Source: Owenia fusiformis (lineage: Eukaryota; Annelida; Polychaeta; Sabellida; Oweniidae). From it: 64,000 nucleotides of DNA. A program made the translations under genes and the position numbers. The stretch covers positions 11,195,196 to 11,259,195 of the forward strand of contig CAIIXF020000004.1 in NCBI GenBank assembly GCA_903813345.2, written 5' to 3'. The notes beneath the pieces were generated by a model, which had not been told where the DNA came from, did no database searches, and saw nothing but the letters and a program-made list of their open reading frames with translations. Position 1 is the stretch's first letter; each line of letters opens with the position of its first letter. Positions 1 to 64,000 of this stretch are shown in pieces.

Positions 1-3000
1 TCATCATAGTGGCGACCGATGATCATGACACCTATTGGTAAACCGTCTGAAAACCCGGCGTTAATATTAAGGGCGGGGTGTCCTGTGGCGTCGAAGGGAC
101 CAGTGTTTCCAACCATACGCAGTGCCTCACCGAGTAACTCTGCAATAAAAAGAGATGGCGGTTAATTATTCATGAGAGATACATGAATGCAGCATTCTGA
201 TACTCATAGCATCTCTCTCTGTTGCATCTCCAGAAGGATAGAGATGGAGAGGGCGTGGCTAACCACGATGGAATGCAGCGGCATGATTAAATAAGTAGAC
301 AAAGCCTAATGTGTGCGACCAGAGACCAGACAAAATACTCACTTACAAATAAGTGTTGGTAAACTACATTAAGAGAAAGCCCCACAGTCTTGAATCAAGA
401 CTATGACATATGAACAAAGAAAGCTAAAGATAAAACACTTATTCTAGTGAGCAGTTCATATGGTTAAAATAAAGAAATAATGAAATGTTACCATGTGTCT
501 ACTTACCAGTTTGTTCTATGTCATCCATCCTGCTATGTTACATTGTGGAACGCAGCCAAACACGACACTGAAGTCAGTATTCTGAGGTTATAAAATCTAA
601 ATCTAAAAAAATTCCCATTTGCAGCCCCTTGGAGATTTCCGGAATTGAACAAAGTAGCGAACGTTGCGATCTTTCAACTTTATGTGAAGTATTTTCAATT
701 AGGAGGCAGTCTTTTTTGAATGCATCATGTCAGGTCTTTATAAATCAATAGATCAATGAGCAGACTAAAAATACAATTTAGAAGTTTCTTTCGTTGCGTA
801 CTGGGCCTGTTAGGCACGAAATATAATTTAGCAGTTTCGTTCGTTGCGTAGTTGGGCCTTCTGTAATCAGTAGCAAATGCTCGCAAAACATTTTCCAAAA
901 TATTTACTACCGTTTTCCTTGAAGACATGACTGGGTGACACGTCATTAAGTCACATGATCGATACAGTAACTAGTCATGTGATCAGACACGTGTCACGTG
1001 ATCAGACACGTGTCACGTGATCAGACACGTGAGCTTGCAAAATGGATGATCTAAATTTCCAAAAATTCTGCTGAGATCAATATCGATATGTTGTTGCCTT
1101 CATTGTCGTGTTTGGCTGCGTTCCACAATGTAACCTAGCAGGATGGATCACATAGAACAAACTGGTAAGTAAACACGTGGTAACATTTCATTGTTTCGTT
1201 ATTTTAACCATTATAAACTGCTCATTAGAATAAGTGTTTTATCTTTAACTACAACTATAAACTCAGAACTCAGAAGCTAATCAATATGGGCGTTAAGCAA
1301 CATGCTCTCTATGATAACTTGTGCGTGTGTATAGAAGTATAGTCCTCTGGGGAGTAGTTCCCCCCCTTTCAATCCACTTGTCCAAGTGAGTTTAGTTATG
1401 AGAAAAATATTTGAAATTTGGTGCCTGAAAAAAAGACAATTGAGGGGGGAGTAATCATGTGGGTTTGTGATGTAATACGTTCACATTCACGTTTCCTTAA
1501 CCCTTTCCCGACGTGAATATAAGAGGAAAATGTTGGCCCTGGTGACGGATAAGTAAGAGCAGTTTTTAGGGGAAAACTGAAAATTACCTATGCCCAGGGA
1601 CCTATACCTTGAATTTTATCACTGAAATACATTTTTTAGTAATTAAGGACTATCGTATTAGAACAACTTGTCAAAATTTGGTGTAAAAATACTGAATAGA
1701 ACTGGAGATATTATCATTTCATCGATGTATATAAATAAAAATTATGGTGCCAAAAGGAGCCTATCGTCCTGAAAGGTATTACATAATAGGGCTCCATATG
1801 GAGCCCATCGTCGTGAAAGGGTTAAAAACGTGTAGATTAAGCTCCCTTATCTATGCAAAGAATGTATACGATTAAAATCAGGTTCAGCTATTCGAATCTG
1901 TGACGGGGAAGTAATGACAAAAACTAATTTTATTGGGCCTAATATGATTAGTATACAAAGAATGTTTAAAGCCCCCGATAAATCGGGCTACGTATACCGC
2001 CGTGTTTACATTAGGGGATTAGAAGAGTTTATTTTTACTTTAGGTATGCAAGCAATATCAATATTAGGCCTTCATGCATGTACTCGTGTGTACAATCAGC
2101 ATGCCCTTCAATATTATATAAGCCAGGCTATTCAAGTACAACATAATGTACACTATTTATGTGTGTACGTGCATGGGAATACAATTCCCTGGGAAACAAA
2201 ACACAAATACTTTTTATATGTTCAAAATGAGCAATTTGATTGATGCATACACTAAATACCTTCATATATAAACATCTACAAAGTATATCTAATAGTCATT
2301 TTCAATTCCAATGGTGAAACTTGCCTGGTTACGATTATACGGGAAATCAACACGGGGCGATAGTTGTACACCTTCCTGGCTTACCTCTGAAGCCTGTACC
2401 CTGTAATCTCTTTATATAGTTTAGCGAGAGCGCTGCGCCTGCGCAGTTTTAAATTTTGGCGCACACTTTAAATCACCATCCATCAACTATATAAAAAAAA
2501 CTATAGGGCTTAGTATGTCAACGTGTGCGAATAAAAAACTTTTTTCCAATGGTGTCCTAGGCAAAAATCTGTCTGATTACATGTATCAATACCTTTGATG
2601 CTGGCACCCGCAGACGGAAGTTTAGGGGCTTTGCATGGCAGCGTTGGCATCACAATGACGTCATATGTTTCCAATGCTTTGTCATATGCAGCTGTCAGTG
2701 CAATATTCAAGTTTTGTGCCTTTCCGTAATGTTTTGACTGGTAGTTACGTTTAAGATGTTCTCCCCACAGACATACACTCTGGTAAGTCGGTGGTAAGTC
2801 GTACGGTCTCGCCTTTACATGTTTTTTAAAATGCTCCAACATCGAGTTTGGATAAAAGCCTTTGTTTCCAATATTGGCACCTATATTAATAAAAAAGTGT
2901 TATCCGTTGATGCAAATTATATTGGAAAACTATTAATTCTCACATAATTAAGCATGGCGCCTCTGATTCCAGCCAATCAGAACACATTATTTCATATAAC

Positions 3001-6000
3001 TACAGTGCATTATATAACCAATCACTGCATCTGCCAAAGTCATTCATTATGACATTTATGATATTTTGCAATGTGAGAAAATAATATAACCCCGCGAATC
3101 AATGCATTCAGGCGTTGTTCAGGCGTTGGTCCCAATAATCAATACCCGATACTGCGCATCTCGTGCACATTTTGGAAAGCAACACATTCAAGGACTTGTC
3201 ATTCCACATTGCACTGAGCCCAGGGCTTAAATTCTAAAACCTATAATAATGATACTTCTTAATGAGGAAAATTATCGATGGCAGTATCGCAATTCAGTTG
3301 ATATATTCACTCAAATAGTCTTCAGTATGACTTCTACACTACTAGTATATTCTGAAATGTTAATCATAAAACTATGTTTTAAATGATTTTTGGAGAACAA
3401 ATTCTTTTAATTTTTATAGTTGCGCAACTTAAACTTTCGTTGAAAACTCATATACGTCTAGATCAACAAAATACGTGTGCTTCTTGTTTGTGCTTTAGAG
3501 TGAATATCATTCTTGCAAGTTTAGTATTCTTACCAACAAATCCTTGAAGATAAGTTCCCTCTATAATTGGAGGAGTCCAGATAGCTACACCTGAAATATA
3601 ATAAAAATAAACTTAAGAATATACACTATGAATTTATGTATACATTCTGGGCCATTTAAGCATTAAAGTGATGAGAGGGTCGGGAATACTCACCAAAGGG
3701 CTGAGACTTGATTTTGTAGAACATTTTTCACAAGAATGAGAAAATTACGTATTAGGTTGCTCCCAGGCTATAGAATTTGACTGCCCATTTTCATTTGAAT
3801 CCCCACACCTCACGACACGGGGGTCTCACGTAATTCTTTGAATAGCCTTTATATAATCACTAGATGACCAGGGGAAGTTTATTTCACCGATGATACATTA
3901 ACACATACGTTGGCCTAGATAATGTAGAAGTATGCAATGTAGGCTTACTTAGAAGATCCAATTTAATTAGTGAAAAGTGTCAAGTTCAGCAACAAATATT
4001 CCCATTTCAAATTATTGTCTCTGTAGTAAGATTCTTCTTCGAGATATATTATCAGTTTCCTGATGACCTTACAGAGAGGTATTTCTCCCAGAGTTTCACA
4101 AAAGTTACACATATAAATAATAGCCTTGCCATATTTATGCATGGGGATCGATGTATCTTCAACCGTCGCACCAGCTTTCTTCCACACACCAGCTGTTGCC
4201 TTAACAACCTTAACGACATCAGACTCACAGATGGCAAATGCCTCCTCGACAAACCCGATTTTCATGCCTTTCACCCCACCATCGATCTACAAGGAAACGA
4301 TTGGCCAGTCTGCTTATTTTATATTTTGCAAAACACATTTCAGTATAATCTTCCATAATCAATAAGGCTATATCAGTTTTTTAAAACATACAGATCTGTA
4401 AAAGCATTTGCAGCTCCCAGAAGATAAAATAAACTGCTACTTGGCACTATTTCTGAAGTGACGACATGAATAATGACTATTTGAATGGATACTGATTCAT
4501 TGTCAACATATTGGATTGAAATATAACTACATTGACGAAACCAGTTTTCTAATATGTTACCTCCATTACTTATCGCCCGGAATATGACAACAGAACGTTG
4601 TTTTGTGACATGTTTGAAACATTTTACAGTATTGTACTTTATATTCATCTTACTAGCTTTGTATAATTAGGAACGTCAACTTTTCTTTGTCGCGCATCAA
4701 ATCCATCGTATCCTGCTATCACCTCCAACAGCAAAGCGCAGTCGTCCACTGTTTTCGCGATTGGTCCGATATGATCAACAGTAGTCTCCAATGAGAAAGA
4801 ACCACTACAAGGTACAAGCCCGAACGTTGGTTTGTGACCTACAACTCCACAAAAGCTTGTGGGGATCCTGACGGAGCCTCCCTGGTCCCCACCTAGGGCT
4901 AGATCAACTATACCGCCAGCAACCTTGAAGAAGGACATTTGTAAAGTAAAACAACGACCTTTTGACAATTAACACTAATCATTGAATAGGCCAAAATGTA
5001 GAATATCCATAGCTATTGGATAAAATTTATTCAATTCATTTGACCCAAGAATTTTCAATCAGAATCAGTGTAAGTACGAAACATTTAGATAGAAGACGCA
5101 CTATTTTGTCATTTCACATAGGCCCCTTAATTCTCCTTGTGTAAAGGAAATCACTTATAATATATCAGAATCAGAATGTTTTTTCCCTAAAACAACTCTA
5201 GATATCTTACAAGAGCAGCAGATCCAGAACTCGACCCACCACTCGCTCTTGTGCTGTCGACTGGGTTTGTTACAGGTCCACTTATTGAAGTAAAGCTATT
5301 GCCGGAATAACACAGATCTTCACATACGGCCTTCCCGAGAATCCTACCACCTAGAGTAGACAATTAAGTAGCTTCCTTTATACTACTCAAAATTAAGAGA
5401 TCGCAAGAACATATATTTCTTTATATTAATATAAATAAAAAACATATAGTTCTTATGTTAACATTTATATGAGTTAATTGTATGAGCTTAATATACATTT
5501 ATTAAAGATGGTAATTTAAGAGCAAAAAAGGCTCCAAAACTTAATGAAATATGTAGTTTGGATGTTCATTTATGTCTGTGGATTATATTTTATACCACAA
5601 ACACTTTATAAATACCTGAAATATTGCAATAAAAGTGCCCAAAAATTGTTGTTTCGAAATTCCCCATTTTTCCTGTATCGCGCTAGTCACGTGACCATTA
5701 CGCGTAGCAGGCAATGTACAGATATTACAGTACATATAATATGTTCAATATGGCAAACATCAGCGATTCTGATTCCCGGGTTCTGGGAAATGGCTATATA
5801 AATCGGCGAGAGGGTGTAATTTGAATGAAGACAATTTAAGGAGGGGAAATGTGTGCAAATATGGCAGTAAGAGAGCAGATATGGGGACTTTAGACAAGAA
5901 CTATGACGGAGAATCAACTAAAAATGTGAGTTCTGGAATGAAGACCCGTTGCCATTGACTGAAGATTCCAGCGATCCTATTATCATACTCAGTTTGAATC

Positions 6001-9000
6001 TAGACGCGGAAAACAGATTATGAAAACAGGTTTTCTGCAAAGTAATCAAATTTAGAAAATATGGATCTTGTTTTTGAGTGGCTTAACAAGCATTTAGATA
6101 CAAGACTTTGGCGCTATCTCTTGTCAAATATATGCACTTGACTTGCAGTAAATTGGCCATTATTGCAAAATCAGATCGTCAAATTAATCGCTTCGTTTTT
6201 AAACCTACGCTTCATATCTTCTTCCAAAACTTTAGGATTCGATAGAGATAAGTTATAACTTGTACAGGAAAAAATGGCAGATCCTACCTTAATTTAGAAT
6301 CGCTGATTTCTCTGGACAAATTCCGAGAAGAAATTGTTCAACATCGCGATCACCTCAGACAACATGTCGCGTGCGTGTCACTCTGAACTCACGTGATAAA
6401 ATACGGCATCTTGATTGGTTACTACTCGTGTTGTCATGACGCGAAAAGCAGTAGTAAACACTGAATATGTTAATGAACTGCCATATATTGAACAATTGTC
6501 TTTCTGATTGGTTAACTTTACACGCGTCCTAAATGAATATAGTAGTCGTAGTAAATGATTCATTGATAACTCTGAAAGTGGGCGTGACCAGCTTCATTTT
6601 GACACCAAATTCAAGATGTTTCAAATCAAAATGGCCTCGCAAGACGAGGTTGAAATATCAGCAATTTGATACTGATATGGTCTACGATAGATCAAAATTG
6701 CCTGCGTGTGCCTAAGTGTTAGTAGGCTATGACATATCATAAAGGCTGTTCATTCTTGATGAGCGTTGGCAATTTCTTATCGAATCAAAGACGGATAGAG
6801 AAACGTCTTAAAGTTCATTGAGACATTCTTGAATAGGTATATGTATAAAATCGTTATTCTATGTGACTCTATGGCACACATTTAGTGAAACGTGTTAAGA
6901 ACAGCTTTAATTAAAGAGATCATGGATATCGCCCATCTCCACTCATTCACTGCACAAGGATAAATGATGTATCCTACACTTAGTGTACTATATGTATAAT
7001 AACGTCAACAAATAAATTTGATATCTATTGGCACAATAGATAACCGGAGGATATCGCCACGATATACTCCGGAAAACCAATATGCAGAGGATACTAGTAT
7101 CGCCACGATATACTCCGGAAAACCAATATGCGGAGGATACTAGTATCGTGATGATATACTCCGGGAAACCAATATGAAGCTGTTCATTCTTGATGAGCGT
7201 TGGCAATTTCTTATCGAATCAAAGACGGATAGAGAAACGTCATTAAAGTTCATTGAGACATTATTGAATAGGTATATGTATGAAATCGTTATTTTATGTG
7301 ACTCTATGGCAGACATTTAGTGAAACGTGTTAAGAACAGCTTTAATTAAAGAGATCATGGATATCGCCAATCTCCACTCATTCACTGCACAAGGATAAAT
7401 GATGTATCCTAAACTTAGTGTACTATATGTATAATAACGTCAAAAAATAAATTTGATATCTATTGGCACAATAGATAACCGGAGGATATCGCCACGATAT
7501 ACTCCGGAAAACCAATATGCAGAGGATACTAGTATCGCCACGATATACTCCGGAAAACCAATATGCGGAGGATACAAGTATCGTGATGATATACTCCGGG
7601 AAACCAATATGAAGCTGATATCGTGACGATGTACTCCGCTTGTGGATTTCCCGCATCGCAAAATTGAACTATTTGACATGAAATTGATTTTTCAATGATA
7701 TTAAACATTAAGTATACACTACTAGTAAGTGTAGGATCAAGAAAATTCTCAAAAAAACATAAATGAATAAACACAAGGAGAACACGCGTCTCGAACTCGC
7801 AACCTTGTGGTTACGGCGCCCAAAGATATCCTCTTTGTAGTGAGTACACACTTATGCTTAGTTATACGCATTTGAACAAGTACGTATTACCAGTTAAGTA
7901 AAGACATGTGCTTGGACTTAATACCTGCTTCTAAGACTCTCGTGACAACAGTAGCGTCGAATTCAGGAACATATCCCTCAAATGTTTTACTTCCATTCGT
8001 CATAGGTACACCGGCCACTGCAATATGATCTTTGATAGCTATAGTTTTACCCTTTAACTTCCCATCTTCAGACCCTTTTACATCTGTACACCAGGCCCTA
8101 AATAATTATACATACGTTTACTATGCATTCAGAGAAAATAATCATTTTGATGTCTTGATATGTGTACATCGGTCCCTAAATTGAACGTAGTGGGTTATCT
8201 GTGCGTTCAGTTTAGACAAAATTATCAATTTAGAAAGTTAAAATATAGTATGTTTAATGGTAGTATGCATTTTTATCCCAAGTAATATTCGTCAATATAT
8301 CATACAATTGATTTTCCTCATTCATCGGACTGTGACTGTGACTGTTTGGCAATTATAAAGTAAGAATTAAAGAACAATCCCTCTTTGTTATATATTAGTT
8401 ACCACGCATTGAATGGATTCTCATCTGGTCTTGGTTTATGTCCAGGTGTCCTTGGGAACTTCACTTCCAGTGTTGGCTCAACCAGTTCTTCTAACATCTG
8501 GTAGGCTCTTTGGACTCCTTTCATGTATTCTAGAAAAAAGCATTAGACGTAATTTACACTTAACTTACAAACTCTCAGCTGTTTTGTTAGAGTTTGCATG
8601 TTTTTTGATGGGGTTGAAGTGTAGATCTGTGTTTCCGGCCGGGGGGGGGGGGGGTACTGGTCAAATTTTTGTACAGGGGTACAAGGGGATGCCGCTGACA
8701 CCCAAAATATCTACCCACATCTAGGGATTGTTTTCTCTAAAAACGGACCCACTTCTAGGGTTTTTCTCTCAAAATAGACCCACACATTACAAGGTAATTT
8801 TTAGAAAACAAGACCCACTTCCGGCGATTTTTTTCAAAAACAGTACCCAGTTTTAGGATTTTTCAAAGGGATTTTTCATCGAAATGGGACCCATAACTAG
8901 TTTTTTTCTTCAAAATGGGACCCAGATCTAGGGATTTTTCAGCGAAAATGTGACCCACTTTAGCGACACGTGACCATATAGCCAATATATGGGAGTACCC

Positions 9001-10068
9001 ATATTGGGGGTTGCGGTGAATTGTATTCCGAATAATGATCTCATAACTGTAAACACATTGCAGAGTATCAATGTATTAAACATGATATGAGACTGTAATA
9101 CTTCAACGTTAACGAAAAGTCTAAATAACACACAGGTAAAAAAACATTTTATGACATATATAGATAATGTAACATTCTTTGTGAATAGCGTCGGTAAACA
9201 TACCATTCAAGTTTGCATAGTGTATCATATACTAGTATGCCATAGAAACATCAACTGCATTCGGGTTCATGCGACTGATTCAAATATATATTTTGTTTGG
9301 TTCTTCATATCAACAGTAGTATTGATTTTAGTATACTTCTAATATGATTTTTCTAAACGGTTTGAATAAAATAGACAATCATGGTACATTGTCAATCTTA
9401 ATTTGGTGATCAAAGACTATAGGGCCCGAAAATAAACCTGAACTAGCCAAAATCAAACACATGCACTGTACTATGTGCGCTCATTATTCCCTAAAAACAA
9501 AAAAATCAAAGCCAGGTTAAATGTAATAGAAGAGCTGCTTTATACACTGTTCAATGGTAACACGAGTGCATATACAAAAAATCATCTCATCCTTGCGTTT
9601 CTCAATTTCATTATCAGTCAGTTTGGCAAGTCTAGCCAGAAATGAGGCAACAATTTACAGACATTTATTATTATATCATTACAGACTTTTTATGACTATT
9701 TTTAGAAATGAAGTCCAAATTTTCTTGAGGCGTATCATTTGCCTTGCGAAACATTAAATACTGGCTATGCCCCGGGTGTGGTTAAAGCCTATATCTGCTG
9801 ATATCTCCCTCATTGCATGAGTAGTCGGTTGGTGAACTGCGGAAAGAGACGAATCATCTTTGTCAGCTGCCATTGTTTTACATATTTATATAAACATTAT
9901 TAAGGCCGATGCAATATGGTTTACTAATATGCTACCTTTGTGCTGCTCGAGTTGGTCATCAGTGAGGTTAAATCCGAGATCTGCAGATATCTCCCTCAGC
10001 TGTTGAGTAGTTGGAAGATGTACTGCAGGTGAGGTATACAAAGCTGGGGTATTTTTCTCTTCAGCCAT
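1..10068 (-). CDS. Amidase-signature enzyme, gene A (nine exons, 3' end outside window)
   Basis: Likely hydrolyses carboxylic amides to acid and ammonia; substrate unknown, probably cytosolic because no signal peptide is seen. Exons, 5' to 3': 10068-9936, 8529-8403, 8097-7925, 5350-5211, 4923-4654, 4286-4130, 3590-3534, 2880-2593 and 139 to beyond 1. Phases agree at every junction. Visible motifs are the Lys block (AIKDH, where the sister genes have AIKDN), the Ser-rich [10 protein letters not shown] block, the nucleophile block [11 protein letters not shown], and a C-terminal FDATGHPAL block. The start is the ATG of MAEEKNT; an in-frame ATG eight codons upstream (MFLSENKA) is less like the other copies. 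It is the most diverged of the four genes (for example [13 protein letters not shown] in exon 5). Intron 6 has a GC donor (TATG/gcaagg). The full-length match to the bacterial enantioselective amidase type is by recall, not by a search. Confidence 0.9.
425..1247. repeat. Inverted repeat with outward-facing exon-like arms (intron 8 of gene A)
   Basis: Arms of about 144 bp at 425-568 and 1104-1247 are inverted copies with few mismatches, separated by about 535 bp. Reading outward, each arm contains ATGGAT(G/C)ACATAGAACA followed by AACTG and a perfect GTAAGT donor. The ATGs lie at 538-536 (minus) and 1143-1145 (plus). The spacer carries the E-box array and a short tandem duplication at about 769-864. 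Either a TIR element or a head-to-head duplicated first exon; no target duplication was identified. Confidence 0.7.
974..1031. repeat. 19-bp tandem repeat rich in CACGTG E-boxes
   Basis: Three 19-bp units, TCACGTGATCAGACACGTG, the first with CATGTG in place of the first CACGTG. Palindromic CACGTG (canonical E-box) recurs five times in 58 bp. It lies between two outward-facing exon-like arms. Confidence 0.85.
1497..1825. mobile_element. piggyBac-like MITE
   Basis: Ends are TTAACCCTTTCCCGACG at the left and the complement of TTAACCCTTTCACGACG at the right. This is a TTAA target duplication plus about 13 bp of TIR. Length is 329 bp with no coding capacity. TTAA sites with CCCTTT-type termini are typical of piggyBac-derived MITEs. 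It lies in intron 8 of gene A. Confidence 0.7.
1966..2471 (-). mobile_element. TTAA-flanked 506-bp element, copy 1
   Basis: A reverse-orientation copy of the element at 17190-19320 and 28201-28706. Homology starts and stops exactly at TTAA on both sides, and flanks differ from the other copies, so this is an independent insertion in intron 8 of gene A. Read in element orientation it contains GCGCAGGCGCA (NRF-1-like), then a TATATAAAG-like box (altered here to CTATATAAAGAG), then possible GTAAG donors. TIRs are only a few bases. A 109-codon open frame across it (1914-2243) is not conserved in the other copies. Confidence 0.7.
6745..7613. repeat. 434-bp tandem duplication with nested 45-bp repeats
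   Basis: Units at 6745-7178 and 7179-7613 are almost identical. Each ends in three copies of a roughly 45-bp subunit containing GATATACTCCGG. Each also contains ATCTCCACTCATTC, one half of the hairpin family seen at 30390, 58899 and 59408. Lies in intron 3 of gene A. Open frames reading [10 protein letters not shown] repeats here are repeat translations, not a protein. Confidence 0.85.
8640..8960. repeat. Degenerate tandem repeat with G run
   Basis: Starts with a run of about 14 G, then six or so degraded units of roughly 40 bp of the form CTAGGGATTTTT followed by AAAATGGGACCCA. Lies in intron 1 of gene A. No coding potential. Confidence 0.6.
9769..9873 (-). pseudogene. Relic duplicate of amidase exon 1
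   Basis: Within intron 1 of gene A, the minus strand reads MAADKDDS, then [20 protein letters not shown]. This parallels [20 protein letters not shown] of the true exon 1 at 10068-9936. The match fades after GFN, and no splice donor follows where exon 1 should end. I read it as a decayed duplicate of the first exon; use as an alternative first exon is less likely. Confidence 0.75.
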
Positions 10069-10165
10069 TGCTTTGTTTTCAGAAAGAAACAACGGTCTGT
10101 TTGAGTAATATTACTCGACTGATTTACAATGAGATAAGCGTTCTAATATGTAGAACACAACCTCG
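10069..10165 (-). promoter_or_regulatory. Conserved 5' flank of amidase exon 1 (gene A)
   Basis: About 90 bp upstream of the gene A start codon matches the flanks of genes B (19509-19600) and C (28895-28985), including GTCTGTTTGAGTAATATTA. Gene D lacks the match. Probably the 5' UTR and core promoter, by position and conservation only; no TATA box is evident. Confidence 0.4.
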
Positions 10166-11212
10166 TTTTCGATATTAAGTTATCGTTTTCAATGTTTTTT
10201 TTAGCAAGGAAGCTTAAATGAAATGATAGAGGATGCCTTTTATGTTCGCCTCTTACATGTTGCAATGATAAATCAAAAATGATCTACTCATGATACTCTA
10301 ACTGTCTCTTAGCTCAACTAAAACCTCCCATTTAGGTGCTTGTATATGTATAAGACAGGTTATTTTGCCGCTTGGGATGGTTTTTATGTTGAAAAATGAA
10401 TTCCTTTACCTTCTAGGTTATTGTGACACAACGTACTTTGTTTTCATACCCTGGTCTCCACGGATCAAATCGAGAAATTATTTCTACGTAGGAGGAATTT
10501 TGCATCCAAACACAAAATTTAATATAAACATAACCACTCTATATCTAAGATTTGGAAGGTAATAAAATCAGCGATCCTTTCGGGTAATTTGTTTGTGCTA
10601 GGATATAAAGAGAAATAAAAACATGCCCCACATTCTTAAATCGAAGGTTTAAATGATATATACGTTTGCAAAATTTTGTCACGCTCCACTTGACGTTTTG
10701 GTAATTTTCACAAATATACCGTTTTCCTAGATGGTTCATAACACAACATTAAACTATTGTACTTCAGGAAAATATTTTTTTCTTCGAAATTTATGATTAG
10801 CAATAACCTTAAAATTTACCACAAAGTATTCTTTAAATCAAATCCATACGCACAATGCTGCCAAGCTAAGCTAGAGAATATCGGAATTCTTATCAAAATC
10901 GACACTGGCACAAACGTTAATTTGCTAGCTATAGGTTATATAAAGAATATATCACCATATAACATTTACTGACCTGACCTGATACTGCACATAAAGCTTT
11001 TAATTAATTATAAAAATAAAACGTTTAGGATGCTCTTCTCGTGAAAATGTACAATTTGACCAATACTCTGATAGTTTTGTACTCTATACTCTGATAGTTC
11101 TATGGAAGGCATTTCTACTTTAATATATTTGAAGCCACTGTCATCACACTGGTCAATTATTACAAACACTTTAGAGTATAACAATTAGGCCTCTTGCACT
11201 GGTATCATCATG
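10166..11212. other. Intergenic stretch between genes A and B
   Basis: AT-rich sequence with short unsupported open frames only. No repeat structure or exon was recognised. The 3' UTR of gene B should start just below 11213 on the minus strand. Confidence 0.5.
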
Positions 11213-14200
11213 TTATGTTTTTGTTAAATTCCTCTCCAATGCCTTGGCCACCCTGAGAACCATGACGTCATCGTAATGGCGGCCGACAATCATGACACCT
11301 ATCGGCAAACCTTTGGAAAACCCAGCGTTAATGGAGATGGCCGGGTGCCCTGTTGCATCAAAGGGACACGTATTAGTCGTAAACCCAATTGTCTCCTCAA
11401 TCAACACTGCAACAGAATCAAATGTATTGAGTGGAGATGTTATAAAAATGAATCGTTGTTTTCCGCTTCAATGGAATATTTGAATCATCACTTTATTTCA
11501 ATGTAATATGATATATGTATAATATAATACAATACAACGCAACTCAACGCAACGTAGTACAACACTATACAGTACAATACAATACAATATTATATGATTT
11601 ATCACAAAAATACAAAATATAATACGATTTATCACAAAAAACAACCCCATTTACATTACCAATATTCGACGAACTTCACATTGATTACATTCGAATAGAA
11701 ACCTGCAGGATGATGACCTATTATTCGGAATTCTGTTTGTTTTGGTTTATTTTCAATTTTTGAATACACTTTTTACATCAACAATTTCGCTTTTTCTAGA
11801 AAGGTTAATTGAATAGTACTGAAGACGAACTCGACCATTCAGAATTGATTGAAAAGTGTATAAGTTGTGTAGGCATTTTCGACTGAAGGTAGGTCTTGGG
11901 TCCAGTATTAATCGAATACAAGTTGTGTTTTAGTAACATGTTTCTTACAAGCCGAAGAACCGATTTCGTATCAAAAGCTTAACTACTTTCATTTCTACAT
12001 CGACAAATAGAGAACTCTTTCTCTGTACCTGATATTTTGACATCCGCATCCGGGAACTTAGGTGCTTTAAATGGCAACGTTGGCATCACAATAACATCAT
12101 ATTTCTGAAATGCTTTGTCATATGCAGCTGTCAATGCAATAGTCAAGTTCTGTGCCTTTCCGTAATGTTTTGACTGGTAGTTACGTTTTGTATATTCTCC
12201 CCAAAGGCACATAGATTGATAGGTCGGTGGTAAATCGTATGGTCTCGCCTTCACATGCTTTTTAAAATGTTCCAGCATTGAGTTGGGATAGAAACCCTTG
12301 TTCCCAATATTAGCACCTGTTAAATTGCAAAAGTGAATCTCATATGAAACAAATCATATTGCTAATATATCTACATACAGGTCAAACTGCAGTTACTTAC
12401 TACCTTATTCCATAGATATTCAAATAATTTCCCTGGTATGTAATATAAGTTAAATAATGCTGTGGTGATCACCTCTGACCAAATTATGTTATATCATGAT
12501 GTGTTCAAATTCTTTTACTGATATATCGGGTGTCCCCAAAAAATGAGACACTTTTTGACAAGTATTTTCTCGGCAAATGATGAATCAAATTTTTTGAAAA
12601 TTTGTACAAAGTAGTCCCGAAGTATCGTTAGAAAGGTACAGAAATATAAAAAAGATCAGATAAATGTTATGTGAGTACTAAGAAACTCAAGATAGCATGT
12701 CAAAATACCCCATACCGGAGCAATGCAATGAGAATTTCATCGCGTTTGTACAAAAAAATGGGAAGCAAGTTGACAAGTTATTTCTCAGAAATAGATGAGC
12801 TTATTCATTTAAAATCTATACTTGAGGCACTTTAGTGTATCTTCTGCTAGTGCTATTAATATGTCAGAGATTGGCTTCATATTATGTGTGTATTGTTGAA
12901 TTAAAGACAGTATGTCAAAATAACCAATATTGATGTAAATCTCACTCATTAATTCTTTTTCAAGCAAAACACCTTTCCGTATTTGTTGTAACAATATCAC
13001 CTCCAATGAATATTGAGAATGAATGGATTTGGGATATTTGGGAAGAATGAAATGAATTAAGTCGACATGACACACAGACAAGCTATTTTGACTTATTAAC
13101 AAATGCTATCACCTGATAGCTGGTACAAACACTATAGAGGTCTCATCGCAGAGCTCCGGTATTGTGATTTTTGTCATGCTATTTTGAATTTCCTATTACT
13201 CGCAGAATATTTAATTGATCTTTTTTATATTTTTACAATTTGCTCATTATACTCACAGGCTAATCTGTACAAATTCTCAGTGAATTTGGTGGATCAGTTG
13301 CCGAGAAAATACTTGGCAAAAAGTGTCTCATTTTTTGGGACACCCGATATATGTTCAATGATGACTACATCATATGTTAAATCAAACCGTGTCTAATTAT
13401 TTTGCTGGTGTATGTACACGCTGGTTTGTTGTTTAGTTGTAGATACTTAACATGTTGTATTTTATGTGTTCAAAACATATACTCAACAGAAACAATATTT
13501 TATGATAAAGTAGCAGGAGATGAATATGAATATGGAATTACCTACAAATCCTTGAAGATATGATCCCTCAAAAGCCCGCGTTACCAAAATGGGTTTTCCT
13601 AAAACCATTCTATAAATTAGAGATTCACTCGCAAAAGAAATAGAAATAGATATTCATTTCACTCAAGTTTACATATTGTATTTGATTAAATAATGTATTT
13701 TCAAAAATATCAAAACATCAAAAAGACAACTCGTGCCTTGATGAGTCGTTTTTAATAAATATTTACTAATTTACATTTTCCGATCTGAATAGATCACATA
13801 TCCACTTGATTCGAACGAGAACAGTACATTTATTCTTCCAAATTGAACATTTATTGGAAAATCACGATGTTTGTGCATTCTTATCTCGAATATATCTAAT
13901 TTTGCACAGTATTTTATTTCAAAATGTATATTACATTGTTGAATAACCGCTTGTCGGCTTGATATATTACTACTTGCCATATGTATGCATGGGAATTGAC
14001 GTATCTTCTACTGTTGCACCAGCTTTTTGCCATACTCCAGCCGTTGCTTTGACAACATTAACGACATCAGATTCACAATTGGCAAATCCCTCCTCGACAA
14101 AACCTATCTTCAACCCATTCACTCCATCATCAATCTTCAAAAAAAGTTAAGGTTGGAGTGATATTAAGCACGTCTAAAGTTAGAATGCATCATGAACAAA

Positions 14201-17200
14201 TTACTAGGTAGACCTAAGGTGCAATATTTTGTTATAACATCATTTTCTTACAAGCTTAGTGTAATTAGGAATATCCATTTCTCTTTGTCGCGAGTCAAAT
14301 CCATCATGCCCAGCCAACACTTCTAATAACAGAGCACAGTCATTCACTGTCTTCGCCATTGGACCAAGATGATCTATTGTGGTTTCAATGGAGCATGCAC
14401 CGCTGTAAGGAACTAATCCGTATGTTGGTTTGAGACCTACTATACCACACCAGCTAGATGGAACCCTGATGGACCCTGCTTGATCGCCACCTATTGCCAA
14501 ATCGACCACTCCACCAGAAACCTTATTATAAAACATTTCTTCTCGAATTTTTTCGACCGTATATCAATCAATTTTTAACTTTACGAATATTATTTTGCAC
14601 TGTTATTTTAAATGTAGCCAAATCGTGGTATATTTCAACATTAAACGAAAGCCATTTTATTATGTTCCCATCATATTTTGTATTTAATTAGTTAGATAAT
14701 ATTTACGTAACTTTTGAGGATGAAAGATGGCAATATCTTGCATCGGACTAAGAGTGGCTGTATCTTGGTTATTCATATGAACATGTATATATATATGCAC
14801 CTCAATGTAAGTGGATATTTGGTATTTATTTTAGAGATCGGTGTTTGAGGTCATCATTTCATGAACCTCCATAGTTTTATTAGGGTTACCACAATGCGAA
14901 TAATTGAATATCGATACATATCTACGATAGTGACCGATAGTGACGGTACAAATGATACGATACAGCGTGAATCATAAAACTCTAAACTACATTCAAATGT
15001 GTTAATTTTGGTGTCACTAAATAATTGTTCAAGGTCAAATGCGCCAAGGTTCTTCATTTTAAATAAATCGTATAATATTCTATACATCAAGATTGTTGCT
15101 TAGGCATGTTTGTATGCACAGACGCGTCGGTTTATAAGGATTTGTCACCAAAAGGTAGCATTAATGGAGCACCTTTTGCACATTTTGATTTTGGACCCTA
15201 CGATACCATACTTTAAGCGCAATTTTATTCTTATCCTGAATGTTCCACATTGCTCTCATTCTACACGATCCAGCAAGCATTCAATTTTTGATTGAAACAT
15301 TTTTAATTGGAAAACTCTCACTTACTCAATGGTGATCCGAAAGCAATAATTCATATTTGACCTGACATTAAACTTCTCTTCAGGTTTTTAACCAATCAAA
15401 TTTCAGGTCAAATTAAACGCGCATGCGCACAACATTGCTGATATCAATACTTCTTCTCTTGTTTAATGAATTGAATCTAACAATACAACTCATACTGTGC
15501 TCACTGCTCAGATACATATTGACAAGTAAGTTATAACTTCAGATCAAAATATTTGGCCATCTATTTGTTTTTGACCTGGATAATACTTTGAAAACTTGAA
15601 GTTGTGTACTTTTGAAAAACCGATCGCTCAAGCTCTTAATTGCCGCTAATGTTGTAAAACTTTGGCAATCAGCTGAATGTGTATATCTATGTTATTATAA
15701 GAAATAAATCGAATACATGAAAAAAAATCTAGCTAGCAATATCCCCAATTGTTGTCGAAGTGTCAAATTTAATCTTACAAGTGCTGCACATCCTGAGCTT
15801 GATCCCCCAGTCGTTCTTGTATGGTCTCGTGGATTTGTTACAGGTCCACTGACAGAAGTAAAACTATTGGCAGACACACAAACATCTTCACAAACGGCCT
15901 TCCCTAAAATCCTACCACCTGAAACATATATTCTACCACCATAAGTACTGTACATATTAGTTAACCAAATATGTGCTTCTAAAATCCTTGTATTAACTCG
16001 ACGGTGTTGAGTAACTACAAACATGGGCTTGGACTTTTGTGAGTAAGTACCTGCTTCTAATACTCTTGTAACAACAGTAGCGTCAAATTCAGGGATATAT
16101 CCTTCAAATGTTTTACTGCCATTTGTCATTGGAACGCCTGCTACAGCAATGTTGTCTTTAATCGCAACAGTTTTACCCCTCAACTTGCCATCTTCGGATC
16201 CTTTAATATCTAAGCACCGGGCCCTATATAATCCAATTCGTATATAATCGTGAATGCTTCACCATAATATTTGCAATATTTATTAATGTATGGAGTATGG
16301 AGTTGAATGAGAATTTTGGATTGAACGATAGTTTTGGGCAAGAGATTGAATTATCAGATGGAGGATCGAACATTTTGCCTATTGTTTTCACAAACATTTA
16401 TTTATTACTTTACACATGGGTTGTATAACCTCGACTTCTTTCAGTACGTAATTTTACCATGCATTGTACGGATTCTCCTCAGGCTTTGGTTTCTGACCAG
16501 GTGTCCGTGGGAACTTAACTTCTAGTGTGGGTTCAACCAGTTCCTCTAGCATCTGATATTGCTGTTCGATACCTTTCATGTTTTCTGGAAGACAAGTATG
16601 GAAAGTGTCTCTGGATATATCCAGATGATGAAGATAAAACATGGATGATATATGGGTTACAAATTAAAAGAGGCTATATGTGACGCGATAAAATGGTTTA
16701 TTTGTAAATCCAATTGGACTACGACTATGTTAAGTACGTACTGCCAGACTTAAAAAAGCATGATTAAAATATATTTCAATATTTAAATAGTGATATGTAG
16801 TATCAAAGTAAAGTCCACGAGTAAAAGTATCATTAGTACTAGTCTAGTGTACAGTACACTTTAATCTTTGTCGTACCATGTCAAGTTGACTCATTTGTCA
16901 ATTGGCCTGGAGGAGAGAACGTATATATTCGAGTACATTAGAAATACATGTATATAAAGACACTAAAAAATGGTATTTTGGTAAACAGATATTTATTATA
17001 TTTGAGCAGGGTCCAGCCCACAACCCAGTTTACGGAGTAACTGCTCCGATATTATTTTATCTCATTTCTGACAAAAAAATGTAAAAATAAGTGTAATGCG
17101 AGTAACCTTACTAACCCTTCAGCTAAAGTCATGTTTTGTTATGCTTCGTATTTTTTTTTATTAAACTATGAAATGCCTAAGTATCCAGCTTAAAGTGTGC

Positions 17201-19508
17201 GCCAAAGTTTAAAACTGCGCAGGCGCACCGCTCTCGCTAACCTATATAAAGAGATTACCAGGTACAGGCTTCAGAGGTAAGCCAGGAAGGTGAACAATCT
17301 TCGTTCCGTGTTGATTCCCCGTATAATCGTAACCAAGTAAGTTTCACCATTGAAATTAAAAATTACTATTAGATATACTTTGTAGATGTTATTGATGAAG
17401 CTATTTAGTGTATGCATCAATCAAATGGCCCATTTTAAACATATAAAAAGTATTTGTGTTTTGTTTCCCAGGGAATTGTATTCCCATGTAGTAGACACAT
17501 AAATAGTGTACATCATGTAGTACTTGAATAGCCAGGTTTATATAATACTGAAGTGATTGCTGATAGTCAAGTGAACTCGACTTAATGTTGTTGTTTCACG
17601 TTTCTTTTTGACGATTTGGATATTTGTTTTTTATTTTTGTTTTCAACATTTGCGTCGAGGATATTAAGCCCTGTATATTGCGGTAAATGCTTTTCTGCCC
17701 TCTATGCTCAACAAAAGTTACACAGATACGATAATGGATCCAATGCTTCAACTAGAATGTATTATCTCTTACCTTAAACACAGGAAATACTTGATAATTG
17801 AAGAAATGTAATCATTTTCGTATATGTTTGAACCAATTTCCAATATGGTTCTCAAGGTCACTGAATACTGTCTAAATGTGAAACCATGCAACCAAAACGA
17901 AATCGTAATTATTTATTACCAACATATCTGTTTTCGGTTTCTTCACCCTCCTTGGTGTCTGAGAAGGCGATTCAATTGTCATAAGACGATGATAAACTTT
18001 CGAGTTGAAATCTCGATCTCAATATGGCTGCTGTTATTTATTGTAATTTCGTTTTTCGCTTCACCTAGAGTTTTACTTTTACACAATCATTACCCAGAAT
18101 GCATCTACACCAGAGATCACGATAGTTGAAAAAACTTGTTAGCCATTGTGGCTAAATCTTCCAAAAAAAATTTCGCCAACCAAAATATGAATTAGCCATT
18201 TTGAAAAACCGTAAAAAAGGGAACATTAAAAATAATGCAATGTCTGATGATGACAGTTTCACTTTCAGTTTCACTTTTCAAAATCATATTCAGAAATAAA
18301 AAAACGTCAATTAAAATTGAATGTAAAGCATCTGCCGCGAATGTGATCGGCATTTCACATAGTCTGCACGGTGTAATATCACCAATTCGTTTACCTTGTG
18401 ATATCGGAGTCCCAAAATAATTCCAAACTGCCGACTTTTTCGACTTAGATGCCGGCTCGATTTTTCAATTTCTTTCCTACATCCGGCATACTAATAATGC
18501 ACTCGATTTGCGAACGACGATGAAGAAATTTACGAACAAGCATTACCATCTACCTGAAATCGCGGGTCCGTTAATAACACTTTTCAATGCAAAGAAGTGT
18601 AAACTAGGTACGAGGTAAGTGAAAATATTTAATTTTTCAGAACGAAGTCGGAGGTGTTCCTCGCTATTTATACACGTTTTTATGCATTCTAGGGAAGGAA
18701 TCTATGTACCGATATTAACCCTTTCTGTCCCATGTCCCGAACCGAAGCATCTGGACCGAAATTCGGTCCAATATCGGGAAACCGTGACACCTCTAATTCG
18801 CCATAACTGCAAAATACCTTTACATATTTTTCGCCACCTCTTTCGAAAATTCGCGATTGGCGAATGGCGAACGTCTACCGTGATCTCTGATCTACACATG
18901 GGGAAAAAAATTGTTTCCAGAAAAATTCTTATACTTCTTCAATTATCAAGCGTTTGACGTGTGTAAGGTAGGATTAAATACATTATCGATGAAGAGCATA
19001 TTCTAATACATAATTTGTGTGATTTTGGTTGCCTAAACAGGCCAGGAAAGCATTTCCCTCAATTTACAACCGGGAAGTGTGTACGACCCTAGTATGCAAG
19101 AAAATAACAAAAAATAAATATCCAAATTATCAAAAAATAATGACAAATAAAGCATACGATGGTCGGATTTATATGACTAGATTGCTGACTACATGCACAC
19201 GAGTACATGAATGAAGGCCTGATATTGATATAGCTTGCATACCTAAATAAAAAAGAAACTCTTCTAATCCCCTAATGTAAACACGGCGGTATACGTAGCC
19301 CGATTTATCGGGGACTTTAATGAGAAAAAGACTACCATTGTTGTTGGATTGAGTAAAATCTGAAAGTCATTTTACCTTTATGCTGCTCGAGTTGGTCATC
19401 AGTGAGGTTGAATCCGAGATCTGCAGATATCTCCCTCAGTTGCTGAGTAGTTGGTAGATCCACTGCGCGTGAAGTATATATTCCCGAGGTATTTTTCTCT
19501 TCAGCCAT
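11213..19508 (-). CDS. Amidase-signature enzyme, gene B
   Basis: Exons: 19508-19376, 16584-16458, 16223-16051, 15918-15779, 14521-14252, 14134-13978, 13598-13542, 12316-12029, 11406-11213. They join in phase to 512 codons plus stop. K109 (VAIKDNIAV), S184 ([10 protein letters not shown]) and S208 ([10 protein letters not shown]) are in place with the family spacing of 24 residues between the two Ser. Residue 206 is Ala (GGDQAGS) where genes A, C and D have Gly; this position is part of the oxyanion-hole segment in the family. Intron 6 starts GCAAGT. Intron 1 holds a TTAA element with a nested transposon, intron 7 a mariner-like MITE. Exons 1-3 and the 5' flank are nearly identical to gene C, while exons 4-9 are clearly more diverged from C and D. 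Confidence 0.93.
11507..11640. repeat. AT-rich microsatellite in intron 8 of gene B
   Basis: Runs of AATATAATACAATAC type. Similar arrays lie in the same place, beside exon 9, in genes C (20567-20662) and D (30292-30380), so the tract predates the duplications. Confidence 0.7.
12521..13352. mobile_element. Tc1/mariner-type non-autonomous element
   Basis: Long TIRs of about 50 bp: ATATATCGGGTGTCCC at the left and its complement at the right, continuing through AAAAAATGAGACACTTTTT. Length is 832 bp. Two open frames of 97 codons inside show no transposase motif. The CGGGTGTCCC end and TA-rich target fit Tc1/mariner elements. Lies in intron 7 of gene B and is absent from the other genes. Confidence 0.8.
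17190..19320 (+). mobile_element. TTAA-flanked 506-bp element, copy 2 (interrupted)
   Basis: Ends in TTAA on both sides. Removing the nested insertion and one target copy leaves 506 bp, the same as copies 1 and 3. Contains TGCGCAGGCGCA (NRF-1-like palindrome), TATATAAAGAG about 20 bp downstream, and GTAAG donors at about 17275 and 17337. Lies in intron 1 of gene B, antisense to the gene, and was duplicated with it into gene C. Confidence 0.75.
17564..19179. mobile_element. 1,616-bp DNA transposon nested in the TTAA element
   Basis: Absent from the otherwise near-identical copy at 28201-28706, which gives exact borders. GATTGCTGA occurs at 17555-17563 and 19180-19188 and once in the empty site. 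The insert starts TAGTCA and ends TGACTA. This suggests a 9-bp target duplication (8 bp if one flanking G is chance) and 6-bp TIRs. Open frames up to 112 codons inside (18619-18957) show no transposase motif. Superfamily unresolved: Mutator-like (9 bp) or hAT-like (8 bp). Confidence 0.8.
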
Positions 19509-20292
19509 TGCTTTGTTTGGTACAGAAAGAACTGTCTGTTTGAGTAATATTAGTTGAGTGGTTTATAGTGATAGAGTGTTTTAATAGAGCAACCACAATG
19601 CTGACGCACCATAGGCCATTATATTTATTTTCAGATTAAATAATCATACTAAATCAAGTGTTGTTTTACAATTTTGATATTTGAACCTTTGAGATACTAT
19701 TTTTTCTTCAGTGTAATTTTATCTTAGCTGTAAGGTTATGTTATTCTTAAAAATATGATGGGATATATCGGATATATCGGACTTGTCCCATGCCGAATGT
19801 GAACAATGTCTCTCATAGACTGCCCTGTCAACCTCAATGCATTACCCGCGTTTGGTACGCATTTGCTGGATAATTGAAGTCACACACGAAATTTTTTGTG
19901 TGAGAATATGTTTATGTTTTGATGGCAAATAATAGGTTACCATTTCGCTCTTAGGCCCGATATGCTGCTGTAATACCTTCAAAATACAATAAATATTACC
20001 AGTAATGCACAATTATCAAACTGTTTGATAGTGGTTATGCAACGTCAAAATGGTCTCATTTATAATATAAATCAGAGCGTGAGTGTGTGTAATGTAATGT
20101 AATGTGAACGTTTAGTGATGCAGGATCGGGATGCACCAACGTTCTACATTTAAGGGATGTTAAAGCATCGTTTGCAATTAAACAATTCGAATAATGATTT
20201 GTGTTCTAATTTATGATGATTGAAACCGTTGTTATCACATTGGTCAATTATTTCAAAAAACGTTATAGGGTACAACAATTTATATTATAATT
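19509..20292. promoter_or_regulatory. Intergenic region B-C with conserved 5' flank of gene B
   Basis: 19509-19600 repeats the conserved exon 1 flank seen in genes A and C. The rest (to 20292) matches 28895-30019, apart from a 295-bp MITE in the latter. It must hold the gene B promoter and the gene C 3' UTR. No TATA box or polyadenylation signal was assigned. Confidence 0.4.
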
Positions 20293-23200
20293 TCATGTTT
20301 TTGTCAAATTTCTCTCCAATGCCTTGGCCACTCTTAGAATCATGACGTCATCGTAATGGCGGCCGACAATCATGACACCTATCGGCAAACCTTCAGAAAA
20401 CCCAGCGTTTATGGAAATGGCCGGGTGCCCTGTTGCATCAAATGGAAATGTATTAGTTGTAAAACTCGATGCCTCGTCAAGCAATACTGCAATAGAATCA
20501 AATGTATATTTTAGTAGTGATGTTCCAGAATGTATCATTGGGCTAATATAATTATTTCATTTCCCTTGATAATATAATATAATATAATATAATATAATAT
20601 AATATGATACAATACAGTATCATATAGTATGATATAATATGATACAATATGATATAATATGATACAGGGCATATAAACGCAACCCAAGGAAATCGTTGTA
20701 TTTTGGAAAATACTTATTCAATTGTTTTAAATTTTTCAGGAAAGAAAGAAGTGACTGTGTTTGTATAGCTCCTGAAGTTACATTAAATAAACACTAATAA
20801 ATGAGCTCCTGTAGTTGTTAGTTGGTTAAACACTAATTTACTTGTAAACAAGATGCACTGGACACCTCAAAAGACAAAAAACGCAATCAGGGGTGACTGC
20901 AACCGCAAAAACACTTAATAACTTTCAAATGTTGAGTCAGGGAATGGGTCCGGTTATCGACTTAGAATCGAAAATATTCAAAATTGTAATGTCTGAAAAA
21001 CCAACTCAATCACACATATTATCAAACCTTGATACCCCATCCTTCTTCTAAGAGTCAAAGAATATCAATTTGTAACACAAATTGTAATTAATGAAGAATA
21101 TTGGCATCAAAGACATATCCTCCAAAACATCGTTTAGTCTCTATGTATTGACATCGAATGGTATTTCTTGATGAGTAAATTGGTGTTTATCTGGGTAATC
21201 AAGGGATTACAGTTACTCAAAGTTACTGAGCAACCAATTTTGACACTTCAATTGTGTTGGTGGAGTTGTATATAAATTCATGCTTATACATGTCTTATGG
21301 TTTCAATTTTATAATCTCTATACGTGACCCTAATGTTTAACAGTCAGAATCAATAAAAGCAATCCAAACCATAAAGCTGTGCTCAGTGTGAAGCGACTTT
21401 TCTTCTGATATTTCCTTCATCAGATGGCAGCCATCTTGGTTTTCCCCTTCAAATTAAACTCGCGGAAAATCCCAAGGTTTGAAAAAAATTAAAAATCTTA
21501 AAGAGATACTTATTTTAACTCTCAGCCGGGGGTTAATTATACATCAAAACTCAGGGACAAGTACATTTACTTATCAAATATAACTAGGACAGTAATAAAA
21601 AGCATATTTCACAAACATTTTAGTGAGGGACGAAAATACCATATATCCTGCCTCATCCTTTGAATCAAATCATCTTCTGTCAATGTATGGTAAATCCGTG
21701 GAATGAAATTAAAATCACTCCAGGGACTTCACAGTCGTGGTCGAAATGCTTCAAAACGCAGTCAAACGCCCTGGTTCAGGTAGACTTAAGAAGGTATTTT
21801 GACCATGACTGTAAAGTCCTTGGAGTGATTATAATGAAACTCCACAAATGAACCACACATTAATGTGAATTATTTGTGCCAAATGTAAAGTGCCAAAACA
21901 CTACGGTTAGAAGGTTATTCGGTTTTATTGCTGTAGCAGTCACCTCTGACTGCTGCGTTTTTCGTATTTTTCTAATACTCATGTCTTTTGTGAAGGTGTC
22001 CAAGGCATCATGTTTTACAACTAGCTTACAAAGCAGCTATACATACACAGTCTCTCATTTCTTTCCCGAAAAATGGACACAATTGGATTAGTATTTTTCA
22101 AGAGCGATTTTTGGGTTGCGTTTTTTTAACACCTCGTATAATATAATATAACCAATTCCGTATCAAAATCTTGACTGCATTCATTTATACTTGTTTATAA
22201 TTACAAAAAGAGTCCCATTTTCTTTACCTGATAATTTAGCATCGACATCTGGCAATTTAGGCGCTTTGTATGGCAACGTTGGCATCACAATGACATCATA
22301 CGTTTCCAATGCTTTGTCATATGCAGCTGTCAATGCAATAGTCAAGTTCTGTGCCTTTCCGTAGTGTTTTGACTGGTAGTTACGTTTTGTATATTCTCCC
22401 CAAAGGCACATAGATTGATAGGTCGGTGGTAAATCGTATGGTCTCAACTTCACATGCTTTTTAAAATGTTCCAGCATTGAGTTTGGATAGAAGCCCTTGT
22501 TTCCAATATTTGCACCTGTTAATTATAAAAGTCTCATTTGAAACAATTCATATTGTTCATCTTAAAGCCAACGAAAAAGGTCTAAAAAGTCCAAAGGATT
22601 CTAGCAATACTATCCAACATGAATCTATCTGTTGAGACTCGATCAAGATCTCCTGGGAAAATGAGGATTTCAAGCAGGCTGTATTAAATTATAATTGGGG
22701 TACAATCAACTTTATACTGTTTTCAAATTATTTTGCTGATGTATATACATGCTTGTTTGTTCAGTTGTATATACTTTACATGTTGTATTATACGTGTTCA
22801 AGTCAAATACGCAACGGATAAATGATAAAGTCGTTCAAATCATAGATAAACGACCGAGAATTACGTGGCCGAGAATGGAAATTGTATGGATTTACCTATG
22901 AATCCTTGAAGATATGTTCCCTCAGTAGCCTGCGTTGAGGAAATGGGTTTTCCTAAAATCAGAAGTTACACAAACAAAACAAATAGTTATACATATTTCA
23001 AAATGTAGCAGGATGTATTATTAATGTTCACGGACACCCAACATTGATTTTTATGAATTTCTTATCGAACTTCTCATTGTTTTTTTAAGAAACAGCCCCT
23101 GTCTTTGCATATATGCATACATAGTAAATATTTATTTAAAGATATGCTATACAGATATGTAGGTCAGTATTACATAATCGTGAAATGAATAAGTCTGAAT

Positions 23201-26200
23201 ATATCATTGGTCAGAAAACACTAAAACCTGCTTGAAACTGTAAAAGTTTATACACTCTATTCCACACTGTATAGAAATAAAATAACTTACACTATAAGTA
23301 ACTGTGAGCCAATCATTGCATAGAAAAAACTTTATGCACTGTTTATAAGATTCACTGAGACAAGTGGGTCAATACTTCGTGTACTTTATGTGCTCTCACA
23401 CAATTACCTTCCCTTGCATAAAGTTGCTGTACAGTTATATGTAACTGAATATTGTATATTCATCACAAACAACCTTAGCAAAATGATGGTTCTACGAAAT
23501 GGACGGTTCGCTAAAACCAATAAACCAGGCAATTCAGGCCTATTTGGAAAGAAACTAAATAGCGTGATAGCGAATGAGGATAGTAAGTGAAATATATTTT
23601 GCAAAGGTCAGCTTGTAAACTACTGGGTAACCCTAAATGATGAGAAATATGTACAAAATGTGTTTTGCATTATTTATTCATATCCCAATGATTCAACTCC
23701 TTCACTGCATCTAATAAGGTATAGATACTAATTACGGGACATTTAGGAATTAAGTGACTAGACCAAAGCAAGCATGTTTGAGATTTTAATGATTTTAAAT
23801 AAATTACCACTTCATTATTTGCTTTTAGACATTCAATCAGTTTTATTTGTCCAACAAACCATATTCACAATTGTTCAATCCAACGAAGATTAGGGGATAA
23901 GCTATAGAGACCCCTCCATTTGTCCGTCCATCCATCCTTCAACTAATCAACAGCAACACCAAAGTGTAGCATATCCCATCGAACAGCCATGGCTGGCATT
24001 TTTTTACAAACAAAGTATACAGCAAAAATGGCAGCCATTTTTCAAAATGGCCACCTTCTACCAAAAGTGTCATTAGACAGTGTGCCACGCTTATTGTATT
24101 CACGCATCAAATATGAACAAAATCGCTCCACTACTTTTCGAGTTATAGTAAAATACGTTAAAATGACGGCCATTTTTCAAAATGGCTGCCTTCTACTAAA
24201 AGTGTCATTAGACAGTGTGCCATGCTTATAGTATTCACATACCAAATATGAACAAAATCGCTCCACTACTTTTCGTGTTATAGTAAAATACGTTAAAATG
24301 GCCGCCTTCTACCAGAAGAGTCATTAGACAGTGTGCCATTCATATACCAAATATGAACGAAATCGCTCGACTACTTTTCGAGTTACAGCAAAAATCATAA
24401 AATAACGAGTAAAGGCCGCCATAGTTCAATTCTTTGAAGCAAATGATTCTAAAAGTACAACATATCTTTGAAAAAATAGTGTGAAATTGTAAAAAATATT
24501 TTGCAATGTGTGAAATTGAATTAAAGCACATGATTCAATGAATAGTGGATGCTTCAATTCACTTATGTCTTCTAGTCTAGGCTTTGAATTCGGACTACCA
24601 CCCTCGTTCATAGTCTAGAATCAGGACATATGTTAAATTTAATCATCTACAATGCATTGACTCATTGGCTTAAATCTTATAATATGCCTATCAATATAAT
24701 ATGTTTACATTATTTGAGTATCATCTCAATGCTTTAATTTTAATAGAATTATTTTAATATTTTACTAACTGTATAGTATGTAGTTTGCATTACTGTTGAT
24801 AAATAAATAAATGATTGCACTGTTCAGTAAAGAAATATAGCAATTGTATTATTTAAACTGACTATACATTATAGAAATGATTTTCATTGAAAAATCAAAT
24901 CAGTACCAAAATTATGGTTACCCTGTAGTAGTGAAAGGCACATTAGAAATGAATATCACCCCCTTCAATCTATTTTTACAGGTTTTTATGATTATTTCAG
25001 ATTTTTCTATAGTTTGCGTAACCAGGACGGTGAATTTTCTTCATTTTTCATCAAACATTTCGTCTTACCAATATTTATTATATCTGTCAATTTTATCAAA
25101 ATCGCGCCGCTACGTTTGAAAATAATTCAAATTATGTAGTTTTTCCCATTGAGCTCCATTATAAAAATGGAATTTTCAAACTCAATATTTTAAAATTCTA
25201 CGTGGTGAAAAGTTGCATATTGAGTAGTTAGTTAATGTTATGGTGTTAAAAATTCAAAACAAAAAGGAATAAAGAAAAAATGCCACAGAGAAGTCTCAAT
25301 AGAGTATCTTTAAAACAGCTACCTCATCATTATAGTTTATGTATGATATAGCTACTAGCCTGTTTTTAATGAATTTTGAACAAATATTTTACTCTACTGA
25401 GGTAAAATACCTGTCCATCTTTCACGAGTGATATTTCAAGGAATATCATCTTGTAAACGTGTCAAATATTTGTTTTATTATATCGCTATCTATCACCATC
25501 TGTTAGTATTATGGAATTCGACATTGTGAATAGCTCTCTGCATTGATCACTGTCTACAGTAGACCTAGTCTTGATTTCTCACTTCACAAAACAATTTTTA
25601 TTCCCAATTCACGTTTTTGCACATTTTTCTTCATATCGCCCCACTGTCCTCCATCAAATCAACAAAAACTTTAATCGGATGTTTAGCTGATTTTCGAGTT
25701 ACTTGTGTGCACCTTTTCAATTATTTCTAACTTTTCTTCGTCAGAAATTCGAATCTGTTTCGACTAATCATACAGTTGCCAGCTAGATAGTGATATAATA
25801 ATGTTGAACTCGTTTGGTTGCTTGATATGTTACTACTTGCCGTATGTATGCATAGGAATGGAGGTATCTTCTACTGTTGCACCAGCTTTTCTCCATACTT
25901 CAGCCGTTGCTTTGACAACATTAACGACATCAGACTCACATATGGCAAATCCCTCCTCGACAAAACCTATTTTCAAACCTTTCACGCCACAATCAATCTA
26001 CAAAAAAACAAAATTGTTAAATATAGTGATATTAAGCATTTCTGAGGATAGCAATTTCTCTGAAGGCCTTAAGGTGCATCATTTTATTATTATATCTTTT
26101 TCTTACTAGCTTAGTATATTCAGGAATATCCATTTCTCTTTGTCGCGGGTCGAATCCATCATGCCCAGCCAATACTTCTAATAACAGAGCACAGTCATCC

Positions 26201-28894
26201 ACTGTCTTCGCCATTGGACCAAGATGATCTATTGTGGTTTCAATGGAGCATGCACCACTGTAAGGAACTAATCCGTATGTTGGTTTGAGACCTACTATAC
26301 CACACCAGCTAGATGGAACCCTAATGGACCCTCCTTGATCGCCACCTATTGCCAAATCGACCACTCCACCAGAAACCTGATTGTAAAACAATTTTTATCG
26401 AGTCGTTTTCAGCCTTACATCATCAAATTCTTAACTTAATTATGGACATTCCTGGACTGACATTTTACATCTAGTCAAATCCTGTATATTTTTACAGGAA
26501 AATCTATTTTCCTCTGTATTACAGCTACATAATCGCGTAACGATTTCATACCTTATATTTATTTGCAACCATGACAACCTTATGACATCAATTTATTATC
26601 GCTTGTACAGATGATAGGAAATCATGTGAACACTAAATCAGTTATTTAACCTTAGTAAGCCTTCATTCTTGTGCAAAAAGAAGCTATCAAATGTCTCTCT
26701 ATATTTCAAGATATTTCAAATTTGATGTCATAATTACATCAACCTAGTAATGTCAAACTAGATCTTACAAGAGCTGCACATCCGGAGCTGGACCCCCCGG
26801 TTGTCCTTGTGTTGTCTCGTGGATTTGTAACAGGTCCACTGATAGAGGTAAAACTATTGGAAGTGAAACAAAGATCTTCACAAACGGCCTTCCCTAAAAT
26901 TCTACCACCTATAACAAATATAAAGTACCATAAACATTAACAAATATGTCAGACGCCTGCTTCTAAAATCAGTTTACCAAATAGCATCAGACTCATGTAT
27001 TGTTTAGGACACTGCTGAGTAACTATAAACATATACTTGGACATCTTAGACACAGTAAATACCTGCTTCTAATACTCTCGTAACAACAGTAGCGTCAAAT
27101 TCAGGGATATATCCTTCAAATGTTTTACTGCCATTTGTCATTGGAACGCCTGCTACAGCAATGTTGTCTTTAATTGCAACAGTTTTACCCCTCAACTTGC
27201 CATCTTCGGATCCTTTAATATCTAAGCACCGGGCCCTAGATAATCCAATTCGTATATAATCGTGAATGTTTTACCATAATATTTGCAATATTTATTAATG
27301 TATGGAGTATGGAGTTGAATGAGAATTTTGGATTGAACGATAGTTTTGGGCAAGAGATTGAATTATCAGATGGGGGATCGAACATTTTGCCTATTGTTTT
27401 CACAAAGATTTATTTTTTACTTTACACATGGGTTGTATAACCTCGACTTCTTTCAGTACGTTAATTTACCATGCATTGTACGGATTCTCCTCAGGCTTTG
27501 GTTTCTGACCAGGTGTCCGTGGGAACTTAACTTCTAGTGTGGGTTCAACCAGTTCCTCTAGCATCTGATATTGCTGTTCGATACCTTTCATGTTTTCTGG
27601 AAGACAAGTATGGAAAGTGTCTCTGGGTATATCCAGATGATGAAGATAAAACATGGATGATATATGGGTTACAAATTAAAAGAGGCTATATGTGACGCGA
27701 TAAAATGGTTTATTTGTAAATCCAATTGGCCTACGACTATGTTAAGTACGTACTGCCAGACTTAAAAAAGCATGATTAAAATATATTTCAATATTTAAAT
27801 AGTGATATGTAGTATCAAAGTAAAGTCCACGAGTAAAAGTATCATTAGTACTAGTCTAGTGTACAGTACACTTTAATCTTTGTCGTACCATGTCAAGTTG
27901 ACTCATTTGTCAATTGGCCTGGAGGAGAGAACGTATATATTCGAGTACATTAGAAATACATGTATATAAAGACACTAAAAAATGGTATTTTGGTAAACAG
28001 ATATTTATTATATTTGAGCAGGGTCCAGCCCACAACCCAGTTTACGGAGTAACTGCTCCGATATTATTTTATCTCATTTCTGACAAAAAAATGTAAAAAT
28101 AAGTGTAATGCGAGTAACCTTACTAACCCTTCAGCTAAAGTCATGTTTTGTTATGCTTCGTATTTTTTTTATTAAACTATGAAATGCCTAAGTATCCAGC
28201 TTAAAGTGTGCGCCAAAGTTTAAAACTGCGCAGGCGCACCGCTCTCGCTAACCTATATAAAGAGATTACCAGGTACAGGCTTCAGAGGTAAGCCAGGAAG
28301 GTGAACAATCTTCGTTCCGTGTTGATTCCCCGTATAATCGTAACCAAGTAAGTTTCACCATTGAAATTAAAAATTACTATTAGATATACTTTGTAGATGT
28401 TATTTATGAAGCTATTTAGTGTATGCATCAATCAAATGGCCCATTTTAAACATATAAAAAGTATTTGTGTTTTGTTTCCCAGGGAATTGTATTCCCATGT
28501 AGTAGACACATAAATAGTGTACATCATGTAGTACTTGAATAGCCAGGTTTATATAATACTGAAGTGATTGCTGACTACATGCACACGATTACATGAATGA
28601 AGGCCTGATATTGATATAGCTTGCATACCTAAATAAAAAAGAAACTCTTCTAATCCCCTAATGTAAACACGGCGGTATACGTAGCCCGATTTATCGGAGA
28701 CTTTAATGAGAAAAAGACTACCATTGTTGTTGGATTGAGTAAAATCTGAAAGTCATTTTACCTTTATGCTGCTCGAGTTGGTCATCAGTGAGGTTGAATC
28801 CGAGATCTGCAGATATCTCCCTCAGTTGCTGAGTAGTTGGTAGATCCACTGCGCGTGAAGTATATATTCCCGAGGTATTTTTCTCTTCAGGCAT
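20293..28894 (-). CDS. Amidase-signature enzyme, gene C (chimeric copy)
   Basis: Exons: 28894-28762, 27596-27470, 27235-27063, 26908-26769, 26376-26107, 25997-25841, 22952-22896, 22515-22228, 20486-20293. In phase throughout, 512 codons. Catalytic K109, S184 and S208 are intact with the Gly-Gly-Ser oxyanion segment ([14 protein letters not shown]). Start reads MPEEKNT, so residue 2 is Pro where B has Ala. Exon 6 begins IDCGVKG where D has IDGGVKD. Intron 6 starts GCAAGT. Exons 1-3 follow gene B (for example [13 protein letters not shown]), exons 4-9 follow gene D, with the switch inside exon 3. Reading frame and splice sites look functional, so a working recombinant enzyme is plausible. Confidence 0.93.
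20663..22138. mobile_element. 1.46-kb TIR element, copy in gene C intron 8
   Basis: Ends TACAGGGCATATAAACGCAA and the complement of TACGAGGTGTTAAAAAAACG, with TA at each border. A near-identical copy is at 30989-32447 in the same intron of gene D, so it was inserted before the duplication. Contains an internal hairpin around 21710-21830 with arms like AATCACTCCA. No transposase frame was recognised. Confidence 0.7.
23150..25308. other. 2.2 kb present in gene C intron 6, missing from gene D
   Basis: Gene D reads straight through at about 33437. The junction shows TTTAAA at both sides in gene C, so this is either a deletion in D at microhomology or an insertion in C. At 23985-24400 it holds three imperfect 150-bp units that include GTCATTAGACAGTGTGCCA and AAAATGGC(C/A)GCC. 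No gene seen. Confidence 0.6.
28201..28706 (+). mobile_element. TTAA-flanked 506-bp element, copy 3 (uninterrupted)
   Basis: Same borders and length as copies 1 and 2. Carries the GCGCAGGCGC motif and TATATAAAGAG. It is the empty-site reference for the nested transposon in copy 2. Lies in intron 1 of gene C. Confidence 0.75.
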
Positions 28895-29439
28895 TGCTTT
28901 GTTTGGTACAGAAAGAACTGTCTGTTTGAGTAATATTAGTTGACTGGTTTATAGTGATAGAGTGTTTTAATAGAGCAACCACAATGCTGACGCACCATAG
29001 GCCATTATATTTATTTTCAGATCAAATAGTCATACTAAATCAAGTGTTGTTTTACAATTTTGATATTTGAACCTCTTGAGATACTATTTTTTCTTCAGTG
29101 TAATTTTATCTTAGTTGTAAGGTTATGTTATTCTTAAAAATATGATGGGATATATCGGATATATCGGACTTGTCCCATGCCGAATGTGAACAATGTCTCT
29201 CATAGACTGCCCTGTCAACCTTAATGCATCACGCGCGTTTGGCACGCATTTGCTGGATAAATTGAAGTCACACACGACATTTTTTGTGTGAGAATAAGTT
29301 TGTGTTTTGATGGGCAATAATAGGTTACCACTTCGCTCTTAGGCCCGATATGCTGCTGTAATACCTTCAAAATACAATAAATATTACCAGTAATGCACAA
29401 TTATCAAACTGTTTGATTGTGGTAATGCAAAGTCAAAAT

Positions 29440-29734
29440 CAATGTCGTAGCGTCATATACGCATAAAACGCCATGGCGTACTCTCAAAATTTAGAGAAAA
29501 GTTGATTTTTAGATTGTATTGCCTCACACTTTAAAAATGGATAAAATGACCAATAATTTAAATGTCATTAGTCCATTTCGTCGGAATTTCGTATTTTAAA
29601 ACGCCCCAGAACGCTTCAACTGCAATCTCATTTTCAAATTTTCTTGGGGTGGTCCCACCCCCGAACCCCCCTCAAAGATCGTTCGCTTCGCTCCCTCGTG
29701 GCGTACACTCAAAAATACCCACGCTACGCCACTG
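29440..29734. mobile_element. 295-bp MITE with 5-bp target duplication
   Basis: Absent at the equivalent place near 20050, giving exact borders. AAAAT is duplicated (29435-29439, 29735-29739). Ends are CAATGTCGTAGCG and the complement of CAGTGGCGTAGCG, two mismatches in 13. Lies between genes C and D. Confidence 0.8.
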
Positions 29735-30019
29735 AAAATGGTCTCATTTATAATATAAATCAGAGCGTGAGTGTGTGTAATGTAATGTAATGTGAACGTT
29801 TAGTGATGCAGGACCGGGATGCACCAATGTTCTACATTTAAGGTATGTTAAAGCATCGTTTGCAATTGAACAATTCGAATAATAATCTGATAGTTCTATA
29901 CATAACATTAAGTAAAGTGTTTTAATTTATGATGATTGAAACCGTTGTTATCACATTGGTCAATTATTTCAAAAAACGTTATATGGTACAACAATTATTA
30001 TTGCACTGATATTATCATT

Positions 30020-33000
30020 TCATGTATTTGTCAAATTTCTCTCCAATGCCTTGGCCACTCTTAGAATCATGACGTCATCGTAATGGCGGCCAACAATCAT
30101 GACACCTATCGGCAAACCTTCAGAAAACCCAGCGTTTATGGAAATGGCCGGGTGCCCTGTTGCATCAAATGGAAATGTATTAGTTGTAAAACTCGATGCC
30201 TCGTCAAGCAACACTGCAATAAAATCAAATGTATTTAGTAGTGATGTTCCAGAATGTATCGTTGCGGTGATAAATTTTTTTTATTTCCATTGATAATATA
30301 ATATCATTTAATATAATATGATAAAATATAGTATAATATAATGATACAATATTGTATAGTATAATATGATACAATATATATAGAGGAAACCCTATGATTT
30401 TTGAGGGATACCATTTTTATCCATGAATGGATATCGCTCATCTCCAAGAGTGAGCGCAGCGAATGAGTGGAGATCGGCGATATCCAAGAGTGGATGAAAA
30501 TGATAGCCGAGAAAATCATAGGATATCATATTTATCCGATGGTCGCTATTTTTGTATGGACTTCAAATAATTTGACCTTAAGTTGCTGTTTTTAATTCTA
30601 TTCTATTTTTCATTTCATTTTCTGTGACCTTATTTTTATAAAATGATTGCATGAAAAAAATGTAACTCATTTTTACTGAGCATATAACCTTGGAACTTTT
30701 CAATTTTTTTTCCAAATATTGTTTCTATTTTTTTATTTCTATAATTTTTTTTCAAATTTTTTTCAATTTTTTTCAACATTTTTTCAATATTTTCAAAAGT
30801 TTTTTTTCAATTTTTTCCAAACTTTCAAATTTATTCAATTTTTTTTCAAAATATTTTTTAAAATAGTATCCGTCGGATACGATTGGATATCACGTCAGAT
30901 GGAACGGATACGATTTTAGTGCCGTATACGAAGATTATCTTGTGTTGGTTTCCCCATACAGATTTAGTATCCATCGGATAAAATATAATACGGGGCATAT
31001 AAACGCAACCCAAAGAAATCCTTATATCTTGGAAAATACTTATTCAATTGTGTTAATTTTTTCAGGAAAGAAAGAAGTTACTGTGTATGTATAGCTCCTG
31101 TAGTTGTTAGTTGGTTACTTGTAAACAAGATGCCTTGGACACCTCAAAATACAAAAAAACGCAGTCAGTAGTGACTACAACCGCAAAAAACACTAAAACA
31201 CTTCCGAATCATTGTGATTTAGCTTTTTAAAGGATGAGTCAGGGAATGGGTCCGGATATCCACTTAAAAAATATTCAAAATTGAAATATCTGAAAAACCA
31301 ACTCAATCACACATATTATCAAACCTTGATGTCACATCCTTCTTCTAAGAGTCAAAGAATATCAATTTGTAACACAATTAATGAAGAATATTGGCATCAA
31401 AGACATATCCTCCAAAACATCGCTTCGTCTATTTGTATAGACATTGAATGGTATTTCTTGATGAGTAAATTGGTGTTTGTTAATGAAGGGATTACAGTTA
31501 CTGAGCAACCAATGTTGACACTTCGATTGTGTTGGTCTCTATACATGACACTAATGTTTAACGGTCAGAATCAATAAAAACAATCCAAACCATAAAGCTG
31601 TGCTCAATGTGAAAATTTAAAGTGGCGACTTTTCTTCTGATATTTCCTTCATCAAATGGCAGCCATTTTGGTTTAACCCCTTCAAATCTTAAAGATATCT
31701 AAAAAAAGATTTTCTGCATTCTTCCTGTATCTTTAACTTATTTCTACTTTGTATGCCATACATGTTGCCATTGGTGTTTTTTCTATGATGACGACTATTT
31801 GAATAATGTTATGATACTTATTTTAACTCTCAGCAGGGGGTTAATTATACAACAAAACTCAGGGAAAATGGCATTTACTTATCAAATATAACTAGAACAG
31901 TAATAAAAAGCATATTTCACAAACATTTTAGTGCGGGACCATAAGAACATATATCCTTCCTCATCCTTTGACACAAATCATCTGTATTCATTCAATGTAT
32001 GGTAAAGGTAGAGTGAAATTAAAATCACTCCTGGGACTTTACAGTTATTGTCGAAATGCTTCAAAACGCAGCAACGCCCTGGTTCAGGTAGACTTAAGAA
32101 GGTATTTTGACCATGACTGTAAAGTCCCTAGAGTGATTATAATGAAACTCCACAAATGAACCACACATTAAATGTAAATTATTTGTGCCAAATATAAAGT
32201 GCCAAAACACTACGGTTAGATGGTTATTCGGTTTTATTGCTGTAGTAGTCACCTCCGACTGCTGCGTTTTTCGTATTTTTCTAATACTCATGTCTTTTGT
32301 GAAGGTGTCCAAGGCATCATGTTTTACAACTAGCTTACAAAGCAGCTATACATACACAGTCTCTCCTTTCTTTCCCGAAAAATGGACACAATTGGATTAG
32401 TATTTTTCAAGAGCGATTTTTGGGGTTGCGTTTTTTAACACCCCGTATAATATAATATAACCAATTTCGTATCAAAATCTTGACTGCATTCATTTATACT
32501 TGTTTATATTTACAAAAAGAGTCCCATTTTCTTTACCTGATAATTTAGCATCGACATCTGGCAATTTAGGCGCTTTGTATGGCAACGTTGGCATCACAAT
32601 GACGTCATACGTTTCCAATGCTTTGTCATATGCAGCTGTCAATGCAATAGTCAAGTTTTGTGCCTTTCCGTAATGTTTTGACTGGTAGTTACGTTTTGTA
32701 TATTCTCCCCAAAGGCACATAGATTGATAGGTCGGTGGTAAATCGTATGGTCTCAACTTCACATGCTTTTTAAAATGTTCCAGCATTGAGTTTGGATAGA
32801 AGCCCTTGTTTCCAATATTCGCACCTGTTAATTATAAAAGTCTCATTTGAAACAAATCATATTGCTAATCTTAAGGTCTAAAAAGTCCAAAGGATTCTAG
32901 CAATACTATCCAACATGAATCTATATATTGAGACTCGATCAAGATCTCCTGGGAAAATGAGGATTTCAAGCAGGCTGTATTAAATTATCATTGGGGTACA

Positions 33001-36000
33001 ATCAACTTTATACTGTTTCCTAATCATTTTGTCGATGTATGTACATTCTGGTTTGTTCAGCTGTATATACGTAACATGTTGTATTATGTGTGTTCAAATC
33101 AAATACGCAACGGATAAATGATAAAGTCGTTAAAATCATGGATAAACGACCGAGAATTACGTGGATGGGAATTGATATGGTATGGTTTTACCTATGAATC
33201 CTTGAAGATATGTTCCCTCAGTAGCCTGCGTTGAAGATATGGGTTTTCCTAAAATCATAAATTACACTGTCAAAGCAAATAGTAATACATATTTCAAAAT
33301 GTAGCAGGATGTATTACTAATGTTCACGGACACCTAACATTGATTTTTATTAATTTCTTATCGAACTTCTCAATGTTTTTTTAAGAAATAGCCCCTGTCT
33401 TAGCATATATGCATACATAGTAAATATTTATTTAAAGCAGCTACATCATCATTATATATATTATATGTATGATATAGCTGCTGGTCTGTTTTGAAAGAAT
33501 TTATTAACAATTATTTTACTCTACTGAGGTGAATACCTGTGCATCTTTCACGAGTAATATTTCAAGGAATATCATCTTGTGAAAGTGTCAAATATTTGTT
33601 TTATTATATCACTATCTGTCACCATATGTTAGTTCAATGGAATTCGACATTGTGGATTGTTCTCTGCATTGATCACTGTCTACAGTAGACCTAGTCTTGA
33701 TTTCTCACTTCACAAAAAAATATTATAATTTTTTATTCCCAGTTCACGTTTTTGCACATTTTCCTTTACATCGCCTCACTGTCCTCCGTATAATCAACAA
33801 AAACTAATCGAATGTTTAGCTGATTTTTGAGTTACCTGTGTGCACATTTTCAATTATTTCTAACTTCTCTTCGTCAGAAATTCGAATCTGTTTTGACTTA
33901 TCATACAGTTGCTAGCTAGATAGTGATATAATAATGTTGAAATCGTTTGGTTGATTGATATGTTACTACTTGCCGTATGTATGCATAGGAATGGAGGTAT
34001 CTTCTACTGTTGCACCAGCTTTTCTCCATACTTCAGCCGTTGCTTTGACAACATTAACGACATCAGACTCACATATGGCAAATCCCTCCTCGACAAATCC
34101 TATTTTCAAATCTTTCACGCCACCATCAATCTACAAAAAGAAAATGTGTGATCCCTAATTCTTCAACAGTAGTATGGTCAATTTGAGGAGTGGGAAAAAG
34201 CATAGTTTTAATGCAAGATCACTCCCCGGTGTTTTGAGTAATGATTGTGCCTTTGAGAGTCTGACCAATGATAAGAAAAATACACTTTTATATCACAATA
34301 CAGATGTTACTTTAGAAACTAAAGTTAGAAATATTTGAAAACATAAAAAATCACAGAAGTTTGTCCACCAAATAGGTATTAATTAACCATACTTTTGGAT
34401 CAACTAAAATAAAAATGAATTCAAGTTTTGCTTGATCCGCTACGCCATACGTCGTGTTGCTATAGTAACAACAATTATCTATTGTGACATCATATGACAA
34501 TGAGACTGTTTTATCCAAACTAAAATTACATTCTCCATTTACCTTGAAAAATTCAAGTAGATTGGTTGAAAAATAATGAAATGACAGATAAATTCCCAGA
34601 ACTTAGTGATCACCCTGTATTAAGCATATATGAGTCTACCAATTTCTCTGAAGACCTTAAGGTGCATCATTTTGTTATTATATATTTTTCTTACTAGCTT
34701 AGTATATTCAGGAATATCCATTTCTCTTTGTCGCGGGTCGAATCCATCATGCCCAGCCAATACTTCTAATAACAGAGCACAGTCATCCACTGTCTTCGCC
34801 ATTGGACCAAGATGATCTATTGTGGTTTCAATGGAGCATGCACCGCTGTAAGGAACTAAACCGTATGTTGGTTTGAGACCTACTATACCACACCAGCTAG
34901 ATGGAACCCTAATGGACCCTCCTTGATCGCCACCTATTGCCAAATCGACCACTCCACCAGAAACCTGATTGTAAAACAATTTTTATCGAGTCGTTTTCGG
35001 CCTTACATCATCAAATTCTTAACTTAATTATGGACATTCTTGGACTGACATTTTACATCTGGTCAAATCCTGTATATTTTTACAGGAAAATCTATTTTCC
35101 TCTGTATTACAGCTACATTATCGCGTATCGATTTCATACCTTATATTTATTTGCAACCATGACAACCTTATGACATCAATTTATTATCGCTTGTACAGAT
35201 GATAGGAAATCATGTGAACACTAAATCAGTTATTTAACCTTAGTAAGCCTTCATTCTTGTGCAAAAAGAAGCTATCAAATGTCTCTCTATATTTCAAGAT
35301 ATTTCAAATTTGATGTCATAATTACATCAATTAGTAATGTCAAACTAGATCTTACAAGAGCTGCACATCCGGAGCTGGACCCCCCGGTTGTCCTTGTGTT
35401 GTCTCGTGGATTTGTAACAGGTCCACTGATAGAGGTAAAACTATTGGAAGTGAAACAAAGATCTTCACAAACGGCCTTCCCTAAAATCCTACCACCTATA
35501 ACAAATATAAAGTACCATACACATTACCAAATATGTCAAACATCTGCGTCTAAAATCAGCGTACCTAATAGCATCAGACTCATGTATATATTATTCAGGA
35601 CAGTGTTGAGTAACTATAAACGTGTACTTGAACATCTGTGAGTAAATACCTGCTTCTAATACTCTCGTAACAACAGTAGCGTCAAATTCAGGGATGTATC
35701 CTTCAAATGTTTTACTGCCATTTGTCATAGGAACGCCTGCTACAGCAATGTTGTCTTTAATTGCAACAGTTTTACCCTTCAACTTGCCATCTTCGGATCC
35801 TTTAATATCTAAGCACTGGGCCCTACAATAATCCGATTCATATATATTACCATGAATGCTTTGCCATACTATTTGCCCGGGAATAATTGTAATATCTATA
35901 TGAAACTTTTGGGGTTGAACGATAGTTTTGGGCAAGAGATTGCAAGTATATGGGGAAATTTATTTATTCATTGCTCTACATTCGGGTCGCTTGTGAATTT

Positions 36001-39000
36001 CACTCTGTTGTCTATATCTACCCTCGACTTCTTGCAGTACGCTATTTACCATGCATTATACGGATTTTCCTCAGGCCTTGGTTTCTGACCAGGTGTCCGT
36101 GGGAACTTAACTTCCAGTGTGGGTTCAACCAGTTCCTCTAACATCTGATATTGCTGTTGGATACCTTTCATGTATTCTAGAACACAAGAATGAGAAGCCT
36201 CGCTGATTGGATGTATCAATTTGACAATTTGACAGTAAGAGGTTGTGTCATTACTTGACTGAACCACGACAATACATGTTATATCGGTACTGCTAGACGA
36301 TTAATATATTTTGATGTTTGAATAGCGATATGAAGTACTAAAGTGTACGAGTCCCTTTTCATAAACCATTAGCCTAGTATACATTTCAATATTTATCTTA
36401 CCATGTCAACTTGACTCATTTGTAGAAAACAAATGGCATGCGGAAGAAAACTCACGTTCATGGTAACAAGAAATATATTAAAAAATGCAACATAATTTCA
36501 AATTCATTTGAGGATGTATAGCCATCCCCTAAGGTCGGTTTATAGAATAACTGCTCCGATAAAAAGTTAATATTTAAACAAATGTCAAAGGCCTATATGG
36601 TCATGCTGCCACTGTCACAATCCTGATGTAATACAGCAACTGACCAATCATCAAATACATGAAGTCATACTCCCTTCAAGGGAAATGAACTCAATTCTAT
36701 TGAAATGGGTGGGATTTGTGTTAAAGCGGATGTGAAAGGGTGGCGCCCAGATGTGCGGGGTTTGATGAGATTAGGCCCCAAATCTTTTCAAGAGGCCCAA
36801 ACAGCCACCTCAAAGGCCCTTGAAAGGCCGAAAAACAATTCACATGCATTCCACGAATGGGTCAAGAGGCGTGCAGCTGAGAAAGACATCAAAAACGTTG
36901 GCAGTATGACCCTATAGCTGCATGGGCTCAACAAACTAACTGCTAATCAACTACCAAAAACCTACGACCTACCAATATACACTCCCCTCCATACGTTTGG
37001 CAACATTAGCTCCCCCATTGAACTATGTGTTAAAGCCTCTTTACGCTTGAATTTTTATTTACTTAACCGGCGATGAAAATACTTATAATATTGGGAATGT
37101 CGATTTTCAAAAATTCATCAAATTTATCATAAATTTTCGATTTATATTATATTTATATTTTCCATCAATATTATAAGTATTTTCATCCAAAGGTAAAGAG
37201 GCTTTAACACGTAGTTCAATGGGGAGCTAAGGTTGCCAAACGTATGGAGGGGAGTATATTTATCTATCTGATTTCTTTCATTGATCTTTCTAACGTCAAA
37301 CATTCAGGTATCACACACGTGTTGCATTCGGGTCGGATAACTGCGATCCAAGATCGGAGTCCGACGCACTATCTTATCCCGTTATCACTGATGCAAGGTT
37401 TCCCACGAACGGCATCCTTATCTGATTGTTCGACGGTATATGATATTCGTACTTGAACATCCATGTAGTACATACAGTGCCTCGAGCAGCTACCTTTTTA
37501 AAGTCACCCCGTGGGTAGTACAATGCCTCGAGCAGCAACTCTTTTCAAGTCTGAAATCTCTTCCAAAAGCCATTAGAACAGGGATTACAGTGCCCAGAGT
37601 AGCTATCTATCTATGGCATCGCGTGATAGGCCGCTCACCTCTCATGCTATTTAAAAAACGATTATTAGACATCTAGCACTTACGACTTACATTTCACGAT
37701 TTACTTTAAAGTGTCATTACATATGTTGGTAAAGGCTGTTGTTTTCGGCAAATGAATGATTGGGTTGTAGCCAAATGTATATGTTTATAATGCATATATC
37801 GTGATTAGGTAAACTCGTAGTTAATATATCTATAATTATAATCTGACATTATTTTGTGTTGTTTTTCATAAAACATACACAAACTCCAACACGGTATAAT
37901 CGGGATACTACCTTGGGAGTTCGTAAAGGTTCAACTATGAAATTCACTGTCAAGTTCACTGTATAGGATGTTGTTACAGACATTCACAAATAAAAATATC
38001 AAGAAACTAAACCACATCTTTCTGAAAAGATGAAATCATCAGTTTGCTCAAATGTCACCACCCTCATGTTTTCTCTTACCCACGCGTTCAACTGTCACGC
38101 TAAAGGTCTCTGGATAGTTAACAGAAAGGATAGGTATCGATATGGAGAATTGAATTCAACAATGTTTTTCTCTTAAACCAATCATTGAAAACATTCTGTA
38201 AAAAACATGTTTTTTATGTAATGCTGACTGATTGACAACAATTTAATGCGAAAATTATTTAGAAATATTTTATGTAAATGTTTTTGTTAACATTTTTTAT
38301 TTTTTCAGTGCAATTGTTTTTGCTCCTTTCTACCAATTCTTGAGAATGAAATAAAATGTCTTTCCGAACCTTGTTGGAACAAAATGGCATATACAACATG
38401 TTTTCGACCTCTCAATATTAAAGTTATACAAAATAATTTTTGGTTGATTTTAAAAAAGTATTCAAAAAATTAAAACAAAATCCATCCAAAATAGATAAAA
38501 ATAAAGAAAAACCTTTTATTTCATTAACAAGATACTTTTTTAAAATCAACCAAAATTTCCTTTGTACAATTACAATATTGAGAGACCTAAACATGTTGTG
38601 TTTATGTCGTTTTGTTCCAATGAGGTTCGGAAAGATGTTTCATTTCACTCTGGAAACATGATACCAAGAACAAAACAAATGTTTGATGTGTTTTTTAAAA
38701 CAATATAGATGAAAGTATGTATATCTATTTCAAATTATATCGTTACTATTCAAAAGATGGCCATTAAATTGACAATTTGTAAGATTTTCAGAAATTTTTG
38801 ATGACTGGTTTAAGAGAAATGTGTGTTCAAAAAGTTCGCCATATCGATACCCATTCTTTACACGTGGATTTTTGAGTTTTTTTGAACAAAGATAAAAGAG
38901 TTATGCTTTAACCTTCAATCAGTTTAACTACTCCCATATATTATTTACATGATCAGGATCACAATGGTCATGGTCAAAGTGACCCTTACCATGCTGAAAT

Positions 39001-41142
39001 AGCTTTTTCAGCCCTCTGAAATTGTGACTGAAAAAAAGTTAAAAGTAAGCATTTCCGAAGGGTCACTGAACCTAATATTTTGAATTTTTTAGAAAATGTG
39101 CCCAATATATTGCTTTTAATGCTAGGAGCTTTGAGAATGGAAAACATGTCTGAAACAAAAAGTGTGGTCATAAAAAGGAAAAATGTAGCTTTTCAAATCA
39201 TTTTTTCTCTATTTCTTGAAACGGATTCAATTTTTCAAAGCTCCTTTCATTTAAAGCGATATGTTGGACATATTTTCTGAAAATTCAAAATATTCTGTTC
39301 AGTGACCGTTCAGAAACTTTTAACTTTTTTTCAGTCACACTTTCAGAGGGCTGAAAAGGCTATTTTAGCATGGTAAATTATGAAATAACCTTTTCAGCCA
39401 TCTGAAAACGTGACTGAAAAATAGCTAAGAGTAGGTGCTCAGGAAAGGTCACTGAACAGAATCTTTCGACTTTTTCAGAAAATGTGCCTAACATATTGCT
39501 CTAAATAATACAATTTTAGAAAATTGATGTCATTCTTAGAAAAAGAAAAAATGAAAAAAATCAATTTATTTTCCTTTTTACTACTGTTTTAGACAATTTT
39601 TTAAGATTCCAAATATTGTATCATTTAGAGCAATATATTGGACACATTTTTCACAAAAATCAAAAGATTCTGTTCATTGACCTTTCCTGAGCACCTACTT
39701 TTAGCTATTTTTCAGTCACATTTCCAGAGGGCTGAAAAGGTTATCTTAATGTTTATGGTCATTCTGACCATTTCCATTGTGTTCCCGGTCATGTAAATGA
39801 TATGTGGAACTACCGTACAGTTGGGGACAAAAATAAATGACAGGTCGATTTTCGATCACCATTTCCTAATTATGGTGGTCTGAAAGCCCATAATTTCCAA
39901 TATTGTATAGATACATATCCCTTAAAATTTGTATATTTTACATTTTGTATAATCTCATCCACTGATTTATGGCCTCTTGTAAATTCTCTTATTTTTAACA
40001 TGGGAAATCCTCACTTCAGCAAATCCACCTGTCATTTATTTATGTCCCCAACTGTAGTTAAGGTGCTATGGAAGTTAACAGGAAATGACAAAACAGGAAG
40101 TGACATTTTTTTTGCATTTTTAGATATTTTTTGAATAAAGATAACAGAATTCTGGTTTGACCTCCAGTCAATTTAACTATTTCCACATATCATTTACATG
40201 ACCAGGATCACAATGTGCATGGTCAGAATGACCCTAAACATGATGAAATAACCTTTTTAGCCCTTTGAAAGTGTGACTGAAAAAAAGCTAAAAGTAGGAG
40301 CGTAGGGAAGGTCACTGAACAGAATCTTTTGAATTTTTCAGAAAATGTGCCCAATATATTGCTCTAAATGATACAATCTTTGAAAATTTGATATCATTCA
40401 TAGAAAAAGAAAAAAAAATGAAAAAACTGATTTGAAAAGCGATCTATTTTCCTTTTTATGACCGCCATTTTTGTTTAAGTCAATTTTCTAAAATTTCAAA
40501 GATTGTACTAGTTAGAGCATTATATTGGGCACATTTTCTGAAAAATTCAAAAGATTCTGTTTAGTGACTATCCCTACGCTCCTACTTTTAGCTTTTTTTC
40601 AGTCACACTTTCAAAGGGCTAAAAAGGTTATTTCATCATGTTTAGGGTCATTCTGACCATGCACATTGTGATCCTGGTCATGTAAATGATATGTGGAAAT
40701 AGTTAAATTGACTGGAGGTCAAACCAGAACTCTGTTATCTTTATTCAAAAAATATCTAAAAATGCCAAAAAAATTGTCACTTCCTGTTTTGTCATTTCCT
40801 GTTAACTTCCATAGCACCTTAAACTGACTGGAGGTCCAAACAGAACTCTGTTATCTTGGTTCAAAAAAATTTCAAAATCCAGCATGGTTTTGTCATTTTT
40901 TATTTTGTCATTTCCTGTTAACTTCCATGGGACCTTAATGAGAAAAGACAATCAAGATTATTGGAATAATGTTACGTGAAAGCCTTTATTTAGGCCATTA
41001 GTATTTTACCTCTGTGCTGCTCGAGTTGGTCATCAGTGAGGTTAAATCCGAGATCTGCAGATATCTCCCTCAGTTGCTGAGTAGTTGGTAGATGTACTGC
41101 AGGAGAAGTATAAATATTTGGTGTATTTTTCTCATCGGCCAT
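30020..41142 (-). CDS. Amidase-signature enzyme, gene D
   Basis: Exons: 41142-41010, 36176-36050, 35822-35650, 35495-35356, 34964-34695, 34130-33974, 33248-33192, 32824-32537, 30213-30020. They total 1539 nt, 512 codons plus stop, with phases consistent at all eight introns. N-terminus reads [14 protein letters not shown]. Motifs: K109 in [14 protein letters not shown]184 in [11 protein letters not shown]208 in [11 protein letters not shown], then [17 protein letters not shown]. Exon 7 (18 codons, reading through EGTYLQGFI) only fits if intron 6 uses its GC donor (TACG/gcaagt). Intron 1 is 4.8 kb and filled with palindromic elements. Exons 4-9 are near-identical to gene C; exons 1-3 and the 5' flank are not. 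Confidence 0.93.
30390..30522. repeat. Hairpin element with GAGCGCAGCGAA loop
   Basis: Near-palindrome: arms CCTATGATTTT and AAAATCATAGG, then ATCCA...GGATATCG against its complement, centre GAGTGAGCGCAGCGAATGAG. Same class as 58899-59038 and 59408-59541. Lies in intron 8 of gene D. Confidence 0.75.
30989..32447. mobile_element. 1.46-kb TIR element, copy in gene D intron 8
   Basis: Ends TACGGGGCATATAAACGCAA and the complement of TACGGGGTGTTAAAAAACGC. Same element and position as 20663-22138. TA borders suggest a Tc1/mariner-like origin. A 98-codon open frame (31281-31577) is not a recognised transposase. Confidence 0.7.
34144..34619. mobile_element. Probable Tc1/mariner MITE in gene D intron 5
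   Basis: About 475 bp absent from the same intron of gene C. Right end, read inward, is TACAGGGTGATCACTAAG; the left end contains GTGATCCCTAATTCT, an imperfect inverted match. The exact left border is uncertain by a few bases. Confidence 0.6.
36981..37255. mobile_element. 275-bp palindromic MITE
   Basis: Arms of about 60 bp: ACTCCCCTCCATACGTTTGG at the left, its complement at the right, continuing through TGTTAAAGCCTCTTTA. The loop is AT-rich. Lies in intron 1 of gene D. Confidence 0.8.
38130..38850. repeat. Foldback 1 in gene D intron 1
   Basis: Outer arms TATCGATATGG and CCATATCGATA. Inner arms run 38345-38475 against 38530-38660, including TTTTGGTTGATTTTAAAAAA. Imperfect palindrome of about 720 bp. 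Confidence 0.75.
38868..40935. repeat. Nested foldback cluster in gene D intron 1
   Basis: Several nested palindromes share sequence: AGCTAAAAGTAGG..., TTTACATGA(C/T)CAGGATCAC and GTGACTGAAAAA recur in both orientations. The clearest is 40059-40822, a near-perfect 764-bp hairpin starting TAAGGTGCTATGGAAGTTAA and ending in its complement. Outer arms at 38870-38940 pair with 40823-40892. Confidence 0.8.
39816..40056. mobile_element. 241-bp TA-flanked MITE, copy 1
   Basis: Ends TACAGTTGGGGACAAAAATA and the complement of TACAGTTGGGGACATAAATA. Same length and sequence family as 45260-45500. Inserted into the foldback cluster at a TA. Confidence 0.88.
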
Positions 41143-43234
41143 TGTAGTAATGCTCAGATTGAGAAATCTGACCAAACCAACGGTTTCTTTACAATGTTGA
41201 TATTTCACTGGTGGTATGAGTGAAGGTAACTACCGTCACCTTCGCATTCAAGATGGCGGACGAAAATTGTCGATTTCGAAATTGTTAGTTTTCATCAAAT
41301 TAAACCACTTTATATTTGACACAATGCTTTGATATTTGAACTAGATCAGTCTTATATGACACGGAAACTCCGAAGTATGATAATTTGTTCATATCTTGTG
41401 CGTAGACGCCATAAATAAACAATATCTTCCACCGCTTAAGGGAAGGTTACTTGGATTTGGGTTTTACAGATGATACGTTTACTGATTTGTGGTGTTGCGG
41501 TTACGTTATGAGAGTTTATAATGGAGAGCTAAGATGTCCTATAGTTCAGATAGCAGAACATGCTTTATAACAGTGGTGGTTCACATTATCTTGATTCCAA
41601 AGATCAATTACTCATCGACATCGTCATTACTATATATTCCCACATAGCTAAGCAAAGGTGCAAGGTGTGTCCGATTCAAGGGGATCCGAACACAGTATTT
41701 CATATAACTGCAGTTCATTATATAACCAATCACCACGCATCCAAGGTCATTCTTTGAATGGTTGTCAAGGAAGAAAATAGTCCTTAAATTACTCAGATGC
41801 GAGTAGGTAGTTACCAGTTTCGCCACCAGGTGGCTGATTCGGGGGAAATAACATGGCAGGGTATTACAAATTTCCCTTAAACTTGAATATTCATTAGTTT
41901 TAGTGGTTCACTTTTCATATTACCCTTATGTATCTGATAGTTATACAAATTAAAATATTTCCAGGAAAGGAAAATGTTATCTGCCCAACACAAGAAAAGA
42001 TATTTCACTTTTTGCAATTTACAACATGTGGTCTATGGGGAATAGTAGACCTAGAAGTCACATTTTCAAAGAAAATTAAAATTTCAAAGTTGATAAACTC
42101 ATCAAAACCACATTTCTAGATGCAATTTTACATGTAGATTCGAAATATGACATCAGTTTGACTGAATTTTTAAATACGTAAATCAAGATTATTTCTACTC
42201 GCACCTAGTCTGTGGAAGACACGCACTTGTTTCAGCATACAATTGGCTGAAATGGAATAATTTTACACCCCAAAATTCAGTTTAGATGATATTATAAATC
42301 ATATTGATGTATCTGGCCATTTTGATAGTGCATGTACCTCTTTCTAAAACATAGCTATGGGAGGATGATATGGGATAAGTGGCGTGACAGTATATTTATT
42401 CAATAATGGTGTTATTGTTCAATAGCCAGAGCAATATCAGGTATAAAACAGCATTACGACAAGGGAAAAGTATGTATTTTGGATCAGATTTGACAAACAG
42501 TAGTATTATGGAATAATACAGAATATTTCCAAGGGATTATCTCTTAAGTAAAATGTATTGGCCTAAGATCACTGGCTCCTTTGTTGACCTTAATTGTGTT
42601 GGCTGTAGACTTACCTGTTACCAATAGACTAGATGCGAGTTGAAATAATCTTGATTTACGTGATTAAACATTCAAAATTCAGTCAAAGTGATGTCATTTT
42701 TGAAATCTACATGTAAAAGTGCAACTAGAAATTAGGTTTCGAAAGTTGTTTATCAAATTTGAAATTTTTTTTTAGATAAATGTGACTTCCAATTCGGGTT
42801 GATTCCCCCATGATAGACCCCATGTTACATAATCACAAAAAGTGAAATAAATGTTCCTGTATTTGACAGATAACATTTTTGCTGGGCATATTTTAATTTA
42901 ATTAACAGATATAATTGAAGTTAAAGGGAACTTTCTACTATACCCGCCATGCTATCCGACCCGAACGAGCCACCTGGTGGTGATACTGGTAACAATACGT
43001 GCACATATGGTTAAGTGCATCTGTTTGGCCTGAAACAAAAGAGTTACATTACAGAATTTATACAGCAACCGCATCATCTTGAAAACCAATAAGACCGTTA
43101 CCGTGTCATACATTTCCAGTAACCTACCCTTAAGCGGTGGAAGATATCGCTGAAATACGGTACGCCCGCACGACATATGAACAAATTATCATACTCCAGA
43201 GTTTCACAGTCAGACAAGGCTGATTTGGTTCAAA

Positions 43235-44324
43235 TACGAGGGGTGATCCAAAAGTCTTGGACGCCTCACTCTAACTTTGCTATTTTCTAATATAATTACA
43301 TGAAACTTTCAGATAATAAAGATCAATATCTTAACAACTTTGTGTATAAGTTTCAACAGAAAATAATTTATTTTAGCTACTTTTCTAAATAGTTTTTAAT
43401 ACCGGGTCGCTGCCACCCGGAACAGTATTTAAATAAAGCAAATCACGTCACAACTGTTATAATATGGCAAATACTTTAGGTGCAGGTGCACAACCTAACA
43501 CCAGTCATGATATGAGAGCATTTCCGATTTTCAGTCTGAGTGTCATCTGCTATCATCATCTTTACATATTAACCCTACTTTTCAACATATTTTCCACGAA
43601 TTTGAACACATTTTTCATACCACTTTACCAATGAATGAAAGACATTTATGAAATGGCCATTGCCGATGTGATACAAATTCTGCTGGAGTGCCACTCTAAA
43701 CCTCATCCAATGAGTAACAAATATTTTCTTTCAACCCTCCTTTCAACTTGGAGAAAAGGAAGAAAATCACATGGAGCCATATCGATACTGTATTGTGCAT
43801 ATGGTAGCAGCTGAATGTCAATAATAGTGAAACTATATTGTAGTATTCTTTGTTCCACTTTGATTTCTTTCATCTTCTGCATTTCAGCAGCCATCTTGGA
43901 GCAAAAATGACACCAAAATGAGAGTTGAATGTCTGATGTCATTTTCTTAGAACTTGACATATACCGCCATTGCCGACATTATGATTAAAACACAATTAAT
44001 TGCTTGCCTAGTAACAAAGGAAGTAAACTAACATGGTTTAACATTCAAAATTTAAGGAAAGATAGTGGTCAAGAAATGCAAAACAAGTCAAATAGCGGCA
44101 ACATTCAAGGCTGAAAGTTGCCATGTGCGAATGCCGTTCCGGGTGGCAGGGTCACTATATTAATAACTATCGAGAAAACTACATAAAAGATATCATTTCA
44201 CCATGAAATTGTTGCACAAAGTAGTTAGGTTGTTGGTCTTTATTATTGGAAAGTTTAAAGTAATTTTATCAAAAACCAACAAAATTAGAGCAGGGCGTCC
44301 AAGACTTTTGGATCACCCCTCGTA
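43235..44324. mobile_element. Deleted mariner element
   Basis: TIRs TACGAGGGGTGATCCAAAAG and its complement, with TA at the borders. 1,090 bp. Holds a rearranged mariner transposase remnant on the minus strand. Inserted in the right arm of the giant inverted repeat. Confidence 0.9.
43575..43894 (-). pseudogene. Mariner transposase remnant
   Basis: An N-terminal piece (MAAEMQKMKEIKVEQRI) is joined by an internal deletion to a piece reading QYSIDMAPCDFLPF. The latter corresponds to the mariner PYSPDLAPxDFxLF block that carries the third catalytic Asp. A further frame-shifted piece ends VKWYEKCVQIRGKYVEK and stop, like mariner C-termini. Most of the catalytic domain is missing and there are frame breaks, so it cannot be active. 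Confidence 0.85.
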
Positions 44325-45259
44325 TAAAAGCATTATGTCAAATACAAAGTGGTTTAATTCGATGAAAACTAAAAATTTCGAAATTGACAATTTTCGTCTG
44401 CCATCTTGAATGCGAAGGTGACGGCAGTTACCTTCGCTTGATATCCACCGGTGTATCTATGATTGGTTATTTCGCGGACAATGTGATTGACCTCTTGAGA
44501 TAATATTCAATATCTTCAGTGTAGTTTTGTCCAAGTTGATTAGCTGTGTTCTGTTGAACCCAAGTGTGGATAATGTCTATTTATGTTCGGTGGAGCGTTG
44601 AGATTCTCGAACATAAATGCTTTCTGTTGGCTGAACATAGAGTTCAGTTCAACTTTGAGTTATGTTATGCCTTGGTCACATTTGCTACGATTTTCACTGC
44701 GGCGTCCGGCAGATTGAGTATTGTGTTCTAAATTGAATACAAATTTGAACAAAACACTCAATCGGCCGGGCGCCGGCCGATGGATCAGAGAAATGTGACC
44801 CAGGCATAAGTGAGAGATCGGAGAGGATATTTTCGTGCTGAGAGTAGAGTGTATAAAAAACATTCTGAGCTTTGTCACCGTTTATCCAACGCAGTACACT
44901 TCGTTTTATTCAATCAACCAATATGGCAGTCGAATATAACTAGAAAGTTCGATCCACATTTGAAAAAGAATACCACATGACATTCTGACTTGTTTTTTCA
45001 CTTTATCTAACGCTTTGGTGTGACTCTGATTGACTGTATGACAAAACACGAAGCAATCTCCAAGTAAATCCCTAAATGCAGAGGGATTAATTATTTCCTT
45101 ATGATGCACCCTCCCGTTGTCCCCCTGAAATTCATTAAAGTTCGTAAAATAAATATATGGAAAACTATTTTTCTTGGTTATTTTTTTATATTGGATATTA
45201 GTATCGTAACTTTATTACTATTTAAAATATTTCTTTTCTTCCCATCAATTGTCTCGTAT

Positions 45260-45500
45260 TACAGTTGGGGACAAAAATAAATGGCAGGTCGATTTTCGAT
45301 CACCATTCCCTAATTATGGTGGTCTGAAAGCCCATTATTTCCAATATTGTCTAGATACATATCCCTTAAAATTTGTATATTTTACATTTTGTATAATCTC
45401 ATCCACTGATTTATGGCCTCTTGTAAATTCTCTTATTTTTAACATGGGAAATCCTCACTTCAGCAAATCCACCTGTCATTTATTTATGTCCCCAACTGTA
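45260..45500. mobile_element. 241-bp TA-flanked MITE, copy 2
   Basis: Same ends and length as 39816-40056. It splits the first recognisable 101-bp satellite unit (GTCTCGTA on its left, GTAAACACACGATAC on its right). Confidence 0.88.
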
Positions 45501-47327
45501 GTAAACACACGATACATGTCATTCAATGCATCATATTAAAGTGGGAAATACGATAACGTTTGTCTTTGTAGACTGAACATTATTAATTGTCTGGTCTTAA
45601 ATAACAAACGAAGTGTGTTACTGAATGCACCATATTAAAGCAGGAAAATACGATAACGTTTGTCTTTGTAGACTGAACATTATATTAATTGTCTCGTATT
45701 AACTAACGCACGATGCATGTCACTCAATGCACCATGTTAAAGTAGGAAATACGATAACGGTTGTCTTTGTAGACTGAACATTATAGTAATTGTCTCGTAT
45801 TGACTAACACACGATGCATGTCAATCAATTCACCAAATTAAAGGAGGAAATACGATAACGTTTGTCTTTGTAGACTGAACATTATATTTATTGTCTCGTA
45901 TTAAGTAACACATGATGCATGTCACTCAATTCACCATATTAAAGTAGGAAATACGATAACGTTTGTCTTTGTAGACTGAACATTATATTTATTGTCTCGT
46001 ATTAAGTAACACATGATGCATGTCACTCAATTCACCATATTAAAGTAGGAAATACGATAACGTTTGTCTTTGTAGACTGAACATCATGTTAATTGTCTCG
46101 TATTAACTAACACACGATGCATGTCACTTGATACACCATATTAAAGTAGGAAATACGATAACGTTTGTCTTTGTAGACTGAACATTATATTTATTGTCTC
46201 GTATTAAGTAACACACGACTGAACATTATATTTATTGTCTCGTATTAAGTAACACATGATGCATGTCACTCAATTCACCATATTAAAGTAGGAAATACGA
46301 TAACGTTTGTCTTTGTAGACTGAACATTATATTTATTGTCTCGTATTAAGTAACACATGATGCATGTCACTCAATGCACCATGTTAAAGTAGGAAATACG
46401 ATAACGTTTGTCTTTGTAGACTGAACATCATGTTAATTGTCTCGTATTAACTAACACACGATGCATGTCACTCAATTCACCATATTAAAGGAGGAAATAC
46501 GATAACGCTTGTCTTTGTAGACTGAACATTATATTTATTGTCTCGTATTAAGTAACACATGATGCATGTCACTCAATTCACCATATTAAAGTAGGAAATA
46601 CGATAACGTTTGTCTTTGTAGACTGAACATTATATTTATTGTCTCGTATTAAGTAACACATGATGCATGTCACTCAATTCACCATATTAAAGTAGGAAAT
46701 ACGATAACGTTTGTCTTTGTAGACTGAACATCATGTTAATTGTCTCGTATTAACTAACACACGATGCATGTCACTTGATACACCATATTAAAGTAGGAAA
46801 TACGATAACGTTTGTCTTTGTAGACTGAACATCATGTTAATTGTCTCGTATTAACTAACACACGATGCATGTCACTCAATTCACCATATTAAAGTAGGAA
46901 ATACGATAACGTTGTCATTGTAGACTGAACATTATATTTATTGTCTCGTATTAAGTAACACACGATGCATGTCACTCAATGCACCATGTTAAAGTAGGAA
47001 ATACGATAACGTTTGTCTTTGTAGACTGAACATCATGTTAATTGTCTCGTATTAACTAACACACGATGCATGTCACTCAATGCACCATATTAAAGTAGGA
47101 AATACGATAACGTTTGTCTTTGTAGACTGAACATCATGTTAATTGTCTCGTATTAACTAACACACGATGCATGTCACTCAATTCCCCATATTAAAGTAGG
47201 AAATACGATAACGTTTGTCTTTGTAGACTGAACATTATATTTATTGTCTCGTATTAAGTAACACACGATGCATGTCACTTAATACACCATATTAAAGTAG
47301 GAAATACGATAACGTTTGTCTTTGTAG
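45501..47327. repeat. 101-bp satellite array, about 18 units
   Basis: GTCTCGTATT recurs every 101 bp (45691, 45792, 45893, 45994, 46095 and on). One shortened unit lies near 46200. Units fall into two main variants: TTATTTATTG...AAGTAACACATG and TGTTAATTG...AACTAACACACG. Each unit contains, on the minus strand, CTACAAAGACAAACGTTATC, which is also the last coding part of the oxygenase gene at its right edge. Confidence 0.95.
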
Positions 47328-50300
47328 GCAAGCGATCTTTGGGTCTGTTGGAACTATGACTCGATGATGCTGCAAAAAAATACAACGATTCAAAATCAAA
47401 ACATTTAACACGATTTCCTAATAATTGAACAGCGTTGGTACAACTACGCCGCATTTATTGTGTATTTTTGTAAAACATCATCATTCGGTGAATCAAATAA
47501 ACATATTAGATAAATAAAGGCGACATTCAGAGATATTAAGGTAATTAGACTATAACATCGATTGATCGACCAATTCGTTACAGACTCAATATCAATATGT
47601 TATCTCCAAACATACTGTAGATGATGGTTTATCTCGAACTCGAATGGTTATTTCTTTTCTTTTAATCTGCATTTATAAGCAACACTATCATATTAAAAAC
47701 ATTATTTACCACTTCCTTCAGCCTGTCACCTGTGTGTTGGGCCAACAACTGATTAGCCTGGACAAGTATAGCACCTTCCTCTGGAGCAACGTCAACAAAT
47801 TCACCATTGTTTTCAACCTTAAATATGACATATATCTATAATGTGTATACACTTTGATTTGCATTTCTAGAAAGACTTCTCAATAGATGGTATGATGATT
47901 TAAATCGCTTCAGCAAAGATGGCCTGTGAGTAGTCTGTATCTAAATAGTAAATAAGCAGGTACCCGTATTGGTTTTACAAAAAATACGAGATCAATTTTT
48001 ATTGTATCTGCAAACATTTCATCCGCATATTTAGCAGTATTTAGAATTGGGGAAGTATCATATGTCGGCTGAATGAGACGTTTTTGCATATTTAGCCTTT
48101 TCTATTCATGTATGGGCGTGTCGCAAAAAGGTCGCACACGCATTGTTACACATTTTCGCTTTTTAACACCACAGAATGTGACGTTTTTTGAGAAAAATGT
48201 ACACATATGGAAATCCTTTCGTCCTCCACATTTGCCTCTATATCTCAAAATATTTAAGGCGAATAACTCTGATATCGTATATGTATTAACAATGGGATAG
48301 AAGCATCATAAAACACGAATCAATTGATATTTTAGGTGAAATAAATATACGTGTTGCTGTGCTTGACAATAGGCGAATGGCGTAAATTAGCCCTTTTATA
48401 TTTTAATGAATTTTGAAAACCTTTCGTCCTCCACTTTTCCACATACAACAGAAAACACATACTTTTGCGAACAAAATCATCTATTTATTAATAAACTAGC
48501 TAGAGTTTAAGAGCAAAATAATCATGTATGATTTATTAAAAATTGATCTCGTATTTTTTGTTTAATGTACACCTGAAAAGTTGAAGGTAACAAAAAATGA
48601 GCAAAAAAGGTCGCTGTCAACAGATTCTATTTTCAAACTCTATGACGTCACAATATGGGACGCTTACTAAAATTCATCCTTTGAAATAAAACTTCCATCT
48701 ACCTTTATCGAGACGAAAAATAAGTATAATAGTCATATATTGTTTGAGTTATGAGCGTTTAAAGACGAAAAATAATTCAAAATGTAACGTGTCAACAGGG
48801 GATATTTGCCAGATGTGTTTTGGTAAAAAACTCTTTTTTAAAAAAGAATGCGCAAGAATCGTGAACGGAGTTTATTAATCTAAAAACTTCATCGAATCAG
48901 CTTTTAAATGATATATAACTTTAATTAGAATATTATCTTATAATCCGGGGAATCAAAGTTACATTCACGAGATTTAAAAAACAAATGCGCCACCTTTTTG
49001 CGACACGTCGTGTGATATGCGCTTAGAATTCAATTTTCATAAAGGTGATGTCACATGTTGAGATATTTCACATTATTCAACCAAAAAGTATGACCATCAT
49101 ACATTCCTACAAAAGAAATAAATTACGCACAAAATAACTTCTAGGATACCTAGATTGTGATTGTTTACTTTCATTTTATACCTAGAAAATCAAATAGTTA
49201 CTGACCTGCAAGCCTCCAATGTTATCCTGAAACAGTAAACTCAGAATACCCGGATCAGAATGCGCCCGTACTCTTATCTTTCCACATACGTCTTCATCTG
49301 TAAGAGAAAACGATTATTTTAAGAACAGTTTGAATATGAAGAGCTCTTAAAATGATCATTGTCTCATTTCATTTAAGCATGAAAAGTATGAATTGCAGGC
49401 CCGTAACCAGGATTTACAGGGGGATTTACCAAGGGGGGAGCTTTTTGACAGTTTTGGCAAAAATTCATGCGAAAAGTGCACAGAATGGTGAAAAAATGCA
49501 TGATACTGAAAGAATTTCTGCCCAGGGGAGAGCAGCCGCTCCCCCCCCCCTCTTGGCTACGGATCTGAATTGTTGGATTTTCTAGATATTACGTACGCAT
49601 TTGATAAAGGAAACTTACTTGTCTGAATCGCTGGATAATGATTAAACTTAACACTTTTAGATCTTTCCTCTTCCGAATTGAATACTTGACATAGTCTCTA
49701 AAAAGTACAGAGACACATGCACTACAAATCTTTAGCAACAATTGATATAGTGACACAATCATTTGATGCTGTAGGAGATCTTCTTGATAAACGTGCGTCG
49801 TGCGTCTTAAAGGGTGACGCGTATCGTTTAGCAAATCGAACGCTCGTTTCTGGTGTTGCTCACCATTTAGTATAAAAGGCTCGATCCCGGAATAATACTC
49901 AAGGGTTCGAAGGCTCGAGGTCGTTGTGTCAACACCTCTAACTTTTATATAACATTGGTACAGTTTAGATCGTCACACATTTATAAAACGGAGATTTTCA
50001 TTTTAACAAATATACGGGAAGCTTATCGGAACCCTTTAAAGCAAATGGAATTAGATTCATGCAATGATTTTTTAAACCAATAAAAATAATGCAAATCACT
50101 GCTATATCCCGGAATTTACTTATAAAGATAATGTTTTTGCACCGACCCAACAGGCGTATTTTTTGTTTTTAGCCTTTGCACATTGAGTGATTGATTAAAA
50201 AGAAATCACCAATGTATATCTCCATAGTTACTCACGGTATTAAGCGAGGCATCTAAAAGTTTTAGAACTCTTCTAATGACGTCATCACAACTAATCGAGA

Positions 50301-51330
50301 ATGCTTTCCACGAATCTGAGAAACCAGGAACTACGTCATCGGGAAATCCCTACAATATGCAAAGCTGATATATACCTTATTGTCAGATGTCCCTCAACGA
50401 TACAAAAACATGATGAATAAGTACCCATGTGGGATCTATAATAGTTTATTTGATGTCGAAACCATGCAATACCTAAATACAAGAAAACTAACCATTTTTA
50501 TATCAGGATTAAATATCAAACTTTCTCTGGTTTTCCAATATTCAGTGCCAATCCTGAAATAACAATAAATAGATAATAAGCAACACTAAAAATACTAATA
50601 TTCAGTCCATAAGCATAATATGATAGCTCATTGTGTTACCACGATCCTGTAATTCAGCGTTAAAGTTGGTTAAGATGCTGGTGGGTTCGATCCCCATTGG
50701 AGCGGATTGACATTTTTTCATAAGATCATGATTTTTTTTTGCATTAATAATTTATTTTCTTCCATTATGTACCTTGCAGCGTCCATGTTGACGTATGAAT
50801 GGACAACTGATCCAAGGCCATCTGTCTGCGCTGAGGATCTATCAACAAATCTGTTCTTCACGTCTTGCGGCAAAGCTAGGAAATCATTCGCTACTGACTC
50901 GGCATGCTTCACCTATTAAACGTGAATACACGAAGGAAACTAGGGGAAGGCACTAAAATACTATACACACCGCTAGCCGATAGCTGTTAGTTGCATTCGC
51001 GAATACAAGGCAAGACATAAAACCAACCAATATCAGTTCCGATAGCTCGAATATGATAATGCTTTCTAGACGTTTCACCCCGTGAACGTTTCACCCCTAG
51101 ACTGTTCACCCCTTAGACATTTCACCCCCTAGACATTTCACCCCCTGGACGTTTCACCAAAATAAACTGTGCTGTGTACTTACTTGACTCTCTTGAATCC
51201 CAGTGTTTCTAATGAACGCTACGCCACTATTTCTAATACTTTCCACTAATGAGTCAGCGCTCTCTTCTAGTGCAGATTGGCTAGTTTCACAACGCCCCAA
51301 ATCAACTATTGCAATAGGTGTCGCTGACAT
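47292..51330 (-). CDS. 2-oxoglutarate/Fe(II) oxygenase, isopenicillin N synthase-like, 3' end truncated by satellite
   Basis: Exons: 51330-51184, 50912-50773, 50553-50493, 50349-50236, 49697-49619, 49297-49206, 47817-47710, 47369-47292. Phases agree, except that a short stretch expected between 50236 and 49697 (about 10-20 residues) was not located. N-terminal block MSATPIAIVDLGRC and ALPQDVKNRF match the family DIOX_N region; DDVVPGF follows. The iron ligands are seen as HSD in RAHSDPGILSLLFQDN, followed by GGLQ, and a distal His in HHRVIVPTD. RQTLSYF corresponds to the RxS-type motif (RQSLPFF in isopenicillin N synthase). The frame then stops after FLL, 30-50 residues shorter than usual. 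Substrate unknown. It may be a pseudogene or a functional short form. Confidence 0.85.
49396..49567. mobile_element. 172-bp MITE with 5-bp target duplication
   Basis: AATTG flanks both ends (49391-49395, 49568-49572). Ends CAGGCCCGTAACCAGGA and the complement of CAGATCCGTAGCCAAGA. Internal runs of G and C near each end. Lies in the oxygenase intron between exons at 49619 and 49297. Confidence 0.8.
51068..51158. repeat. Minisatellite, 17-18 bp units
   Basis: Five units of the form CGTTTCACCCCCTAGA with small changes. Lies in the oxygenase first intron. Confidence 0.85.
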
Positions 51331-51905
51331 TGTCTATGTGTAGTAGAAAGTATTCAAGTTGCTTCTCCGGTTTACGATTAAGATATAAACTAATTTCATG
51401 AATCTACAAGTTTGGTGACCGCATGACAGTTCACCTTATATTTAAGTTTCATATGCGTATTTGTGATGGAGAAACGGGTGACTGGAGGCGGTTGTGAAAG
51501 CGTGATTTATCTTCATAGTCATTCCTTAAGGGCATTGACAACATACCGACAGCATACGAATAGATGTTTACATGATGTGTATGGATAATTTGAGAATCAT
51601 ATTATTTATATTACTTTTTCAAATATGTTTTTTTATATTCACAAACAGAAAGTGATAAATGTATATCATAGTGTAATGTATTTCCAATGATATTAAGTTA
51701 CTATTAGCTTAAAGGTGCACTTTGTCAAATTAGTTCGTAAAAATTAAACACATTTAGTTACATGATTTAACACATGCTACTTATCAAAGCTGGTACATTT
51801 AATTCATGAATAAATTTATCAAATTTTGTCATCATATTTGACCTTAAATTAATATGGGTTGAAAATAAGTTCACACAAGGATAAGGCAGCTTTATTCGTC
51901 CCTTC

Positions 51906-52877
51906 TCAGACTGTTGTAGAACTATTACTCATCGGGGTGCAAAATGCCCACTCGTTCAAGATGTAATCACGATGATATGTGTATTTGCACCATCTATAGG
52001 GGGCGCCCCGATTAAAGTCGCATAAGTGGTCATACTCCCGGGGACTACAACAATAGTCCCACGATGTACTATCTACGAAACACCAATAATAATTAAAATC
52101 CCCAGTATCACGGTGGAGTCCACACGGATGGTCGCTTCTACAGTTGTAGGGGACGTTGTCTTGCCTGTGTCCTGTCGTAACTGTACCTGCGTCGCCACAA
52201 AACTGCCACTCAGACCCCGATTCGCAATGGAGGAAATCTTCAGCGTGGTAGTCGCAAGCACCTGTGCAACAATAGTCCCAGTCGTCATCGAGGGTCGTGA
52301 AGCACCAGTAGTAGGCCTCTTCGTGAAACCCGCATCGGTGATCCGGTCTACACAGCGAGTTCCCAGCAGTGGTTGCATTCGCCATTACTTCGCTGCATAG
52401 AAATCCCCTGAAACGGGAATCTTTGCAAATCCCTTCCAGCTGCGGGGCCACATATTCACTGCGCTCGGACTCGAATTCAGATGTCAACTCCATTGGCTTG
52501 AATTCTGTCTCGAATTCAACTGCATTTTGTCGCGGAACACTAATAGGGTTGGCGCTGCAATCCGTATAACATGTATTGATTTGATTTGCGATATCATCAC
52601 GTTCCCGTAAATGTTCACACCATGTTCCCGCCTCCTGCAGGAAAGTATCTTCAAAACACTGCCCGATGTCACTTTCCGGGAAGCAATTGTCAATAAGAGT
52701 GTTCATAAAATACGCCTTGTGGCTGTCAACTTCAGGCTCGCTAATGCAGCCAAAAATGTCATTTCCGAGGCACTTTAAAACGCAACTTTGAAGCGTAGAC
52801 GTATCTGAATTTGAGGCATGGCTATCCGTCTTTCCCAGATATACGAAAAGACCGAGTATTGCAAACTGTCGAAACAT
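51906..52877 (-). CDS. Secreted cysteine-rich protein with two kringle/FN2-like modules
   Basis: 323 residues in one exon. The ATG at 52877 (MFRQFAILGLFVYLG) is chosen: it opens a typical signal peptide, and TTTGTTTGCAG ends three bases before it, so a 5' UTR intron probably lies upstream. After the signal comes an eight-or-more-Cys N-terminal segment (CVLKCLGNDIFGC to CYTDC), an acidic linker, then two repeats. Each has C-x4-C-G-x-H, YYWCF, WDYCC, and a following Cys-rich tail ending in EWxFC. The WCF-x-WDYC core resembles kringle and fibronectin type II signatures, but with an extra Cys (YCC). Function unknown. No introns within the coding part, unlike the neighbours. Confidence 0.85.
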   Translation of the reverse strand: MFRQFAILGLFVYLGKTDSHASNSDTSTLQSCVLKCLGNDIFGCISEPEVDSHKAYFMNTLIDNCFPESDIGQCFEDTFLQEAGTWCEHLRERDDIANQINTCYTDCSANPISVPRQNAVEFETEFKPMELTSEFESERSEYVAPQLEGICKDSRFRGFLCSEVMANATTAGNSLCRPDHRCGFHEEAYYWCFTTLDDDWDYCCTGACDYHAEDFLHCESGSEWQFCGDAGTVTTGHRQDNVPYNCRSDHPCGLHRDTGDFNYYWCFVDSTSWDYCCSPREYDHLCDFNRGAPYRWCKYTYHRDYILNEWAFCTPMSNSSTTV

Positions 52878-53099
52878 TTTCTGCAAACAAAATATACGAC
52901 CTATAAGGAAAATACTATAAACAGACTGGGCGTATCGAACCCCATTTTTGTTAATTTTGACAACCTACGATACTCATTTTATATATGTTGCAAACTAAAA
53001 AAAATCAAATCTATCTTGGATCACATTCTCATAAAAATATCAAAAATCCACAAATATGTCATAATTCTGTTCTATTAAAAACAATTACTTACCATTTGC

Positions 53100-55130
53100 T
53101 ACTAGTTTCCCTTTAGACATTAAGAATTAAATATTCTGCAATTATTTTATAAGAATGACGTAAGGGGAACTAAGCATATTGAAATGACATTTTTGATCGA
53201 TTAATTTGTTATTGTTACCAAAAGACGTCTGAATTAATAAAAATACATGCAATTGTGTTTTTCTTCACGGATTGGTACTTGCAGTGTTTGTTAAAGAATA
53301 TAGAAAAACAGCAAGGACTCTATCGAATGGGGCTCATTTTATTGGACAATCGAGCCCTATGTAAACTTCAAGTCATATAGTTACATTAGTGCTTTATGGG
53401 AATCACTATAGAATCACGTGTGTGAGAGCGCCTGGATGAGGTGACATGGTGCAAGTCCAAAAGTACAACGCCATACCCTCAATTCTTTATCTCGACTAAG
53501 TGGTCTGCCTGAATAAAGTCAAAATGACATTTTCACCTGCATTTATTCATATGGGTTTCTTATGGATCGGCTAGTTTGACGTTTGATGTTTTCGAAATAT
53601 TAGAGAGGTTAAGATAGAAGTTTTTAAAAATAATAGTACGTGAAAGTGTAGAATTATAGTTCTCTATGTGAAAGTGTAGAATTATAGTTCTCTATGGATT
53701 TGTTCTCCTGATTGTACTGTTTATTTGGCTGATTGAGTACAAAGGTATCCGGGAAATAATTGTAATTTGGTCCCTGGAAAAAGTAGTCCCGGGGATTGAA
53801 AGCTCACGTACAGGTTCTCTTAAAAACGTGTAACTTAACATCCATAATCGAAAACGTTATCTATATATGTTTGTTGAAAAAATATTTCGGAAACTGTTTA
53901 ACTTATTAGTTTAAGCTATTCAAAGCGACACTTTTATGTCTGCTTCGATGTGATTAAATCAAAATAATATTGAATCTCTTATGATTATTCATTCAAATCT
54001 ACACGCGCTCCTCTGTGTACCGTATTAAAACCACTAGGCAAAATTAATACGGAATTTTATACAACTTCTTGAGTTGAGAAACGGTTAAGATAAGCGTAAA
54101 AATACACCTCTGCCTATTCTTATTCGTATGTTTCTCACGAATGCCTTTTGTAAAATGTCCATGAAAAGCCATCAGCCTAAAAATGTGATCTAACCAGTTG
54201 GCCGGTATTTTAGTTGTCAAATATTTCATTCATTACAAGAAATGGCGCTATTTTGAATAGAGCAGCCATATTGAAAATTCCTTCTTGAGCAGAGGTTCTA
54301 TATCCATTACATATTTAAGCGTCCGCCCATAAAATTTGAACCCAACCGATATTCAAATTATCGCCCGTAGAGACGTACGGACGAACGGATTGAGGGCAAA
54401 CTCATATGAATATGAATAGTCATACGTGCTTCCCATTAGCTGTCACCTCTCGCTTCAAACCCGGTCGCTGACCTAAATAACGGGCTAATCTGCCTATTTA
54501 GCAGCATGTAACAATTAGGTATGTTCTGTTTGCCAATGGTCCTTTTCCATATGCCTTTTAAATCTCGTTAAATTCTCGTTTAAATGAGGTTTTTGGAGAT
54601 CTGCACTTTTAAGCATTAAAGACTAACATTTCCTTAACTATTTGATGGCATATTTGAATTCAATGTGTAATTTTCTATCTATTGATTTTCAAGTTGTCTG
54701 AAAAAGGTCGGGCTAAATCCCCATTGACACAATGCTGAAAAACCTTTAAAAGTTCAGTAACTCATATAAGGGATCTCAATTGTAATGTGAAATCACAATC
54801 CACATGTAAATAAGTTAATATATATAGTTACATTCTAGTGGTTTTTAAGTAGATCCTAATGGAATTGCTTGTTAGATCAAGAAATTCTGGCAATACATTT
54901 ACATGTATTCTAGCCCTACCAACACCCGCGATGCCATCTATTTTTCTATTTATATAGAAAATGGTCAATTCGACCGAGCGGCTTTATTATCCCATCGAAC
55001 GAACTGACAGAAGACAACACAAGAACATCAGTAAGGGGAAGGGGAGAGTTTTCCGGCCGGATCAAAACGTTTAACCCACCTATGCGCAGTCTCAAGTCTG
55101 TAGACTCTGAAGAAAGATAATTAACATCAC
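53100..55130. other. Non-coding stretch
   Basis: AT-rich with a short direct repeat at 53637-53694 (GTGAAAGTGTAGAATTATAG twice). No exon or mobile element borders recognised. Confidence 0.5.
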
Positions 55131-55191
55131 AATCAAATCAAGACAAAGAAAGAAGACAACGAATGAAAACACTAATGCAGCAACAACAAAG

Positions 55192-55228
55192 GACGTCCGT
55201 TCGTCCGTCCGTCCGTCCGTCCGTCTGT
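55192..55228. repeat. GTCC microsatellite
   Basis: About eight GTCC units with small interruptions. Tetranucleotide tracts of this kind are common in marine invertebrate genomes. Confidence 0.9.
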
Positions 55229-55885
55229 TCGGGCGATAACTCAAATACCACTGGCCTGATTTGTTTAACATGGGATCTGCCGTTTTTGTTAAATTTCATG
55301 AAATTCAACAATTTTGACCCAATGTAATGGAGATATAACATTGAAATGTTGCGCAAATATGGGGGTTAACATGTAAACATATGTTAACATGTAAACCTTG
55401 TACTGAATTTTTACACAAATGAGGCCATATGTTTTTTTCTTAAAAATGATGGTATATATTCCATCTACTTGAAGGTTGTTGTCTGTGTATCGTTTAGATT
55501 GGTTGGCTTGATATACACCAAAGTTAGTTGACATACATCGTCTTCAGTCAAAATGTCCTCAAGAGAGTCCACTACGATTTAGATGTGACCCTCTGTCTCC
55601 ATATAGGGAGCACTGCGTGATTGCACTTCACTCATACAGTTCCCTTTGCTTTAAGCAATTTATTACCAAATGTCATTTTCCCACCTACTGAATGTGACTT
55701 ATATTTCTTCTGCACAATGTTGAGCTGGATTTTTTAAATATGAACATTGGTAGGATTAGCCAATGAACTGTGATAAAATATAAATATTATTCATTGTCAA
55801 AAATGAAACCTGTCACATGAGGATTAAATGATTGTACAACAATCATCTCATTTTTGCGAGTACATTTATATGAATGTAAATAATG

Positions 55886-55968
55886 TTATTTCCTAATTAA
55901 ACAGTCTTCACCACAAACCACACAACATAATATCACATATATTATAGGATTAAATTGGAGCCAGCAGC
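55886..55968 (+). repeat. 83-bp direct repeat, left copy
   Basis: Identical base for base to 61575-61657, from TTATTTCCTAATTAAACAG to GGAGCCAGCAGC. Flanks differ on both sides. It stands left of the Kolobok-like element. Confidence 0.9.
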
Positions 55969-58898
55969 CCGCGTTTATTGGAAAAGCGTTAAGTACATCC
56001 GGTACAAAGAATGAGTGAAAAAATGAAAAAATGAAGCCAGTTCGCGATGCATCCAGGTACCTATGACGGCCACGATGCCAATGTCATAGCGGCCACGATG
56101 CCGATGGCATTAATGCCAGAAACCTCTTAGGTTCAAATATACCCAACATCCGTCCTCGGCTCTCAACCTCGCTGCTGATTTACGATGTTAACTGCCTTCA
56201 AGACATCAATAAGGCACCGTATAATTAAAACATCTAAATACAACAACCCAAAACCAATGACCAACTGTCATTAAAGGGAATGCGAAGTTTTGTCCCTTAA
56301 ACTTGATAATAAGTTAGAATAAAGATACATCTTTCAATCCAACTTAGTTTTATTGTTCTATCATTATCCCCTTAATTGTTATTGAGCCCCGGGTTTTGCA
56401 TATGAACTGGACCATGGAGCTGCCATTTCAACCGTAAAGTGGTTCTTTACGACATTGTTATGACGTCATTGATGCCAGATTGATGCCTTGGCATTCCAAA
56501 AGTTTTGTGGCGCCATTTTTGAATCAAAAAATGAATGCCGAGTTGTTGCCATTCCAAAACCAAAGAAATCATTTCAAAGGAACTAAAAGAATACGTATAT
56601 ACCACCCATAATAAAGAACGATTTCAATAGAATATTAACGGCGGCATTTTCGGAATTGCTTTTTACTTATCTAGACATGAAATGCAGGTTAGATTTATTC
56701 TTTTGGCCTATTTACACTTGAAACAATCTGGGATTCATGACTTTTTAACTTTTTTAGGTCTAGCGCTAAATGCGAACAGAGAATGCTAATTCTATCAGGC
56801 GAATGCAAACTATTTGAATAAAACATAATAAAATTAATTCAACCAACCCATCTTGAATTTCCAAGAATGCAATCTCGGTGATGGTTTAATTTGCTAATCT
56901 CATTACAGAAATGCGTGTTCGTACTTTAATATTCATTGCATTTATGTTTATCTTTAACACAGGTATTCAAAGAAATTAAAATTTTAAAATTAAATTTTAA
57001 AACCGTATTCAATTAGTATCATGGATTCTTAGCCTCACGTCACATTTTTACGGGGACCGTACGGTCTATAATTTCTGTGGTAAGTAGGATTTCTACGGTT
57101 GCCTAATTAAGTATTTCTGCAGTCAGATAATTTAGCAGTCACATTTGCTAAGATAGCCGTACGGCGTATCTTGATTATGAAGAAAAACTACGATTCCCGT
57201 ACGGCTGATAAATGATGACGCACGATCAGCCTAGGGTGGCCCTACGACGTGCGCAGTTTTTTTTGAAGGCATCCACAAGTGGTTCTATGGTTTGGAAAGG
57301 TCAATTGTAACCTATGAAATCCAAGTGCAGCCGCTAGTCGACCGTGGACCCGACGTACGGCCGTCGTGGGACCTACGGTTTGGCTGCTGCTTGTTGATAT
57401 CTACGGTGACCACAGAGAAGAAAATTAGAAAAAGTTATAACTCCGACTCTACGCCTTGTAAAAACTGGATATGTCGTGTACGTAGACAGCAAGGCGACCT
57501 TAAGTCGACTGTAGTTTTCCTATGTTTGCCGCAGAAATTTACTGATTTCAGGGAAATACGATCGACGTGTGGTCGCATTGAGCAAATGTGACGAAGCTTT
57601 TAAAGTTCCACTTATTTTCCGATATAGAAAAACAAAAGGTTGTATGCCATTAAAGTGAAAATCATTATTTCGAAAATACTGTAGAACTGTACTTACCACG
57701 GATGTTATATAATTAAATTCGAGCTCGAAATCAGGAATTGTTTTTAACAAAAAATAAATACATAATAAAATAAATATTAAACTATTGGCGTACTATCAAT
57801 ACGGCAATTGCCTTATCGTCGTTGAAATGAAATATCATACTACAATCGACCCCATCGTCTCCCCGCATCACTGAATGTTATGAGCCTTCTCTTGTCATGA
57901 TCCAAGGTAAAATACCATTGAATTTTGAAAAGCTTTTTTGTCATATCGAATGTCGCTACGGTGATATGATGATTGAAATTGGTCGTTTAACAACTGAGAA
58001 AAATTAAACATTACGTATTATTCTTTGAAAATATGACAGTGGCATGTCCTTAATTTGTAAAGCTATTGCCAATCTTAATATTTAGGAGATTGACATTTAC
58101 ATACGTATCATTTAGACGACATCGATTTTTCGTTTTTTTGTTTGCGTTTTTCATCAGAATTTAAATGGCTAAACACTTTAGGGAGTTACTGTTTCATTGG
58201 ATTACTTCTTTTTGTTTTATTTCTTTCATTCTCCAATATGCACCTATTCATATTTGAATCAAATACTACAGATTGAGAAAATCTACCATTTATGATAAGG
58301 TAAGAAAGCAATTGCGGCAGTATGCCTATTTGCCGACGTATACCTAAGGTTAATAATGATGTGCCGTAAATGCTCATCAACGCATTAATGAACATTAGCA
58401 TAGATTTTGATATTTTAAATGGTATGTCGTGTATTTACATAAATATGGTAAATGCAACTATTTGTTGGATGCGTTCAGCCGATGATATAACTTACTTATT
58501 TTTACCTTACACATTAGCCACATTAATCTTAGTTAAATAAATCCCCATTGATGCACAGTAATGCATTTATGTGTAAATGCCATTTTGTATATCTTAATGC
58601 ATTTACCTCATTTATTGGTTAAATATACAAGAAAGCATTTACAGGATTTGAACAGATTTATCCTTTTTGACCCAGTGTTATCATTATATAAAATAATTCT
58701 AGTGGATATTTTTCAAGTGGAATATAATGCGATGACTTCCGAAACGCGCAGCCGATATCTCATAAGTTTAGTGATTTTTCTACCTAGCCTATACTATATA
58801 ACATTGGAGAAAATATACAAACATTTGAAAAAATACATTGGAACAATTCAATTAATATGAAGAATATATTGAAACAACCTTTCCAAATATATATACAG

Positions 58899-59038
58899 AA
58901 TATCACATCATTTTGAGTGATATCATTTTTATCGCCGAGTTGATATCAAATATCAACACGAGTGAGCGAAGCGAATGAGTGTTGCTATTTGATATCTACG
59001 AGGCGATAAAATGATATCACGAGAAATTATGTGATATT
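58899..59038. repeat. Hairpin element with GAGCGAAGCGAA loop (1)
   Basis: Arms AATATCACAT and ATGTGATATT at the ends, ATGATATC/GATATCAT and TTGATATCAAATA pairs inside, centre GAGTGAGCGAAGCGAATGAG. 140 bp. Confidence 0.8.
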
Positions 59039-59407
59039 GGGTTTATCCCATGATTACAATCAACCTGTCATTTTCTGATCCAATTTCCAGTATATGGCAG
59101 ACAATATAAACTAGAAATTAGAATATCAGTTGATCGTAATTCAATACACCAATGAAACTTAAAGAGAATAAATTAACGGACCTATTTTCTCAAAAGAGAA
59201 TACATTATCTGACCTAATTTCCAACAATATTGTGGCGCGAAATGCAAATGTGATATCACACGGATATGCGTGAGATAAACGATATCACACGCATATGAGT
59301 TTGATAAACGATTTTCTGGAAAATATCACACGGATTTCAATAATATCAGAAATATCAATAGCTGTTATTGTACAGATAACACATTAATCGTGGGATAAAT
59401 AGAGGAT

Positions 59408-59541
59408 ATCCTATGATTTATGAGTGATATGATTTTTATTCACGAATGGATATGATATCTGCACGAGCGAGCGTAGCGAGAGAGTGCAGATATCAATATC
59501 CATGAGTGGATTAAAATCATATCACGAGTAAATCATAGGAT
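59408..59541. repeat. Hairpin element with GAGCGTAGCGAG loop (2)
   Basis: Arms ATCCTATGATTTA and TAAATCATAGGAT, inner ATCTGCAC against GTGCAGAT, centre GAGCGAGCGTAGCGAGAGAG. 134 bp. Confidence 0.8.
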
Positions 59542-60710
59542 GTTCTTTTTATTCCATAGTTAAAGTCATCATCAGAATTGTCGGAAATTAAATTATTTAA
59601 TTCGAATTTTCCAAACGATCCGGCGATGTTGACACTTAGCCTCGTTTTGAGTCTAAAGTAGCAAAAATCCATTAACCATCGCATACGACGTCGTATGTCA
59701 TGGCTAAAAAACCGTATGCTATGGTTAAGTGAAAATTTGTCAAAAATATCATATTTTACCACTGATTACAAAAATACCGTTTTTATTTTCACATGTTATC
59801 CAATGAATATCATGCTAACTATGGAATAAAATATGATATGGACATGAACATGCGGCAACAATGTTAAGCGGACAGAAATAGTTTTAAAATATCAGTGAAA
59901 TATGTTCCATTTCTGCGATCCGAGTATGACGTGATTATATAGCGACATTTCCCAGGCATCAATTTTAAGGCATCAATGACGTCATTGATACATAACAATG
60001 GCGGCATCCGCAGCGATCCAGATATGGGTACTTTGAACTTGAATTATATGTTAGTTCAAACACGATATGTCCCATGAGTGAGCTGAAGTGATAGATGATG
60101 ATTATAAGTAGTCAGCGTGTAAATTAGAACATGAAACTTCGCATTCCCTTTAAAGCCATTGTGGCTACACGTTTGTTAACACGTCAAAGATCTCAAATAA
60201 ATTCACAAATTTCGGAATAAACCAAATTCTAAATTGTGACTGTATCTGTCAACTTGCACTATAAAAAACTTGTATAAGGACCATACACGTATATAGTGCC
60301 TTCTAGCACTATGCAAAATCTGTGAGTAATATACCTCACTATCTAATACAGTAATCACAAACTGTCATCAATACATATTAACAATAATCTAAATAACTGT
60401 CTACAGACTTGCACTGTAACCATATCATTGTCTCTTGGCAAAAAACGTAACTGAAATGAAACTTACTTCTTTAACAGACTGTCGTAATATGCGACATTGT
60501 TGGTCACAATAGACAAAAATTCCGTGATTATCACAATACACGAACGAACGTATACAAAAATCCTACGACCTTTTGTGATGAAAAATATAAAATCTGGAAA
60601 GCACCATGCTTTGCAAACCCTTATACCAACTGGTCTCGTATTGCAACAAAAGCAAAAGTACAACTCTTGGAAACGTTGTAAAATCTAAATACTATAAAAA
60701 CTGTTTAATA

Positions 60711-60835
60711 TAAAATGCAATTAGCTGACAAGCACTTCTCTTAATGTGTTTGTCACATTAATATAAAACAACTACTGTAAATGTTGTTGATGAACACAAC
60801 TATCATCTTAAAATACCAAGACTTGATGCCCTTCT
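60711..60835 (+). repeat. Dispersed repeat, copy 1
   Basis: AATGCAATTAGCTGAC followed by a GTGTTTGT hairpin-like segment and ACTATCATCTTAAAA. It recurs at 62628-62745. Confidence 0.7.
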
Positions 60836-61574
60836 GGAAATAGATATTACATATATCTAAAAATATAAAGGACTTTCGAATATAATCAATATCTTAAAAA
60901 GCAAAACTTTGTGCCTTCCTCGAAACAATATGACAGAAACGCACTTAAATACATGTTTATTCGCTAAGATACAATGCGCTGTCAGTAAAAATTAAACCAT
61001 GCCTTGAGATTCAGATTTATATGCAAATTACATAATTGCTTCAAAGAAACCTAATATCTAATTGTTTTATTTAACATCCTATATTATGCAATGCATTGTA
61101 ATAATTGCAGAAAAATATACTTCCCAAGATAGTAATAAATGGGAACAGGTTACATCAACTTCAGAACACATATACTTAATTCAAAAACGTTGATTTGGTC
61201 AAAAGCACTTACAAGAAAGTGTTCACTAACTTCAATATGAAAAACGTTAGTTTATCGACCTGACACCGTTAAAACCCAGATCAAAATCTTTGTGACTTCG
61301 AAAGGGAAAAAGGTATGCCTCCTCGAACAATAAAACTAAATTTTCGAATCCGTTGTATGACAACTTACAACATAAACTAAAACTGTGTATATACGCTTCG
61401 GTTGCTGCTCGCAGAATAACACGATCATATCGTGCATCTACTAACATAACCTACTCATGATCACATCATGTTATCCAATCAGTTGAAATCGCGTTCGATT
61501 TCACTAACGTTACGACGTTATATCAACCGGAAATAAAATAATTCAACTCTAATTTCAAACGTGTTGAATTTTAA

Positions 61575-61657
61575 TTATTTCCTAATTAAACAGTCTTCAC
61601 CACAAACCACACAACATAATATCACATATATTATAGGATTAAATTGGAGCCAGCAGC
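61575..61657 (+). repeat. 83-bp direct repeat, right copy
   Basis: Identical to 55886-55968, 5.7 kb away, same orientation. Could be two ends of a decayed retroelement, a short dispersed repeat, or a recent duplication. Confidence 0.9.
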
Positions 61658-61786
61658 TACGCCAGAACCTTCTAAAAAACGGGCAAACTAGTGACCAAAG
61701 CTCGAAATGTCTCTTCTTTGAGACTTCCAACAAAGGTAGTCTTCCTTGAATCAGTCCAAGGCATCATATCTGTATCACACGTACAT

Positions 61787-62105
61787 GTATCTGTCTTATA
61801 TGGATCTCAATCCAACAAAGTAGTCTTCTTTTAATCAGCTCAAAGCATCTAATCTATATCACGCTGGTATCTATCTTATATGGACAAAATGTGGCCCAGT
61901 GTTCACATAGGCTTGTGTCCATACCTTACTTTTGGTTGTATTTGTTGTATCTATCTTATATGGATCTCAATCCAACAAAGTAGTCTTCTTTGAATCAGTC
62001 CAAAGCATCTTATTTATATCAGACTTGTATCTATCTTATAAGGACAACTTGTGTTCCAATGTTCATTTAGGCGTGTGTCCATACCCTACTATGGTTTGTA
62101 TTTCC
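61787..62105. repeat. 160-bp tandem duplication
   Basis: Two units, each starting CTTATATGGATCTCAATCCA and containing AAAGTAGTCTTCTTT and TGTCCATACC. Confidence 0.8.
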
Positions 62106-62239
62106 TGAAATTACACAGAAATAGCATTAAAAACATGTAAATATCGCATTGTCGCTCCAAGCGACTAACCCCTTTTTGAGGTTGCTAAATTGTACCTGCG
62201 TTCGACGCATTATACAAAACCGTCAACCCACGATACAAG

Positions 62240-62640
62240 TAGACTTAAAGTCTTTTACGTCAGAGTTCGAACTGTACTGCATCAGAACAACTGCTCGACG
62301 TAATGGCTATAATGCCAAACATGATAACATTTTTTACGTCGGAGTTCCAACTGTACTTCAACAGAACAACTATTCGACGTACTGGTAATAATGCCAAACA
62401 TGACAACAATTTTTCGTCTGAGTTCCAACTGTACTTCAACAGAACAACTATTCGACGTACTGGTAATTATGCCATACATGATAACACTTTTTATGTCGGA
62501 GTTCCAACTGTACTTCAACAGAACAACTATTTGACATACTGGTAATAATGCCAAACATGATAACAATTTTCATGTCGGAATGTCAACTGAACTTTAACAG
62601 AACAACTGCTCAACGTAATGCCAAACACGTTCAATATAGA
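62240..62640. repeat. 77-bp tandem repeat, about five units
   Basis: Units contain CAACTGTACTTCAACAGAAC and ATGCCAAACATGATAACA. A decayed further unit lies at 62740-62860. Overlapping open frames on both strands are repeat translations. Confidence 0.85.
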
Positions 62641-62745
62641 ATGCAATTAGCTGACGAACACTTCTCTAAGGTGTTTGTTACACTAATATTGTAAATGTTG
62701 CTAGGAACACAGCTATCATCTTAAAACCATATTAACTACTATTCG
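62628..62745 (+). repeat. Dispersed repeat, copy 2
   Basis: Imperfect copy of 60711-60835, following the 77-bp array. Confidence 0.7.
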
Positions 62746-63594
62746 ACGTCATGACTATAACGTCAAACATGCCAACAATTCTTATTCAACAGAATTTACT
62801 CAACGTAATGGCTATAATGCCAAACATAATAACAATCCTAAGTCAGAGTTCCATTACGTAATTTTACTAAGTGTATTTCTTGTTGTTGCAGGTAAAACAT
62901 TACAATCAAGTAGTCTATCTGAATTGACAACTTCAAAAATCAATTCACCAACCAACACAATCGCTTGAACTAAACTATTCCAAAATAGATTTTATCATTT
63001 TTGAAATAACCTGCTAAATTTTAACCAAAATCATATGCATTAATAAATATTTAACATCAATATTTACAAAAACATGGATAATCCAGAGAACATACCTGAA
63101 TCCAAATATCCAATGTATCAACTCAAACTATTTGTCTATCGTACATAGATTTCTCTATGCTATATACAGTAAACTCTAAAAATGTACAATTATCATTTGG
63201 ACCAGGAATCGACACACTAAGATCACGCTTATTTCAAAATGTATCAAGTTTGGAGCAACTCCGCAATTTTTCATTTAAACTTTTAGAATTTATTCAACAT
63301 GCAATAATCGTGCATTTAACTAACAATGTAACCAAAGTAAATGTCCAGATTCGACTTCTCCCAGTCTCGAATCTAGACAATTCAACTATCTTCTAAAGAA
63401 TAGTAAATCTTATATAAACTCGATCCAGGTTTTAAACCTAAATGATTATATTAGGGAATTCAATTCACCTGCCTAATCAGACTAATTAAAATATCTATTC
63501 AAAATCTTCAACTCGCCTTAAAAAAGTATCGATTTTCAAACAAATCGAAAACAAGAGTGTTAAAGACGAAAAGTAAGCAAATACAACCATTGTC

Positions 63595-64000
63595 AGGGCC
63601 GTCAGATGGGGGGGGTGCGATGGGTGCGACCGCACCCCCCTTTGTCACCCCTCAAAATAAATTTGAAAAAAAAAATTTGAAAAAAATGAAAAATATTTTT
63701 TTTGTAATTTTTTTTCATTGACTCATACACTTTGAAAGTACCCAGAAAGCACCAAATAGCATCTTAAAATTGTAAAATTTTCTAGGGGTATTGGCCACCC
63801 CTCACACCCCCCATAAAACAATGGAAAAGTTCTAAATTTTTTACACTTTTAAAGTGCCCAGATATCATCAAATAGCTCCTTGATATAGTTAGTGTTTCTG
63901 GGGGACTTACTCCCCCTCTTGCATCTTGCACTTGCATACCCCCCCCCCCCCCCCCCCCCTGCCCTCTGGCACCCCCCCCCCCCTTGATCCGCCCCAAAAA
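63595..64000. repeat. G/C homopolymer-rich repeat at right edge
   Basis: A GGGGGGGTGCGATGGGTGCG block, A-rich spacer, then runs of up to about 18 C and a GATCCGCCCC end. It looks like a fragment of a G/C-tailed MITE; cut by the window edge. Confidence 0.5.

Follow-up and report, generated by a model that had tools for sequence, protein, structure and literature searches.

We analysed a stretch of 64,000 nucleotides from the annelid Owenia fusiformis (contig CAIIXF020000004.1, positions 11,195,196 to 11,259,195), hereafter the window, in which the last exon of a minus-strand gene runs into a tandem array of a 101-bp unit (Table 1). The exons were picked by eye, guided by homology and splice signals, and the resulting prediction has an ATG start and 272 codons in a single open frame without internal stop, with AG/GT borders at all seven introns. 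As judged by profile matches above curated Pfam cut-offs, the predicted protein is an Fe(II)/2OG oxygenase of the IPNS type (PF03171, 2OG-FeII_Oxy, E 3.8e-16, 59.7 bits, cut-off 23; PF14226, DIOX_N, E 2.4e-8, 35.1 bits, cut-off 27.3). Its alignment with the thymine dioxygenase 5c3o spans residues 7-270, and the HxD...H iron triad is intact, RAHSD from exon 6 and HHRV from exon 8 both aligning with 5c3o. The arginine of the RxS motif also stands at the homologous place, where the window protein reads RQT, that is, T for S. The order of HxD...H and RxS/T is the same as in thymine-7-hydroxylase and other oxygenases of the IPNS/DAOCS type (5c3o/5c3p, 1dcs, 1bk0); in a review, the RXS arginine (Arg258 in DAOCS) is described as binding the 2OG 5-carboxylate (PMC6097109). 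At some positions where 5c3o and the paralogous loci L011 and L016 agree, the window protein differs (N-x-G-D is replaced by QANQ and RW by QH), which may reflect relaxed constraint on the gene.

Several other features were noted in the window. Just upstream of the oxygenase gene lies a cysteine-rich stop-to-stop open frame of 352 codons with repeated YYWCF and DYCC (51906-52964, minus). Four tandem groups of similar open frames occupy 2510-4968, 11979-16258, 22181-26394 and 32490-35959 on the minus strand, two of them nearly identical in the listed frames; to judge from the motif GGDxxGS[IV]RxPxSxCG, these resemble amidase exons. Two adjacent arrays of ~80-bp units with differing consensus are found at 61726-62607. 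Genome-wide, PF16915, a family not known to occur outside annelids, gave three matches above its cut-off (28-38 bits), which is suggestive of an annelid, and a search for the COX1 family gave none.

Table 1. Positions of the oxygenase gene, the adjoining array and related features (window coordinates unless a locus is named)
Feature	Position	Strand	Remarks
Fe(II)/2OG-oxygenase gene, eight predicted exons	51330-47292	minus	
Exon 1, ATG start (predicted)	51184-51330	minus	homology of the protein to 2OG oxygenases begins at residue 7
Exon 2 (predicted)	50773-50912	minus	AG/GT splice sites
Exon 3 (predicted)	50493-50553	minus	AG/GT splice sites
Exon 4 (predicted)	50236-50349	minus	AG/GT splice sites
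Exon 5 (predicted)	49619-49697	minus	AG/GT splice sites
Exon 6 (predicted), HxD iron-binding pair (RAHSD)	49206-49297	minus	alignment with 5c3o
Exon 7 (predicted)	47710-47817	minus	AG/GT splice sites
Exon 8 (predicted), terminal, HHRVIVPTDPKIACLQRQTLSYFLL and stop	47292-47369	minus	distal iron histidine and R-x-T for RxS; intron position common to paralogue exons L017-L026
Stretch common to exon 8 and array	47292-47327	minus	36 nt, 12 codons including stop
AATAAA of unit 1, inferred to be the gene's poly(A) signal	47240-47245	minus	46 nt after stop
101-bp minisatellite, 18 units	45499-47326	minus	distal unit interrupted by insert
Unit starts 1-9	47326, 47225, 47124, 47023, 46922, 46822, 46721, 46620, 46519	minus	
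Unit starts 10-18	46418, 46317, 46175, 46074, 45973, 45872, 45771, 45670, 45570	minus	
237-bp insert	45262-45498		terminal inverted repeats (matching at 32 of 40 end positions), TA on each side; splits distal unit
Remnant of split distal unit (TAATACGAGACAATTGATG; last few bases arguable)	45243-45261	minus	followed by unique flank
52-bp array of paralogue	L016 283-1073, L025 2215-3005		one and the same array

The 101-bp array at the end of the gene

Exon 8 is predicted to begin after the acceptor TTTTGCAG and to read HHRVIVPTDPKIACLQRQTLSYFLL up to its stop. Its last 36 nt, stop included, are the start of the 101-bp unit, as a first-pass annotation of this DNA had reported and the sequence confirms; the rest of the unit is ~65 nt of downstream flank. 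That annotation counted about 18 repeats downstream of the gene, and there are indeed 18 head-to-tail units in total, but exon 8 contributes the first of them and 17 follow. The 17 spacings between unit starts are 101 nt (14 cases), 100 nt (two) and 142 nt (one, with a 41-nt partial repeat). LQRQTLSYFLL with its stop is exact in 13 of the 18 units, the other five carrying T>A, T>P, L>P and two frameshifts. RQTLSYF itself is found letter for letter in 15 units, and RQ[TAP]LSYF with an in-frame stop after it in 16, including the most distal; the statement that the motif is present in every unit was therefore slightly overstated.

Unit 1 has two differences from the consensus and the unit starting at 45670 is visibly the most diverged of the intact ones. 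There is no simple gradient of divergence along the array, since two units in its middle (46822 and 46175) differ from the consensus at seven positions each. Among the 14 of 18 units that are exactly 101 bp long, 2 of 35 columns vary in the coding part and 15 of 66 in the rest (Fisher p 0.048), a weak difference because the units share ancestry and the columns are not independent. AATAAA is present in eight of the 18 units (seven 101-bp units and the 142-bp one), a count that leaves out the split distal unit, whose AATAAA belongs to the insert. Thus, the unit looks like a gene-end cassette that would hold the last codons, the stop and a putative poly(A) signal together. Translation most likely does not extend to units 2-18, where the motif would be only DNA.

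At its distal edge, the array extends slightly further than called by the tandem-repeat finder, to a last unit split by the 237-bp insert. From its ends, this insert appears to be a small transposon-like element; a sequence with a similar beginning starts at 39818, and translated stretches are common to the two. The last bases of the unit (TTCAGTC) are absent from the flank at this edge, so the founding breakpoint is not clean.

As the first-pass annotation had suggested, we searched the 498-Mb genome for other arrays of the unit, and all matches fell within this one, with no copy found outside it in any of three DNA searches whose repeat counts are lower bounds. A 29-nt core with up to three mismatches gave at least 16 matches, 16 of 16 in the array (the reversed-pattern control gave none genome-wide); with the terminal 101 nt of exon and intron as query there were at least 18, and with three units at least seven, again all in the array. 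Where a satellite would form large arrays or occupy many loci, we found one array of ~1.8 kb and no other match. The array is one local minisatellite, and the label "satellite" that it first received overstates it.

The RxS motif in the paralogues and the missing C-terminus

The last exon of paralogue L011, used as a query, gave 18 matches, 10 of which (L017-L026) were examined. In all ten, as in the window gene, an AG lies three bases before HRV, and in all ten R[QK]S..FF is followed by continued reading past FF, HRV and tail lying on one uninterrupted exon. R follows H by 15 residues in the window gene and in five of six representative paralogues, and by 17 in L019. When the dinucleotide-shuffled array was joined to the unique part of the exon, R-x-[ST]-[LIVM]-x-[FYW]-[FYLIM] arose at the corresponding position 19 times in 200,000 trials, and the strict RQ[ST][LIVM]x[FY]F did not arise. 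When the real unit was tried at 202 combinations of offset and orientation, the true one alone fitted the motif. A chance resemblance to the RxS motif is ruled out by the shuffles and by these offsets. Given the common intron position, the H-R spacing and the shuffle results, RQTLSYF is, on comparison with the paralogues, homologous to the RxS motif, and the coding part of the unit descends from the gene. Both had been proposed in the first-pass annotation and are borne out.

The window gene stops two residues after YF, whereas the tails of the paralogues continue for 27-51 residues of open frame after FF (n = 10: nine of L017-L026 together with L014, L020 having been dropped as a near-duplicate of L019). 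This C-terminal region, which the Pfam models do not require, is also present in 5c3p, which shares it with L011 up to residue 332, but not with the window protein. In IPNS, a C-terminal helix is a proposed shield of the active site (PMC6097109).

The first-pass annotation had named an intact downstream C-terminal exon as evidence that would speak against it. With tail profiles of limited sensitivity, no displaced C-terminal exon was found past the array in the window. The highest score of the tail-only profile was 8.5 bits, for a 19-residue fragment (37114-37058, minus; about E 0.4 over 3,600 fragments), and that of a profile with RQS..FF added was 10.4 bits, on the wrong strand (13100-13393, plus). 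Left-out controls reached 24.3 and 29.7 bits with the tail-only profile and a third, L014, failed with -1.6, so a tail of high divergence would escape detection. That the region is missing relative to the paralogues thus stands, but the further claim that the array itself replaced it is not supported. Since 16 of the 18 units, the most distal included, hold an in-frame stop, truncation probably preceded or accompanied the founding duplication, unless conversion spread the stop later.

A second exon-edge array and known minisatellites

A second array was found in a paralogue (L016/L025, C1:11.936-11.938 Mb), where 15.2 copies of a 52-bp unit (97% match) lie in the intron before the homologue of exon 7. 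The unit joins the acceptor TGTTTTGCAG to the 32 nt that open the next exon; 15 copies are recognized at up to three substitutions and 13 are exact over 42 nt. The last copy runs on into the exon VASRDGTFVSATPVVDTVLVNIGDMMQRW, and the preceding exon ends with DDIGGLE before GT, matching intron 6 of the window gene. This array and its published precedent, discussed below, were not part of the first-pass annotation.

We ran a tandem-repeat finder on 14 2OG-oxygenase loci outside the window, judging overlaps by eye (L016 and L025 share the one array, and L011 and L017 are one gene). Among these 14 loci, no exon-edge array was found besides that of the L016/L025 gene. In L018, an intronic array of ~33-bp units (1266-1474) ends ~27 bases before the last exon and is without exon sequence. 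In a sample of 30 of 106 P450 matches, no locus (0/30) had a tandem repeat of period at least 15 and at least 2.5 copies overlapping the matched exon, to which this check was confined. Exon-edge arrays are thus no general feature of this genome.

The name "mirages" was given, in amphioxus Adh, to tandem repeats across exon-intron boundaries; lancelet examples include Adh3, the globins BflGb6 and BflGb9, TnC and PGBD5, and the data quoted in these reports suggest that splicing is left undisturbed (PMC3087553, PMC3902484). The mirages described there combine part of an exon with part of the adjoining non-coding DNA in units of tens to ~160 bp and have homogenized inner units, as the window array does. 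The 52-bp array also spans a splice acceptor, as mirages do, whereas the 18 units of the window array repeat the stop codon and 3' end of a last exon and no splice boundary. Human genes of segmental duplications contain variable internal tandem repeats, and minisatellite expansion has likewise changed the structure of recent paralogues there, sometimes at exon-intron borders (PMC2812944). The outcome in those genes is longer exons or introns or additional introns, whereas in the window array the coding part of all units except the first is located beyond the stop. In a literature search of partial coverage, we noticed no account of such an array at a stop codon. On this comparison, the window array appears mirage-like, that is, a minisatellite of a known kind whose new aspect would be its place at a stop-codon gene end.

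Origin of the array

We consider it highly probable that the gene was truncated past the RxS motif and that its last 12 codons with ~65 nt of flank were then tandemly duplicated, giving rise to a mirage-like array. An IPNS-type Fe(II)/2OG-oxygenase gene would have gained an early stop two residues past the motif; these codons with the stop and the downstream ~65 nt, presumed poly(A) signal included, would then have been duplicated in tandem and would have grown to 18 units through replication slippage or unequal exchange. Unit 1 would still provide the last codons, the stop and the 3' end, with units 2-18 most likely untranslated. This order of events and the exchange mechanism we infer, as we do the exon structure and the use of the first AATAAA. 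The reading draws on the observed homology of the motif, the structure of the unit, the truncation relative to the paralogues, the array in a paralogue and the finding of no second locus.

The reverse course, in which a pre-existing satellite landed in the gene and supplied RxS-like codons by chance, could account for shared codons that are contiguous with the array, and for the variation among paralogues of the residues just upstream (PKIACLQ). Yet the strict motif never arose in the shuffles and fits only one of the real offsets, and insertion of a satellite was rejected because no other copies were found genome-wide; we regard this course as extremely improbable. Nearly as hard to credit is an intronic array with a further exon beyond it that restores the C-terminus: the paralogues possess the tail and exon 8 has weak GT sites before its stop, but exon 8 runs straight into an in-frame TAA, HRV and tail are uninterrupted in all ten paralogue exons, and the tail profiles reach no more than the scores given above anywhere in the window. 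It is also unlikely, if less so, that the array is functional, whether by enforcing termination through successive poly(A) signals and stops or as a conversion store that rewrites the last codons. AATAAA in eight units and the lower variability of the coding columns, which are not independent, are in keeping with such a role; however, ten units are without AATAAA, and the marginal difference in conservation rests on the shared descent of the units.

A question of a different kind is whether the gene is dead or dying, its early stop having freed its end and the array being a neutral by-product. This is compatible with the origin by truncation and duplication proposed above and differs only as to the state of the gene. 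The missing C-terminal region, the changes at positions on which 5c3o, L011 and L016 agree, and the 36% identity over residues 172-270 to the relative that scored best in the rest of the genome all point towards decay. On the other hand, a long-dead copy would have decayed, and the predicted eight exons keep 272 codons free of internal stops and seven AG/GT introns; the iron ligands and the predicted 2OG-binding arginine also appear to be kept. Moreover, the enzyme could remain functional without its tail, as DAOCS with a mutated or truncated C-terminus is reported to retain activity (PMC6097109). On balance, we hold a dead or dying gene to be a serious possibility that nevertheless falls short of being the likelier state.

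Origin by truncation and duplication would make this locus a clear birthplace of a minisatellite, with the boundary of the unit inside a coding exon and the parent gene still adjacent. More speculatively, and in our view improbably, the array could be a cassette store of RxS codons, stop and poly(A) signal; sequence would pass between this store and the gene, and the last 12 codons would undergo concerted evolution with the non-coding minisatellite. Exon-edge minisatellites would then be a recurrent mode of mutation in this 2OG-oxygenase family outside lancelets, at exon starts and gene ends alike. With this array, the mirage type of lancelets would come to include a gene end at a stop codon and possibly a second phylum, the annelids, and the array offers a testable case in which the coding end of a gene may evolve in concert with non-coding repeats.
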